Shown: positions 1 through 64,000 of the stretch, piece by piece | How the letters are laid out: each line of letters begins with the position of its first letter | Numbering within the stretch: the stretch's first letter is position 1 | NCBI GenBank assembly: GCA_027493675.1 | Contig: JAOSKI010000003.1 | Coordinates: forward strand, 1-64,000 | Reading direction: 5' to 3' | DNA length: 64,000 nt | Origin: Microthrixaceae bacterium | GTDB lineage: Bacteria; Actinomycetota; Acidimicrobiia; Acidimicrobiales; Microtrichaceae | The notes under the pieces: model-generated | What the model was told of the DNA's origin: nothing | What the model saw: the letters and a program-made list of their open reading frames with translations, nothing else | Database searches by the model: none | Translations under genes and position numbers: made by a program

Positions 1-353
1 TCCGCCACCCTGTCAGCTCCCCCGACGACGGGTCTTGGCCCTCAGCACCGACCTGGCGCGTCGGCCTCGACCACGCCGATCAGCCCGGAGCCGCCCGCTC
101 CCCCACCGACCCACCGCCCGGGCGCCTCCCCGAGCCCAGGTAGTGGTCATCGCGCTCGTTGGCGATGACCTCCAGGTAGTACGCAGCCGAGTCGGGGCCA
201 CCGAGAACTTCGAGATGCTCAACACACCCACGTAGGCCCCTCGGCACGGGCGAAACTCGCGTGCGACGGGCAATCACCCCGAGATCAGCCACCCCGAACT
301 GCGGCCACGACCTCCCGCGCGACCTCCCGTTCCACGAACGGGGACCACCCTGA

Positions 354-379
354 GACCTCCCGTTCGCCGACGGGAGGTC
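354..379. repeat. Perfect 10-bp hairpin, possible terminator
   Basis: GACCTCCCGT and its exact reverse complement are separated by six bases (TCGCCG). A partial copy of the arm, GACCTCCCG, occurs twice just before it at about 308-330. There is no T-tract on either side, so it is not a classical intrinsic terminator. It lies downstream of the last minus-strand gene of the island, where a terminator would be expected. Confidence 0.45.
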
Positions 380-397
380 CACCGCACCCCGGTGCAG

Positions 398-416
398 GTG
401 TGTGTGTGTGTGTGTG
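398..416. repeat. GT dinucleotide microsatellite
   Basis: Nineteen consecutive bases alternate G and T, immediately after the hairpin. Such runs are unusual in high-GC actinobacterial DNA. They are slippage-prone and could vary in length between cells or be miscounted in sequencing. No gene or promoter is evidently controlled by it. Confidence 0.8.
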
Positions 417-486
417 AAATCGGAGGGCTCGGACCGGGAGGACGCTCTGATGGAGGCGCCGCCAGGACTCCAGCAGGCGGAGCGAG

Positions 487-1279
487 TCAGCGAGTTGCGT
501 GCTCGGCGTTGAAGTCAGCTTCGGTCACTTCGGGCAGGTCTTGGGTCTGACCGACAACCTCGACCGAGCAGGAACAGCGCGGTGAACTCGTCCTGCTCGC
601 CGTCCCACGTCGGGTTGAGCTCGAAGTAGTCGTCGAGAAGTCGCTTACCCACCACGCCGACGGCCGAAGTCATCACAGCGAGAAGCCTCTCCTCCACGAC
701 CGTCAGGTAGTCGCCGTCGATCACGAGAGCTCGGTCCGCTTCGATGGCCCCACCCAGCCGGTGCCGGTCAAGCCGCGACAGCACGCCGGAACTGTGCGCG
801 ATCACATGCCGGATCTGCCAGAGCTTCTCAAGGTCGGCGACCGACAGTGTTGTCCAGGGGGTTGATCCCAATCAGCTTGCAGAACCGCTGGTTGACCTCC
901 GTCGGCGCCTGCCGCGCGTTCCACTGGCTCGCAAAGACGTCCCCGGCACCGGCGACGTCTCGGTTCGCCAAGATCAGCTCCGGCCTGATCGTGAGCTTCG
1001 TGTCGCCCTTGAGCCGGCCGTCGTAGCGGCTCGTGCGGTCGATAATGCGGGCGTAGAGAGACTTGATGCTCAGTTCGAAAGAACTCAGTAGCACGGCATA
1101 CGTCGCTCCACACACCGTGTGGTAATGCCGACGACGGGTCGCAACGTACGCATTGTCGGGTAGGCGTCCGTCGGCGTAGTCAGCCGCCAACACGAGGTCG
1201 CGGGCACGAGCCTTGAAGAACGAACCTGGGCTTCGCTCGAGCTTGTCCGAGAGCCGCTGCTCACGTTGGGCAGTGCCAT
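487..1279 (-). CDS. HEPN-like domain protein (frameshifted)
   Basis: About 260 residues when the frames are joined. The N-terminal half contains a helical segment with SFELSIKSLYARIIDRTS. The C-terminal half contains LWQIRHVIAHSSGV, whose R-x4-H spacing is the signature of HEPN RNase or ligand-binding domains, often toxic effectors in defence loci. One frameshift near 850 and one near the N-terminus split the reading frame. I chose the ATG at 1279, 32 bp after the methyltransferase stop; the exact start is uncertain. The end at 487 assumes another shift near 545; without it the frame stops at 515. It is the last gene of the helicase-methylase operon, so it could be an effector of that system. 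HEPN membership rests on the motif only. Confidence 0.55.
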
Positions 1280-1310
1280 CGCTTGTCCCAGGGGAGCGCT
1301 ATCGCCATCG

Positions 1311-4300
1311 CTACAACTCCAACGCCGCCTGTGTCGGGCCGCGGCCTCCAGTTGGGGGCTTACGAAGCTCTGCCGGTGGCTCCGGTAGGTCCGACGCGGC
1401 GATGAGCGGCCCCGCAACGACTCGGTCGAGAAGGTCGATGCCTCGGGGTTGGAGATCGATCGTTCGCTGGAGCACGGAGAGCAGTTCGAGCAGCTCGGTG
1501 GTCCACTCGTCGGCCCATGAGGTGGGCCGAATCTGATCCAGGGGCGAGCTGCTGCTCGCCGCGCGGCCTGCGCCTCTCGCCGTTCGATAGCCGAGCCACT
1601 TCTTCACGACCGCCATGCCGCTGACCTCGAACGCCCATACTTCCGGCGTGACTCCGGTGAGCTTCCCGTCGCCGATCCTGAGGCTCTGGGTCCCGGCGTC
1701 GTACTCGATGTCGTTGGGCCTCTCGGGAAGCGTCAACCTCCCGTCCACGGCGATGCTCGGCAGGAGGGTCCCGAGGACGCCATCGTGACCCTCGCTGAAG
1801 CGCTCGCCGTAGGTGTGCAACCAGAGCAGCTCTCTGCCAAACGCTACGGCCTCGGCGAACAAGTCCGCGTCCGCTGTGAGTGGGATTCGTGGACCCGGCG
1901 TCAGCAGCTCCTCAGCGAATCGTTCGGTGTAGTCAGCACCTCCAAGCACGGCGTACACGTAGGCGAAGAGGTCCTCTATGGCGGCAGTGGCCCCAGGACC
2001 CAGGCCCTCGCCGATCGCCCCAAGGGCCTTGGGGTCCGCATTAGGTGTCCCTCTGGCATCTCGGTAGAGCGGCACGACGTCCTTCGCTCCGAACGAGCCA
2101 CGAAAGTGATGCTTGTCGGGGACCGATGTCGCAACTGTCGCTCCCGGTCCCCGGCCGATGCTGCTCGTGAGCAGGGAAGTCAGGAAGATCTGCTGGTCGG
2201 ACACCGAAGCCCAGAGTGATGGACTCTCTGTCTTCGCAAGGCGGGGGTCAGCAAACGCCCACTGCCGATCAAAGGAGCGTGGAGCGAACCTCACGATCGG
2301 CTCCGACGGCGCGCCTGGACCGAGGTCAACGAGGCGGGGCAAGCCTGGCACCCGGGTGGTGATGGATCGGCCATGACGAGGTGTGACGTAGGCGTCAGCA
2401 CGTGCCGCCGGGTCCTCGATGGCGACGAACGCGCTCCATCGATCCACAAGCAGGTCGTGCGTAGGGGCGACTGGCCACGTCCTGTTCCACATGCATCCGG
2501 GCTGTTGCCATGGGAACAGGTCCGTCAATGCTGGATAATCCAGCCAATCCTGCCCACCTGCAACAGGTTCGAAAGGGTCAAACCATCCGCCGGGGAGCCT
2601 CTGTCCAGCCCTCACCATCTGGGGTCAACCCATCACCCGCCCCGAGCCAATGGAGCTTGTTGATGCGCGAGTCCCAGATTCGGCGGTACCACACCTTGGC
2701 GGGGGTGCCGCCGTCGCCTTGACCGGAAGCGACCGATCGTAACGATGGCCACAGGAGTTTCTATATCGAAGATGTTCTCGTCGGGTCGCGCCCCACGATT
2801 GTCACCGCCAAGGTCCGTAACCCAGATCTCATCGGCCACCTGGCGCGCCATCTGCCGAAGGCCGAGGAAGCCGGACCCTTCAGCCAAGAACTCGGGTGAT
2901 CAGCGAGATCACACCAGGTAGACTGGGACGGTCTTCGAACACCTTCCAGATGGCCCAGCGCCAGAAGTAGACGTACTTGTTGTAGAGACTTGCGTGGGCA
3001 CTGAAGATCACGTGCTCCCGCGCCGGATCGAGGATGTCATCGAAAGGGCTTCGCCCACCTGACCGGTCGGTGATCCAGCCGCCGATCCCGTCATCCTGCG
3101 CGACGCGGTCGTACGGCGGATTCCCGATCGCAACGGTTGTCCGAACCGAGCGCTTCACATGGTCGGCGCGCTCGCCTTCGACGGAGATCGGATCGGCCTC
3201 GATCGACAACTGGCCGGAGCCACCCCGCTGCAGGGTGTCGGTGAGGTAGATCGCGAGGTCCGCCCCGTCGATGTCCACCTCGTGCAACTCGAGTGCCGTC
3301 TTGAGGTGGGCGATGGCGTACGGAGCGAGCATGAGCTCCAGGGCATTCAGACTCGGCAACACAACCTCTCTGGCGTGGACCGACCAGTCCGCCTCACCGT
3401 GCACGGCGACGTAGGAGTCCCGTGCTCGACGAATCCACTCGACGAGGAACGTGCCCGTGCCGGTAGCAGGATCGAGCATCGACACGAACGGAGCCCCGGG
3501 ATCGATCACGCCGGGAGAGCCAGCCCGAGGCGGCCGGCGAGATCACCCCAGGTCGTTGGGTCGGCGACTCCCAGAGGTAGGCCGAGCCGCTCCTTCAAGA
3601 CGGCGTCGACCATCCCGACCATGTGCTTCACCGCCGCTTGCGGCGTGTAGAACGCGCCGACCTGGATCTTCATCTCCGGGTCGTAGGCAGCAAGGAAGTC
3701 CTCGTAGAAGTGAATGACCGGATCGCCGCCCTTCTCCGTCGCTCCGAACCGGTCGAGCACCGCCTCGATGTTCGATACCTTCAGGTCTGCGACGAGCTGT
3801 TCGAGTTGGTCGTCGCCATCGAGCTGGACAGCGTGGTCGTGAACCTCCTCGAAGAAGGCCGTGAGGGAAGGGGTTGGCAAGCGGTATCGACGACAACGTC
3901 GGACTCGCTCCGAAGGCAACCGGGTCGGTCACGCGGCTGGTGAGCGCGCCGTACACGAGAGTTTGGGCGCACATGTCGGCGAACTGGGCGGGCGTGACCG
4001 ATGCGACCAGCTCCTCTCGCACCTCGCCCAAGAGCGTGCTGAAGGGACCGGTGCCGACCTCAGCCGAAAGCGCCGCGGTGATGTTGTTACGGACCTGGGT
4101 TGCGGTCGTGGCCATCCGTTCGACGAGCTTCGTCGTGGTGGCGATGACCTCGCCATGGCGGAGCTTGAAGGCGGCTCGCCACTCCTCCCGCCACTCATCG
4201 ACGGCCGCAGGGTCATCGGGCCAGGCGAGGGTGTGGCAGCAGCTCGGTGGCGAGTCGCTTCAGGTGTTGGATGGGCGACTGACCGGGGCGCCATGGGATG

Positions 4301-4737
4301 GATCGGATCTCGGTGGGCTTGTCGTCCTGCTCGAAGAAGGCGATGAAGTGCAGCTCGACGGTATCGCCCGTGCTGGTGGTGATGATGAAGAGGAGGTCGT
4401 CGAGCGTCCAAGTCTTGAGGTGCCCGAGCCCGAGGTGCGCTTCTTGGTGACAAGCTTGTCGAGGAGCCGGCGGAGAGCCGTGAGCGGGAGTCGGGGACCG
4501 TCGAACTCGAGGAAGAAGATCCCCCACGGCTGGGCGGTCTCCAGCGGGCGAAGCTGACGAAGGGATGCGAGGTGCGGCACGTTCGGGCGGGAGCCCGAGC
4601 TCGTCGGGGTTCCATTCGAAGGTTGCCTCTTCGAGATCCCCGGCGTCGATCGGCCAATCGAGCTCGTCGGCGAGGAACTCAATGACATCCTCGAACGAGG
4701 TGATCTGGCGGAGGTGATTCGGGTCGAGGATCGTCAT
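1311..4737 (-). CDS. Type ISP-like adenine-N6 DNA methyltransferase (frameshifted)
   Basis: About 1,140 residues. A helical N-terminal region leads to the segment FYTPQAAVKHMV near nt 3600-3640, then methyltransferase motif I DPATGTGTFL near residue 420 and catalytic motif IV NPPY near residue 538. These are hallmarks of N6-adenine methylases of the gamma class. The last ~450 residues resemble the target-recognition C-terminus of type ISP restriction enzymes (LADEIWVTDLGGDNRG-like segment, then DYPALTDLFPW). There is no nuclease or helicase domain in this chain; the helicase is the preceding gene, which overlaps it by ATGA. It probably marks host DNA in a restriction-like system. Frameshifts occur near 4600, 4250, 3880, 3510, 2880 and 2720. 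The start ATG at 4737 is fixed by the overlap with the upstream stop. Confidence 0.85.
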
Positions 4738-7700
4738 GGCGCGGCGTTGAGCTCCATCCAGCACACGAGCGAGGGCTTGGGTGCTCCGATCGGCACGTCG
4801 AGTTGCTTCAGGTAGGTGTTCTTGATGTGCTTGAGCACACTGTCCCGAATGGTGACCAGCAGCGCTCGCTCGGCACGGCACACTCGAGGAGTGTCCGGCG
4901 CTGACCTGATCGCCTCGGCGATCTGGCGAGCATCCTCCAGCAGCGCGCGCCTCGGGCAGCGTGTGCAGATACCAGCGGGTGACCCCGACCTCGAGAGCGA
5001 ACTCACCGGACTCGGAGTCGAGCGCTGGCAAGCGGAAGCAGAAGAACACCCCTTCAGCATCCTCGGACACGCGTTCCCGACCGGAGAAGATCGCCCGCGG
5101 GAAACCAGCGAGTCGTTCCTCCAGGCCCTCGTGTTGGTCGAGAAGCTGTTGGTACTCGAGGTGAAGCTGCTCCTGAATGCTGGTCTCGCCCTCGTAGGCG
5201 ACGTTGAACTCCTTGAGGGCCTCATAGTCATCCTCGGGCTTGAGGAGCTTGCTGCCCTCGATCCCGAGAGTCTTGGAGATCAACAACGTCTTGTGGCTCA
5301 CCCGGTTGTAGAGACGGAGCAGAGTGTCGAGGTCGTTGGGCGGCAGGAAGTTCCAGAACGCGACCTTTCCCGGTGCTTGGCCGTCTCGGGATGATCAGCG
5401 ACGAGCTTCGCCTCGATGTCGGGGTTGAGGCGTCGATCCACACGGCCGATGCGTTGCATGAGCCGCACTGGGTTCCAGTGGATGTCGTAGTTGATAAGCC
5501 GGGTCGCGTCCTGGAGGTTGAGGCCCTCGGATAGAACATCGGTGGCGATGAGGACCCGCGTCTCCTCCTGTCCGTCCTCCTCCAGGTCCGCGGATGTGAT
5601 CCCGTTGTAGTAGGGCGAGAACCGCCGGATCGCGTCAGCACGGTTGACCTTCGAACCGCTGTCCAGTTCAGCGACACCCTCGATCCCCTCCTTCTCCAAC
5701 TCCCTTCGCAGGTACCGGGCAGTGTCAGCGAACTCAGTGAAGATCAGAACCTTGCGATCAGCCATCTCTTTGGACTTGAGGAGCCGCACCAGCTTCTTCA
5801 ACTTGTCGTCGTGGAGAGGGCTCAAAGGAGCGGGACTCGTCGAGCAGCGTGGCGATCTGGTCCAGGTCGAGGTAGGTCTCGGCAAGGATCTCGGGGACGT
5901 CATACTCGTCTCTCGGGAGGAGCGTCGCCCTCTCCAACAGCTCGGGCGGCACGATGTCCTCGTTCTCCTCGCCGGGCTCCTCGTCATCACCCCACAGAGC
6001 TAGTTGACGAACGCGGGTGTGGGTTAGCAGTTCCTCGTGCTGTTGCGTCCAGCGCTCGAAGCGCTTCACCTCGGCGTCGGACTCGCTGTTCACCTGAACG
6101 AAGGCAAGGAGCTTGCGAAGCAGCCGGTCGCAGGACAGCTCGAAGGCGTAGACGGAGCTCTCGAATCGCTTCAGGAAGTTGGTGCGGATGAGTCCGACGA
6201 CCTGCTGCTGGCGGTTCTCCTCGATGGGATCGATCGAGGCGTCGCCACCCGTGTAGTAGGCGAGCGGGTAGTACATCGGCAGGGCGAACAGCGGCTTCTG
6301 CTTCTGGAAGGCGGTATCGACCAGGTCGAGGAGCTTCCCGTAGCTCTTGCGGATCGAGTAACCCGCGACTTTGGGGTCCTCCCTCTTCGGGAAGACAGCG
6401 GCGTCGCCGGTCTCCTGTAACTGGCTGGCCCGGGCATACGCACGGCTGCGTTGCACGACGAGGCCCTTGAACAGCTCGTCGCCGGCCAGCAGCTCGGTGG
6501 CCTCCTCGGCTGCCTCAGCCTCGGGGACGTCGTCGCCGATGCGCTGCTTGAGGGTCTTGGTGATGGAGTTGAGCCGACCGCTCAGGCTGGTGACCCCGAG
6601 CGTGCGGGCGAAGTGGGCGTCCTCGCCTTGGCTGGAACAGCTCGACGAGGTGCTGAAGTCGTTGAGGGAATTGTTGATCGGTGTTGCGGTCAGCAGGTAG
6701 ACGCTCTTGTGCCGTCCTTCGTTGATGAGGTCGTAGAGCTTGTAGTAGCGGGACCGGGTGAACGGGTCCTCGGGATCTCCCCGCTTGCCGGTGTTGCGAA
6801 AGTGGTGCGCCTCGTCAATCACCACCGCGTCGGCCAACTCGGTGATGCGCTCGAACCGCTCGGGGAACTCGAGGGCCCTGGTGAGGTCGGTGTGGCTGAA
6901 CACCGACAAGTTGGAGAAGTCGGCTGAACCGTCGACACCCCCGATGTGCGGGAGGTGCCGTTTCAGCTCGGGCACCCACACGGAGTCCTTCACCGACTTC
7001 GGGGCGAAGAGCACAACACGCTTGTTCTCATGGAGGATCAGTCGCTCCAGCAGCATCAAGCCGACGTAGGTCTTGCCGAGACCAACGCCGTCGCAGAGGA
7101 ATGCGCCACCGTGCTTGCGGGCGATCGCCACCATCGCCCAGTAGCCCTCCTGCTGATAGCGATCGAGCTTGGAGAACACCCGGGAGATCTGGTTGTCGAA
7201 CACGTCGTCAGTCGGATCCAGCTCACTGAACATCGCCCGGAGCGCCTGGGCGTACACCTCGAAGGGCGTGGAACTCCTGGGCATGGCGCTGGATCACCCT
7301 CACCACATCGGGCGACACATCGACGGCAGCGCTCCAGTGCTCCTCGTACCACTCCTGTAGCTGAGCGACCTCCGAGCTGCTCTCGATCTTGATGTTCAAC
7401 TCCACGTTCTGCGTGAGCCCCGGCCGGGTGAAGTTGCTCGACCCAACAAGCGCCTGGGAACCGATCACCTCGAAGCGGCCGTGAGTGATGTAGGTCTTCG
7501 CGTGAAACTTGTCCTTGTTGTAGACGCGGCACTCGATCTGGCCCGACGCCAGTGCGGCCACGATCGCGTCAACACCGGTGAGGAACGGATCACGCTCCTT
7601 GTCGTCCTCGATGCTCTCATCAAGGCGATCCTCGGCCCGCTGCTTGACCGCCAGCAACATGGCCTTCTTGGTCCGATGGGTGACCTCGTCGCCCATCAGG

Positions 7701-7903
7701 ATCCGGATCTTGTCGAACTTCTGCCAGTGACCATCGAGGTCGAGCAGGGAGCCGATCTCGAAGTAGCCGGTGGCGATGTCGATGCTGCTCGCCAGCTCCG
7801 ACCACTCACGCAAGTAGTCGAGCCCGTTCCGCCCGCCCTCGCTGTTGTCAACGATGAACAGCGGGCCCTCAGCCACGATCGACCTCGTTCGATTCAGAGC
7901 CAC
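4734..7903 (-). CDS. Phospholipase D-like / SNF2 helicase fusion (frameshifted)
   Basis: About 1,057 residues. The first ~220 form a phospholipase D-like domain with the motif KFHAKTY at residues 132-138 and GSSNFTRPG about twenty residues later, the halves of an HKD-type nuclease or lipase site. A superfamily 2 SNF2-type motor follows: Walker A DGVGLGKT near nt 7074, DEAH near nt 6810, and C-terminal motifs ATDVLSEGLNLQ and QRIGRVDR near nt 5440-5550. A helical tail follows. Such fusions accompany N6-methylases in defence islands and are thought to translocate on and cut foreign DNA. The GTG start overlaps the ATPase stop and the stop overlaps the methylase start. Frameshifts lie near 7260, 6640, 5810, 5370 and 4935. 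Motor and PLD assignments are firm; the biological role is inferred. Confidence 0.87.
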
Positions 7904-9041
7904 CTGGTGGCAACTCGCGTTGGGCGTCGAGCGCAGCGTGCTCGCGCAGTGAAGTCGCGCAGATAGGGCATCGTGAAGTCGACCCTTCCATGACCAACCG
8001 GCTCGATCAGCTCCGATGCGATGAGACGCAGCCGATACTGGCTGGCGTAGTTGGCGTCGACTTTCAGCCGCGAGCCGATGTCGCTCATCTTCGAAGGCCC
8101 GTCATCGTGCGCCATCGCAAGCAGGAAGGTGCGCGCAACCCCAGGAAGGTCAGCGAGGGCCGGCTCGTGGACCAAGGACCCGAGACGGCGACGAGCCGCA
8201 ACGATCCCTGCCTCGACGTCGTCCTCGGAGATGTCGCGGTGGCGGGGCTGCTGTCGCCAGATGTGGTAGCCGACGAGCTGGATGAGGAACGGGTAACCAC
8301 CGGTGGCCTCCGCCGCGCGAGACGCGAGCTCAGGGTCCGATCCCGCGCTCGGCGCGCTCGATCGGTTCGGTGATGGCCGTCGCCACCTCAGGGGAACGCA
8401 ACCGGCCCGAGCGAGTGCCGGTCGGCGCGGCGAAGGAACGTCAGCACATCGTCGTTCAGCACCGCGCTGACCGCAGACGGCAGCCCGGCACCGACGAACG
8501 CTATCTCGCGTTCCTCCCGCACGAGGTGCTGCAACACCGTCGCCACCTCCCGCAACTCCGGGACGACCTGGTGGTGGATCTCATCGAGGGTGAGGAGCAA
8601 CCCGGCACCGTTGGCGGCGAGGAGATCACATGCGGCGGTGAGCTGGGTGCGAAGCGCAGGCGAGACCTCGTGCGCCTCGCTGGTCTCCCACGTCGCGCCC
8701 CCGAGTCCCATCGGCGCGTTGACGCCGGTCACCTTGGACTTCACGCCGTCCGGGTCGATCTCGCTGAGCAGCGCCGGCAGGTGTTCCCGAACGAGGCGGT
8801 TCACCAACCCCTCCGTGGCAGTCTCGGAGATGACCCGCCACCCCTGCTGGCGAGCGAGGTCCTCGACCTCGTTCAGCATCACGGTCTTCCCGGTTCCCCG
8901 CGCTCCCGTGTATAGCGTCATTCGGCCCGGCGCGCCGGGGCCGTCCTCGAGGGCGCCGACGAAGTCTTCGAGCAGGTCCGACCGACCGACCAGCAGAGGT
9001 GGGGAGACGCCGAACGTCGGCGTGAACGGATTCCGGGCCAC
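7894..9041 (-). CDS. AAA ATPase with C-terminal winged helix (frameshifted)
   Basis: About 380 residues. Walker A GARGTGKT at residues 46-53 and Walker B LLLTLDEIHH near 148-157 mark an Orc1/Cdc6- or AAA_16-type ATPase. A sensor-like segment EIAFVGAGLP follows. The C-terminal part contains a winged-helix-like stretch (SDIGSRLKVDANYASQYRLRL cut to MSDIGSRLKV) typical of this ATPase group. It is the first gene of the ATPase-helicase-methylase module, and the next gene starts inside its last codons. It is likely the regulatory or sensing subunit. One frameshift near 8385 splits the frame. The ATG at 9041 precedes MARNPFTPTFG, the usual kind of start for this family. Confidence 0.82.
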
Positions 9042-9066
9042 GACGGCACCCTACCTCGCCCAGCCA

Positions 9067-9100
9067 TTAGAGGTTGTTAGATCTGTTAGAGATCGTTAGA
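9067..9100 (-). promoter_or_regulatory. Phased TTAGA repeats upstream of the defence operon
   Basis: Four copies of TTAGA begin at 9067, 9077, 9086 and 9096, i.e. 10, 9 and 10 bp apart, one helical turn each. They end about 25 bp upstream of the ATPase start. Read on the transcribed strand they are TCTAA repeats. Helically phased short repeats in this position are typical of operators or UP-like elements. No cognate regulator is evident. Confidence 0.55.
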
Positions 9101-9163
9101 GCCCGGAGGAGACCGCCTGGGAACGCCCCGGGTGATCGGGTCAATCCAGGAAGTAGGAGTCGT

Positions 9164-10409
9164 TCATCTCGGGGTCCGGCTCAGGTCGGGTCGCACGATG
9201 GCGATCGCACCGTCCGTGAGTGCGAGCTGGTGTTCCGCCTCCGCCAAGGCGTTCACATGCTCCCACCTGAGCCGGCGAGAGGTAGAACGACAGTTCCTTG
9301 ACGCGGTCGTAGGCCTCCGAGAATGCAGCAGGTCTATCTTCGGCCGCGGCGTCTTCCGAGCAGCAACAGGGCGTCCTCAATCGATTGCCGGCGCACCTTG
9401 GGCATGAGGTGCGGGACCAAGGTCACGTCGCCGTCCTCGGACACGATGACAACGACGGTCGGGCAAGGAGCCGACCGCTGGTACCGGTGAGCGGAGTTGG
9501 CGCGCTCCACGAGACGGATCGCCGTGAGGCGACACCTCGCCATCGAGATCGCGCCGATCGCGTGGCAGACCCCTCCCGGGTCGACCAGGACGGCGCCATC
9601 GATCTGCGCTAGTGATCAAGAAGCTCCGGGGTCGCCTGTGTTGGCATGACGGTTGTCGCCTGTCCTCCCAGCCGGGCCGCCTCGGAAGCCGCGTCCGCCG
9701 ACACCACCAGCGTCGTGCCATGACGAGCGGACGTCGCGGCTCGTACCAGGGGGACGAGCGCGTCCACATCAGCCGCTCCACCCAGCACGCGGTCGAACGC
9801 ATCGACCAGAGCATCCTCGTCCAGGGTTGGCCGGGGAAGCGCCGGGCGTCGATAGTCGAATCTCAGGAGCACGCCGTCAGTCCCCCGCAGTTCCCACGTC
9901 GCATGAGCAGTGATCGCGATCTCGAAGACGTCAGGGCGAGGGGACCCACTACCCGCCCGAGCCCGTACACGCCATCAGCGTGGACCAGAAGAGCGAGCGC
10001 ATCGTCGCTGATCTCGAGCAACTTTCGTACTCCCCGGGCCGCGCTTAGCGGCACGGGACGGTCCAGGCGCATCTTGACATCCAGGTCGCCGTGCTCTGGG
10101 TTCACGAGGAGCAGTCGACCGTGAGCGGTCGAAGTCTCGTACGTGCGGATGGCGATCTCGCTCAGGGGCTCACATGGACGGAAGTACGAGAAGTTCCAGG
10201 TTCGAAAGAAGCATCCGCCCGCAAAGTGCTCTGCGGCCTCCATTGCGAGTCACAGGGATGAACGCCGAATCGCCGAGAGTCCGGGCTCTCGCTGACCAAA
10301 GGGCGACGTCTGCCTCCGTCAGCACCAGGTTGATCAACTCCCCAATGTACGAGCTGGGCGCCGGGAAGCGATTGACATCCTCACCCCTCGATCCGCGGCA
10401 GCCCGTCAA
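9164..10409 (-). CDS. DACNV sensor + DAC (DisA_N-like) protein (frameshifted)
   Basis: About 410 residues. The N-terminal ~200 resemble the probable sensor domain DACNV (segments FRTWNFSYFRPCEPLSEIA, GVRKLLEISDDALALL and GVYGLGRVVGP). The next part resembles the diadenylate cyclase domain DAC of DisA: IDGAVLVDPGGVCHAIGAI carries the DGA motif, followed by RGAR-x-NSAHRY, then TVVVIVSEDGDVTLVPHL. Canonical cyclases carry RHR at the second site; here it is replaced, so cyclic di-AMP synthesis is not assured. The last ~40 residues are helical. Frameshifts lie near 10230, 9910, 9610, 9545, 9360 and 9270. The start is between 10409 (TTG overlapping the upstream stop) and 10378 (ATG). As last gene of the TIR operon, it may make or sense a nucleotide second messenger. 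Confidence 0.68.
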
Positions 10410-10859
10410 ATCGTGGCGCCGTCGACAGACATAAGGCAGTTGTGCACCTCGAATCCGTCAACGAAGCCGGCAGTGCTGACGACGACTCGCTTTCCCGGGA
10501 ACGCGCCGCTCGCTTCTGCGACTTCAGCGATCGCCTGAGCCCGGGCGCGCCTTCTCAACCAAGCTTGGCGGCGCTCGTGAACACCCGGGTCGGTGTTGAA
10601 GATCCGTCGCTCGGGGTCGAGCTCGTAGAGCTCCTCCACCCGCGGGCCGATATCACGGAGATCGGACGACCGGAATGCGCCGTCCTCGGGCTCGACGCAG
10701 ATCGCGTGCGCCTGAGCCGGGTCGACTGCGAAAGCCGACGAGGAAGGCCTCGGGTCGAGGTGCTCCCTCTACCGCCTCGGCGCGCTCGGCTGTGACCTGA
10801 AGATCGATTCGGAGGTGCGGCTGCCACGCCCCCATGAACTCGTCGATAGTGCGGCCCAC
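10406..10859 (-). CDS. Uncharacterised protein between TIR module and DAC protein
   Basis: About 150 residues in joined frames. I do not recognise a named family. Segments visible: RTIDEFMGAWQPHLRIDLQV at the N-terminus, then AICVEPEDGAFRSSDLRDIG, then VEELYELDPERRIFNTDPGV and a basic helical stretch. The mixture of a beta-rich first half and a helical second half suggests a compact cytosolic protein. A frameshift near 10710 divides it. The stop abuts the start of the DAC protein, so the two are co-translated and probably work together. The GTG start at 10859 is a choice; nearby alternatives exist. Confidence 0.55.
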
Positions 10860-10870
10860 CGGGTTCCAGC

Positions 10871-11056
10871 CTAAGGACCTGCCGGAGGCAGTACGGCGAC
10901 CGCTCCCGGGACCCGAGGATGCGCGAGAGTTGCGAGCATTGTCACGGGATCCGCAGCGAACGCTTCCTCGCCCCATGCTTCAAGCAGGAGACAGGACAGC
11001 CAATCGAAGGCTCTCCCCCACCGGACAAGGCGAGACGCGGCTCCCTCTTGCAGCCC
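10871..11056 (-). CDS. Possible very small ORF in the TIR-DAC operon
   Basis: An open frame of 62 codons ends with a TAG at 10871. It reads sensibly at the protein level (LVRWGRAFDWLSCLLLEAWG, then GEEAFAADPVTMLATLAHP), alternating hydrophobic and acidic residues as in a small helical protein. It has no ATG; the nearest plausible GTG would need a one-base shift just after the preceding gene's stop. It fills what would otherwise be a 190-bp gap in a gapless operon. It could also be a chance frame. Confidence 0.35.
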   Translation of the reverse strand, partial: GLQEGAASRLVRWGRAFDWLSCLLLEAWGEEAFAADPVTMLATLAHPRVPGAVAVLPPAGP

Positions 11057-11060
11057 TCAC

Positions 11061-11372
11061 TCAGCACGCCCACCGCCCGGTGCCGCCGAGCCTGTCCGCG
11101 ACTCGCCGAATCGCCAGCACAAAGGGCTCGTCCTCGAGCTGCACGTCGGGCGCCAGCTTGCCGAACGGCACCATGGAGTCGTGCTCTTGGCCGCGAGCGG
11201 TCATCCAGGCTGTCCAGGCATCGTGAACGTTCTCTGCCGTCACCGCCTGCCCGACGGCGAGGGCAAGGACCGCGCATGCAGCAGCATGAGATCGCCTGCG
11301 CCTTCCGACGGCACCAGGTCGGGAGGCAGCTCCCCGCCTGATCTCGTCGGCGACATCGGACAGGTAGCTCAC
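11061..11372 (-). CDS. Small conserved actinobacterial protein (DUF7701-like)
   Basis: 103 residues, reading SYLSDVADEIRRGA at the start, AVTAENVHDAWTAWM in the middle and VPFGKLAPDVQLEDEPFV before the C-terminus. I associate this pattern with short soluble actinobacterial and phage-related proteins of unknown function (DUF7701-like); that match is from memory and needs a search. It starts with GTG overlapping the stop of the membrane-protein gene (GTGA), so it is translationally coupled to it. A small region near residues 22-32 looks scrambled by compensating indels. No catalytic motif is seen. Confidence 0.58.
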   Translation of the reverse strand: MSYLSDVADEIRRGAASRPGAVGRRRRSHAAACAVLALAVGQAVTAENVHDAWTAWMTARGQEHDSMVPFGKLAPDVQLEDEPFVLAIRRVADRLGGTGRWAC

Positions 11373-11861
11373 GACATCAACACTCGCGCCCCGAGCGTCA
11401 GGTACACCGCGAGGAACAGCAGCGGGACGAGCACGCTCGACGAATCCCAGCTCCGCGTGGCGTCCCTTCCACCAGGGCGGCGACTCGTCGGCCTTAAGGA
11501 ACTCCCCCTCGCGCTCCGAAGATCCGGACGGGAAGGTGCTCCGCTCAATCTCCGTGATGACCTTGAACTTCGCGACGGTTCAGGTCGCGATAGCTGCGGA
11601 GGAGAAGCCACCACGTCAGCGACAGGATGGCCCCGACCCCAGCCGTGCGCGAGTAGTGCGACACCGTCTGGCTTCGGCAAGTCCTGGCTGCCCGCATCCG
11701 TCGCGGCTGCCAACAGGCCGACGAAGGCTGCGAGCCCGGTGTTGATGGTCAGGAAGTAGCTGTTCGCCGTCGCCCGGCGCCCTGAGGATTCGGTCTACCT
11801 GCTCGACCGCGACCTTGTAGAGGTCGAGGACAACAGGGTCGACCGAAGGGCTATCGCCCAC
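11369..11861 (-). CDS. RipA-like small membrane protein, partner of TIR gene (frameshifted)
   Basis: About 160 residues after joining three frames. The N-terminus PVVLDLYKVAVEQVDRI, followed by ATANSYFLTINTGLAAFVGLL and later ILSLTWWLLLRSYRDLNRRK, FKVITEIE and a C-terminal hydrophobic segment VLVPLLFLAVYLTL, fits the RipA/SLATT-like multi-pass proteins often encoded beside TIR genes. It probably sits in the inner membrane as an effector or pore subunit. The GTG start lies inside the last codons of the TIR gene, and its stop overlaps the next gene. Frameshifts near 11790, 11700, 11600 and 11450 make its exact length uncertain. Function is inferred from this pairing. Confidence 0.68.
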
Positions 11862-12243
11862 CAGCGATCAGCTTCTTGAGGTTGTCCCACGTCCAGTTGT
11901 AAAGATCTTGTCGCTGTCGAGCGCCGCCGTCGGCTTCCGGGCCGTCCCGTTCGGACGTCCGTCCAGCAGGAAGTAGGGCTTCCCCCTCGGATCGTGCGAT
12001 CCGGATCTCCTCGTTCACGCCCGTGGCGGTGTGGAGTGTGCTCGCCGCAGATCACGATGACCTGCTGAACCCGCTTGATGCGGCGCCGAGCGTCGTCCTT
12101 CCAGCCCGGCGAGGGGACCTTGACCGAGTGATCCCTGAGATCTCGAAGGGCGTATCAGGGTTCTTCGCCTGCCCGACCAGCAGGTTCTTGCAGTCCAAGT
12201 CATGGTCGTAGTCGAAGCTGATGAACACGGGTGCGAGCGCCAT
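11851..12243 (-). CDS. TIR-like (MTH538/ThsB-type) signalling protein (frameshifted)
   Basis: About 130 residues. It opens with APVFISFDYDHDLDCKNLL and AKNPDTPFEISDHSVK, contains RRRIKRVQQVIVICGEHT, then a glutamate in GVNEEIRIARSEGKPYF, and ends NWTWDNLKKLI. This order matches the MTH538/DUF1863 TIR-like family, which includes the Thoeris sensor ThsB; such proteins process NAD to nucleotide signals. The GAGGAG ribosome site eight bases before the ATG at 12243 supports the start. Frameshifts are near 12130, 12040 and 11940. It is first in a tight operon with the RipA-like membrane protein, which suggests a signal-effector pair. NADase activity is an inference from the family. Confidence 0.8.
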
Positions 12244-12380
12244 CCGGGAGTCTCCTCGGGGTTGATGCGACTTCAGGACAGCGTACGAGGCCCATGCTTG
12301 ACAAGAATGGCGACCGGAACGTCCGTTGCGGCCACCGTGCCGGCCACAGCAGATCCAGAGCACGAGAGGTGGTGAGGGAA

Positions 12381-12780
12381 CGATGCAGACGGCGATCGCC
12401 GTGTGGGGGAGCCGTGTTGGCCACCGCTTGTGCGTGCGCGCGAACTCCTCACCTGGCGACACGAGCGAATCAAGGTCCAGGTCAAGCTGACGCTTGCGAC
12501 CGAAGCACTGGGCATCGACGCGGACGACGCCGATCGGCGTCTCGTTCGGATTGAGGACGATCGTGGCCTACCTCAAGGCGTCTGCCTGCTGGTGTCGGTA
12601 GCGAACGCCGGCGGCACCCCGTGCAGATCGTCAGCGCATACCGCGGGCGAGAAGTACGAGCACCAGGTGGTGCCGGTGGGGCTGCCGATCGTGCTCGAGC
12701 CGAACACCGGGATCGATCTCAGGCTTCAGCCGGAGTGGATGGCGAACGAAGCCAGAGGACCGAAGTCGGTCGGGTCCTAG
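12381..12780 (+). CDS. Membrane-anchored hypothetical protein, divergent (frameshifted)
   Basis: About 130 residues. The start MQTAIAVWGAVLATAC is a likely single transmembrane anchor, if one or two single-base shifts near 12410-12440 are accepted. It is followed by ELLTWRHERIKVQVKLTLA and a beta-rich outer or inner domain (LLVSVANAGGTP, YEHQVVPVGLPIVLEPNTGI). That layout is common in actinobacterial proteins with an Ig-like domain and no assigned role. A purine-rich ribosome site (GAGGTGGTGAGGG) precedes the ATG. It is the only plus-strand gene of the island and is divergent from the TIR operon by about 140 bp, so shared regulation is possible. Confidence 0.5.
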
Positions 12781-13002
12781 ATGCTCTTGGCCGCCGCTAC
12801 CCGGTCGGCCCGGAGCTGGTGGAGCCGGTCGTTGCTGCGGTGCAGTACTTCCCCCACCAGTGCGCGCATACAAGCGGAAGGACGGAGCCGACGACGACTC
12901 GATGAGACAGTTTGGCAGCGCGTTCCAGGCATTCGATGCGGCGACGCTGATCCGGCTGCCCGACAGGACCCGAACCGAAGGCTCGCTGACGGCAGGGCTA
13001 CG
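12781..13002. other. Intergenic, no supported gene
   Basis: High-GC sequence with short open frames in two phases but no recognisable protein. It may be the remains of a gene whose frame is broken by errors, because quality visibly falls at the homopolymer runs that follow. Confidence 0.4.
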
Positions 13003-13540
13003 ACCCCCCCCCTTACATCACCCCTATCATTTTTTTTGTCGACACCCGGTTCTCCCTTTTTTTTGTTTCTCTTTTTTTTCCGCTCCGTGATCAGGTTACT
13101 GGCTCGGTCCTCCTCAGGCTGCCTGGTCCCTCATGCCCTCGCCCTCTTAGCGGACCCGCCTCGGCCGCTCGGCGTCCTAGCCCTTGCGGAACCCCCACCA
13201 GGGCCTCCACCGCTTCGATGGGCGTATTTCAGTATTTTTTCATTCGGTGTAGATTTCCTATTCCGGGCCGGTTCCCTGATCGGTAATCAACTTGATCTGT
13301 TGGTATGAATTTCCCACTCCGGAAACGAGGTTTCCTGATCGTACTCACATCTGTATTTTCATCCAGTGTGAATTTCCACTCGAAACTTGGTTTGATGTAT
13401 ATTGATTTTTTCTTAGTTTAGCGGGATCGCCAAATTTATGGGGTATTCGTATTTTTTTCTTCTGGCTTTTGTATATTGATTTTTTTATTTGTATGATTAT
13501 AGTTTTGTATAGTTGTATTTTTGTGTAAGATTATGAATTT
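13003..13540. other. AT-rich, homopolymer-laden segment; probable low-quality join
   Basis: Base composition drops abruptly and runs of eight C or eight or more T appear (for example at 13006, 13030, 13055 and 13072). Later parts are strings such as TATTTTTTTCTTCTGG and repeated TTGTATA. No gene fits. The surrounding 60 kb contains nothing similar. A natural AT island is possible, but the pattern of long homopolymers next to decaying copies of a flanking gene looks more like degraded consensus at an assembly join. Confidence 0.6.
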
Positions 13541-13680
13541 GATCGGTAGTCAACTTGATCTGTATTTGTCATCGCGGTGTGAATTCCCGACTGGCCGGGC
13601 CGGGGTTCCGCCGATCGGTAGTCAACTTGACTTGTGTTGGTCATGTTCGTGTGGACCGCCGACATGCCCGGGACCGGGTC
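13271..13680 (-). repeat. Decaying tandem copies of a hyuB segment
   Basis: GATCGGTAGTCAACTTGA occurs at 13541-13558 and again exactly at 13613-13630 (72-bp period). A one-mismatch copy lies at 13278-13295 and a more degraded one around 13331-13385. On the minus strand the best copy encodes MSAVHTNMTNT, the conserved segment that follows GGGQGG in hydantoinase B proteins; the next copy reads QSGIHTAMTNT. So the repeat is a reiteration of hyuB coding sequence, becoming less exact and more AT-rich with distance from the gene. Confidence 0.75.
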
Positions 13681-15077
13681 GCCCGAACGCCCACGCGGAT
13701 CAGGGGCCTGCCGCCCTGCCCGCCCCCGATCGTCTCGTAGTACACCCACGGGGTGCGGTCCCCGCCGCCGCCGACCGAACCCAGCAGCACGTTGTTCATG
13801 GTCCCCTGGCCTGCGGCCGGCACCCGTTCGGGTACGGCCTGCGCGAGCGTCGCCTGACAGAGGTCGGCCACACGCTGGGACACCTCCACGTTGCCTGCAC
13901 CCACCGCGACAGGAACGACCGCATCGACCAGCGACCCGGCGGAGGTGAGAACCCTCACCGGCTCCATCACCCCGGCGTTCGCGGGCAGGGTCGGATCGAG
14001 CGCCGCACGCAGGGCGAAGCCGACCGCCGACACGGTCACCGCACGCACCGCGTTCATGTTGCCGGGCACCTGGCGGTCGGTACCGGTGAAGTCGAAGGTG
14101 ATCCGCGGCATGTCAGTGACAGGGTCGCGTTCGACGCTCAGCGACAGGTGCAACCGCGCGCTGCTGCGCAGGCGATCGGCGCCAGTCTGCCGGTGCTGCA
14201 CCTCACCGGTCAGGGCCGCCGGGTCGACCTGAACCGGCAGCACCGGTCCGGTGGAGTCCAGCATGTCGGTCGCCACCCAGGTCCCTGTCGGCAACGGATC
14301 CAGCACCGCCCGGGCGCATCGCGCCGTGGTGCAGCACCGCGTCGAAGGGCGCGCCGGCGAGCTCGGCCAACCGGCGTACACCCACCTCGTTGGCGCCGAT
14401 CTGCGCCGCCAGGTCACCGCTGCGTTCACCCGGCGTGCGCGAGTTGGCCAACAGCAGCTCACGCACCTCAGGGGTGAACAGCATCGGGGGATCCTGAGGC
14501 CTTCTTGGAAGATCTCGGTCGCGTCAGCCGGCATCGACCCCGGAGCGGCACCACCCACGTCGGCGTGATGGGCCCGGTTGGCCACCCAACCGACCAGCTC
14601 ACCGGCACCCACCGGCCACCGGCTCCCACCCTGCCGCCACCACCCACCGGGGCACCATCGGGCACCGGGGCACCTTTGGGAGCAGCGAAGCATGGAGCCA
14701 CCAGGGTGATGTCGTTCAGGTGGGTGCCTCCCGGCGAAGGGATCGTTCACGATCGCCTGGTCACCGGGGCCCATCCGGTCACCGATGGAATCGATCACCG
14801 CGGCCACCGACGCCGGCATCGAACCCAGGTGCACCGGGATGTGCTCGGCCTGGGCCAGGATCGCCCCCTCCGGGGAAAATACGGCGGCCGAGCAGTCGGC
14901 ACGCTCGCCTGATGTTGGGACTGAACGCCGATCGTTGCAGGACGGCTCCCATCTCCTCGGCGATCCCCGACAGACGCGCGATCAGGACCGCCAGGCCTGC
15001 GGCATCTCCAGCAGCATCGCCAACGGCATCCCCGCGGCATTCGCCCCAGCACCCGCCGGCCGAGCCCCGCCGCCCAT
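13640..15077 (-). CDS. hyuB: Hydantoinase B/oxoprolinase subunit, 3' end lost
   Basis: The B subunit of an ATP-dependent hydantoinase or 5-oxoprolinase, acting with HyuA to open cyclic amides. Family segments seen: GIAEEMGAVLQRSAFSPNI near the start, VHLGSMPASVAAVIDSIGD, QAIVNDPFAGGTHLNDI across a shift, FDFTGTDRQVPGNMNAVRA and YYETIGGGQGG. The family is usually 520-570 residues; about 460 are present, because the gene runs into the repeat block after MSAVHTNMTNT. Its ATG overlaps the hyuA stop (TGATG). Frameshifts near 14930, 14690, 14480 and 14260 also interrupt it. If the join is real the enzyme is truncated; if it is an assembly fault the gene is intact in the organism. Confidence 0.88.
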
Positions 15078-16881
15078 CACAGGACCTCCCGGCGCTGCAG
15101 CACCAGCGCCCCGAGCGCTCCCCGGCGGCCGTGCCAGCCCTCGGGGATCCAGATCGTGCAGTCGTCACGGGCCACCACCTCGGGACCAAGCACCACCTCG
15201 GCGCCCAGGTCGTGCGCGGCCGCCGAGAACACCTTGCTCGCCTCCATAGGCGCAGGCGCAGTGAGCGACACGCGCACCGCGGTCAACTCGACGGGCGTCG
15301 AGGGTCGGCTGTAGCCGTTCACCTGCTGGTGGACCTCGTGGAAACCCTCGACGCTGCGCACCCGCAGGTCGTGGCTCTGACCCTGATAACGGCAGTCCAG
15401 GAACACCTCCGCTGTCGCGTCGGGGCGACCGAGCGCCCGCCGCGCCTCACCGGTGAGCTCCTCGACACGACCCGCAAGGCCGTGGTGCTCGAGCGGTGTG
15501 GGCCAGGAGCGCACGAGCTCCACCCCTCGTGGGCTGGTCAGCAGTCCCACTGCGCTCAGCACACCGGCCATCGCAGGGACGATCACCGTGGCCACACCCA
15601 GTTCGTCGGCCACCTCACAGCCGTGCAGCGGTCCCGCCCCGCCGAAGGCCACCAGCGCCAGCGACGCCGGATCGACCCCCGTGCCACCGAGACCCGTCGC
15701 AGAGCCTGGACCATCGTGGTGTTGACCACACGCAGCACACCTCCGGGGTCCACCCCGGCGGCTCGCATGGCGTCGGCCGCGGCACGCTCGTCGAGGGTCC
15801 CCAGGCCGCTGAACGCGGAGCCGAGCGGGATCCGCCCCGTGAGAAGGTTCGCGTCGGTCACCGTCGGCACGGTGCCACCGCGCCCGTAGCAGACCGGCCC
15901 TGGAACCGCGCCCGCGGATCGTGGCCCCACCACCAGCGCCCCACCGGGATCGAGGCCTGCGATGCTCCCACCACCCGCGCCCACGGTGTGGATGTCGAGC
16001 GCGGGCAACCTCACCGGGTAACCAGCCACCACCTGCTGCGCGGCCATCTTCGGCGCACCCCCGCTGATGAGGCACACGTCGGTGCTGGTGCCGCCCATGT
16101 CGAAGCTCAACGCATCGGGGTACCCGCACGCGGCGGCGACCACCGCCGCAGCGCGCGCCCCTGCAGCCGGTCCCGACAACAGCAGCGACGCCGGCACCTG
16201 TGATGCTCGGTCAGCCTCCACCAACGCTCCGCCCGAGGTCATCACCGCTACCTCCTCGGCCATGGCCCGCAGGCCCTTCAGGTAGCTGCTGCACACCGGA
16301 CGCAGCGCCGCGTTCAGAACCGTGGTCACGGTTCGTTCGTACTCGCGGAACTCCGGTGACACCTCGTGCGACGCGGTGACGTCCCAGCCCCTGCGCCGCA
16401 ACCCGGTGGCGATCAACTCCTCGTGGGCCGGGTTCAGATCGGAGTGCAGCAACACCACCGCCACGGCATCCACCGCCGGGTCGACTTCGATCCCCTCCAC
16501 CCCGACCACGGGCGTGATCTCATGACCGTCGGGGCCGATGCGTCCCTCCACCTCGATGCGGTCGGTCCGTGACACCAGCGGCGGGGGCCTGTCCACCCAC
16601 GGGTCGTACAGCGACGGCCGGTCCTGACGGGCGATCTCGATCACGTCCGCGAAGCCCGAGTTGGTGACCAGCGCGACCCGCGCCACGGTGCCCTCGAGCA
16701 GGGCGTTGGTGGCCACGGTGGTGCCGTGGGAGAGGAAACCCGGACGATCGATGCCCAGTTGGGCGAGCCCTGCCCGCACTGCTTCACCCGGATCCTCAGG
16801 GGTGGAGGGAACCTTCAGGATGCGCCCGGAGGGGTCCACGATGTCGGTGAAGGTGCCTCCGCTGTCAGCTCCTACACGCAC
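15077..16881 (-). CDS. hyuA: Hydantoinase A/oxoprolinase subunit (one frameshift)
   Basis: About 600 residues, somewhat shorter than the usual ~680. It starts RVGADSGGTFTDIV, the ASKHA-type phosphate-binding loop at residues 2-15, and has a second nucleotide motif SFDMGGTSTDVCL and the glycine-rich TVGAGGGSIA. The ATPase activates the cyclic amide for ring opening by the A/B complex. A single frameshift near 15690 separates it from the C-terminal part VAFGGAGPLHGCEVADELGV, which is typical of the family. It starts with GTG and overlaps hyuB, so the two are co-translated. The substrate (5-oxoproline, hydantoin or acetone-like) cannot be read from sequence. Confidence 0.9.
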
Positions 16882-16924
16882 GCGCCAAACCTATCGGAAC
16901 GACCTGTGCGAGCCACCGAGGGGG

Positions 16925-17970
16925 TCACCGGGGCGGAACCGCCATCAGCCAGAGGTCCTCACCGAGTGCGGCCTCCCAACGCCGTAGCGAAGCCTCCCCG
17001 CCGCGGTCGGCTTCGTCGTCGACGAACACCGCCGTGTCGGCGACGCTGCGCAACCAGCCGTCGCGGCGGGCGATGGCCGCCCGCCGCGCCTCGACATCAC
17101 CGGGGCGGGCCTTCTCGAGCACCACGACCCCTGAGGCGCCGTCGACCAGCCGTGCGAACTCGCCCGCCGCTGCTCCGGCCCAACCGGCAGCCGGATCCGG
17201 ATACGGCAACACCGCCACGTAACCCAGACCGCATCGTTCGGCGGCGTGGGCGGCGACGGTCTCGGCACCCCTGCGCAGGCCTGTGAGAACCACCAGATCC
17301 GGGTGCATCTCGGCGTGCGCGGCGAGTACCCGCGCGAGCTCGTCGACCAGAGCGCCGCCCTCGAGCGAATCGTCGCCCGAACCGGTGACCACCAGGACAT
17401 GACCCTCGGGCACCCGCGGGTCTGCTGCACGGCGTCGGTCGGACGGACCCACGTCGTCGGAGTCGCCGAGCGCCTCCCGCGGCGGGGCACCGCTGCCCGA
17501 GGACGCCCCACCCCGACCGATCGCACCCACGGCCAGGCGGTCCGCCAGATCGTTCCAACGATCACCGGAATGGCCCTTGACCCATTCGAGGCTCAGGCCC
17601 GCACGATCACGGAAGTGGGGGCACGACCTGCTCCCACAGGTCCCGGTTGGCAACCGGGTCCTTGCGCGAGTTTCGCCAGTCGCGCTTCAGCCACCCCCTG
17701 CCACCAACGGTCCCGCCAGCAGTTCACCACATATGTCGAATCCGACACGATGTGCAGCGGATCCTCGAACCGCTCACACGCGCGCAGAACCGCTGTGAGC
17801 TCCATACGCTGGTTGGTGGTGTCCGCTTCGTACCCTGCCGCCCAGTCACCATCGGGTTCGATCCAGGCCCATCCACCCGGACCCGGGTTGCCGCTGCACG
17901 CGCCGTCGGTGAAGACCGTGGTGCCCACACCGGGTTCGCCGGTGGCGCGAGAGTGTTCAGAGGAGCCCAT
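16925..17970 (-). CDS. rnhA: RNase HI fused to a SLOG/DprA-like domain (frameshifted)
   Basis: About 345 residues. The first ~150 are ribonuclease HI, which removes RNA from RNA-DNA hybrids: [17 protein letters not shown] with the first aspartate, a glutamate in [11 protein letters not shown], the aspartate of VSDSTYVVN, and later [17 protein letters not shown] with the fourth acidic residue. A linker of about 45 residues leads to a ~150-residue Rossmann-like domain, [11 protein letters not shown] then [16 protein letters not shown] and [14 protein letters not shown], resembling SLOG or lysine-decarboxylase-like nucleotide-binding folds. RNase HI is usually ~150 residues and stands alone. A frameshift near 17630 lies inside the RNase domain. 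It is divergent from aceE by 31 bp. Confidence 0.85.
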
Positions 17971-18001
17971 CGCCGCAACATAGGACCTGACGAGGACACT
18001 G

Positions 18002-20739
18002 ATGATCATCGACGGTTTCGCCCACCAGCTTCCCGACATCGATCCGGAGGAGACCCGGGAGTGGCTCGACTCCCTCGAGGCGGTGGTCGAACAACGGGGC
18101 AAGGCGCGTGCGCAGTACCTGATGGCCCGACTGAACTCGCGGGCGAGACGCCTCGCAGTGGGCACCCCGGCGAGCGTCTCCACGCCCTATGTCAACACCA
18201 TCCCGCCCGAGGACGAACCCTGGTTCCCCGGCGACGAGGACATGGAGCGGTCCATCCGGCGCTTCATCCGTTGGAACGCAGCCGCCCAGGTCGTGCGCGC
18301 CAACAAGTCCGCGGAGGGCATCGGCGGGCACCTGTCCACCTATGCATCCTCCGCAGCGCTGTACGAGGTGGGGTTCAACCACTTCTTCCGCGGCAAGGAC
18401 GCCGGCCCGGGTGACCACGTGTACTTCCAGGGTCACACCTCACCGGGCATCTATGCGCGGGCCTTCATGGAGGGGCGCCTCAGCGAGGCCGACATGGACC
18501 GGTTCCGCCTCGAGATCGACACCCCCCAACGCAGTGGCCGGGGCCTCCCCTCGTACCCCCATCCCCGAACCATGGCCGACTTCTGGGAGTTCCCGACGGT
18601 GTCGATGGGCCTGGGCCCGATCATGTCGATCTACCAGGCACGCTTCAACCGGTACCTGCAGAACCGCCGCATCGACGACACCACCGAATCGCGTGTGTGG
18701 TGCTTCGTGGGTGACGGCGAGGTGGATGAACCCGAGACTCTTGGGTCGATCTCACTGGCCGCCCGCGAGCAGCTCGACAACCTGACCTGGGTGGTCAACT
18801 GCAACCTGCAACGCCTGGACGGTCCGGTGCGGGGCAACGGCAAGATCATCCAGGAGCTCGAGGCGATCTTCCGCGGTGCGGGTTGGAACGTGATCAAGGT
18901 CATCTGGGGCCGCCGTTGGGACGAGCTGCTGGCCAAGGACACCGACGGGGTGCTGCTCAACCAGATGAACACCACCCTTGACGGTGAGTTCCAGCGCTAC
19001 GCCACCGAGGACGGCAACTACATCCGGGAGAACTTCTTCGGACCCGATCCTCGCCTTCGGGCGATGGTCGAGCACCTCTCCGACGACGACCTGACGTCGC
19101 TTCCCGCGGCGGGCACGACTACCGCAAGGTGTACGCGGCCTACCGCGCGGCGGTGGAGACCAAGGGCGTGCCCACTGTGATCCTCGCCAAGTCGATCAAG
19201 GGTTGGACGCTGGGGCCGGGCCTCGAGGGACGCAACTCGACCCACCAGATCAAGAAGATGGACGCCGCCCAGCTCATGGAGCTCCGTGAACGGCTGCACC
19301 TACAGGAGGAGATCCCGGATTCAGCGTTGGCAGACGGGGTGCCGCCGTATGTTCTGCCCGCCTCGGACTCACCCGAGATGGAGTACATGCTGCAACGGCG
19401 CAGGGCCCTCGACGGTCCGCTGCCGGCCAGAACCGTGTCGACGCGACGTCCACTCGGCGGCTTCGGCACCGATCCCTTCGCCGAGTTGCTCGCGGGTTCG
19501 GGCAACAAGGCCGCCAGCACCACCACCGCGTTCACCCGATTGTTGCGCAACCTCTGCCGCGACCCCGAGATCGGCGCGCGGGTGGTACCGATCATCCCCG
19601 ACGAGGCCCGCACCTTCGGCATGGATGCACTGTTCCGCGAGCTCGGCATCTACGCCTCCCAGGGCCAGCTCTACGAGCCGGTGGACCACGAGCTGCTGCT
19701 CAGCTACAAGGAGTCGACCGACGGCCAGATCCTCGAAGAAGGCATAACCGAGGCGGGGAGCATGGCGTCTTGGATCGCCGCCGCCACCAGCTACGCGCAC
19801 CGCGGCGTGCCGATGATCCCGTTCTTCACCTACTACTCGATGTTCGGCTACCAGCGTGTGGGCGATCTCATGTGGGCTGCCGGGGATGCACGCGCACGTG
19901 GCTTCCTGATGGGCGCCACCGCTGGGCGCACCACCCTCATGGGAGAGGGACTGCAGCACTGCGACGGCCACAGCCAGCTGCTCATGTCGGTGCTGCCGTC
20001 GTGCCGCAGCTTCGACCCTGCGTTCGCGTTCGAGACCGCTCTGGTGATCCGCGAGGGGATCCGCCACATGTACCCGACCGACGGATCACCCGGAGAGGAC
20101 GCCTTCTACTTCCTCACGCTCTACAACGAGAACTACCCCATGCCCGCGATGCCCGACGACGCAGGCACCGGTCGGGTCGAACGGGGCGTGCTGGAGGGAC
20201 TGTACCGATGGGAACCCGCACCCGCCGGTGACGGTCCCGAGGCGACGATCCTGTTCTCGGGCACGTCGTGGTCCGCCGCGATCCAGGCACGTGACATCCT
20301 GGCCGAGCACTACGGGGTACGGGCGTCGCTGTGGTCGGCCACCTCCTACCAGCAGCTGCGCACGCAGGCGATGGAGACAGAGCGCTGGAACCGCCTGCAC
20401 CCCATGGATCCACCGCGGACAGCACGCCTGACCGAGATCCTCGGCGACAGCGCCGGGCCCGTGGTCGCGGTCAGCGACTTCATGCGCGCGGTGCCCGACC
20501 AGATCAGCCGCTGGGTCCCCAGCGAGCGCGGCTACTGCACCCTCGGCACCGACGGCTTCGGGCACTCCGACACCCGTGAGGCCCTCAGGCGGCACTTCGA
20601 GACCGACGCGCCACACGTCGTGGTGGCCGTACTGCACTCGTTGGCCCAGGCCGGCCTCGTTGACGCTTCGCGGGCCGCGGATGCGATCAAGCGATACAGC
20701 CTCGACCCCGAAGCAGCCCCGAGCTGGATCACTCCCTGA
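18002..20739 (+). CDS. aceE: Pyruvate dehydrogenase E1 component, AceE type (one frameshift)
   Basis: About 912 residues, full length for the homodimeric E1 that decarboxylates pyruvate with thiamine diphosphate and acetylates E2. The diphosphate-binding motif [20 protein letters not shown] lies near residue 237 with the following [14 protein letters not shown]. The N-terminal segment [15 protein letters not shown] and the C-terminal [19 protein letters not shown] are family landmarks. One base is missing or added near 19110, between DLTSLP and [12 protein letters not shown]. The ATG at 18002 follows the divergent promoter region shared with the RNase HI gene. E2 and E3 are not in the window, as is common in actinobacteria. 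Confidence 0.95.
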
Positions 20740-20828
20740 GGTGCATCACGGGTGGGTCTGGCTGTCCCAGTCAAGAGCCCTCAAGAGCTCGGCGACCTCT
20801 CAGGACTCCCCGGTGAGCACCGGATCGA

Positions 20829-21077
20829 TCAGTTCAAGTACGCGCTGGTGACGAATACCGCCGCGGCCAACAGCGTGCCCACCACGAACAACCACACCGC
20901 AGCCACGGGGAACCCGGCCTCGTGTGGCCCGATGCGAGCCGCCAAGGCATCCTCGCCGTTGCGTTGACCCGCGGCGAAGGAAGGCACCCCACGCGACTCA
21001 CCCAGGGGTTTGCGACAGACCTCGCAGGTGCGCATGTCGTCGCGCACCAGGAACTGGCAGTGCGGACACTTGTTCAC
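20829..21077 (-). CDS. Zinc-ribbon protein with one C-terminal membrane segment
   Basis: 82 residues. MNKCPHCQFLV and MRTCEVCRKPLG form a four-cysteine zinc ribbon in the first 25 residues. A hydrophobic segment AAVWLFVVGTLLAAAVFV near residues 58-75 should span the membrane, leaving the ribbon in the cytoplasm. Function unknown; such proteins are often accessory or regulatory. It is intact. It lies downstream of aceE on the opposite strand and 109 bp from the glycosylase gene. Confidence 0.7.
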   Translation of the reverse strand: MNKCPHCQFLVRDDMRTCEVCRKPLGESRGVPSFAAGQRNGEDALAARIGPHEAGFPVAAVWLFVVGTLLAAAVFVTSAYLN

Positions 21078-21186
21078 GGTGTTCTCCGGCTGGTGCTTCG
21101 GTTTCCGGCTGGTGCAATTCTCCGGCTTACCCCGATGCAGTCGGCCACTCCGGCCGCCGACTTGAGAACACAGTGCCCGATGGCCC

Positions 21187-21795
21187 TCAGGAATGGTCCG
21201 TTCGACCCTTGGCCGGCTTGTCCGCCTTGGAGCGGTTGGCGGCCTTCATCATCTTCTTCCAGTCGCGCACCCGTTGCAGTGACTCGGGTGAGTCCACATC
21301 GGCGACGGATCTCGGCTCGTCGTCGGAGAACGGCGCCGCCACGTCCTCCCAGCCGGACGGGCGGATCCCGAAGCGCTTGGCGAGGATCGCCATGAAGATC
21401 CTGGACTTCTCCTCACCGTAGCCAGGCAATGCCCGCAGGCGGTCGTGCAGCTCGGCAGCCGACTCGACTCCGGTCCAGATGGCTGCGGCGTCACCGTCGT
21501 ACTGCTCCACCACAATCGTGCAGACCTCGTGGATCCGTCGCCCCATGGCCGCGGGGAACCGGTGGATCGCAGGCTTGGTGGAGCACACAGCGACGAAGTC
21601 CTCCTGTGCCATCGCGGCGATCGCGTGCGCGTCCAGGCCACCCAGGCGGCCCGCAATCGTGGCCGGACCCTTGAACGCCCATTCCATAGGCACCTGCTGG
21701 TCCAACAGCATGCCGATGAGCAGCGCCAACGGGTTCTCACCGAGCAGCCTGTCGGTCGGCTCGTCGCCGGTTATGGGAATGACCACCTCTGACAC
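21187..21795 (-). CDS. HhH-GPD-type base-excision DNA repair protein
   Basis: 202 residues, intact. It belongs to the small actinobacterial HhH-GPD glycosylase-like group: NPLALLIGMLLDQQVPMEWA near the N-terminus, a helix-hairpin-helix LRALPGYGEEKSRIFMAIL near residues 115-135, and a lysine-rich tail. Members remove damaged bases or are predicted to. The aspartate expected after the hairpin in classical glycosylases is not obvious, so activity is uncertain. It is followed closely upstream by a hydrolase gene on the same strand. Confidence 0.85.
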   Translation of the reverse strand: MSEVVIPITGDEPTDRLLGENPLALLIGMLLDQQVPMEWAFKGPATIAGRLGGLDAHAIAAMAQEDFVAVCSTKPAIHRFPAAMGRRIHEVCTIVVEQYDGDAAAIWTGVESAAELHDRLRALPGYGEEKSRIFMAILAKRFGIRPSGWEDVAAPFSDDEPRSVADVDSPESLQRVRDWKKMMKAANRSKADKPAKGRTDHS

Positions 21796-21804
21796 GACCG
21801 CAGC

Positions 21805-22645
21805 CTACGACGATGCGCTCGGGTCGCCGTCGCCACCACGACGAAGCTCATCCGTCGCGGCCTGTCGCACCTCGCCCGCCAAATACCTCTCGGTCTCCGC
21901 CGCTATCCGTTGCCGGCGGAGCCACCCCATCAACATCGCCACCGCGCGAGGGTCGTGACGCAGCTCGTGGCCGGCGCCGCTGAGGATCCGCAGCTCCGCC
22001 GAACCGTGGGCCTCCGCGATGGCCCGGCCGTTCCCGAGCGGGGTCAGGTCGTCACGGTCGCCGTGGATCACCAGCAGCGGCCTGGGCGCCAGCACCTCGG
22101 CGGCCTCCAGAGGCCTCACGGCACGCAGCTCCGCTGCCCAACGGTCGAAGCTCGCTGGGAAATCGGCGTCCTTGATCACCTGCACCTGGCGTGCATGCAG
22201 CAGCAGACGCCGCGGGTGCTTGGCCCAGTCGTCGAAGTCGGCCGGCGTTGCCAGTGCCGCCACGCCTCTCACCGCAGGGTTGCGGGCACCTTCGGCGACG
22301 GCCAGGGAACCACCTGTGCCGTAGCCCACCAGCCAGACCCCCGCGGCACCCAGGTCGGCCACATGCGCAACCGCGGCCGCCAGGTCGTCCAACCAACCAC
22401 CCAGCGAGAAGTCACCTTCGGCCGCCCCGCACCCCCTGAAGTTCATCGTGAGCACCAGCCAACCCAGCTCACCCGCTATGCGGTCCGCCAACTCGGGGAA
22501 CGAGATCCCCGACTGTGGCGACTCACGGCCACGGGTGGGGGAACCCGTGGCACAGCACCAGTCCGGGTGGGTCGGCGACAGCGTGAGACGGCTCGGCCAG
22601 GTGTCCGCTGAGGACCAGCTCGCCCGACTCGAAGCTGTAGTCCAT
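21805..22645 (-). CDS. Alpha/beta hydrolase (one frameshift)
   Basis: About 280 residues. Visible elements: GLVLCHGFPHP with the oxyanion segment, LTMNFRGCGAAEGDFSLGGW, the nucleophile elbow VGYGTGGSLA where the usual serine is a threonine (G-Y-G-T-G), the acid in LVIHGDRDDLTP and the histidine in GAGHELRHDP. The fold is clear, but the replacement of the nucleophile serine by threonine suggests altered or lost esterase activity. A frameshift near 22520 splits the first 40 residues. The start ATG at 22645 gives MDYSFESGELVLSGHL. Confidence 0.75.
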
Positions 22646-22721
22646 GACCGGTGCCGGTCCGGAGGTTCGTTCGCCTCCCACTGCTCAGATCCGCGCGCGT
22701 GTCAGCGTCGAGCAACCCGCG

Positions 22722-22937
22722 TCACGCAGCGTCGGTCCGCTGGGCCGCGAAGAGCCGGTAGCCCCGGTTGCGGGCCTCGGCCAGGGTGTCGGGCCCGAAG
22801 CACACGAAGGTCTCGGCCTCCATGAGCTCATGGATCAGGTGCTCGTGTTCGTCACCGAGCTCGTCCACGTCGTAGACGACCTGGCTGCGCTTGTCTCCTA
22901 CGAATCGGTTGTGCTCGAACTTGACCGGCCGGTCCAT
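22722..22937 (-). CDS. Small acidic protein of unknown function
   Basis: 71 residues from the ATG at 22937, which has a good GAGGAG ribosome site; longer upstream reading is basic and unlikely. It reads MDRPVKFEHNRFVGDKRSQV then YDVDELGDEHEHLIHELMEA and GPDTLAEARNRGY. I do not recognise a family, though the acidic middle recalls small actinobacterial adaptor proteins. Intact. Confidence 0.55.
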   Translation of the reverse strand: MDRPVKFEHNRFVGDKRSQVVYDVDELGDEHEHLIHELMEAETFVCFGPDTLAEARNRGYRLFAAQRTDAA

Positions 22938-23048
22938 GCTCTCTCCTCGTTGGGGTTCGCTGATGGCGATCGTGCTCCGTGGCATCGGGTCACCGAGGGG
23001 CCATCCTATGATCCGACGGGGTCCATCGGCACACCGACCCATACCGGC

Positions 23049-23495
23049 TCACACGAACCCGGGCCCGGCATCGGCGACCTCGGGGCCGAACATGCCGATC
23101 GCGTGGTAGTAGTCCTGTTCGACCTCGAGCACGACCACGACGTCCTCGTCGGGGATCTCGAGGCCCGCCTCCTCGAGGCTGCCGATGATCCAGGCCGTGG
23201 AGTCGTCCTCGGAAATGAGCACCAAATCCTCGCCGATGTCGTCCGACGCCCGCCCAGAGGCGAGGCCCCGGGCGGTGAGGTAGTCGCAGTGGGCACCCAG
23301 CACCGCCTCGACGTCGTCGTAGGAGAGGCGCGCGGTGACCTCGTCGGGCAGGCGGTCGGCCACGAAATGCGTTGCCTCGGCCAGGTCGTACACCGAGCGC
23401 CTCGGACGCTGCGCGAGGGTGCCCGTCACCGATCCGACCGCGGCCGCCGCGATCACGAAGGTCCCCACGGCCAGGAGGATCACCCAGAACCACAT
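23049..23495 (-). CDS. Membrane-anchored protein of unknown function
   Basis: 148 residues, intact. The N-terminus FWVILLAVGTFVIAAAAV is one membrane anchor. The rest is acidic: SVYDLAEATHFVADRLPDEV then IPDEDVVVVLEVEQDYYHAI. No named domain is recognised. It stands alone between an acyl-CoA dehydrogenase gene and the small acidic protein, all on the same strand. Confidence 0.6.
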   Translation of the reverse strand: MWFWVILLAVGTFVIAAAAVGSVTGTLAQRPRRSVYDLAEATHFVADRLPDEVTARLSYDDVEAVLGAHCDYLTARGLASGRASDDIGEDLVLISEDDSTAWIIGSLEEAGLEIPDEDVVVVLEVEQDYYHAIGMFGPEVADAGPGFV

Positions 23496-23557
23496 GCGAC
23501 ACGAGATTACAGCCCGGTAGGCCCTGCCTTCGGGCGGCGCCGCGGCGCCGCTGCTGC

Positions 23558-24676
23558 TCAGATGCCGATCCGCTGGGCGAGCAGCTCACGGTGGTAGGTC
23601 GGGTCACCGAAGAGCAGCTCCGAGCTCTTGGCACGCTTGAAGTACAGGTGCGCAGGGTGCTCCCAGGTGAAGCCGATCCCACCGTGGATCTGGATGTTCT
23701 CCGCGGCCGCGTGGAAGTAGGCCTCCGAGCAGTAGGCCTTGGCGAGCGACGCCACCGAGGGAAGCTCCTCGTTGAGCTCCGCGGCGCACCATCCGGCGTA
23801 GTACGCGGCCGACTTGGCGGATTCGACCTCGAGGAGCATGTCGGCGCACTTGTGCTTGATGGCCTGGAACGACCCGATCGGCCGGCCGAACTGCACACGG
23901 TCCTTCGCATACTGCACCGCGGCTTCGAGCACCTCCTGGCCACCGCCGACCTGTTCGGCAGCGAGGGCCACCGCGGCAAGGTCGAGCACGCGTGACAGCA
24001 CGTCCCAACCTCCGCCTTCGGTGCCGATGAGGGTGCCGGCCACGTCGGAGTACTCCAGGCGGGCCTGCTTGCGTGTCTGGTCCATCGTCGACAGCGCGGT
24101 GCGCGTCAGACCGGCGGCGTCGCCGTCGACCGCGAACAGACTGATGCCCTCCGGTGTGCGAGCAGCGGTGATGACCAGGTTCGCGGTGTGGCCGTCGAGC
24201 ACGTAGAGCTTCTCGCCGTTGAGCTTGAAGGTGCCGCCGTCGCCGGGGGTCGCCTCCATGGTCACAGCGGACTCGTCCCAACGGCCGTTGGGCTCGGTGT
24301 AGGCGAGCGTGGCGATGGTCTCACCCGAGGCGATGCCCGGCAGGTGGGCGGCCTTCGCAGCGTCGTCACCGCAGTGCACCAGGGTCTGGCCGGCCAGCAC
24401 GACGGTGGAGAAGTACGGGGCGCACAGCAGCCGGCGGCCCATCTCCTCGAGCACCACGATGAGCTCCACGAAGGAGTACCCCGAACCGCCGTACTCCTCT
24501 GGCAGTACCAGGCCCTGCAGCCCCATCTGCTCGGCCATCTGGGTCCACACCGCGGGGTCGTAGCCCGCCTCGGTGTCCATCAGCTCACGCACGGTGGCCT
24601 CGTCGGACTTGGCATTGAGGAAGTCCCTGACGACCTTGCGGAGCTCTTCCTGCTCCTCGCTGAAGGCGAAGTTCAT
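23558..24676 (-). CDS. Acyl-CoA dehydrogenase
   Basis: 372 residues, intact and of normal length. It has the three-part FAD acyl-CoA dehydrogenase fold: helical N-terminus from MNFAFSEEQEELRKVVRDF, central beta domain with LAYTEPNGRWDESAV, and C-terminal helices with QFGRPIGSFQAIKHKCADML and IQIHGGIGFTWEHPAHLYFK. The glutamate base expected near the C-terminus is not at the usual VYEGT position, so it may belong to the FadE26/27-like or 'inactive partner' type found in steroid and branched-chain degradation. The ATG at 24676 follows a GGGGG ribosome site. Confidence 0.88.
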   Translation of the reverse strand: MNFAFSEEQEELRKVVRDFLNAKSDEATVRELMDTEAGYDPAVWTQMAEQMGLQGLVLPEEYGGSGYSFVELIVVLEEMGRRLLCAPYFSTVVLAGQTLVHCGDDAAKAAHLPGIASGETIATLAYTEPNGRWDESAVTMEATPGDGGTFKLNGEKLYVLDGHTANLVITAARTPEGISLFAVDGDAAGLTRTALSTMDQTRKQARLEYSDVAGTLIGTEGGGWDVLSRVLDLAAVALAAEQVGGGQEVLEAAVQYAKDRVQFGRPIGSFQAIKHKCADMLLEVESAKSAAYYAGWCAAELNEELPSVASLAKAYCSEAYFHAAAENIQIHGGIGFTWEHPAHLYFKRAKSSELLFGDPTYHRELLAQRIGI

Positions 24677-24789
24677 GTGATAGTCCCCCTGGGAACGTCG
24701 GTCGGTTGGTGCGCACGATCCAAGCACACCGGTGCGGCGGGCGCATGCAGCTCGTGTACACCGGCATGCGTGACGCTAGAGTCTCCGGC

Positions 24790-25068
24790 ATGGAATCGGT
24801 CGGCATCCGGGAGCTGCGCGCGCAACTCGCCTCCATGACCCGCCGCGCCGCATCCGGGCAGCGCATCGTGGTGACCGTGGACGGTGAACCCGTGGCCCAA
24901 CTGGGTCCGCTCGACCCCGTCGACGGGCGGCCGTCCCTGGCGGACCTGTCGAACAGGGGCCTGCTCGTTGCGGCCCGCCGAGCCGACCGCCCTGAACCGG
25001 GGTTCTCGATGCCGATGTGGGCCGGCACCCGGATCGACCAGCTGCTGCGCGAGGTCCGGGGACGGTGA
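24790..25068 (+). CDS. Phd/VapB-type antitoxin
   Basis: 92 residues. The start MESVGIRELRAQLASMTRRA and the following RIVVTVDGEPVAQLGPL match the DNA-binding N-terminus of Phd/YefM antitoxins. The C-terminal tail should wrap the toxin. Its stop overlaps the toxin start (GTGA), the standard coupled arrangement. It likely represses its own promoter, which would lie in the gap behind the divergent acyl-CoA dehydrogenase gene. Confidence 0.8.
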   Translation: MESVGIRELRAQLASMTRRAASGQRIVVTVDGEPVAQLGPLDPVDGRPSLADLSNRGLLVAARRADRPEPGFSMPMWAGTRIDQLLREVRGR

Positions 25069-25476
25069 CCCTGGCACTCGACACCTCCGCGCTGTTGGCG
25101 CGCTACCTCGAGGGTGCTGCTCGCTCCAGCGTGCTCGAAGCCATGGGAGCGGATTCCGACTGGTGTGCGAGCGCCCTCGCGCTCTCCGAGGCCCTCATGC
25201 TGGTGGACCGCCTGGGCGACGATCCCGGGCGCACCGACGCCATGCGCCGCGCCATGCGCGACGACTGGGAGCGCGTGCACGTGGTCCCCGTGGATGCCAT
25301 GTGCCTCGAAAGGGCAGCGGAGCTGGGCCGCACCCAACCCCTGCCGGACCGTGGATGCACTGCACCTGGCAGCAGCGGACCGCCTTCCACGCCCGGTCAC
25401 CTTCGCCACCTTCGATCCCGCCCAGATCCCGGTTGCCATGGCTCTCGGGTTCAGCGTGCTCAGCACCCCTGCGTGA
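25065..25476 (+). CDS. PIN-domain (VapC-like) toxin (one frameshift)
   Basis: About 136 residues. TLALDTSALLARYLEG supplies the first catalytic aspartate, ALALSEALM the glutamate, and TVDALHLAAADRLP plus TFDPAQIPVA the later acidic residues of the PIN ribonuclease site. These toxins cut RNA, often tRNA. One base is missing or extra near 25345, within a run of C residues, separating the last third. It starts GTG inside the antitoxin stop. Confidence 0.82.
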
Positions 25477-25534
25477 CGAGCGCGCGAGGCGCACCCGAGC
25501 CGCGCCGACGGCCCGGGTTTGGCAGACTCGCGCG

Positions 25535-26154
25535 ATGACCGCGACCGACACCCTGCACATCGGTGACACCGACTTCGAGATCCACAAGGTGGTGGTCGGA
25601 GCGTTCGACAACAACGTGTTCGTGCTGCGTTGCCGCCACACCGGCGACGCAGTGCTGATCGACGCCGCGAACGAACACGACCTGTTGCTCGACCTCTCGG
25701 AGCGCCTCCGGGGTGCGCAGGGTCGTCGAGACGCACGGGCACTGGGACCACATCCAGGCGATCCCCAGATGCGCGACGCCGGGTACTCGGTGGGCGTGAC
25801 CGCTGAGGACGCCGACATGCTCGACTCCTACGACGAGCTGCTCGGGCACGACACCGAGATCGAGGTGGGCGACCTGCGGTTGCGGACCATCAAGACCCCG
25901 GGCACACCCCCGGCTCCATGTGCTTCCGCATCGTGGACAAGCCGATCCTGTTCAGCGGCGACACGCTGTTCCCCGGCGGACCGGGCAACACCTCCCTCGA
26001 TGGCGGCGACTTCCGAGACGATCATCGACTCCATCGAGGGCCTGCTGTTCGCGGATCTGCCCCCGACACCCTCGTGCTGCCCGGCCACGGCGACGACACC
26101 ACGATCGGTGCCGAATCCCCGCACCTGCAGGAATGGATCGACCGGGGTTGGTAG
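25535..26154 (+). CDS. MBL-fold metallo-hydrolase (frameshifted)
   Basis: About 205 residues. The metal-binding motif THGHWDHIQAI, the aspartate of LFSGDTLFPGGPGNTS and the later histidine of VLPGHGDDTTIG are those of glyoxalase II-like metallo-beta-lactamase fold enzymes. In mycobacteria close relatives detoxify methylglyoxal or act on thioesters. Frameshifts near 25725, 25905 and 26010 split it. The ATG at 25535 begins MTATDTLHIGDTDFEIHKVV. It ends 71 bp before a convergent membrane protein gene. Confidence 0.82.
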
Positions 26155-26225
26155 CCCCTCAGGCGGGGCGGGGGCTCACCGGACCGGCAAGGGCCTCAGA
26201 GGAGACCTTCATCAGAGGGAGACCT

Positions 26226-26677
26226 TCATCCCCATCTACCGACCATCGACACGATGGCCAGTACCAGCAGGACCGCGTTCAGCGCGTTGACGGCCATGAC
26301 CTTCCTCGATGCGGCCTCCTCGGCGGCCCTGTCGCCTGCATCGATCGCCGCGCCGAGTTGCTTGCACGCAGGCGTGAACACGGCCATCCCGAGCACCGCC
26401 CCGACGATCGCGACCGCGAAGCCGATCGTCACGAACGTGGAGCCCATGCTGATGTTCTGGTCGAGGGTGAGCCAGAGACCCGTCACGAAGGTCAGCACCG
26501 CTGCCACGCTGAAGGCGACCCGCCTCACCGCAAGCTGGGCGTCCGCGAACCAGCGGCGCGCCGGCGCCTCGGCGCCACCGAGCGTCGACGAGGCGAACGA
26601 GAGCACGAGTATCCCCCGAACCAGACCGCTGCAGCGAGGATGTGGATCACCAACAGGGTCGTGCGCAACGTGGACAT
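26226..26677 (-). CDS. DUF2269-like integral membrane protein (one frameshift)
   Basis: About 150 residues with four hydrophobic segments: STLRTTLLVIHILAAAVWFG, VAFSVAAVLTFVTGLWL, FVTIGFAVAIVGAVLGMAVF and ALNAVLLVLAIVSMVG. The histidine in the first helix and the tryptophan after it are typical of the DUF2269/CopD-like group, small membrane proteins of unknown role. A frameshift near 26610 breaks the first loop. Confidence 0.7.
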
Positions 26678-26764
26678 GGGTCGACCATAGACCGCCGATC
26701 GGGTGACCCCGGGAATCACGAGGGGGTATTTTCACCGTCTCGCTAGTGGAAATAGGATGGGGCG

Positions 26765-28016
26765 ATGGCCGATCGAGCACCGGATGCGACAGGACCGCTC
26801 GACGTCGCCTCGGTTCGCAAGGACTTCCCCATCCTCACCAATCGTGAAGGCCTCGTGTTCCTCGACTCGGCCGCATCGTCGCAGAAGCCCGCCCAGGTGC
26901 TCGACGCCATGCGCCACTACTACGAGTACGACCACGCGAACGTCCACCGGGCGGCCTACGACCTGGCAGAGGCGGCGACCAACGCCCTCGAGGGCGCCCG
27001 GAAGCAAGGTCACCCGCTTCATCGGTGCGGACGATCCCGACGAGGTCGTGTTCACCAAGAACGCCACCGAGGCGATCAACCTGGTGGCCCGCAGCTGGGG
27101 GCAGCCAGACCTGGGCCCGGCGACGCTGTGCTGCTGACCGAGCTCGAGCACCATGCCGACATCGTGCCGTGGCAGCAACTGTCGGCAGACCGTGGATTCG
27201 AGATCCGTTGGATCCCCCTCACCCACGACGCTCGACTCGAACTGACCGACCTCGACCGCCTCCTCGACGGCGTCAAGTTGGTGGGGCTCACAGCGATGTC
27301 GAACGTCGTGGGCACCTTCACCCCGATCCGGAAGATCACAGATGCCGCACATTCCGCCGGCGCTCTGGTGAGCCTCGATGCGTGCCAGTACGTGCCGCAC
27401 TCCGCCACCGACGTCGCCGCGCTCGACGTGGGACTTCCTGGCCTTCTCGGCTCACAAGATGTGCGGGCCGACCGGTATCGGGGTGCTGTGGGGACGCTGC
27501 GAGCTGCTCGACGCGATGCCTGCCTTCCTGGGCGGCGGCGGAATGATCCTCGACGTGCGCACCGACGGCTTCACCCCGGCCGATCTACCCGCCAAGTTCG
27601 AAGCCGGGACTCCCCCGATCGCCGAGGCCGTCGGGCTCGGTGCCGCGATCGACTACCTGGGCGACATCGGCATGGACCGCGTTCGCGCCCACGAAGCGCG
27701 CCTGACCGCCTATGCGCTGCGTGTCCTGCGCGAGCGCTTCGGCGACGACCTCACGATCCACGGCCCGCTCGAACCCGAACTGCGCGGCGGGGTGATGAGC
27801 TTCGCCTACCGCGACATCCACCCCCACGACATGTCCCAGATCCTCAACTCCCGTCACGTCTGCATCAGGCCTGGTCACCACTGCGCCAAGCCGCTCATGC
27901 GAAGCCTCGGGGTGGGTGCAACTGCGCGGGCATCGTGGTACATCTACAACGACACCAACGACATCGACGCCCTGTCCGATGCCATCGAATCCTCGGGTGA
28001 GTTCTTCGCAGCCTGA
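26765..28016 (+). CDS. sufS: SufS-type cysteine desulfurase (frameshifted)
   Basis: About 415 residues. The pyridoxal-phosphate lysine lies in [15 protein letters not shown] and the sulfur-carrying cysteine in [11 protein letters not shown] near the C-terminus, both diagnostic of group II desulfurases. Other landmarks are [11 protein letters not shown] and [15 protein letters not shown]. The enzyme takes sulfur from cysteine and passes it to SufU. Frameshifts near 27005, 27120 and 27430 interrupt it. The sufU gene follows 77 bp downstream. The rest of a suf operon (sufB, C, D) is not in the window. Confidence 0.93.
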
Positions 28017-28093
28017 CGACCCGGCAACTCGACCTGAGCGCCAACAAGGGACATACTCGGCCTGCCCGGCCACGAAGCGAAAGCGGAAACCGC

Positions 28094-28597
28094 ATGTCGG
28101 ACCTCGAAGACCTCTACCGCGAGATCATCCTCGACCACTACCGCAGCCCCCGCAACCGCGGCGAGTTGGACGTTCCACCCGCGGTCCGCACCGAGGGGTT
28201 CAACCCTCTCTGCGGCGACGAGATCGTGGTCTACCTTCAGCTCGACGATCCCGCCAAGGGGGACGACGCAACCGTGACCGATGTGACGATCACCGGTCAG
28301 GGATGTTCGATCAGCCAGTCCTCGGCCTCGATGATGTCGGCCGCGATCAAGGGCCGCACCGTCTCGGAGGTCCGTGAGATCTCCGGTTCGTTCAAGTCGA
28401 TGATGTCGGTGCACGAGGGTTCGCTCGAAGGCGGTGAACCCCCACAGGAGGACTCGGGTCTGTCCGACCCCGAGGCCCTGGGCGATCTCGCGGCGCTGCG
28501 CGGCGTGGTGAAGTTCCCGGTGCGCATCAAGTGCGCGACCCTCGCGTGGAACACCCTGGCGGAGGCACTCAGCGAGGCCACCGCGGCTGCGGGCTGA
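28094..28597 (+). CDS. sufU: SufU-type sulfur-transfer protein
   Basis: 167 residues, intact. It receives sulfur from SufS. FNPLCGDEIVVYLQL holds the first zinc/sulfur cysteine and the aspartate, GQGCSISQSSASMM the second, and VRIKCATLAWN the third. The insertion before KFPVRIK distinguishes SufU from IscU. It follows sufS on the same strand. Confidence 0.94.
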   Translation: MSDLEDLYREIILDHYRSPRNRGELDVPPAVRTEGFNPLCGDEIVVYLQLDDPAKGDDATVTDVTITGQGCSISQSSASMMSAAIKGRTVSEVREISGSFKSMMSVHEGSLEGGEPPQEDSGLSDPEALGDLAALRGVVKFPVRIKCATLAWNTLAEALSEATAAAG

Positions 28598-28618
28598 CCC
28601 AGGCGCTCACACGCCTGC

Positions 28619-28984
28619 CTACTTGGAACGCCTACGGAAGGGGAGCAGCCGCTTCCACCCTTCGGCACGCTCCGTGCGACCACGGTCGGCTCGGATATCG
28701 GCCATGACCCGCTGACCGGCATCGTTGACGATGTCCTCTGCCTCGTCGAGGAGCCTCGCTATCGAATCGTCCTCCCCGAGGCCCGCAGGTTCGGGTGGCG
28801 TCGGTGGCGTGACGAGCGTGCCGTGTGACCAGTTCACGTCCGCGAAGCGCCGCTGGTAGGCGGCGCAGTCCTGAGGGCAACGCCACGGTGCCTCGGGTGC
28901 GAGGTCCAGGTCGCACTTCCGCACGGTCTCGCCGTTGGAGTAGGTGCGGGACTCGAAGTACCTGCAGTCCTGACGCATCGGCAT
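28619..28984 (-). CDS. Small cysteine-containing protein beside sufU
   Basis: 121 residues, intact. Four or five cysteines cluster in the first 45 residues: MRQDCRYFESRTY, VRKCDLDLAPEAPWRC and PQDCAAYQRRF. That spacing could bind zinc or an iron-sulfur cluster. The tail DEAEDIVNDAGQRVMADIRA is helical and ends with a very basic segment. I do not know a function; placement next to sufS-sufU hints at iron-sulfur metabolism. It is convergent with sufU, 21 bp apart. Confidence 0.65.
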   Translation of the reverse strand: MPMRQDCRYFESRTYSNGETVRKCDLDLAPEAPWRCPQDCAAYQRRFADVNWSHGTLVTPPTPPEPAGLGEDDSIARLLDEAEDIVNDAGQRVMADIRADRGRTERAEGWKRLLPFRRRSK

Positions 28985-28993
28985 CCATCCATC

Positions 28994-30056
28994 ATGCCCA
29001 ACACAGACAGTGCGAGGATGTCACCCATGTCGAATCCAGTGGAGGAAGCAACGGCAACCGGCGTCACCGGCGACCTTGCGACGGTCGCCGAGGTGCTCGA
29101 CCGGGCATCGGTCGCAGTGGGGCTGCTCGGAACCGACGGAGTCGTCCTGTACACCAACGAGTCCTTCGCCCGTGCCTGTGGGCGACCTGCGGGCGAGTTG
29201 CTGGGCGCGGTGCTCGCGAACTCCGTCGTGGCCGACGACCGCACGGAGTTGCGTTCGGTCCTGGCGGGGATCCGGGATGGCTCGGCGAGCCACACCGACG
29301 GGCCCGCCACGGGCGCCGCAGCTGACGACCCGGCTGTCGACGAGCGTGTGGAACCCGCGGTGGACGTCCGATTCGTGGGCGCCGACGGACGGGTCCGAGC
29401 GACCCGGTTGAACCTCGCCGGGTTGACCGGTGACCTCGCCATGGCCCTCACGGACCCGGACGACCCGGACCGATCAGGACTCGTCATGTGCATAGTGACC
29501 GACCGTTCCGAGGAGCGCCGCAACGAAAGGGGCAACCGGAGGGCCCGGGTGGCCGAGGCGGTGTCCGCCATGACCGACCCCGCCACCGGACTGCTGAACG
29601 CCCGGGGGATCGAGCTGACCCTCGAGTCCGCCTCGCGACGTGCGGCGCGGCGAATCGGTGTTCGCACTGGTCCACTGCGTTGCGACCGCAGACCCCGACG
29701 GCTCCCCTGGAACCGATGGCCCCACCGACGACGAGACGCTGGTCATGGCGTGCGTGGAGCGGATCCGTCAACGGCTCCGACCCTCCGACACCGTCGCGCG
29801 CTCGGACGACTCGATCGTCGTGGTTGCCGAGGACCTCGGCGACGAACAGGACGCGGCGGGTGTCACCTACCGGGTCCTCTCCACGGTGGTGGAACCCGTG
29901 CCGACCGAGGGCGGCCCGGTCACGGTGCAGATGCACGCAGGTACGGTCGTCGCCGACGGGTCGACACCCGTCCATCAGCTGGCTCCTGCCGCGGCGGAGG
30001 CCGCTCGTGACGCCACCGAGGGCGGTGGCTTCAGGCTCGTCGACATGCGGCGCTGA
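28994..30056 (+). CDS. PAS domain + degenerate GGDEF protein (one frameshift)
   Basis: About 350 residues. A PAS-like sensor near residues 25-150 contains VGLLGTDGVVLYTNESFARA. It is followed by DPATGLLNARGIELTLESA, the usual opening of a GGDEF domain. The site where GGDEF should stand reads RSDDSIVVVAEDL, so cyclic di-GMP synthesis is unlikely; the protein may bind a nucleotide or partner instead. A frameshift near 29650 divides the GGDEF part. The start is either 28994 or the ATG at 29027, which has a GAGG upstream. Confidence 0.7.
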
Positions 30057-30204
30057 CCTTCACCACCCGCTACCGCCTGTGCCGGCACCCGGGCGTTAGC
30101 CTGTGCTCGTGGATCTTCACGCCCACGGCGTCGCCCACCCGGCTCGCCCCGTCGACCGGGGTCCGCATGGCGAAGCCACCCCCGACGCAGCGGTGTATGG
30201 AGCC

Positions 30205-30645
30205 ATGTCGCAAGACCCGGCGGGGCCCAGCCGCGCCGCACGGTTGGCTGCACCACTGGCAGTCGGCGCGGTCACGCTCGGGGGGTGCATCGCGGTTGCC
30301 GCCGCGAACCCAGGCGACTCCGGAACCCCACTGTGCTTCTCGAGGTCGGTCTTCGGCGTCGACTGCCCGTTCTGCGGCGGCCTGCGCGCCACCAACTCGT
30401 TGATCCGCGGTGACTTGGTGGCAGCGCTCGACCACAACGCCATCCTCGCGGTGGCGATGCCGCTGGCGGTGCTCATGTGGGTGTGGTGGCTGGTTCGCCA
30501 GTGGCGTGGGGACGGCCCACCACGACGTCTCCCCACATGGATCATGGCCGCCACCGGGATCCTCGTCATCGCCTTCGGCGTGGTTCGCAACCTCGGCGGC
30601 CCGGCATGGATCCGTTGGATCCACTCCGACACCTATCCCGGCTGA
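30205..30645 (+). CDS. DUF2752 membrane protein
   Basis: About 146 residues from the ATG at 30205, which has GGAG just upstream; a longer N-terminus is possible. It has the family's FGVDCPFCGGLRATNSLIRG motif, with the paired cysteines, between membrane segments such as AAPLAVGAVTLGGCIAVAAA and VAMPLAVLMWVWWL. Function unknown. Intact. It follows the PAS-GGDEF gene on the same strand. Confidence 0.85.
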   Translation: MSQDPAGPSRAARLAAPLAVGAVTLGGCIAVAAANPGDSGTPLCFSRSVFGVDCPFCGGLRATNSLIRGDLVAALDHNAILAVAMPLAVLMWVWWLVRQWRGDGPPRRLPTWIMAATGILVIAFGVVRNLGGPAWIRWIHSDTYPG

Positions 30646-30660
30646 CCGGTCCGTGACGGG

Positions 30661-31182
30661 TCAGCCGTCGAGACGGCGCAGCTCCGCGACGTAGCGTCGC
30701 GCTCGGTTCACATAGGAATCGACTCCGTGGTCGAAGTGACCGGGGCGCACCGCGTCGGTGCGGATCGTGGCAGGCACCCCCAACGCCATGGCGAGCGGTG
30801 GGACGTGCTTGTTGTTGCCGACGAACGCACCCGCTCCCACGATCGCCTCGCGGCCGATGACGGCGTTGTGCAACACGATCGAGCCCGACCCCACAAGCGC
30901 ACGGTCCTCGACTGTGCACGCCTCGAGATGTGCGTTGTGCCCGATCGTCACCCGGTCACCCAGACGGGTCGGCCACGCCGGCGTGGTGTGGATCACCGAA
31001 CCGTCCTGCACCGAGGTCTCCTCGCCGACGACGATCTCGCCGTCGTCGCCTCGCAGCACCGCGCCCGGCCAGACCGACGAGCGCGCGCCTATCCGCACCG
31101 ACCCGATCACGACCGCGTCGGGATGGACGTACGCGTCGGGGTGGATGTCGGGTACCTGATCACCGAGTGCGTAGATCGGCAC
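30661..31182 (-). CDS. Gamma-carbonic anhydrase family protein
   Basis: 173 residues, intact. Left-handed beta-helix with hexapeptide repeats (VVIGSVRIGARSSVWPGAVL, EDRALVGSGSIVLHNAVIG). The first metal histidine may be in GSVIHTT and others in TIGHNAHLEA, which is the CamH/PaaY-like pattern. These enzymes hydrate carbon dioxide or have thioesterase-like roles. The stop is 15 bp from the convergent DUF2752 gene, and the start is 6 bp from the stop of the flavin reductase gene. Confidence 0.88.
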   Translation of the reverse strand: MPIYALGDQVPDIHPDAYVHPDAVVIGSVRIGARSSVWPGAVLRGDDGEIVVGEETSVQDGSVIHTTPAWPTRLGDRVTIGHNAHLEACTVEDRALVGSGSIVLHNAVIGREAIVGAGAFVGNNKHVPPLAMALGVPATIRTDAVRPGHFDHGVDSYVNRARRYVAELRRLDG

Positions 31183-31188
31183 GGGCGA

Positions 31189-31700
31189 TCACAGACCCAC
31201 GTGGCGGCCGTAGCCACCCTTGAAGAAGATCAGGGGGCTGTGCTCGCTGCGGTGCACCTGCATGGACAGCACCCGGGCGACGACGATCCAGTGGTCTCCC
31301 CCTGGTAGGTGTGCTCGAGATCGCAGTCGATGTGTGCGACCGCGTCGGTGATCCACGGCGAGCCAGTGACCGGCGCGCCGAACCAGTCGACCTCGGCGAA
31401 CTTGTCCCCGGAGCGCTTCGCCATCGCCTTGGAGATCTCCGCCTGGTGCTCCGAGAGCACGTTCACCGAGAAGCGTCCGCCATTGGAGATCCGCCCCCAC
31501 GACCGGGACTCGCATCCGACACAGAATCCGACCAGTGGTGGATCCAACGACACCGAGAAGAACGACCCGACTGCCAGCCCGTGGGCACCGTCGTCATCGA
31601 CGCCTGCCACCACCGTCACCCCGGTCGGGAAATGACCCAGGACGGTCCGGAACTCCTCAGGGTCGATCTCGAGATCCATCGGTTCGGCCCGGTCTGCCAT
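31189..31700 (-). CDS. Flavin reductase family protein (one frameshift)
   Basis: About 170 residues. The flavin-binding split-barrel pattern starts FRTVLGHFPTGVTVVAGVDD and continues FFSVSLDPPLVGFCVGCESRSW and GGRFSVNVLSEHQ. It would reduce FMN or FAD for a partner monooxygenase. An AGGAG ribosome site lies five bases before the ATG at 31700. A frameshift near 31300 separates the last 25 residues, IVVARVLSMQVHRSEHSPLI. It forms a possible two-gene operon with the carbonic anhydrase-like gene. Confidence 0.85.
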
Positions 31701-31820
31701 CGGTGCTCCTGTTCGGTCTCCTGCGAAGTGTCGCCGCCGACACGAACCGAGGCTAGCGGCGGAGGTCACCGGCGGGGACCCGACACACGGGCAGGTGCGC
31801 GTCAGGAGGCCTGTGTCGGC

Positions 31821-32737
31821 TCAGGTCAGCACCCGCTGGGACACCGCCGCGAGGCCGGCGGGCGGAGAGATCGCCACCGACGGATCCGAGGATGCCCGAC
31901 CGTAGGTGATGGTGAGTCCTTCATGAGCGGCGATCACCTCGCCGATGCCACGCTCGCGACCACGCACCGCGGCAACCGCAGTGAGCTCGTCGATGCGTGC
32001 GTCGGTGTGGGACGGGTCGTGGTGGAACAGCACCAGGGTCCGGGCCCCCGCCCGCGCGGCGACCTCGACCGCGTAGCCCACCGTGCAGTGACCCCAGTCC
32101 GAGCGGATCGAGAACTCGAAGTCGTCGTACTGCGCGTCGTGGATCAACAGGTCCACTCCGGCACACAGCTCGAGCACCTGCTCGGCCACCCCGTGATCAG
32201 CCACGCCGGGCTGTTGGTGGTCGCTGACGTATGCGATCGAGGTTCCGTCGCACTCGATGCGGTAGCCGAGGGTGGGACCGATGTGGGGAACCCACGCCGA
32301 GCGAACCGTGGCGCCCGGGACTTCGAAGGCACCCGTGTCCACCTCGTTGAAGCGGATGTCACAGGGCAGGTCCTTGAGCCCGACCGGGAAGTACGGCGGA
32401 GAGAGGAACCCGGTGACGGTCTCCTCGAGCGAGTGCTTGGCCTGGCAGGGCCCGTAGAGGTCGAGCACGGAACCTTCGCTGAGCAAGGGCGAGAAGAACG
32501 GGATCCCCTGCACGTGGTCCCAGTGGAGGTGGGTGACCAACGCGGTGGCCCTGAAGACATCGCCGTGGTTGCCCTGCAGGCCGAAGTAGCGAAGCCCGGT
32601 TCCGAGATCCAACACGATCGGAGGGCAACCCTCGGGACTGATGACGACGCAGGAGGTGTTGCCCCCGTACCGACGCGACGATTCACACGCGCAGGGAGTG
32701 GATCCCTGACCCCGTAGAACGTCACCGACGTCGCCAT
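31821..32737 (-). CDS. MBL-fold hydrolase, RNase Z/PhnP-like (frameshifted)
   Basis: About 305 residues. THLHWDHVQGIPFFSPL is the metal-binding motif; IHDAQYDDFEF, YVSDHQQPG and LVLFHHDPSHTD supply the other ligands. The N-terminus reads MATSVTFYGVRGSTPCA once single-base shifts near 32690 and 32640 are repaired, as in RNase Z-like phosphodiesterases. The substrate is unknown. It is preceded by a divergent or same-strand gap of about 125 bp with nothing recognisable. Confidence 0.83.
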
Positions 32738-32861
32738 GACCCCCCTGTGATCCCGCCCCTGTGTCAAGGACCCCTCATTCGGCCGACGCCGAGAGGCGCC
32801 GCCCACGCCAGAACCCTAGAGGACGAACGGCCCGGCGCGCCCCGGACATGTGACGAAAATC

Positions 32862-33660
32862 TCAGTTGGCACCTCCGGCGCGCCACAGGTGGACCACCGT
32901 GTCGTGGGGGTACTCGAATCGCTCACGGTCCCCGACATGGTCGCTCCGCGCCAGGACTCCACGGACCTCGTCGATGAGCGACTCCCTTGCAGGTGGGTCC
33001 ATGACCGCCACGAACGACGTCGAGCGCACCCGCTCCACGACCAGTTCTTGCGACGCCTCGACGGGGTTCGGATAGCGATCGGTGCACATGTGCACGAATC
33101 CCCCGGACTCCTCCACGACCTGCTCCCCAGTCTCCTCCGCCACGGTCGGAATAGGGGCGTCCGCCGCTGCGCGCCTCGATCAGGTCGGTCAGCTCACGGA
33201 CCCAGGGGACCGACTCGTCGCGCACGTTCCAAACCAGGGCCAGCACACCTCCGGGCTCAGCACGCGCCGTGCTTCGGTGAGCACCCGGCCGTGGTCCATC
33301 CAGTGGAACGCCTGGGCGACGGTCATGCCGCTGAAGGCATCCGGTCGGAACGGCAGGGCTTCGGCCACCGCAGCAACAGCCGGGACACTCCCCAGCGCTC
33401 TGGAGAGCTGGGCGAGCATCTCCTCGAGAGGTTCGACCGCGACCATCTCACGGCCCGCCCGTGAGAGCCCTCCGGTGAGGATCCCGGTGCCTGCACCGAC
33501 ATCCAGCACGGCCCCGGGTGGGATCACCTCGGCGATGCGTCCGATGGCGGCGCGCATAGGCGGGACGCGCCTTGGCGTAGTGCCCCGCAGCACTCGCGAA
33601 GCCTCCGGAGGACACCGGGTCCATTCCGCTCACGGAACCCATCATTGCAGCGAGGGTCAT
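32862..33660 (-). CDS. Class I SAM-dependent methyltransferase (frameshifted)
   Basis: About 265 residues. The SAM-binding motif VLDVGAGTGILTGGL follows FASAAGHYAKARPAY, the usual opening of the type 11 methyltransferase group. MTVAQAFHWMDHGRVL and LALVWNVRD are also typical. The substrate is unknown. Frameshifts near 33560, 33250 and 33140 interrupt it. The start may be 33660 or 33624. It is divergent from the GGDEF-EAL gene. Confidence 0.82.
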
Positions 33661-33744
33661 GGCAGCGAGAGCCTGCGGTGCCGCCTCACACAACCCGGCT
33701 CATGCATGCCGACTCATGGAGCCCGAGCGGAAAACCACTCTACG

Positions 33745-33753
33745 TGCTATACA
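33745..33753 (+). promoter_or_regulatory. Possible extended -10 promoter of the GGDEF-EAL gene
   Basis: TGCTATACA matches the TGnTATAAT-type extended -10 element, in an untypically AT-containing window about 90 bp upstream of the start codon. No clear -35 hexamer is visible at the usual spacing. Confidence 0.35.
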
Positions 33754-33842
33754 CTTCACTCTCAGTGGTTTGGTGACCGCGCTGCCGACCCTGGGGACGA
33801 CGAGCCGGAACACAAGCACCCCGGCAGGTTTGGAGGAGACCG

Positions 33843-36378
33843 ATGGCCGAGGGCGCCACCATGGGTACGAAGAAGTCACCACACCGAGGGAACCACGACC
33901 CGGACACCTACCGCACGGTCGTGCAGGTGAGGATGGTGACCGCCGTCGTAATCGGTGCGACCATCGCGACACTCCCGATGCTGGGAGACCACCGGGTGCT
34001 GATCGGCCTGTCGGTGGCAATCATTGCCTTGGCCGTGGATCTGCACGCACTGGGGGCCATCGCCCGCAACCGCCGGCCGCCTGCCGCGCTCGGGATCTCC
34101 GATCTGGTGCTGGTCCTGGTGGTGATGTGGCTGGTTCCGGAGTCCATGGCGGCCGGGAGCCTCATCGCGCTCGGAGCGATCACGCTGCTGGTGCTGTGGC
34201 ACGGACCGCTGGTCGCGGTGCTGTACGGCCTGGCCTTCGAGGTCGGACTCGCCGTGGTGTCGTTGGCACATGCGCCCGCCGGGTGGCCGGCGGTGATGCT
34301 GGCCTTCGCCTTCACCACGGTCGGCACCGGCGTTGCGCTGGCGACCCTGACACGCACCACGAAGGCCGCCCAGGATCGCTTCATCTCGATGGTCAACGGC
34401 CTCGACGCCGTGGTCTGGGAGAGCGACGGCGACGACAACCTGCTGTTCGTCTCGGGCAACGTCGCCGACGTCCTCGGCACCGATGGCAGGACCTTCGCCC
34501 GCCGGGGCTTCTACTACTCACGCGTGCACCCCGATGATCTCCCGGCGTTTGAGGCCTGCCGCGAGGCACAGATGCGAGGCGAAAGCACCGAGGCGCACTT
34601 CCGCATCCGCGACGACCAGCAGGACTACCGCTGGATCCAGGAGCGCCAGAAGGTGTCACTGAACCCCCGACGGCACCACGCGGCTTCGACGTGGCCTGGT
34701 GGTGGACGAATCCGCACGTTGGAGGGCGGAGGCGGGACTGCGACGCTACATGGACTTCATCGAGGGCATCCCCGTCGCCCTCGGGGTGCTTCACCTGGTG
34801 GATGTCCACGATCCACGCTCGCTCGAAGTGGCGACCTCCAACCCCGCGGCAAGATCGCTGCTGTCCGCCAACCCGGGCGACCGGCTGTTGGACGTGATCG
34901 AACTCGACCGGCACTGGCTCGAGGAGTTCTCCGAGGTCGCCCGCGGCGGGGCACCGATGGAGCGTCCGTTCGTGAACCTCCCGGATTCCGACGCCGTCTA
35001 CACGCTGCGCGCCGTGACGCTGCCCGAACACCACATCGGCGTCACGATCGAGGACGTCACCAAGCGCGCCAGCGTCGCGGCGTCCTTCCGCCACCAGGCC
35101 CTGCACGACGAGCTCACGGGGCTTCCCAACCGTGCCCATCTCCGCGAGCGGCTCACCCAGGTCATGGCCTGCGACGATCCCGGTGCCTCCGCGCTGCTGC
35201 TCGTGGACCTCAACCAGTTCAAGGAGATCAACGACACCCTCGGTCACCACTACGGCGACCGACTCCTGAGGGCTTTCTCCCACAGGCTGTCGACCAACCT
35301 GCGCGGGTGTGACCTCATAGCGAGGCTCGGCGGTGACGAGTTCGCGGTGCTGATCACCGACGATGCCGCGGAGACCGGCGCCATCGAGGTGGCGGAACGC
35401 CTGCTCGCACTGTGTGGCCAGCGCTTCGAGATAGACGAGTTCCGCTTCCAGATCGGCGCCTCGGTGGGGATCGCGCTCGCCCCCACGCATGCAACCAGCC
35501 CGGAGAGCCTCCTGCGGAAGGCCGACGCCGCAATGTACTGGGCCAAGGCGAGAGGCGGCGGATGGTCCTTGTACTCCGCGACGCACGACGACCACGACGT
35601 GCGGCGCCTCGAGCTCATGGGCGATCTGCGCGACGCGATCTCCGACGGATCGATGGAGGTCCACTATCAGACCCGGGTCCGCCTCGGTGACAACCGACCC
35701 GTTGGCCTCGAGGCGCTCGTCCGCTGGCGCCACCCCCGCTACGGCCTGCTCCCACCCGAGGACTTCATCGAGCTGGCCGAGGTGTCGGGGTGCATCCGGG
35801 AGCTCACCGAGTTCGTCACCACAACTGCGATCGCCGAGGCGTCGTCCGTCCTCGAACGAGACGGACTCGGCCTGAGCGTAAACCTGTCGGCTCGCACCCT
35901 GCACGATCCGCGCCTGGTGGATTGGCTTCGCACCACAGTCGTGGAATCCGATCTGGACGACGGGCGTCTCTGCTTCGAGATCACCGAGACCGATCTGATG
36001 GAGGACTCCGCACGCTCCATCAACACGCTCGAGGCGATCCGTGCACTCGGTGTCCGGTTGAGCGTGGACGATTTCGGCACCGGCTACTCGTCGTTGTCGT
36101 ACCTCCGTCGGCTCCCGGTCGACGAGGTGAAGATCGACCGCAGCTTCGTGAGCGACCTGACCGACGACGACACGATCGTGCGTGCGGTGGTCGACCTCGG
36201 CCACAACCTCGGGCTGCACGTCGTGGCCGAAGGGGTGGAGAACGCTGCCATCGAGGAACGCCTTGCCCAACTCGGTTGTGACAGCGCGCAGGGGTTCCTG
36301 TGGGGACAGCCGGTTCCCATCTCCGAGGTCACCGACCAGTTGACCAGGCTGCGGTCGACCAGGCCCGCCATGGGTTGA
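33843..36378 (+). CDS. Membrane-bound PAS-GGDEF-EAL protein (one frameshift)
   Basis: About 845 residues. Four or more membrane segments occupy residues 30-165 (for example VTAVVIGATIATLPMLG, LVLVLVVMWLVPESMAAG). A PAS/PAC region follows (FVSGNVADVLGTDGRTFARR). The GGDEF domain has an intact site LGGDEFAVLITDD and the opening HDELTGLPNRAHLRERL. The EAL domain has GLEALVRWRHP, CFEITETDLMEDS and VDDFGTGYSSLSYL with the catalytic acidic residues. The protein therefore could make and degrade cyclic di-GMP in response to a membrane or PAS signal. A frameshift near 34670 lies between PAS segments. The ATG at 33843 has GGAGG nearby. Confidence 0.93.
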
Positions 36379-36434
36379 GCTCGACCACGCCTCACCTTCC
36401 GGATCAGTGGCGTCGGTAGGTAGCGTGTGCGGCC

Positions 36435-38040
36435 ATGAGCAGCCTCCTCAGCATCCCAGCAGACCTCCCCGCAGCAGACCAGGCTCTCCGTGCGGCCCAG
36501 AGCGTGGTCGACTCCGCCATCGCCCGGTTGGCCACCGAGGGCATCGAGGACAACCAGGTCCTCGCGTACGACACCGCACATGCCGCCGCCGGAGTGATGG
36601 CGGCCCGCGGCCTGCTGGAATACGGGGCGACCGGTGAGGTGGAGGGTGCCGTCACATGCGCCTTCGCGGCCGACGTGATCGCTGACCTCGCCGCCAAGGT
36701 GTTCGGGCGCGAGGACGACTGGGGCGTCGAAGCCGGAGCACTGGATGCAGCACGCAGCTTCACCGCTGCGTACCGCGACCCCCGATTCCTGTCGTCGTTG
36801 CACGCACACGACGGCTCACGGGGCCTCGACGACGACTTCGAGATGGTGCAGGACACCTTCCGGCGCTTCGCCGAGGAGAAGCTCATGCCCATCGCGGAGC
36901 ACATCCACCGGCACAACGACGACATCCCCGAGGAGATCATCGCCGGACTCGCCGAGATGGGCGCGTTCGGCCTGTCGATCGACGAGGGATACGGCGGCTT
37001 CGCGTCCGGGAGCGAGTCCGACTACATCGCGATGGTCGTGGCCACCGAGGAGCTGAGCCGCGCGAGCCTGGGAGCCGGTGGATCGCTGATCACCCGTCCC
37101 GAGATCCTCGCCCGCGCACTGGAGGCCGGCGGAACCGAAGAGCAGAAGCAACGGTGGCTGCCGAAGCTGGCCGCAGCCGAGGTCATGAACGCGGTGGCGG
37201 TCACAGAACCCGACTACGGCTCGGATGTGGCAGGGGTGAAGGTGACCGCCACCGAGACCGACGGTGGCTACCTCATCAACGGCGTGAAGACCTGGTGCAC
37301 CTTCGGCGCCCGCGGACGTGCTCATGCTGCTGGCACGCACCGATCCCGACCGGGCCGCAGGACACCGTGGACTGTCGATGTTCATCGTGCCCAAGGAGCG
37401 CGCCGACGGTCACGGCTTCGAGCTCACCCAGGACAACGACCACGGCGGCGGGAAGATGGAGGGCCGCCCGATCGACACCATCGGATACCGCGGGATGCAC
37501 TCCTATGAGATCGCGTTCGACAACTGGTTCGTCCCCGCCGGCAACCTCATCGGCGGTGAGGACGGCAAGGGTCGCGGCTTCTACTACCAGATGGCCGGCT
37601 TCGAGAACGGCCGGCTGCAAACCGCAGCGCGCGCCGTAGGGGTCATGCAGGCGGCACTGGAGACCGCTCGCGAGTACGCGGCGGACCGCGCCGTGTTCGG
37701 CCAACCCATCGAGCAGTACCAGCTCACCCAGGCCAAGCTCGCGCGCATGGCGGTGACCATCCAGGGCGCCCGCCAGTTCAGCTACCAGGTGGCCAGGATG
37801 ATGGCCCGCGGCGAGGGCACCCTCGAGGCCTCGATGATCAAGGCCTACGTGTGCAAGGCCGCCGAGTGGGTCACACGTGAGGCCATGCAGATACACGGTG
37901 GCATGGGCTATGCCGAGGAGTACACCGTGAGCCGGCTGTTCGTCGACGCACGCGTGCTGTCGATCTTCGAAGGCGCGGACGAGGTCCTGTGCGTCAAGGT
38001 CATCGCCCGCCAGCTCGTCGCCGCTGCCAAGGACTCCTGA
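36435..38040 (+). CDS. mcd: Methylsuccinyl-CoA dehydrogenase-type acyl-CoA dehydrogenase (one frameshift)
   Basis: About 535 residues, some 150 longer than ordinary acyl-CoA dehydrogenases because of an N-terminal helical extension (residues 1-125, SLLSIPADLPAADQALRAA). That length and layout are features of (2S)-methylsuccinyl-CoA dehydrogenase of the ethylmalonyl-CoA pathway. Family motifs follow: AVTEPDYGSDVAGVKV, GRLQTAARAVGVMQAALE, VFGQPIEQYQLTQAKLARMA and MQIHGGMGYAEEYTVSRLFV, with the catalytic glutamate in SIFEGADEVLCVKVIARQL. One frameshift near 37315 is spanned by a run of C and G. Two CoA-ester lyases of the same pathway lie just downstream on the other strand, which supports the specific call. 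Confidence 0.82.
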
Positions 38041-38061
38041 CGCGTCCAGCTCGGGACTGGT

Positions 38062-38517
38062 TCAGCCCTGGGCGCCCGGAACCATGCGGATGTTGATCGG
38101 GTACCGGTACCACTCGCCGCGGTTGGCCGCCATGGTGGCCATGATCCCCAACACGACCGCACCGATCCACAAAGCGAAGAACGTGAAGTAGCCGATGCAC
38201 ACGAACATCAGGATGCCCGACACGATGTAGCCGATCAGGACGGTCAGCTGGAAGTTGAGCGACTCCGCCGCGTGGTGCTTGACGAAGGGTTGGTCGTCCT
38301 TGGCCACGAGATAGATCACCAACGGCCCGAGGAAGCCGGTGAAGATGCCCAGCAGCTGTGCAAGCATCGCCATCGTCTTCTCGTCGGTCCCTCCCGAGCC
38401 AGTCGCCTGCACGGGCACCTGTGCCGGCTGGGTGGAGGCGGTCCACTGGGTCCCGTCCCAGTAGCGCGTGACTCCTGCCTCGTCGGGATACCAACCGGGG
38501 GGCTGAGGAGCGGTCAT
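38062..38517 (-). CDS. DUF2510 + DUF4870 membrane protein
   Basis: 151 residues, intact. The first ~35 residues, PPGWYPDEAGVTRYWDGTQW, are the DUF2510 module common in actinobacterial membrane proteins. The rest has three membrane segments (LAQLLGIFTGFLGPLVIYLV, FQLTVLIGYIVSGILMFVCI, FFALWIGAVVLGIMATMAAN) and the conserved FVKHHAAESLNFQ of DUF4870. Function unknown. Confidence 0.88.
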   Translation of the reverse strand: MTAPQPPGWYPDEAGVTRYWDGTQWTASTQPAQVPVQATGSGGTDEKTMAMLAQLLGIFTGFLGPLVIYLVAKDDQPFVKHHAAESLNFQLTVLIGYIVSGILMFVCIGYFTFFALWIGAVVLGIMATMAANRGEWYRYPINIRMVPGAQG

Positions 38518-38541
38518 GGAGCCACCCTAGCGCCGTGACGG

Positions 38542-39417
38542 TCAACTCCCGAGGGATTCGACCGCAGCGGCCATCGAGAGCACACGCCGGGCGTTGTCCA
38601 CGTGCAGGTTCTCGATCATCTTCCCGTCCACGGTCACCACTCCCTTGCCCTCGGCCAGGGCCGCGTCCCACGCCTCGATGACCCTGCGGGCGTGGTCGAT
38701 CTCCTCCGCCGAGGGCGAGAAGGCCGCATTGCACGGCTCCACCTGTGAGGGATGGATGATCGTCTTTCCGTCGAAGCCCATCTCGGCTCCCTGCCGGCAC
38801 TCCGCTGCGAAGCCCTCGGGGTTGCGGACGTCGTTGTACACGCCGTCGAGGATCACCTTGCCCGCGTAACGGGCGGCGTTCACGCAACGTCCCAGCCCCC
38901 ACAGCAGCGGCGCACGACCCTCGACCAGCGAAGCACGCAGTTCCTTCGCCATGTCGTTGGTGCCCATCACCAGCACCTCGAGACGCTCCGACGCGGTCGC
39001 CACCTCCACCGCGTTCTCGATCGCCGCAGGTGTCTCGAGCATCGCCCACAGGCGGGTGTGGTCCGGGACGCCGGCTGATTCGATGATCCGCTCCACCGCG
39101 GCCACGTCTGCCGCAGAGTCGACCTTGGGCACCACGATGCCCGCGGGGCCGGCCTCGGCCGCGGAGCGGAGGTCGTCCTCGTGCCACTCGGTCTCCGCGC
39201 TGTTGACCCTGATGGTCAGCTCACGATTGCCGTAGTCACCCGACGCGACTGCGGCCGCGACCTTCTCGCGCGCGATCACCTTCATGTCGGGGGCGACGGA
39301 GTCCTCTGTGTCGAAGATGACGGCGTCACATGCCAGTCCCTTGGCCTTCTCGAGCGCCTTGTCGTTCGCACCCGGCATGTACAGCGCGCTGCGGCGAGGT
39401 CGGTAGGTCTCACTCAT
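38542..39417 (-). CDS. CoA-ester lyase (citrate lyase beta-like)
   Basis: 291 residues, intact. SALYMPGANDKALEKAKGLA opens the TIM barrel; FDTEDSVAP holds metal-binding acidic residues, LWAMLETPAAIENA and GTNDMAKEL follow, and GFDGKTIIHPSQVEPCNAAF is near the C-terminus. Family members cleave malyl-CoA, beta-methylmalyl-CoA or citramalyl-CoA. A GGAGA ribosome site precedes the ATG at 39417. It is downstream of a second lyase gene, from which it is separated by a long palindrome. The substrate (malyl-CoA thioesterase versus lyase activity) cannot be told. Confidence 0.88.
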   Translation of the reverse strand: MSETYRPRRSALYMPGANDKALEKAKGLACDAVIFDTEDSVAPDMKVIAREKVAAAVASGDYGNRELTIRVNSAETEWHEDDLRSAAEAGPAGIVVPKVDSAADVAAVERIIESAGVPDHTRLWAMLETPAAIENAVEVATASERLEVLVMGTNDMAKELRASLVEGRAPLLWGLGRCVNAARYAGKVILDGVYNDVRNPEGFAAECRQGAEMGFDGKTIIHPSQVEPCNAAFSPSAEEIDHARRVIEAWDAALAEGKGVVTVDGKMIENLHVDNARRVLSMAAAVESLGS

Positions 39418-39447
39418 GGGTGTCTCTCCAGTCGTCATCACATCCTG

Positions 39448-39500
39448 CGAACTGTCCGGTGTCAGCCGCGGAATTCCGACGGCTGACACCGGACAGTTCG
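39448..39500. repeat. 21-bp perfect inverted repeat, palindromic loop
   Basis: CGAACTGTCCGGTGTCAGCCG pairs exactly with 39480-39500. The 11-base loop itself contains the palindrome CGGAATTCCG. It lies between the two lyase genes. It could form a very stable RNA hairpin and act as a terminator or processing barrier, but its core (CTGTCCGG...CCGGACAG) recurs elsewhere in the window, so it is more than a one-off terminator. Confidence 0.85.
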
Positions 39501-39535
39501 CTCTGAAAGGTTCGCTCTGAAAGGTTCGCTCTGGC
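39496..39535. repeat. 14-bp tandem repeat, nearly three copies
   Basis: GTTCGCTCTGAAAG begins at 39496, 39510 and 39524, the last copy degenerating after ten bases. The first copy overlaps the right arm of the adjacent inverted repeat. It lies directly downstream of the second lyase gene's stop (on the minus strand), within ten bases. Confidence 0.9.
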
Positions 39536-39545
39536 GGGCAGGGAA

Positions 39546-40607
39546 TCAGAAGCCGTAGAGCTCGGCGAGGTCCGGATCGCGCTCGGCGAGCTCCCGCGCA
39601 AGCTCCACGACCACCTTGCACTGCTTGACCGACGCGTCGTCCTCCATCTTGCCGTGCAACATCACCGCTCCGGTCCCGTCACCCATCGCCTCGATCACCT
39701 CCTGGGCGTGTGCAACCTCAGCGGGCTCGGGCGAGAACACCCTCTTCGCGATGTCGATCTGCACCGGGTGAAGCGACCAGGCCCCCACGCAGCCCAACAG
39801 GTATGCGTTGCGGAACTGGTCCTCGCATGCGACGGTGTCCTTGATGTCGCCGAAGGGCCCGTAGAACGGCAGGATCCCGGCCATGGCGCACGCATCGACC
39901 ATGCGCGAGATCGTGTAGTGCCAGAGATCCTGTTGGAACACGGCGCGGGGCGCGTCGCACGCGGGGCCGTCGTCGCCCGCAGGCGGGTCCTCCCGAACGA
40001 GGTAGCCGGGATGGCCACCACCCACCCGGGTGGTCTTCATCCTGCGGTTGGCCGCCAGGTCCGCCGGACCCAGGCTGAGCCCCTGCATGCGGGGCGACGC
40101 AAGGCAGATCTCCTCGATGTTGGCCACACCACGGGCGGTCTCGAGGATGGCGTGGACCATCAGCGGGCGCTGCAGACCAGCCCGGGCCTCTAGTTGGGCG
40201 AGCAGGCGGTCGACGTAGTGGATGTCCTCGGGGCCCTCCACCTTGGGCACCATGATCACGTCCAGCCGGTCGCCGATCTCGGTCACCAGAGTGGTCAGGT
40301 CGTCGAGCACCCATGGCGAATCGAGGCTGTTCACACGGGTCCACAACTGCGTGTCACCCAGGTCCATCTCCTTGCCCACCTTGACCATGCCCGCCCGGGC
40401 GGCCTCCTTGGAGTCCATGGGGATGGCGTCCTCGAGGTTTCCCAGGAGCACATCGGTCTTGGCTGCGATATCGGGCAGCTTGGCGGTCACCTTGTCGAGA
40501 TGCGGCGGGAAGAAGTGGATCATACGGCTCGGCCGCGTGGGGATCTCCCGAAGCGGCTCGGGTGCTCCCACCGCCAGCGGGGAGAAGAAATCCTTGGGAC
40601 TACGCAC
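39546..40607 (-). CDS. mcl: Malyl-CoA/beta-methylmalyl-CoA lyase
   Basis: 353 residues, intact, larger than the neighbouring lyase. [20 protein letters not shown] then [20 protein letters not shown] are characteristic of the Mcl group that splits beta-methylmalyl-CoA or malyl-CoA. The metal site acids are in [14 protein letters not shown] and the loop [20 protein letters not shown]. The GTG start at 40607 is chosen because of the strong AGGAGGG ribosome site five bases upstream. Together with the methylsuccinyl-CoA dehydrogenase candidate it indicates glyoxylate- and propionyl-CoA-forming reactions. Confidence 0.88.
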
Positions 40608-40790
40608 GGGCCCTCCTGAGCGTTCCGACGACAGCTTCACTGCAGGCCGGCGGCGATCGTCACAGCCGGCCGACCCGACGGTAGACAGCGCCCAGGATCG
40701 GGGCCAACTCCTGGGGGCGCCGCGCACGTTCGCCGCATCACCCCGACGAGAGTTGGTGCCCCCTGAGGATTCCACCGCACGTCAGGGTCT

Positions 40791-41773
40791 ATGGTCACCC
40801 GCATGCGGGCCGTCGTGTGCAGGGAACTGGGACCACCTGAGTCAGTCACCCTGGTGGAGCGCGACCTCCCGGAGCTGGCCGACGACAGGGTCCGGGTCCG
40901 CGTGGGAGCGGCCGGAGTCAACTACGTGGACGGGCTCTTCGTGCAGGGCCGCTACCAGATCCGCCCCGAGTTGCCCTTCGTGCCCGGATCGGAGCTCGCC
41001 GGAACCGTGATCGAGGTAGGGGGCGCAGTCACTGGATGGGCTCCGGGCGACCGAGCGATGGCATCGGTTGGCCTTGGAGCGTTCGCCGGCGAGATCGACC
41101 TGCACCCCGCCCAACTCACTGCGGTCCCCGACAACCTCACCGACACCCAGGCGGCCACCCTGGGCCAGTCCTACGCCACGGCGTGGTTCAGCCTCACCCG
41201 GCGCACCCAGGTCCACCCCGGTGAGTGGATCCTCGTGCTGGGTGCCGCCGGCGGGGTGGGCCTGGCCACCCTGGACGTAGCCCGGGCGCTGGAGCTCAAC
41301 ACGATCGCCGCTGCGTCTGGTCCCGACAAGCTGGAGCTGTGCATCCGCCGCGGGGCTCACGAGGTGATCGACTACGTCACCGACGACCTCAAGTCCCGGG
41401 TCCGGGAGCTGACCGGAGGTGGCGCCGACATCGCTGTGGATCCCGTGGGGGGCGGGCACACCCAGGCAGCTCTACGATCGCTTGGGGACTTCGGCCGACT
41501 CCTGGTGATCGGTTTCGCGTCGGGGGACATCCCCGACATCCCGACCAACCAGGTGCTCCTCCGGAACCGGTCGGTCCTGGGAGTGGACTGGGGATCTGGG
41601 CCATGACCAACCCCACAGCCAACACCGAACTGATGACCGAGGTGCTCCGAAGCGCCGCAGAAGGGGTGCTGAACCCCATCGAGCCGGAGTCCCGTCCGCT
41701 CGAAGCCGCTGGCGAGGCGATGAGGGACCTGTTGGATCGCAGGGTCGCCGGCAAGCTCTGCCTGGTGCCGTGA
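40791..41773 (+). CDS. NADPH:quinone oxidoreductase-like zinc-type dehydrogenase (one frameshift)
   Basis: About 327 residues. MRAVVCRELGPPESVTLVER opens the quinone oxidoreductase branch of the medium-chain dehydrogenases. The NADPH loop VLGAAGGVGLATLDVARAL is intact, and FGRLLVIGFASGDIPDIP is conserved. No zinc-binding cysteine cluster is visible, as expected for this branch. A frameshift near 41600 separates the final ~60 residues ending KLCLVP. Either of two in-frame ATGs at 40791 and 40803 could be the start. Confidence 0.88.
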
Positions 41774-41876
41774 AGGCCCTCGCCGGGAGCGAACCGCTCC
41801 GGGAGGTGAACCCGCCCGGAGAAGCACCGAGCGATGAGCTCGGGCGGTCCGGTGGCGCAACCGTTCGACCCAGGAG

Positions 41877-42806
41877 CTAGTTGGCACCCGGATCAGGCTC
41901 GGGAGGTTCAGTCGCCCCGGGCTGGGTGGCACCAGGCTCAGTGGCACCGGGCTGGGTGGCACCGGGCTCGGCGGCGCCAGGCTGCGTGGCGCCAGGCTCG
42001 CCGCCCTCCAGATCCACGGGCGTCTCGAGACCCTCGTTGCTGCCCGAATCGACACCTGAGGGTGCCTTGCCCGCCACGAGCTCGTCGGCCAGACGCTTCC
42101 AGGTCCTCGATCGGTACCTCTCCCGAGCCGCGCTGCCACACCTTGCCCTCGGCATCGACGAACACGAAGTAGGGGAAGCCCGTGAGGCCCCCACGATGCC
42201 GCGGCACTCTGCCCGTCGTCGTCGAGCAGCACAGGTGGCAGCCAACCTTCCGAGGCGAGCCAACGTGAGGGAGGGTAGTTGGGTTGGTTGGAATCCACGC
42301 CGGTCGAGACCGCGTAGATGTCGAGGTCCTCGGGCACCTCGCCCGAATCGATCCAGTCCTGGATCAGGGGCACCTCGTTCTGGCAGTGAGGGCACCAGTG
42401 GGCCACGAACACCACCAGCTTCGGCTTGCCGTCGGAGCCGTCGATGGTCACCTCGGACTCGTCGAAGCTCTGGCCGACCAGCGTCGGGACCTCGAGTCCC
42501 ACAGCAGGATCCTCCGATGCGGTCGCCAGGAACCCACCGGTGTCGGGCAACTCGGGTAGGTCCTCCCCGGAGATCTGCACAGTGGCGTTCTCCTGGGTGG
42601 CGTTCTGGGCAGCATCCTGACCTGTGCCCGCCTCGGCCTTCCCACCGCCACCGTCGTCTGACGGCCACAGGAACACGATCGCCGCGATGATCGCTATCAC
42701 CGCGACGGTCGCACCGCCGATCATCAGGCCCAGGTTGGGGCGGTTCTCGCTGGTGCGCTTGGACATGTCGTCGTAGGGGGTTGGCGCCCCTGCGGGTGTC
42801 GTTCAT
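41877..42806 (-). CDS. TlpA-like thiol-disulfide protein with PGAT-rich tail (frameshifted)
   Basis: About 305 residues. After a short cytoplasmic start comes one membrane anchor LMIGGATVAVIAIIAAIVFLW, then an acidic linker, then a thioredoxin fold with the redox motif WCPHCQNE in FVAHWCPHCQNEVPLIQDWI and the cis-proline segment GFPYFVFVDAEGKVWQR. The C-terminus is a low-complexity tail of PGATQPGATE-like units, about 35 residues. It should act outside the membrane. Frameshifts are near 42785 (in a run of five C), 42190 and 42100. Its start overlaps the stop of the DsbB-like gene by ATGA, so the two form a redox pair. Confidence 0.8.
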   Translation of the reverse strand: MNDTRRGANPLRRHVQAHQREPPQPGPDDRRCDRRGDSDHRGDRVPVAVRRRWRWEGRGGHRSGCCPERHPGERHCADLRGGPTRVARHRWVPGDRIGGSCCGTRGPDAGRPELRRVRGDHRRLRRQAEAGGVRGPLVPSLPERGAPDPGLDRFGRGARGPRHLRGLDRRGFQPTQLPSLTLARLGRLAATCAARRRRAECRGIVGASRASPTSCSSMPRARCGSAARERYRSRTWKRLADELVAGKAPSGVDSGSNEGLETPVDLEGGEPGATQPGAAEPGATQPGATEPGATQPGATEPPEPDPGAN

Positions 42807-43406
42807 CAGGTCTGCTCCGCTCCGATCGGTTGGCCGAGGCTATCCCCCGGGGTGACGGCGACGGCATCACGAGGGCGAGCCATCACCAACAGCACCGCGA
42901 TGGTCAGGAACGCCAGCCAGGCCATGCCGGGGATCGACAGGAAGTGGTACTTCCAGATCCACACCGTGGTGCACGGGACCTCCTTGTCACACGAGGACGC
43001 CACGTCGTCGGGGAACCGCTCCAGGATGTAGTGGTAGGTGGAGATGCCCGCACCGATCAGCACCATCGGAATGGAGATCCACCGGATCCACAGCCACCGG
43101 CCGATCGCGGCTGCACCCAGGAGGATGGTCTGGGGGTACATGAAGTACCGCTGGAGCCAGCAGAGGTGACACGGCGGCAGCTTCTCCACCTCCGAGAGCC
43201 ACAGGCTGCCGAAGGTCGTGGTGGCCGCGACGGCGAAGGCCATCCAGAGCGCGGCCTCACCGATGCCGTCACGCGCCTGGCGCACGGGTTCGGGGAGCCG
43301 TCCTGCCATGGAGCCGCCAGAGCGAGAACACCGCGACGGCGATCAGGAACGCCAGGCACAGCAACGCGAGCAGCGACAGGAAGGTGATCATCTTCGAGTC
43401 GATCAC
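42806..43406 (-). CDS. DsbB-like disulfide bond formation protein (one frameshift)
   Basis: About 199 residues. After MITFLSLLALLCLAFLIAVAVF, an extra N-terminal helix in another frame, come the helices AALWMAFAVAATTTFGSLWL and others. The CHLC redox pair is in LPPCHLCWLQRYFMYPQTIL, and a second pair in SSCDKEVPCTTVWIWKY. It would pass electrons from a periplasmic or exported thiol oxidase to quinone. Between the parts lies a single shift near 43312. The start is GTG at 43406 or ATG at 43391. Coupled to the TlpA-like gene. Confidence 0.85.
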
Positions 43407-43450
43407 GGAGGTGACTCTAACCGTGCCGACCGCGATTCCGGCACCCCTGC

Positions 43451-43504
43451 CGTTCTGTAGTCGCGTGCGTGGCGCACAGCGCCACGCACGCGCGACACAG
43501 AACG
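43451..43504. repeat. Long inverted repeat with ~24-bp stem
   Basis: CGTTCTGT and GTCGCG and TGCGTGGCGC on the left pair with the right arm, with a three-base loop ACA; the inner 14 bp are perfect, and small bulges occur further out. It lies between the ADH stop and the DsbB start. The outer part ACAGAACGAGG is identical to the end of a third palindrome at 59169-59221. Confidence 0.8.
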
Positions 43505-43517
43505 AGGAATTGGGGCA

Positions 43518-43575
43518 GCTCAGCGCGCTGGCGGCTCAGCGTGCTGGCAGCTCAGCGCAGCTGGCGGCTCAGCCC
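43518..43575. repeat. 16-bp tandem repeat, three and a half copies
   Basis: GCTCAGCGCGCTGGCG-like units begin at 43518, 43534, 43550 and 43567 (spacing 16, 16, 17). They stand between the ADH stop at 43585 and the long inverted repeat, the same order as at the 39,500 locus. Confidence 0.8.
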
Positions 43576-43584
43576 GCCGGAAGG

Positions 43585-44682
43585 TCAGTCCATCAGCAGC
43601 ACGGTGCGCAGGCCACGACCGGCCACGGCATCGGCAACAGCCTCGTTGACTTCGTCGAGCGGCCTGCGCGCGGTGACCATCGCATCCAGCGGCAGCCGTC
43701 CCGCTTGCCAGAGCTCGACCACCCTGGGGATGTCGCTCAGCGGATTGGACGACCCGAGCAGAGACCCCTTCACGGTCTTCTCCGGGAACATCATCGATGA
43801 CCGGGCTCAGCGACACGCTGGGCGTCGATCGGCGCCGCACCCACCAGCACGGCCTCCCCCACCGTTGCAGGTGGCTGCGACGGCGGTGTCGATCAGCTCC
43901 ACGGATCCGACGGCATCGAAAGCCGAGTCGACGCCCCCGTCCACCAGGTCCATGACCTCGGCGACCACGTCGGCGGCGGTCGGGTCGATCACGTGGGTGG
44001 CACCGAACGCCATGGCCTGCTCGCGGCGGGATTCCGACGGATCAGACACGATCACCCTGGTTGCGCCTGCGATCGCGGCTCCCGCCGCGATCGACACGCC
44101 GATGCCACCGGCGCCCAGCACCAGCACCGAGTCACCGGGTTGGATCGAGGCCGTGTTCAACGCAGCCCCGACCCCCGTCTGCACGGCACAGCCGATCACA
44201 CATGCGACATCGAGGGGGACGTCGTCGGGGATCTTCACCGCACCCCCGGCCAGGACGTTGACCTCGGTCGCCCATGCAGCGACACCGAGTCCGCGGTAGA
44301 CCACCTCCCCCGCCAGCGACAGCCCGGTCGAACCGTCGGGGAAGGTCGACGTCATCAGCGCGGAGGTCTCGGTGCAGGTGCCGGGTCGTCCCCGCCGGCA
44401 GGACCGGCAGTGCCCGCATGCAGGGTTGGGGCTCAGCACGACATGGTCCCCGACCTCGAGGCGAGTCACACCGGCTCCGACCTCGGTCACGACACCAGCG
44501 GCCTCGTGACCTGGGATGGTCGGACCCATCAGCGGGAAGGATCCGTCGGTCAGCGAGATGTCCGAATGGCAGACCCCGCAGGCAGCGACCCGCACCCGCA
44601 CCTGCCCCGGACCCGGAGGGGCGATGTCGACCTCGACGACCTCGATCGGTTGGCCGGGCTGGCTGAGAACGGCTCCTCGCAT
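43585..44682 (-). CDS. Zinc-dependent alcohol dehydrogenase, MDR family (frameshifted)
   Basis: About 366 residues. AACGVCHSDISLTDG and GHEAAGVVTEVGAGV give the catalytic zinc site; PACGHCRSCRRGRPGTC gives the structural zinc cysteines. The NAD loop VLVLGAGGIGVSIAAGAAIA is intact. It resembles the class III/formaldehyde or long-chain type used with glutathione, mycothiol or mycofactocin; the substrate is unknown. The AGGAG ribosome site and ATG at 44682 are clear. Frameshifts occur near 43860 and 43800. Confidence 0.9.
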
Positions 44683-44779
44683 GATGTCTCCTTGTCTGGC
44701 GTGTCGTGATGCCTGTCCCATTGCGACGATGTATGTGCCATTGGGACGCTCGCGTACCCCGACCGTAGCGCCACTGCGC

Positions 44780-47595
44780 TCATTCGGGGAGATCGCTGAA
44801 CGCCACCCGTTCCACGAGACTGCGTACCTCGTCGACCAGGACGTACGCCAACGCCAGGCCCACACAGATCCCCCACTGCCCGATCGACAGCCCGACAGTG
44901 TCGAAGACCCCCTGCAGGAACGGCAGCTCCACGACCAACACCTGCACACCGACCACGGAGCCCAGCGCCATCCAGAGGTACCGGTTGGTCACGCTGTGGC
45001 GCGACACCACGGTGCCACGGCCGAGCGCACCACCAGCGCGTTGGCCATCTGCAGCAGCACGAAGGTCGTGAATGCCATCGTGAGGGCCTCGTCGGTGCCG
45101 AACTCGCCTTCGCCCACCCACAGCACGCCCAGGGTGAGCGCTGTCATCACGGTGGCCCCCAGCACGATGCGTACCAACCTGGATCCACTGAGGATCGGAG
45201 CGTCGGTGTCCCGTGGCGGCCTGCCCATGATGCCCGGCTTGGGTGGATCCACGCCCAGGCTCACAGCCGGTGGGCCGTCCGCGATGATGTTGACGAACAG
45301 CACCTGTATGGCGGTGAACGGCGTGGGCAACCCCAGCAGGCGACCGAAGAGGATCGAACCGATCGCCGCCATGTTGGTGGTCAACTGGAACCGAACGAAG
45401 CTCAGGATGTTGTCGTAGATCGCCCGGCCGCGCCGCACGGCCGCGACGATGGTGGCGAAGTTGTCGTCGGCGAGAACCATGTCGCCGGCTTCCTTGGTCA
45501 CCTCGGTGCCGGTGATGCCCATGGCGACGCCGATGTCCGCGTTCTTGAGCGCCGGTGCGTCGTTGACCCCGTCGCCGGTCATGGCGACCGTCTCCCCGTT
45601 GGTCTGCAGCGCCTGCACCACACGCACCTTGTGCTCGGGAGACACCCGGGCACACACCCCCACCTCACGGATGCGCTCGGCCAGCTCGGCGTCGCCGAGT
45701 GCCTCGATCTCCGCACCGGTGATCACCTCACCGGGGATTCCCAACTCCGCTGCGATCGCACCCGCGGTGGTCGCGTGGTCCCCGGTGATCATCCTCACCT
45801 CGATCCCGGCGTCGTGGCAGCGCCCGACCGCCTCCACCGCCTCGGGCCGGGGCGGGTCGAGGATGCCCACGAGGCACCTCGAGCTCGAGATCACCCACCT
45901 CGGCGGCGAGATCCGCTTCGAACTCCGAGGCACGGACCGGTAGCGAGCGGGAGGCCACCGCCAGCACCCGTAGGCCCGCCGAACCGAGTGCGGAGTTCTC
46001 CTCCATCACCCTACCGCGGAGGCGTTCGTCGAGCTCGACTGCGGTCGCACCGACACCGAGCGCGACGCAACGATCGAGGACCACATCGGGTGCGCCCTTC
46101 ACCACCAACTGGGACCGGTCGGTGTCGTCCGGGTGCTGGTGCAACGTCGCCATGAACTTCTTCGTGGAGTCGAAGGGCACCTCGGCCATGCGTGGCCGTG
46201 AACGACGCAGCGAAGCGACGTCAACGCCGACCTTGGCCGCCAGCACCACCAGAGCCACCTCCGTGGGATCGCCCACGACCTCGACCGCCTCGCCGTCGCC
46301 GTCGAAGCGCACCTCGGCGTCGTTGCACAGCGCTCCCAGGGCGATGGACGCATCGCGGTGCCTCCGTTCTCCTGACCCGCCGGGGTCCCCCGCAGCCACG
46401 GTGGATGCCGGGAAACCGTCCGTGTCGGGCGTATCGGCAACCGACCCGACGATCCCGTAGCCCAGGCCCGAGACATCGAAACGGCCCGAACCCGTGATCA
46501 CCTTCACAGCGGTCATCTGGTTGAGGGTGAGGGTCCCGGTCTTGTCCGAGCAGATGGCGGTGGTGGACCCGAGCGTCTCGACCGAGGCAAGGCGCTTCAC
46601 GATGGCGTTCTGTTCGGCCATGCGCGACACACCCAGCGCCAGCGTCACCGTGACGACCGCCGGGAGGCCCTCCGGGATGGCAGCGACCGCCAGGGCGACC
46701 GATTCGATCATCGCCTCTTCGAGATCCTCACCCTGCAGGATCGCCAGGGCGAACACGACCAGCACCGCCACCACCGCGATGGCCGCAAGCCGCTTGCCCA
46801 GGGCATCCAGCTGTCGTTGCAGGGGCGTGAGCTGCTGGGGCGCTTCGGCCAGCATCCCGGCGAGGCGACCCACCTCGGTGCTCATCCCGGTGGCGACGAC
46901 CACCAGGTCACCGCGCCCTCGCACCACGGTGGTGTTCATGAACCCGCAGTTGTCCCGGTCCCCGAGCGACTCGACCTCCTCTGCGGACAACGTGGCGGCG
47001 TGCTTGTCGGAGGAACCGACTCGCCGGTGAGTGCGGACTCCTCGATCCCGAGGTTGTTGGTGACCACGAAGCGCCCGTCGGCCGGCACCCGGTCACCTGC
47101 TTCGAGCAACACCACGTCACCCGGAACGAGCTCCGACGCGGGAACCTCGCGCAGTGCGCCGTCGCGCCGGACCCGCACCACCAGCTCGAGCATCTCCGAG
47201 AGGGCCTCCATCGCCGCATCGGCGCGGTTCTCCTGGATGAACCCGAACACCCCGTTGATGAGCAGGACGACCAGGATCACGATGGGATCCTGGATGTCGC
47301 CGACCGCGGCCGAGATCACCGCGGCGCCGAGCAACACGTAGGTGAGCACGTTGCGGAACTGCGCGAGCAGGCGCTTCCAAGCGGGGTCCGGCTCGGCCTC
47401 GGCCAACTGGTTGGCTCCGAAGGCCTCGGTACGCCGGGACACCTCGGACGCATCCAGGCCCTCGAGCGGGTCGACTCCCAGCGCCGTCGCCACGTCGACC
47501 GATGACATCGTCGCGACCGTTGCACTGTCCAGAATCGAGTCCTGCGACGCCAGGTCGGTGATCACCGCGCCGGAGGCGCGCTCGGGTTCGTGCAT
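44780..47595 (-). CDS. P-type cation-transporting ATPase, PII (Ca2+-like) (frameshifted)
   Basis: About 935 residues. The phosphorylation site is ICSDKTGTLTLNQM; the membrane motif AIPEGLPAVVTVTLALGVSR, hinge MTGDGVNDAPALKNADIGVA and TGES actuator loop ESALTGESVP are present. The sixth-helix segment FVNIIADGPPAVSLGVDPPK is typical of PII ATPases that pump calcium or related cations. It lies in the cell membrane. Frameshifts near 47015, 45890 and 45030 interrupt it. The ATG at 47595 gives MHEPERASGAVITDL. Confidence 0.92.
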
Positions 47596-47718
47596 CGCGC
47601 TGAACGCTACCGGTTCCACGCAGGCACGCTCGCGTCGGTGACCGCCACGCACCCCCGCTGTCGCACGGCTCGCCTCCGGTAGCGGCCCACCTGGATGCCT
47701 TGGTGGTCCACGCCGATG

Positions 47719-47940
47719 TCAGCGGATCCCGCAGGCGCGTCGACTCCTCGCGTACCGCTCGATCTCGAGCACGTCGAAGCACCACTCGTTGCCGACCCGG
47801 TCGGCCGCCAGCGCACCCGCTGCCACGAGCCGTCGCAGGGCATCGGGGGTGACGCCCAGGCGATGGGCCGCCTCGCTCTGGTTGCAGCGATGTCGTCCTC
47901 GCATGAATGGGGTGTCGGCACAACCGGATGCGCACTTCAC
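47719..47940 (-). CDS. Small MerR/excisionase-type HTH protein with N-terminal cysteines
   Basis: 73 residues from the GTG at 47940; a shorter version starts at the ATG at 47904. QSEAAHRLGVTPDALRRLVAAG is the helix-turn-helix of excisionase/MerR-like proteins. The N-terminal KCASGCADTPFMRGRHRC has three cysteines and could bind zinc. It lies 124 bp upstream of the P-type ATPase on the same strand and might regulate it; no direct evidence. Confidence 0.6.
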   Translation of the reverse strand: MKCASGCADTPFMRGRHRCNQSEAAHRLGVTPDALRRLVAAGALAADRVGNEWCFDVLEIERYARSRRACGIR

Positions 47941-47992
47941 GTTTTCGCCACTCTCAGCACCTGCCCACCTCGCCCGGGGCCCGAACCGCTGC

Positions 47993-48840
47993 TCAGGCGT
48001 CGTCGGGACGCGGGGGGATCTCATCGAAGCGAGCCGCGCGCCCCTCTGCCTTGGCGACGAACTCCTCGGCCATGTCGCCGCCCACGAACATCCCGGACTG
48101 CCAGCCGGCGATGTGGCGCAGCGAGTCCGCCACCGAGTGGTCACGGCTGTAGTTGATCGCCTCCTTGGTACCCCAGATGGCCAGCGGGGAATGCGTCGCG
48201 ATCCGTGCCGCGATCTCCAAGGTGCCCTCCACCAGTGCGGCGTGGTCGTCGAAGACCTGGTTCACCAGACCGACCTCCACGGCACGCTGCGCGGGCATGC
48301 GGTCACCGGTGTAGGCGAGCTCCCGGGCGATGCCTTCGGGGATGATCTTGGGCAGACGCTGCAGCGTTCCCACATCGGCGGTCATCCCGATGTTGATCTC
48401 CTGGACGCAGAAGAAGGCATCCGAGGAGCAGTAGCGCATGTCCGCAGACACACCATGTCGACTGCGCCGCCGATGCAGCCGCCCTGGATGGCGGCCAGCA
48501 CGGGCATGCGGGCGCGCTCCAACGCCGTGAAGGAATCCTGGAGGTGCTGGACGAGCATCCACAGGTACGACGCCCGACGACCCGCTTCGGTGGCACCGCC
48601 TCCGTTGGACAGCGCGTTGCCACCGGTGAACACCGACAGGTCCATGCCTGCCGAGAAGTGCTTCCCGGTGGAGGAGATCACGATCGCCCGGGCCTTCGCG
48701 CCCGCGTCGATGTCCGGAGACGATCGCCGGCAGTTCGCTCCAGAAGCTGGGCACCATGGTGTTCAACTCGTCGGGTCGGCTCAGCTGGATGTGGGCGACT
48801 CCTCGGAGATCGAGACCTCGAAGCACTCGTGCACGACCAC
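47993..48840 (-). CDS. Dienoyl-CoA isomerase-type enoyl-CoA hydratase family protein (frameshifted)
   Basis: About 280 residues. FSAGMDLSVFTGG and LAAIQGGCIGGAVDMVSACD, then SSDAFFCVQEINIGMTADVG and TLQRLPKIIPEGIARELAYT closely follow the delta-3,5-delta-2,4-dienoyl-CoA isomerase branch of crotonases, with acidic residues in the active-site positions. It would move double bonds during oxidation of unsaturated acyl-CoAs. Frameshifts are near 48790, 48710 and 48450. The GTG start at 48840 is chosen from context; others are possible. Confidence 0.85.
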
Positions 48841-48860
48841 GACGCTACCCGGAGACGCGA

Positions 48861-50018
48861 TCAACGTGGCGAAAGCCAGCGGCCGTGGTAGTCGGCATGG
48901 GCCACCAGGCCGTCGGCGCCGTCGGGGAAGGTGCGCAACCACACCGCTGCGCGCCGGCGGTCCCATTCGTCGGGCTCGTAGCGCACCCACGCCAGGGGTT
49001 CGGCGCCGGTCGCGCGTTCGCCGGCGGCCTCGATCACCTCGGTGATCCGCCAACGCACATCGGTCGGGATGTACTGCCAGGCGATGGAGTGCATGACCAC
49101 CGGTCGGGCCTCCACGTCGGAGCACTTCCTCCAGCACCGACGCGGTGTCGCCCAGGGGTCGTCGCCGGGCCCGACATCACCGGTGACCGCCGCACCGGAG
49201 CGCGATCCGCGGGACACGGCGATCAGCTCCGCTGGGAAGCTCAGCGCCACCGAGATGGCTGCATCGGTCCGGGCGAGTCGATCGAGCTGATCTGGCCACT
49301 ACGAAGGACTGCACGTCTTCGGCGCCGTCGGGCCGGGTCACATCGATCGGGTGTGGGTCGAGACCCACCCTCTCGGTGAACACGGGCAGGGAAAGCCCTG
49401 CGTGACGCAGCCCACCGAGTGAGCCGCGGATCTCGGGGCGGATCTGCACCGTGCTCCCGGGGTGGCCGAGCACCATGCCGGCGAGGTCGATCTCGAAACG
49501 GTCGAAACGCAGGTTCAACCCGGCCGAGCAGCCCAGCTCCACGAGCCGCGCCTCTTTCATGCGGGCCTCGGCGACCGCCAAAGCGAGGCCTGCGCAGCGG
49601 CCGACCTCGTTGGTCTGGACCTCGCGCCCGAGGCCGCCTGTGAGCTCCTCGGATTGCCGCTCGACCAGTGCCCGCCAGGACACCAGCAGGGCCTCGTCGC
49701 TGAGAGGGACCCGACCTCCACAGCTGGGCAGCAGCGCGGCCCATTGCGGTGCCGCACCGGTGAGCGCCAGGCGGTGCGCCGCTGCGAGCAGCCGCAACGG
49801 CCCCGCCTGACCGAAGCGCAGTTCGCCTCCGGCACGCTCCCCTGCTGCACGCAGCACGTCCCAGGTCGAACCTCCTGCGGCCACGTCTTCGGCGACCACG
49901 ACGAGCAACCCGCGTAGAGATCGGATCCCAACTCCGCGCATGCCTGGGCCTGCTGGTCGAAGCGCTTCGCCCACAGCTGCCTGCGGTCCTCGGGGTGAGC
50001 GTCGCCGGGCACAGGCAT
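48861..50018 (-). CDS. DUF2332 family protein (frameshifted)
   Basis: About 385 residues. RAAGERAGGELRFGQAGPLR and LVELGCSAGLNLRFDRF, which looks like a SAM-binding glycine segment, then PVVMHSIAWQYIP and WRITEVIEAAGERA are DUF2332 landmarks. Function unknown, perhaps a methyltransferase relative. Its ATG overlaps the stop of the amidohydrolase gene (TGATG). Frameshifts are near 49920, 49300 and 49130. Confidence 0.78.
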
Positions 50019-51236
50019 CAGTCGGGTCGCCGGAGCCAACCGGGAGGACGTGCGAGGAACCGCTGTGCAACCGACACGTGCAACGCCACACCGGTCGCCA
50101 TGGCGTCCTCGTTCAAGGTCATGCGGTTCGAATGACACGCCGGCGCCGTCAGGGGGTTCCGGTTCCCCCACAGGACAGGCACCCAGGAAGGCCATCGCAC
50201 CCGGGACCTTGGCGAGCACGTAGGAGAAGTCCTCGGCTCCCATGACCGGTGTGGGGATCTCGATCACCGAGCCGGGACCGATCGTGTCACCGGCGACCTC
50301 GGTGAGGAACTGCGTGAACGCCGCGTCGTTGAGCGTCACGGGATAGCCCGGATCCAACTCCACCTCGACGGTGCAACCGTGGGCGTCGGCCACCCCCTTC
50401 ACGACACGGCAGACGCGCTCGGTCACCCCCTGTCGGACACGCTCGTCGACGGTGCGGATCGTTCCCACCATCTGCGCCGTCTCGGGGATCACGTTGCTCG
50501 TGGTGCCCGCATGAAGGCTGCCCACGGTCACAACGGCGGGGTTGAACGCATCCACGGTGCGGGTGACCATCGACTGCAGGGCGAGCACCGCCTCCGCGGC
50601 CACCGGCACCGGGTCGGTCGCCCAATGGGGGCTCGATGCGTGCCCACCGCGGCCGGTGAAGGTGATCACGAACTCGTCGGTAGCAGCCAGCATCGGTCCG
50701 GGCCTGACACCCAGTTGACCCGAGGCAAGGTTGGGTGTGACGTGCAGCGCGAACGCTGCGTCCACCCCGTCGAGCACACCCTCGTCGATCATCACCGCGG
50801 CACCGCCGTGGCCCTCTTCGCCGGGCTGGAACATGAACCGGATACGGCCGCTGAGCGAGTCGCGGATCCCCGCAAGCGACCTTGCCGCGCCCACGAGCAT
50901 CGCAGGTGTGGGCGTCGTGGCTGCACGCGTGCATTCGGCCCTCGGTCTCCGAGGAGAACTCGAGGCCCGTGTCCTCGGGCATCGGGAGCGCGCCCATGTC
51001 GCCGCGCAGCAGGATCGTGGGACCGGACCGGCCGGTGTCCAGGTCCGCCACGACCGATGTGAGGGCGCTTCCCGGCGGACCGTGAGGTCGCAGCCCTGCA
51101 GGGATTCCTCGACGGCGGCCTGGGTGCGTGGCAGGTCCAGGCCCACTTCCGGGTGGCTGTGGAGCCGCCGACGAAGTGCCACGACGTCGCTGTGGACCTC
51201 CGAGGCAAGGACATGGGGATCGTGCATCGGTGTCAT
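50018..51236 (-). CDS. M20 family amidohydrolase (frameshifted)
   Basis: About 405 residues. RLHSHPEVGLDLPRTQA is the start of the M20D group. ILLRGDMGALPMPEDTGLEF, MHACSHDAHT, FQPGEEGHGGAAVMID and ALHVTPNLASGQLGVRPG follow, with metal-binding histidines and the glutamates in place. It likely deacylates N-acyl-amino acids or hippurate-like compounds. Frameshifts occur near 51070, 50900 and 50160. The ATG at 51236 overlaps the lysoplasmalogenase stop (ATGA). Confidence 0.87.
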
Positions 51237-51865
51237 GGCTTGCCGAGGAGGCTGAGCACGATCCCGATCTGCCCGAGGTGGTAGGTGGTCATGATCGCAA
51301 GCCGATGATGAGCGAACGTTGTGATGAACCGGCTCCATCCGATGAACGCATCGGATGCGTAGAACAACAGCGCGCCTACGATGGCCCACCATCGTGTGGT
51401 CCCGAAGGCGAACGCGACCATCAGCGAGATGACGCACACGTAGGCACCGACCGCGAACCCGAGCGTCCGGTCGTCCCGCGAGGCTCCCACGATCAGCTTC
51501 ACGCCGATCACCACCACCAGCACGCCCACGACCACCAGGCCGAGCAGCAGGGGCACCAGTTCGAGGCCCATCACGGCGAACGCCGCGATGTAACACAGGT
51601 GCGCGACCAGGAACGATGCGAGACCGGGAACGAAGCGGTCCTCGAGCATCAGGAACACGTCACCCGCGAGCGATGCCGACAGCCCTGCGACCACCCACCA
51701 GCGCGCTGCGGGCGGATCCGGCGCCGCCATCGCGATCGTCGCTGCAACCAGCACCACCATGGTCAGCGGCTTCAGGAGGTACTCCGCCCCTCGGCGATCC
51801 CGCGCGACCGCAACCCAGTCGGCCGCTGCAACGATTCCGGTTGCACCTATTAGGGCTGCGAACAT
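51233..51865 (-). CDS. Lysoplasmalogenase-like (YhhN) membrane protein
   Basis: 210 residues with about eight hydrophobic segments, among them LLKPLTMVVLVAATIAMAA, VVAGLSASLAGDVFLMLED and FLVAHLCYIAAFAVMGLELV; the family acids are in GDVFLMLE and ASDAFIGWSRF. TMEM86-type enzymes hydrolyse vinyl ethers of lysoplasmalogens. The GGAG before the ATG at 51865 supports the start. It overlaps the amidohydrolase gene. Intact. Confidence 0.85.
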   Translation of the reverse strand: MFAALIGATGIVAAADWVAVARDRRGAEYLLKPLTMVVLVAATIAMAAPDPPAARWWVVAGLSASLAGDVFLMLEDRFVPGLASFLVAHLCYIAAFAVMGLELVPLLLGLVVVGVLVVVIGVKLIVGASRDDRTLGFAVGAYVCVISLMVAFAFGTTRWWAIVGALLFYASDAFIGWSRFITTFAHHRLAIMTTYHLGQIGIVLSLLGKP

Positions 51866-51995
51866 CGAGATGTCTCCGGTGGGACGTGGTGCCCGCAGAA
51901 TGCCACATCGTCGTTCAACCCGAGTCGGAAAAGCGCTGCGACACCATCGACGTCGAAGGAGGGCCCGCCAGGTGCCGGCGGCTTCAATCCTCTCT

Positions 51996-52186
51996 TCAAT
52001 CCTCGATGCAGATGGCCTGCTTGGGACACCGCCTGCCGCCTCCTCCACCTTCGGGCGCAGCTCCTCGGGTGGTTCCTCCATGAGGATGTAGAGCACGTCG
52101 TCATCACGCACCTCGAATACCGACGGCTCGATGCCCATGCAGATGGCGTTGGCTTCACACAGGTCGTAGTCAATGACGATCTTCAT
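51996..52186 (-). CDS. Single-cluster ferredoxin (one frameshift)
   Basis: About 63 residues. YDLCEANAICMGIEPSVFEV, then RCPKQAICIED near the C-terminus across a shift at about 52025, give the 3Fe-4S/4Fe-4S pattern of cytochrome P450-type ferredoxins (alanine replaces one cysteine in C-x2-A-like spacing). It may feed electrons to a P450 or other oxygenase; none is in the window. The ATG at 52186 starts MKIVIDYDLC. Confidence 0.8.
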
Positions 52187-52245
52187 TCACACGACCATAG
52201 AGGATCCGGTGACAGGGTGAACCGGCACGCTCACCGCTCGACTGC

Positions 52246-52971
52246 TCAGTCGAGGTGGGTGACGTCGTTGAACCGGCGGATCAACCACCGGTCGAACGGA
52301 TCCGCCAGGTGCACGATCTCCGACACCGAGGAGTTGTCGGCACTCACGAACGCGAAGTTGCTCGACCGGGCGACATGGGCGAGCACGGCGCCGATCACGC
52401 CCCCGTGGACCACCGTCAGCACCCGCTCACCCCGGTGCCTCGCGGTGATCCGCTCGATCGCGCCAACGCACCGCGCCTGGAACGCCTCCCAGGGCTCGGC
52501 CCCGGGGATCACGTCCCACCGCTCCTGGGTGTACACCTCGCACCAGCGGATCTCCTCGGCGCCCTTCAGGCGCAACAGCCCACCTTCGTACTCACCGAGG
52601 TGCACCTCTCGCAGGTCGGCCTCGATGCGCTGCTCCAGACCGAGCGCCTCCAGCATCGGCGCCGCCGTCTCGTGGGTGCGACGCAGGGTGGTCACGTAGA
52701 CCGCCGAGAACGGCCTGATCCGGTGCTCCGCGACGAGACGCCTACCGACCCTCTCCGCCTGTTCGATCCTCGGGGGCGAGGGGAGGATCGCCGTGGCCGT
52801 CGCGGGTCTCGAAGGGCCGGTCCGGATGGGCTGCCTGTGTGGCCCCGTGGCGGATCAGGTAGACGGTTGTGGAACCCTCAGGGCGTGAAGCGACGTTGGG
52901 GAACCCCCTCCGTCCTCGTCAAACTGATCCACCGGCGACTCACCGTGGCCACCCACGTTGTCCTTGTTCAT
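52246..52971 (-). CDS. Histidine phosphatase family protein (frameshifted)
   Basis: About 240 residues. The catalytic segment VYLIRHGATQAAHP is near the N-terminus; RRTHETAAPML and LREVHLGEYEGG follow, and the second histidine is in LTVVHGGVIGAVLAHVA. These are phosphoglycerate mutase-like phosphatases; substrates vary widely. Frameshifts near 52910, 52790 and 52695 break it. The start at 52971 is a choice based on a residue-compatible frame (MNKDNVGGHGESPVDQFDED). Confidence 0.78.
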
Positions 52972-53036
52972 CACGATCGAATCTAGGCGTCGATCCACCC
53001 GTTGGCTCCTCATCTCCCCGGCACCTCGACTCCCGA

Positions 53037-53697
53037 CTACACAGGCGGACCCGCTGCCTCACGCCGCGACCGGTTGCCGACGACCAGGCCCACGATCATC
53101 AGGATCAGACCGATCAGCCCGATCACCCCACCGACGGCGACGGCCGCGAGGATCCCGAAGGCCGGTCGGAGGAAGTCGAACATGTCGTCTGTGGTCACCA
53201 CCCGACCCACCTTGAAACCGGGCTCCGCCCCTCGTCGTCAGTGGACCCGGAGGGCTCCCCCGCAGCCGAGCACGCCGCCACGTACTCCCCGCGGGGAGGT
53301 CCTCGGCCACCACCACGGGCTCCCAGTCCGATCGGATTCCGCTCGCCACGAACGAGTCGTTCACCGACCCGGCACGAACCTCGACCTCGTCTCCGCCGGC
53401 GTCGAGGATCCGGCACTCCAAACCGCCCGAAGGTCCACCTGTGGCAACACCCACGGTCATCGAATCGCCCTCGTCGGAGGAGATGTCCTCGATGATCCGG
53501 AACCCGATGCGCCCCGGCACCTCCGACTCGGATGCACCCTCGGTCACCACATCACGGCTCAGACCCTCGAGGTCCACGGACCCACCGAGCAGCGTCGTGG
53601 CGATCACCACACCCAGGACCGCTACGACCATCGTCACGATGCCGGTGATCACGAACCCCCGGCCCGGGGTCTCTGACTTGGCGGAGGTGGGGACCAC
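53037..53697 (-). CDS. Two-helix membrane protein with extracytoplasmic domain (frameshifted)
   Basis: About 219 residues. FVITGIVTMVVAVLGVVIAT near the N-terminus and PAFGILAAVAVGGVIGLIGL followed by LILMIVGLVVGN near the C-terminus are membrane segments. The loop between them is acidic, includes two cysteines (GGLECRILDAGG, VAACSAAG) and recalls lipid-anchored or sortase-like decoration domains only loosely. I do not recognise a family. The GTG start overlaps the stop of the thiolase-like gene upstream (TAGTG). Frameshift near 53290. Confidence 0.6.
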
Positions 53698-54867
53698 TAC
53701 GGCTTGTCGGATCCCAGGACCCACATGGCGAAGAACTGGGCGGCACCCCTGCGCGTGTCCCAGGGCTGTGCGAACGCCGTCGATCTGATGATCACCGGCC
53801 TGTTCGCGGACCTGCATGGCCGCCTCGCCGAAGCGGATCATCCCCGATGCGCCGATCGGGTTGGTCGACAGCACGCCACCGGAGCAGTTCACCGGGAGAT
53901 CGCCACTCATGGAGGTGCGACCCGACTCGGTCATCCTCCACCCTTCACCCTCGGGCGCGAAACCGAGGTTCTCCAACCACATCGGCTCGTACCACGAGAA
54001 CGGAACGTACATCTCGACAACATCGATCTGCGCGAGCGGGTCGGTGATCCCTGCCTGGGCGAACACGTCGGCGGCACACTGCACACCCGCCAACGGCGAA
54101 ACCTGATCACGCCCCGACGCGGTAGCGGGCTCCGAGCGCATCGAGGTGCCGTGCACCCATGCAGGTCGGACACCACTCGCCGCGGCGGACGCCTCGGCTG
54201 CCTCCTCGCCCGCGAGCACCATCGCTATGGCGCCGTCGGAGGACGGACACGTCTCGGAGTACCGGATCGGCTCCCACAACATGAACGACTCCTTGATCGA
54301 GTCGTAGGTGATCTCGGTCTCGTGCAGGTGGGCATAGGGGTTCTTGAGCGCGTTCAGGCGGTCCTTCAGCGCCACCAGGATGCCGATGTCGTCGGGAGCG
54401 CCGGAACGACGGATGTACTCGCGGATGAACGGCGCGAAGTAGCCGCCGGCTCCCGCCACCAGCTGCTGCTGGAACGGGATCGGGAACGACAACGCCCACA
54501 TCGCCTCGGAGACCGACTGCTGCTCCCACGCGACGGTCAATACGCGTTCGTGCACCCCGGACTGCACATGGCTCGCCGCCACGATCGCGGTGGACCCTCC
54601 CACCGAACCCGCGGTGTGCACACGGAACAGCGGTTTGCCGACGGCCCCCAGCGCATCGGCCAGATACGTCTCGGGCATCATGATGCCTTCGAAGAAGTCC
54701 GGTGCCTTGCCCACCACGATGGCATCTATGTCGTCGATGGTCATGTGGGCGTCCTGCAGGGCCCGGAAGACCGCCTCACGCAGAAGCCCTGGAAGCGATA
54801 CGTCACCGCGTACGGCTGCGTACTTCGTCTGCCCGACACCGACCACGGCAACTCGATTGGCACCCAT
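53697..54867 (-). CDS. Thiolase superfamily protein A (one frameshift)
   Basis: About 390 residues. VAVVGVGQTKYAAVRGDVSL opens an SCP2-type thiolase; GSVGGSTAIVAASHVQSG holds the position where the nucleophilic cysteine would be (here serine/glycine in the GSVGGS loop), and NCSGGVLSTNPIGASGMIR with the last histidine-like loop is conserved. The lack of the N-terminal cysteine suggests a retro-aldolase, such as those that pair with DUF35 proteins, rather than a thiolase. A frameshift near 53750 splits the last 20 residues. Confidence 0.8.
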
Positions 54868-54936
54868 CAGGCGGCTCCCCGATCATCTTCGACTCCCGGC
54901 CACCGCACGGGCTGACCGCACGGACTCCACGCCCTC

Positions 54937-55998
54937 TCATCGATCGCCCTCCATCACGGCCAGGAGGTTCTGCTGCAGGAGATGACCGCTGGTCGCATGG
55001 GCGACCCCGCGGTCGACCTCCCCGCTCATGATCCTGTCGGCCACCTCGCCGAGGCGTATCAGCCCCGCACCCATGATCGGGTTTGCGGCCAGCGCCCCAC
55101 CCGATGGGTTCACCTGGACCTCCTCGCCGAGTGACAGCTCGTTTCGCAGGATCATCTCCTGATGGGTGAACGGTGCGCACAGCTCCGCAACCTGCAGAGG
55201 GCCGTCGTGCACGCCGGCGTTGCGGGCCGCCAGGGCGACCGAGGGAGCACTTGTGATGTCGCGCGCTCCGAAGTTGTGTGAGTCGACCCGGTGGTCGATG
55301 CCGGTCAGCCACGCAGGACGGTCCACCCACTCGCGGGCGGGCTCATCGGCTGCGAGGACCACCGCGACCGCACCGTCGGTGATGGGAGCGCAGTCGTGTC
55401 GCCGGAGGGGATCGCAGATGTACTCGCAGGCCAGGAGCTCCTCCACCGGCGCGGAGCCCTTCAACTGCGCATGGGGTTCGCCTGCGCCGCGGTCCGGCTG
55501 CGGTGTGCGATCTGCGCCATCTCGGTCTCGGTGATGGCGCCGGAGTCGATCATCGCCCGGGCCTGCAACCCCGCCATCGCGATCGAGTCGGGCCACAACG
55601 GCGAGTAGTAGTAGGGATCGAGCTGCCGACTCAGCACCCGTGGGGAGGTCACCGGGCGAGGCCTTGGAGTAGCCGTAGACCAGCGCGGTCTGCGCATGAC
55701 CGGCCTGGATCTTCAGCCATGCCTCGTAGAGCGCCCAGGCACCGTCCATCTCCACATGGGACTCTGCGATCGGCGGCCATGCCCCGAGCGCGTCGAGGGT
55801 CATCACGAAGCTGAACGCCTGGCCGGCCAGGTAGTCCGAGCTCCCCGAACAAGTGAAGTCGATGTCCGCGATCCCCGCGCCGACCTTCTCGAGGGCGGCC
55901 TGGATGACCGGTTGGACCATCTCCACCTCGTTGAGCTCGGGCACCGCCCGGCGATGGTCCGACTGGGCCACCGAGACGATCGCCACCTTGCGCATCAC
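54937..55998 (-). CDS. Thiolase superfamily protein B (frameshifted)
   Basis: About 353 residues. RKVAIVSVAQSDHRRAVPEL opens it; HVEMDGAWALYEAWLKIQAG and NPSGGALAANPIMGAGLIRL are the equivalents of the catalytic loops. It resembles protein A in layout but is not close in sequence. It overlaps the DUF35 gene start region by a few bases and lies 69 bp before gene A. A region of about 190 bp near 55440-55630 is out of frame and returns to frame, consistent with two compensating indels. Confidence 0.8.
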   Translation of the reverse strand: MMRKVAIVSVAQSDHRRAVPELNEVEMVQPVIQAALEKVGAGIADIDFTCSGSSDYLAGQAFSFVMTLDALGAWPPIAESHVEMDGAWALYEAWLKIQAGHAQTALVYGYSKASPGDLPTGAESAARSLLLLAVVARLDRDGGVAGPGDDRLRRHHRDRDGADRTPQPDRGAGEPHAQLKGSAPVEELLACEYICDPLRRHDCAPITDGAVAVVLAADEPAREWVDRPAWLTGIDHRVDSHNFGARDITSAPSVALAARNAGVHDGPLQVAELCAPFTHQEMILRNELSLGEEVQVNPSGGALAANPIMGAGLIRLGEVADRIMSGEVDRGVAHATSGHLLQQNLLAVMEGDR

Positions 55999-56599
55999 AT
56001 GTGTCCCTTCAGTTGATCGGCGGGCACATCGGGCTCGTCGATGGGCTCCCAGTGGGTGATGTTCTCGAAGCTGGCGGTGCGCTCGGACTCCTCGACCTCA
56101 CACGGGGCGCACCCGCATGCCGATGCCGGACCTGTGTGTGGTCTATCCCGAGCACGGTGCCGTAGAGCGACACCGCTGCTCCGTCGGGCAGTATCAGGGC
56201 GGATACGAACGGTGGGGTGGGGGCGTTCTCCCCGAAGCCGATGTGGACCACGCAGAACGTGGTGATCGTGGCGTTCGGCCCGACCTCCACCGATTCGGTG
56301 GTGCGCCGGCCCATCACCGGGTCCATGCCCCGGGAGGGCACGTACACATCCGTGCCACCCGCCGCGCGTCCACCGAGGATCCTCCCCTCCTGCAGCCACG
56401 CAGGAACTCGGTGGGCGCCGCACCGGGGGTATAGCTGTACACGACGGTGGCGGGATCGGTGATGCGCTTCACGTGCTCGTCGGCCGCTAGTCCGGGAATG
56501 CTCACCCGTGGTTGGGTCCACAGGTCGTCGCGCATCACGCTGACGGTGCGGTCGGCATCGGCTCGGTCGGCATCGTCGCTGTGGTTGCTTCGCGCCCAT
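55995..56599 (-). CDS. DUF35 (OB-fold, zinc ribbon) acyl-CoA-associated protein (frameshifted)
   Basis: About 200 residues. The acyl-CoA-binding-like opening LAADEHVKRITDPATVVYSY is followed by CAGGTDVYVPSRGMDPVMG (the zinc ribbon remnant and OB entry) and TTFCVVHIGFGENAPTPPFV. DUF35 proteins pair with SCP2-type thiolases as retro-aldolases in acyl-CoA and steroid side-chain metabolism. The stop overlaps thiolase B's start. Frameshifts near 56580, 56390 and 56110. Confidence 0.72.
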
Positions 56600-56600
56600 C

Positions 56601-57064
56601 TCAGGCCCCCTCGCCGGTCAACTCGAAGCAGGCGATGTTGCCGATCCCCTCGGTCGGCTCGCCCGCCCAGCGGATGCGCACGCGCGCGCCGGTGGACACC
56701 GCATCGGGCCCGGGCGCGTCCAGCACATGGAGCATCGCGGTGTCGGCTCCGTCGAGGCGGACCATCGCCAAGGCGTGCGGGTGCTGGAGCGGCTGACCGT
56801 CACGCACGTCTCGGACCCAGGACCAGGTCGTCACCGTGCCCTCGGTTCCGACCTCGACCATCTCCGTGAGCGGCTCGCCCGAGAGCGGGTCGACTCCACC
56901 GGCGGGCACACGACCCTACCGTCACCGTCGCGAATCCCCAGCACCCGTTGCTCGCGCAGCGCGGTGAAGAACGCTCCGATCACCGGTCCGGTGGTCCGCT
57001 GGAAGTCGAACCCGATGGTCAACGGAGCGCGCAGCAGGTCCTGCGATCCCGGTGAGTCAGCCAT
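56601..57064 (-). CDS. DUF35-like OB-fold protein, second copy (one frameshift)
   Basis: About 154 residues. DFQRTTGPVIGAFFTALREQ then GEPLTEMVEVGTEGTVTTWS and GQPLQHPHALAMVRLDG carry the DUF35 OB-fold pattern. A zinc ribbon cysteine pair is absent or limited to VVCPPA. It begins the thiolase/DUF35 operon. The ATG at 57064 is preceded by a GGGGTGTCG site. A frameshift near 56910 lies in the loop between domains. Confidence 0.72.
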
Positions 57065-57193
57065 CGACACCCCCTGTTGGTCGAGTCCAATGGCCGCCCG
57101 CGGACGACCGCTGTGGACACTAGGTCACCCACTGGGTGCAACAAAGCCGCCGCGGCGCTCCCACGCCGGCGGCAAGATCCCCGGTCGACGGGC

Positions 57194-58150
57194 TCAACGG
57201 ACGTCGCGTCGCACGAACAGCGCATACGCGGCTGCGACCGCGATCGCAGTGTAGGTGACGACCACGGTCACCGCCCCCACCCACGGCCAACCTGCGCCGA
57301 AGCGCGTCATCTCCTCGGCCGGTGCGTAGTCATTGCGAACGGTGTAGACACGCAAGCCGTCGCCACCGGTGACCAGCGCCCACGCGTTCGTGAAGAACTC
57401 GACGGGCACGAGCGCACGCACGACCAAGAAGAACGCGCCGGTCACCACGGTCAGACCGACGAGGGCACCCACCGAGGTGAGGGCTCCCCGGCCGACGACG
57501 GCCAACGACCCCGACAACAGCGCCACCAGCACCGTGAGAAGCAGGCCTCGTCCGGCCGCCGCCAACAGCAGCGACACCGGCACCGTGGCGTCCTCGATGC
57601 CATGGAACCACCAGCTCGGAGCAACCGCCACAAGGTGGCCGACCGACATCACGACCCACGCCAGCACCGCCACGCTCACGACCGCCGCCAATCGCAGGGT
57701 GAGAAGGCGCACCCGTCGTGGCTCGGCGACGAGGGCCGTCTCCACGGTTCCGTGGCGGAACTCCTCGCCCACCAGAGCGGCCACGAGGACCCACAGCGCC
57801 ACCGCGAACACCACGTTGAACATCGCAATGGATCCGTTCCACGGGGTGTAGGGCGCGGGCGCACCGACGACCTCCATGCCACGGGGGATCACGTTCGGAG
57901 TGGACTCGGGGCAGTCGTAGGCGAGATCGCCGAGCGATGCGGTCACCAGGGCGGACGGACAGAACGTCGCCTCGACCGTCTCGATACCGGAGTCGTCGTA
58001 GTACTCGTAGTAGCGCTGCTGCGCTCCTGATGCCAGGTAGGTGCCGATACCCCTCAGGACCAACGCCATGGCTCCGATCACCAGGAACGCCTTGAGGGAC
58101 CCCCGATGCAACAGACGCCGGAGCTCGACGCCGAACTGACGGACGATCAC
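57194..58150 (-). CDS. ABC transporter permease
   Basis: 318 residues, intact. Six membrane segments are likely (GSLKAFLVIGAMALVLRG; MFNVVFAVALWVLVAALVG; LAAVVSVAVLAWVVMSVG; VSLLLAAAGRGLLLTVLV; GLTVVTGAFFLVVRALV; WVGAVTVVVTYTAIAVAAAY). It belongs to the ABC-2-type exporters that work with the preceding ATPase. The GTG start overlaps the ATPase stop (GTGA). Substrate unknown; ABC-2 exporters often export lipids, polysaccharides or antibiotics. Confidence 0.85.
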   Translation of the reverse strand: MIVRQFGVELRRLLHRGSLKAFLVIGAMALVLRGIGTYLASGAQQRYYEYYDDSGIETVEATFCPSALVTASLGDLAYDCPESTPNVIPRGMEVVGAPAPYTPWNGSIAMFNVVFAVALWVLVAALVGEEFRHGTVETALVAEPRRVRLLTLRLAAVVSVAVLAWVVMSVGHLVAVAPSWWFHGIEDATVPVSLLLAAAGRGLLLTVLVALLSGSLAVVGRGALTSVGALVGLTVVTGAFFLVVRALVPVEFFTNAWALVTGGDGLRVYTVRNDYAPAEEMTRFGAGWPWVGAVTVVVTYTAIAVAAAYALFVRRDVR

Positions 58151-59116
58151 GTGTCGCTCCCTCTGTCGTGGCGGGTTGCATCGGGGGGTCGGGCGACGAT
58201 CCCGCCATGTCCTCCGGCGAGCGGGTCGAGACCGGTGAGTCGCAGGTAGGCGTCCTCGAGCCCTCCGCCGTCGGGACGAAGCTCCGAAGGGAAGATGTCC
58301 TCGGCGCCGAGCGTGCGTGCCACCGACTCGCCGTCGGCTCCAGCCACCGCGAGTGCGCCCCTTCCGGATCCCGCACGCACCTTGTAGCCGGCCGCGGACA
58401 GCACCGCTGCCGCCCGGTCGGGATCACCCACCACGAGGTGAACCGCGCGGTGGTGACCCGCGATCTCCTCGATCGGTCCCATCGCCACCGTCGAGCCCCT
58501 GGCCACGACCGCGACGCTGTCGCAGATCCGCTCCACGTCGGTGAGGTGGTGACTCGACACCACCACGGTGCGACCGGTCGCGCCGAACGCGGCGAGCATG
58601 TCGCGCATCGCTGCGATGCCCGCCGGGTCGAGCCTGTTGGCGGGCTCGTCGAGGATCAGCAGGTCGGGGTCACCCAGCACGCCCCGGCCACCGCCAGACG
58701 CTGGCGCATGCCCAGCGAGTATCCCCTGAATCGGTCCTTGGCGCGGTCGGTCAACCCGACCCGTTCGAGCACCACCTCCACGTGTGAGCGGTCGATTCCC
58801 TTCAGGCCCGCGAGCAGCTCCAGGTTGAGCCGGCCCGAATACCGCGGAAGGAACCTGGGCGTCTCCACCAGGGCTCCGATCCGACTGCGGATCCCACCGA
58901 GGCCTTTCAGGACCGCCTCGCCCAGCATGGTGACCTCACCGCTGTCAGGCCTGGCAAGGCCAAGCAGCACCGCAGAGTGGTCGTCTTGCCGCTCCCGTTG
59001 GGGCCGATCAGGGCGAACACCCCGCCGGCGGGGACGGTCAGGTCGAGCTCGTCGAGTGCCTTGACGCCATCGCGGTAGGTCTTGGTGACTGCGGCGATCT
59101 CCACCACCGACGTCAT
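58147..59116 (-). CDS. ABC transporter ATP-binding protein (frameshifted)
   Basis: About 320 residues. Walker A GPNGSGKTTTLR lies near residue 40 and Walker B DLLILDEPANRLDPAGI near residue 155; the signature reads YSLGMRQRLAVAG and the H-loop VVVSSHHLTDVERI. A C-terminal domain beyond residue 220 is of the type fused to exporter ATPases. Frameshifts near 58965 and 58680 interrupt the gene. It starts at the ATG at 59116, about 258 bp from the divergent diiron operon, with a palindrome between. Confidence 0.9.
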
Positions 59117-59168
59117 GGGCAGGTCCTCTCCAATGCGCCGCGCCGGCGCTGATGCACCCCGCCAGCGC

Positions 59169-59216
59169 TTCTGTCCGGCGGTAGTCGCGGATTCCAGGGA
59201 CTGTAACCGGACAGAA
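59169..59216. repeat. Inverted repeat TTCTGTCCGG in divergent promoter region
   Basis: TTCTGTCCGG at 59169 and CCGGACAGAA at 59207 face each other across 28 bases. The following ACAGAACGAGG is shared with the palindrome at 43451. Its position, between divergent promoters, differs from the other two copies, which lie at gene ends; a dyad-binding regulator is also possible here. Confidence 0.75.
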
Positions 59217-59374
59217 CGAGGGGCGGTGTGACATGAGTCTCGCCTCCTCGCGCGATCAGCCGACCTAACGTGGCCGAACACCGTCGTGGACGCACGCTGG
59301 ATCCCGATTCATGCTCGGGGCGCAGGGGGAAGGGTCCGGGAACGTGGGACCGCGACCACAACCAAGGGGGCCCA

Positions 59375-60264
59375 ATGGCTGATTTCCTGTCCCAGTACTC
59401 GATCCAGCGGTGGCTGGAGATGTGTCCACAGGGTTACCTGGAGGACACCGTCTACGGACACGAGGAGGGCGGCCGCGAACCCGAGGAGCTCCTCGACAAC
59501 GAGGTGCTCCTGGAGGCATCCATCGCACCACCGTGCAACTCGTCGCCGGCGAACGGTGCGCTCTCGCGGCGTCGTCGGGACTCGTCAACCTGGCACCCGA
59601 CTACCCCTCCAAGCACTTCCTGGCCACCCAGACCCTCGACGAGGCCCGTCACGTGGAGATCTTCACCCAACGGCTGTTCGACCTCGGGGTGGCAAAGGAG
59701 GACCTGGAGAGCACCATCGACCGCTATGCGAACCCCAACCTGGTCAAGTTCGCCGAGGTTCTGCTCGAGAAGGTGTCCGACGGCGACTTCATCGCAGGGG
59801 TCGTCGGCCAGAACATCGTGCTCGAAGGCATGGCCTTCACGGTGTTCGAGCTCCTCGAGGCCACCTCACGCGACCTGAACCCCAAGTTCGCCCAGACGCT
59901 GTCGGGCACCATCGCCGATGAACGACGCCATGTGGGCTTCGGTGAGAACCGGATCGGTTCGCTCATCTCCGAGCACCCCGAGAAGAAGCCGGAGATCGAG
60001 AAGATGCAACAGGAGATGAGCTACTACATGCTCGCGACCTTCGCAGATGTCTTCTCCGCCAGCGGCGAGTCGATCGACGAAGGACGCAAGCTGGCAGCCC
60101 AACAGGGCGCTGACTCGCTGAGCACCGAATGGCACGGGGCGGATCTCGAGACCGCAACCATCGAGGAGATCGAGGGGGTGCTGGCCGACACCGTCCTCGG
60201 CGAGTTCAAGAACCGCCTGGGTCGCATCGGCATCGAGTACCAGAGTCCGTCGGTGCCCGCCTGA
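59375..60264 (+). CDS. Ferritin-like diiron protein 1 (frameshifted)
   Basis: About 296 residues. The four-helix bundle carries two ExxH pairs: TLDEARHVEIFTQRLFDLGV and TIADERRHVGFGENRIGSL, with single glutamates in LVAGERCALAA and NIVLEGMAFTVFELLE. That E...ExxH...E...ExxH set binds two iron ions in ferritin, ribonucleotide reductase R2-like and diiron oxygenase families. Length and order recall R2-like or AurF-like oxidases. A strong AAGGGGG site precedes the ATG at 59375. One frameshift near 59530 is spanned. The next gene overlaps the stop (TGATG). Confidence 0.83.
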
Positions 60265-61079
60265 TGACACCCACCGGTACCGCCTCGAACCAGGGGGACA
60301 CCACCGACACCGAGGCCGAGCCCCATCAACTCGATGAGGAGACCTTCTACGGAGAGGTCCGGTCGTTCTCTTTCTGGTTCGAGGCGGTCGAGGGGTACCT
60401 GGAGGGCCGTCCCTACGGGTACGACCCGGCCATGCCCGAGGAGCAACTCGATCAACAGCATCGTGAGCGGATCGTCACCACGCTGTGCAACTACTGCGTG
60501 GGCGAAGCCGCAGCTCTGGAGGCAGCGAGCGGGATGGTGCGGTTGGCGCCGAATCACAACTCCCGCATCTTCATGGCGACCCAGGTGGCGGACGAAGCAC
60601 GCCACCTCGAGGTGTTCCTCCATCGCATCGGCCAGTTGGGCGTGCAGGACCCCGAGGCCGAGGTGCAGCGCCTCGCTCATCCCAACATCGTGGCCTTCAA
60701 GGCCCGACTGCTCGAACTGGTCGACGACGGTGACTGGGACGCATCGGTGTTCGCGCTCAACGTGCTGTTGGAGACACTGGAGTTCACGGTGTTCCGCTAC
60801 CACGCACGCACCGCCGACGCGATCACCTCTCAGATCCTCGACGGCGTGGTATCCGACGAGCGCCGTCACCTGGGATTCGGCGAGAACACCCTCGGTCACC
60901 ATCTCGTTGCCCACCCCGACGACAGGGCGCGCCTCACCGAGATGAAGTCCCAGTTGGACACCCTCGTGCTCGGAGCGTTCGAGGGTGCATACGACGACCT
61001 CGGCCTGCATCGTGACCAACGACCGCAACTCGGCCGTGACTACCTGGAAGCCGTCGAGCGACTGGGGCTGCTGGGATGA
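60264..61079 (+). CDS. Ferritin-like diiron protein 2
   Basis: 271 residues, intact. A paralogue of the previous protein: VGEAAALEAASGMVRLAPNH, TQVADEARHLEVFLHRIGQL, LETLEFTVFRYHARTADA and GVVSDERRHLGFGENTLG supply the same E...ExxH...E...ExxH iron ligands. An acidic N-terminal tail of about 30 residues precedes the bundle. It overlaps the first gene by TGATG and the next by ATGA, so all three are co-translated. Two adjacent paralogues suggest a heterodimer. Confidence 0.87.
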   Translation: MTPTGTASNQGDTTDTEAEPHQLDEETFYGEVRSFSFWFEAVEGYLEGRPYGYDPAMPEEQLDQQHRERIVTTLCNYCVGEAAALEAASGMVRLAPNHNSRIFMATQVADEARHLEVFLHRIGQLGVQDPEAEVQRLAHPNIVAFKARLLELVDDGDWDASVFALNVLLETLEFTVFRYHARTADAITSQILDGVVSDERRHLGFGENTLGHHLVAHPDDRARLTEMKSQLDTLVLGAFEGAYDDLGLHRDQRPQLGRDYLEAVERLGLLG

Positions 61080-61396
61080 GCGACATCGCCCAGATCCACA
61101 GCACCCCCGACTCCGAGGGCTCCGACGCCGAACCCGAGGAACCGCGGCGACGCTTCGAGCTGGAGGAGACCGGGTTCAAGGAGGTCCCGAAGCGCTGGCG
61201 CAAGTTCTACCGGCACTGGAAGGGCGAGGGGGATTCGCTGGGGCCGAACGAGGTCATCTGCCCGGTCTGCAAGGTCGTGATCCGATCCACCCGCGAGTTC
61301 CGCCCCGGCGACCGGGTCTACTGCATGCCGTGCATGTCACGCATGGTGGTGGTCCGCAGCGACGACGGCTCGTTGGAAGCCAAGGTCACCTACTGA
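61076..61396 (+). CDS. Small zinc-ribbon protein of the diiron operon
   Basis: 106 residues, intact. An acidic N-terminus precedes EETGFKEVPKRWRKFYRHW and a zinc ribbon with VICPVCKVVIRS and VYCMPCMSRMV (C-x2-C twice). It might be a metallochaperone or an electron-transfer rubredoxin-like partner for the diiron proteins; the cysteine spacing suits zinc or rubredoxin-type iron. It overlaps gene 2 by ATGA. Unknown family. Confidence 0.75.
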   Translation: MSDIAQIHSTPDSEGSDAEPEEPRRRFELEETGFKEVPKRWRKFYRHWKGEGDSLGPNEVICPVCKVVIRSTREFRPGDRVYCMPCMSRMVVVRSDDGSLEAKVTY

Positions 61397-61417
61397 GGGA
61401 AGCGGGTCAGCTACGAC

Positions 61418-62835
61418 TCACGGCCAACGTGTGAAGGCCGGCAGGAGTGCGCCGAGGTCGCGCGCAGCCCATGCGCCCTTCCAGACACCCACCGAGTAGG
61501 CCATGTCGTCGACGAGGCCGACGAGGCGGTCCAACGGCCTGCCGGGAGTGCTCACCAGGTGTGAGGCGACTGCGGCCAGAGCCACCTTTCGCGCCCTGCG
61601 CGAGACAAGTGCGGCGCCAAGGGTCACCGGCCACCACGGCCTCACAAGCGCACGGGCGATCTGTCCTCCTGCCCCCAGGTGTCCGCGCATCACAAGAGCC
61701 ACCGCGGGGCGTACGCCGAGCGCGGAAGCCTCCTCGCGAGCGCAGCGGCCGAACCCGCGGCCACGCCGACCGCCGGCACCGGATGACCCACCGACGCCAA
61801 GGTCCACACCAGAGCACTCCAGGGTGAGACCACCATGGGGGCCGACGCACCTCGGTGTCGTACGGCCAGCTCCGCGGCCGAGGATCCGTAGTCGACCCGC
61901 TGACCCAGCCAGCCGGTGAGGTTGGCACGTGGCCGGTGGCCCACCACAACGGCCGGTTCGTAGCGGACCGCACCTCCCGCCTCGCCGAGGCGCCACACGA
62001 GGTCCACGTCCTCGCCGAACCGCAGGTCCTCGTCGAAGCCGCCCACAGCACGCACCCCGGCGGTGCGCACCACCAACGCTGCACTCGGCACGTAGGGCAC
62101 CCTCGAGCGCGGTCGCACGATCGCCGGTTCCGCGCCGAGGTCGAGGGGACCCCGGGCCTCCTCGTAGCGGGCGAGCAGCCCTTGGCCTCCTGTGTTGCGC
62201 ACCCGTGGGGCCACCGCCACCACCTGTCGGCCCTCCAGGTGCGCCAGGAGGGGTTCAAGCCAGCGCGCCGGAACCCGGACGTCCGCATCGACGAACGCCG
62301 TCACCGGTGTGTCGACGACTGCGAGCCCGCTGTTGCGGGCTGCTGCTGGGCCACGCGCCTGTTCGTGGCGCACGAGAACCGCTCCGTTGGCAGCCGCCAG
62401 CGAGCGGACCGCACCGGGATCACGTGACCCGTCGTCCACCACGACGGCCTTCACCCGTGTTGCACTCTGCACACCGGCGGTGCCGGGGAGGTTCCCAGAG
62501 AGGTCGCCCAGCACCGCAGCGAGCCCTGGGGCGTCGTCGCGCACCGGGATCACGACGGTCACCTCGCCGAGATCTTCCTCGTCACCCTCGCCGCGAACCC
62601 GCCGTGGCGCCGGATGCACCGCACCTGCGTTCAGGAGCCGGTCCCGGAGGCGCTCTTCGCCATCGTCGGTGGGATGCCAGCTCCCCGACTCGACAAGGCC
62701 TGCCAACACGCGGTCTCCCCGGTCGCTCAAGCGGAACAACCTCAGCGGTGAGCCACCCAACCACATCCCAGGCGAAATACGACGGAGCGTCGCATCCGCG
62801 ATCACCGCGGATCGCGCCGCTGCAGCGCTCGTCAC
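61418..62835 (-). CDS. mftF: Mycofactocin glycosyltransferase MftF (one frameshift)
   Basis: About 470 residues. An N-terminal small domain (MWLGGSPLRLFRLSDRGDRV) precedes a family 2 glycosyltransferase: VTVVIPVRDDAPGLAAVLGD, then FVDADVRVPARWLEPLL with the metal-binding DxD-like D-A-D, and GGFDEDLRFGEDVDLVWRL. This is the layout of MftF, which adds beta-1,4-glucose units to the redox cofactor mycofactocin. A frameshift near 61700 divides the C-terminal helices (VGLVDDMAYSVGVWKGAWAA). It is convergent with the zinc-ribbon gene. Confidence 0.86.
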
Positions 62836-62845
62836 CCGAGGATCC

Positions 62846-63634
62846 TCACGTGGCGGTCATCCCGGCGTCCACGGCGAGAACCGATCCGGTCACCCCCGAG
62901 GCACCCTCGCTGCACAGCCATGCAACGGCATCGGCCACCTCCACCGGCTCCAGCAGACGACCCGATGTGTGGTGATCGGCGAACTCCTGGGTCGACTCGA
63001 GGTCGTAGACCGCTGCGGAGGCGGCGAGCATGTCGGTGTCGGTCGAACCGGGTGCCACGGCGTTGGCGGTGATCCCGGAGCCGGCCAGGTCGGCCGCCAT
63101 GGAGCGCACCAGGGAAACCACCGCAGACTTGGAGGCGGCGTATGCGCCCATCCTGGGCAGACCGCGTTGCGCGGCGGACGACGCGACCACGACGAAGCGA
63201 CCAGGCACCCCCGCAGCCAACATCGGGGGAATCGCCACAGCCGCGGTGTTGAGGACTCCCTCGACGTTGGTGCGGTGGATCGCCGACCATGCATCGGGCG
63301 GCGTCTCCCAGACCGCGGCGCCACCCCAGAGCACTCCGGCGGCGCACACGACCGCGTCGAAGCAACCCACGCCCAGACGGGAAAGCGACTCGTCGAGTGC
63401 CGCCATCAGCGCCGTGCGGTCACCGACATCCGCGGTCACCCCGAGTGAGCCGTTGGAGCAGTCGGCAACCACCGAATCGAGTTGTGCCCGGGTCGCGAGC
63501 GGGTACTCGATCGCCGCGTCGTCGCTGCAGCGGTCCAGCGCGACGACCGTCGCCCCGTCGGCTGCCAGGCGCCGGGCCACCGCGGCACCCATGCCCCGCG
63601 CGGCGCCGGTGACGAGAGCCGTCCTGTCGCTCAC
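62846..63634 (-). CDS. Mycofactocin-associated short-chain dehydrogenase
   Basis: 262 residues, intact. RTALVTGAARGMGAAVARRL is the nucleotide-binding loop, catalytic GRFVVVASSAAQRGLPRMGA with Tyr-Ala-Ala-Ser-Lys (YAASKSAVV) following. An insertion after beta-2 (DRCSDDAAIEYPLATRAQLD) is typical of mycofactocin-coupled SDRs, in which NAD(H) stays bound and mycofactocin is the electron acceptor. It stands 10 bp from mftF. Start is GTG at 63634, a choice with only a weak ribosome site. Confidence 0.85.
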   Translation of the reverse strand: MSDRTALVTGAARGMGAAVARRLAADGATVVALDRCSDDAAIEYPLATRAQLDSVVADCSNGSLGVTADVGDRTALMAALDESLSRLGVGCFDAVVCAAGVLWGGAAVWETPPDAWSAIHRTNVEGVLNTAAVAIPPMLAAGVPGRFVVVASSAAQRGLPRMGAYAASKSAVVSLVRSMAADLAGSGITANAVAPGSTDTDMLAASAAVYDLESTQEFADHHTSGRLLEPVEVADAVAWLCSEGASGVTGSVLAVDAGMTAT

Positions 63635-63788
63635 GACCTGCGTTCCGAACCGGTTGCCACCACGCCTCCAGCGTGCCACGCGGGCACTCCCCCACACCCA
63701 CTGCAGATCCTCCGTCTCGCAGCCGGTCGAAGGGCCAAGGCCACCTGGTCGGCTGGGGTGCCGGCCGGGCCGGCGGTAGCGTGCTGGC

Positions 63789-64000
63789 ATGATCGCAGTG
63801 GTGCCCGTGCGCTCCGGCGCACTTCCCGCCGGTGGGGCCGAGACGGTGGCGACCGCAGACGGCAACGTGATCCTCGTCGGGGAGAATACGGCCGCCGCGG
63901 TCCTCGAACTGGGTGGGCTCGCAACCGCCGTGCGTTGCTGGGAGACCCCCGGCTTCCAGCCCGGTCGGTGGGCCGACGCCTTGGCCGGGGTCCTCGCGGA
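63789..64000 (+). CDS. ETF-like subunit of the mycofactocin cluster (partial, runs off the end)
   Basis: The first ~70 residues are in the window: MIAVVPVRSGALPAGGAETV, then VILVGENTAAAVLELGGLA and RCWETPGFQPGRWADALAG. This opening matches the mycofactocin-associated electron transfer flavoprotein alpha subunit as I know it. It is divergent from the SDR by about 155 bp. The rest lies beyond the right edge. Confidence 0.7.
   Translation, partial: MIAVVPVRSGALPAGGAETVATADGNVILVGENTAAAVLELGGLATAVRCWETPGFQPGRWADALAGVLA

Follow-up and report, generated by a model that had tools for sequence, protein, structure and literature searches.

The stretch of DNA analysed here (the window; 64,000 nt, positions 1-64000 of contig 3 of the 3.44-Mb assembly G000) carries a perfect palindrome between two minus-strand genes, both of which belong to the HpcH/HpaI aldolase/citrate lyase family (PF03328, Pfam). 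The name mcl, under which the earlier note on this DNA had listed one of these neighbours, is possible but unproven. Read along the minus strand, the stop codon TGA of the upstream gene is followed by 12 nt, a run of 14-bp repeats, the palindrome and the start of the next gene, in a stop-to-start spacer of 128 nt overall. The features referred to below are the following.

39447..39501, no strand: focal palindrome with a paired foot GCGAA/TTCGC and 22-nt perfect arms; one of the strict copies of G000, matched on both strands by covariance model R1
39452..39496, no strand: element proper, CTG...CAG, 45 bp at this site (class mode 43/44)
39469..39479, no strand: 11-nt centre CGGAATTCCGA, containing a palindrome
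39496..39533, no strand: 14-bp tandem repeat GTTCGCTCTGAAAG, 2.7 copies, whose first 6 bases are also the last 6 of the palindrome; an edge duplication
39546..40640, minus strand: upstream gene, HpcH/HpaI aldolase/citrate lyase family (Pfam), stop codon 39546-39548
38542..39417, minus strand: downstream gene, also of the HpcH/HpaI family (Pfam)
43455..43500, minus strand: second class member, GTT type, 46 bp with an indel in one arm, behind the ADH gene
43514..43588, no strand: 16-bp tandem repeat, 4.6 copies, reaching from the ADH stop as far as the GTT-type element, between or overlapping both
59171..59214, no strand: third member of the class, an imperfect 44-bp copy (TTCTGTCCGG...CCGGACAGAA) in a divergent spacer

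The order of repeats and palindrome behind the upstream gene is as the earlier note had described it, and its "nearly three" repeats correspond to 2.7 copies with 100% matches, running from 39533 to 39496 on the minus strand (TRF) and sharing six bases (GTTCGC), the last of the arm, with the palindrome. The palindrome is indeed perfect, with arms (39447-39468 and 39480-39501) that are 100% complementary and 11 nt apart; its length, given in that note as 21 bp, needs correction to 22 nt per arm. The loop was rightly called palindromic, since the 11-nt centre encloses the 10-nt palindrome CGGAATTCCG. Among the seven inverted repeats listed for the 64-kb window this one is the longest that is perfect, and when folded as RNA it reached −52.5 kcal/mol (z −13.2), a stability equalled by none of 200 shuffles. 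No T-tailed terminator was found at 38000-41000 of the window. A known RNA family was rejected as a candidate, as none of eight loci matched Rfam at the gathering score. The parallel drawn with the 3′ end of the ADH gene is real: a GTT-CTG...CAG-AAC element and 16-bp tandem repeats lie behind the ADH stop codon (43585-43587). Scans with strict gapless pairing missed this copy because of its arm indel, and it was found by direct reading of the sequence.

A genome search for further copies, set by the earlier note as a test of its idea, yielded the opposite of "no other copies": the pattern CTGTCCGG-N15-32-CCGGACAG occurs at 36 places in G000 and the reversed pattern at none. A covariance model built from 34 strict copies gave 125 strand-wise matches at E ≤0.05; with both strands tallied and 150 of 3835 candidates scored, these correspond by eye to at least about 65 places. 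Class members in G000 number about a hundred, and the focal palindrome is one of them. Most consist of two unlike halves (...TGTCAGCCGCGG / ...TGTGGTGCGCGG), so that pairing holds in the outer stem and next to the centre but is lost in between; the focal copy is one of several that are fully symmetric. By the direction of the flanking genes, the 36 strict copies fall into 10 of the >> type, 11 <<, 6 >< and 4 <>, with 5 inside a predicted frame. This placement at gene ends resembles that in the sister species G002 but is noisier, owing to the broken frames in which G000 is rich (median predicted gene 536 nt vs 950 nt in G002; completeness 55.8%). Frameshifted genes probably explain a completeness of 55.8% at full genome size, and part of the spread in element length in G000 (41-45 bp) may be sequencing error because the assembly has so many broken frames. 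Within the window, frameshifts break genes at 33843-38040, for example a GGDEF/EAL gene and an acyl-CoA dehydrogenase gene. On contig 1 of G000, two near-identical element-bearing segments lie 15 kb apart (L082 and L083, at ~20.8 kb and ~35.8 kb), representing either a segmental duplication or an assembly repeat.

Searches with the stem left free revealed that a class of fixed-length palindromes with common ends and genome-specific stems spans the whole order. Its pattern is [GAA or GTT]-CTG-(~37-38 nt)-CAG-[TTC or AAC], 43/44 bp long, with a palindromic stem that differs among genomes. The strict G000-type pattern was present in 27 of 397 genomes of the order and multi-copy only in G000 (36) and G055 (11); G055 is the genome with the CTGTCCGGG-type family. 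A scan of viral contigs, bearing on a possible phage origin, gave seven stretches (L148-L154) that match CTGTCCGG-N20-32-CCGGACAGTTC, possibly by chance. The sister species G002 has 29 copies of CTGATCGTCGTGGTGC...GCACCACGACGATCAG, with other stem letters and all of exactly 43 bp even though 36-56 bp was allowed; this stem was found in neither G000 nor the other sister species, G001. Across 61 related genomes, the free-stem GAA-type pattern CGAACTG-N35-39-CAGTTCG gave 190 matches, with at least one in 33 genomes (G000 60, G002 21, G049 18, G060 15, G033 and G035 11 each, G023 9) and none for the reversed control, and the GTT-type pattern GTTCTG-N35-39-CAGAAC gave 586 matches in 46 of the 61 (G045 48, G000 41, G037 39, G010 35, G005 28, G046 22, G012 19, G001 17) against 32 for its control; both totals include some non-palindromic coding or chance matches. 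One genome of the same family, G006, has 167 GTT-type matches, far above any other, and is the most promising genome in which to look for a mobiliser. Of 96 free-stem matches in examined loci, 53 were palindromic and the 43 others (coding or chance) were left out. Removal of one duplicate left 52 distinct palindromic examples with widely different stems from 25 further genomes, of which 34 measure 44 bp, 14 measure 43 bp, three 45 bp and one 42 bp under a search pattern that permitted 41-45 bp. In a scan of 396 genomes of the phylum, whose totals likewise contain some coding or chance matches, more than four copies occurred only in G000 and G125 (16), both within the order; the matches listed outside it were mostly non-palindromic by eye, with single palindromic ones in G588 and G735 and a repeat-like one in G493. 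Exact AA-type ends were seen in 4 stretches from unrelated-looking organisms in the named-genome collection.

The stems retain pairing where their letters change. In 26 aligned G002 copies, 93.0% of the cells of 22 stem pairs are paired compared to a shuffle mean of 91.1%, a value reached in 0 of 500 shuffles, and six pairs changed on both sides (as high in 2/500); one interior pair is C-G in 17 copies, G-C in nine and broken in none. In G000, the AA/TT dinucleotides beside the tag covary (own arms 0.989, permuted arms 0.888). G-U pairs occupy 1 of 216 cells of the G002 outer stem and are commoner elsewhere. In the 52 copies from 25 genomes, which were selected for pairing at positions 3-7, the outer stem almost always pairs, positions 9-13 pair in 31-35 copies, and positions 14 and 17-18 in 42-45. 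In both G000 and G002, C makes up about 54% of the left flank within 25 nt, and G about 53% of the right. A single longer hairpin that includes the flanks was rejected, as left and right flanks of the same copy paired no better than permuted ones (significantly) past the first two bases; the C-rich/G-rich bias therefore looks like composition only.

Copies lie mainly just behind stop codons, as judged from genes predicted with a purpose-built codon-bias gene finder. In G002, a stop codon adjoins 25 of 27 copies and is never more than 100 nt away from these 25; only 1 of 25 fully classified copies lies in a divergent spacer compared to 17 of 74 spacers of at least 50 nt in the same loci, a background that includes the element spacers themselves. 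For the other genomes, 43 copies have a flanking stop, and in 42 of these the distance to it is at most 100 nt (median 18); the 46 classified copies comprise 24 convergent, 19 tandem and 3 divergent, and this lack of divergent spacers, measured against a background of the same kind, is not significant in those genomes alone (P = 0.15). At five G002 copies the predicted stop codon lies in the CTGA of the element itself. The genes adjoining G002 elements include ribosomal protein L17, truA, leuS, ilvC and serA-type genes, and none of the 49 is a transposase or recombinase by Pfam. We also rejected the idea that elements are the ends of composite transposons: pairs 1.0-1.6 kb apart enclose ordinary genes, and no adjacent G002 gene is a transposase. 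A DUF559/REase-like gene adjoins an element both in G002 (L213:4141-5067) and in G000 (L086:4877-5748).

The earlier note had called the focal site more elaborate than a terminator. The copies across the genome, the ADH parallel and the missing T tail bear this out, but its composite of gene end, tandem repeats and palindrome is not the constant unit. Tandem repeats touch the element edge at 18 of 92 G000 flanks compared to 12 of 265 control stop-codon flanks (P = 3×10−5), and at 9 of 52 G002 flanks compared to 3 of 36, an enrichment that is not significant (P = 0.35). The repeat unit varies. At the focal site and at L202 in G002 it is 14 bp of flanking sequence alone; elsewhere it combines flank with half an element (26 and 40 bp) or takes in the complete element together with some 18 nt. 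The short repeats are edge duplications and part of the syndrome without being its constant part; the constant unit is the tagged palindrome of 43/44 bp. Extra half-sites 5-65 nt out share the orientation of the near arm, by 40 against 7 in G000 and 22 against 1 in G002. In G045, G037 and G060, eight loci picked for close pairs among the matches listed contain whole-element arrays with 11 neighbour distances, eight of 62 bp, two of 63 bp and one of 94 bp; arrays in G000 are spaced at 61, 61, 62 and 62 bp, with two further close pairs at 70 and 82 bp. The elements do not behave as CRISPR repeats: copies are dispersed, and the few arrays repeat a near-identical spacer of 18-19 nt.

Sites differ between sister species, indicating a high turnover. 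Positions 36400-56300 of the window align with G001 and G002 at about 70-87% identity (main matches). The focal spacer is short and element-free in G002 and holds a different, GTT-type element of 43 bp in G001. Among these three genomes, the ADH site is occupied only in G000. A site at 52.2 kb has an element in G002, none in G000 and, by scan, none in the G001 stretch L280. Of five G002 sites compared with their G000 counterparts, two share the spacer, each species with its own type, and three are empty in G000; this comparison is biased to shared sites by the choice of G000 loci from around elements. The two shared spacers are as compatible with a hot spot or with conserved function as with mobility. 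Neither a target-site duplication nor an empty site within one species was observed, and the spacers of the sister species have diverged too far for a junction to be located. Behind the ADH gene, where G000 has the GTT-type element and 16-bp repeats (43420-43590), an additional open frame, lacking in G000 and by eye resembling a glutathione peroxidase gene, is present in G001 and G002.

We consider it probable that these elements are REP-like palindromic repeats mobilised in trans, and tolerated or used as two-way hairpins at gene ends. They have the broad habit of REPs, with many near-identical, palindromic, extragenic copies per genome behind coding regions. Each member has tags that pair with one another at its two ends (G-AA-CTG / CAG-TT-C or G-TT-CTG / CAG-AA-C) and measures about 43/44 bp overall; its stem pairs well on the outside, often carries mismatches in the middle and pairs again on the inside. 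The tags are common to genomes, and the stem is specific to the genome in which it was amplified. We infer that a putative enzyme spreads copies in trans by recognising the tags together with the geometry of the hairpin or helix, not the stem sequence, so that each lineage would amplify its own stem. Copies would survive mainly just behind stop codons, where they might serve as two-way 3′-end hairpins in termination, RNA protection or RNA processing. The short neighbouring repeats would be duplications made at the edge of the element, and the arrays of 61-63 bp the outcome of the same process when it takes in the whole element and about 9 nt of each flank. Against this reading, Y1_Tnp turned up in just 1 of 14 genomes and no transposase or recombinase among the 49 genes beside G002 elements, target-site duplications were not seen, two spacers are shared by G000 and G002, and the G002 enrichment of tandem repeats is not significant.

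The elements could instead be functional two-way terminators or RNA 3′-end hairpins, kept by selection and not mobile, with the tag bound by a termination or processing factor. We regard this as unlikely, though it would account for the position just behind stop codons, the very stable hairpin, the convergent spacers of 24 of 46 classified copies in other genomes and the two spacers shared between G000 and G002. It is contradicted by the missing T tail and by sister species with entirely different stems at mostly different sites, and it leaves the fixed length of 43/44 bp, the order-wide tags and the 61-63-bp arrays unexplained; the single G-U cell in the G002 outer stem is also unlike a purely RNA-level constraint. 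Still less probable is an origin as MITEs, derived by deletion from a DDE-type transposon with GAACTG or GTTCTG at the start of its terminal inverted repeats. Inverted tags, patchy amplification and genome-specific stems all agree with it, but full palindromy at a fixed 43/44 bp is unexpected for a deletion remnant, neither a full-length element nor an adjoining transposase is found among the 49 genes next to G002 copies, and no target-site duplication was seen in spacers too diverged for junctions.

That these are classical REP or REPIN elements moved by a RAYT, a Y1 tyrosine transposase, seems very improbable despite their position behind genes and their species-specific families. The Y1_Tnp domain (PF01797) was missing in 13 of the 14 genomes tested, and nine of the ten strong carriers are among these 13. 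Genomes without it include G000, G001, G002, G005, G015, G023, G033, G035, G049 and G060; the G000 assembly is imperfect, but those of G002, G005, G035, G049 and G060 are 94-97% complete. The one such protein, which speaks for this account, is in G055 (L200, contig 190:33480-33824). With Y1_Tnp in a single genome, the elements are not the classical REP/RAYT pair; they also lack the one-sided unpaired GTAG or CGTC tag, both ends being paired (GAACTG/CAGTTC or GTTCTG/CAGAAC), and their stems of about 20 bp contrast with the 5-13 bp given in Table 1 of PMC3733652. We give equally little credence to operators of a regulator or a DNA-uptake-type signal. The inverted half-sites would suit either, as would additional, correctly oriented half-sites up to 60 nt away, but the elements lie behind genes and not at promoters, and any excess of single tags in the window is mild (CGAACTG 17 vs 9.5 expected, CGTTCTG 11 vs 9.35), which led us to reject the uptake signal.

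Beyond the trans-mobilised repeat that we favour lies a bolder proposal, possible but doubtful: a third superfamily of tagged palindromic repeats, in which a length-measuring, Y1-free system copies hairpins of exactly 43/44 bp with a free stem, and copying in place lays down a unit of 61-63 bp, or six helical turns. If so, the genome-specific stem would be a record of the hairpin that each lineage last amplified. A length and paired tags that stay fixed around a free palindromic stem make an unusual combination. It sets the tags and geometry, which a mobiliser may read, apart from the stem sequence, which it ignores. Dozens of genomes show this combination, whereas the usual REP enzyme turned up in just one of the 14 tested. 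An old question thereby becomes testable, namely how REP-like repeats such as the CGTC REPs spread without a RAYT. The elements also offer a convenient way to mark hundreds of gene 3′ ends in an order that has received little study.

This class of fixed-length hairpin repeats is little charted. We found no description of a tagged 43/44-bp class in the open-access literature, to which the search was directed (subscription journals lay outside its scope); the consulted portion of the RepRanger paper (PMC12306157) gives counts for one Acidimicrobium genome and no such class, and neither "Actinobacteria" nor a word-initial "GAAC" occurs in the main text of PMC3733652. The elements share with intrinsic (Rho-independent) terminators a stable hairpin behind stop codons, but they form amplified families with common tags, and no T run follows the GC-rich hairpin: the T fraction at positions 5-25 downstream of copies is 0.17-0.21 in G000 and G002. 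Like MITEs such as Nezha, Correia and YPAL, they are non-autonomous inverted repeats of patchy distribution; unlike these, they are shorter, fixed in length and wholly palindromic, with no flanking target duplication seen. With REPIN/RAYT systems they have in common that they are non-autonomous, species-specific, extragenic hairpins, but Y1_Tnp occurs in just 1 of 14 genomes and their unit is not a paired REP doublet. The closest framework is that of the GTAG- and CGTC-tagged REPs (Di Nocera et al. 2013; PMC3733652), short palindromes present in 20 to thousands of copies per genome behind coding regions, with a constant tag and a stem that differs among species; the CGTC REPs have no dedicated transposase, and the tag, one-sided and unpaired beside stems of 5-13 bp (Table 1), can supply a TAG stop codon. 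The present elements are likewise short palindromes behind genes whose tag is constant and whose stem varies by species, and in several G002 copies the tag supplies the stop, as CTGA where the GTAG REPs use TAG. They differ from those REPs in being tagged and base-paired at both ends, in their length of 43/44 bp with arms of about 20 bp, and in forming head-to-tail arrays at 61-63 bp.
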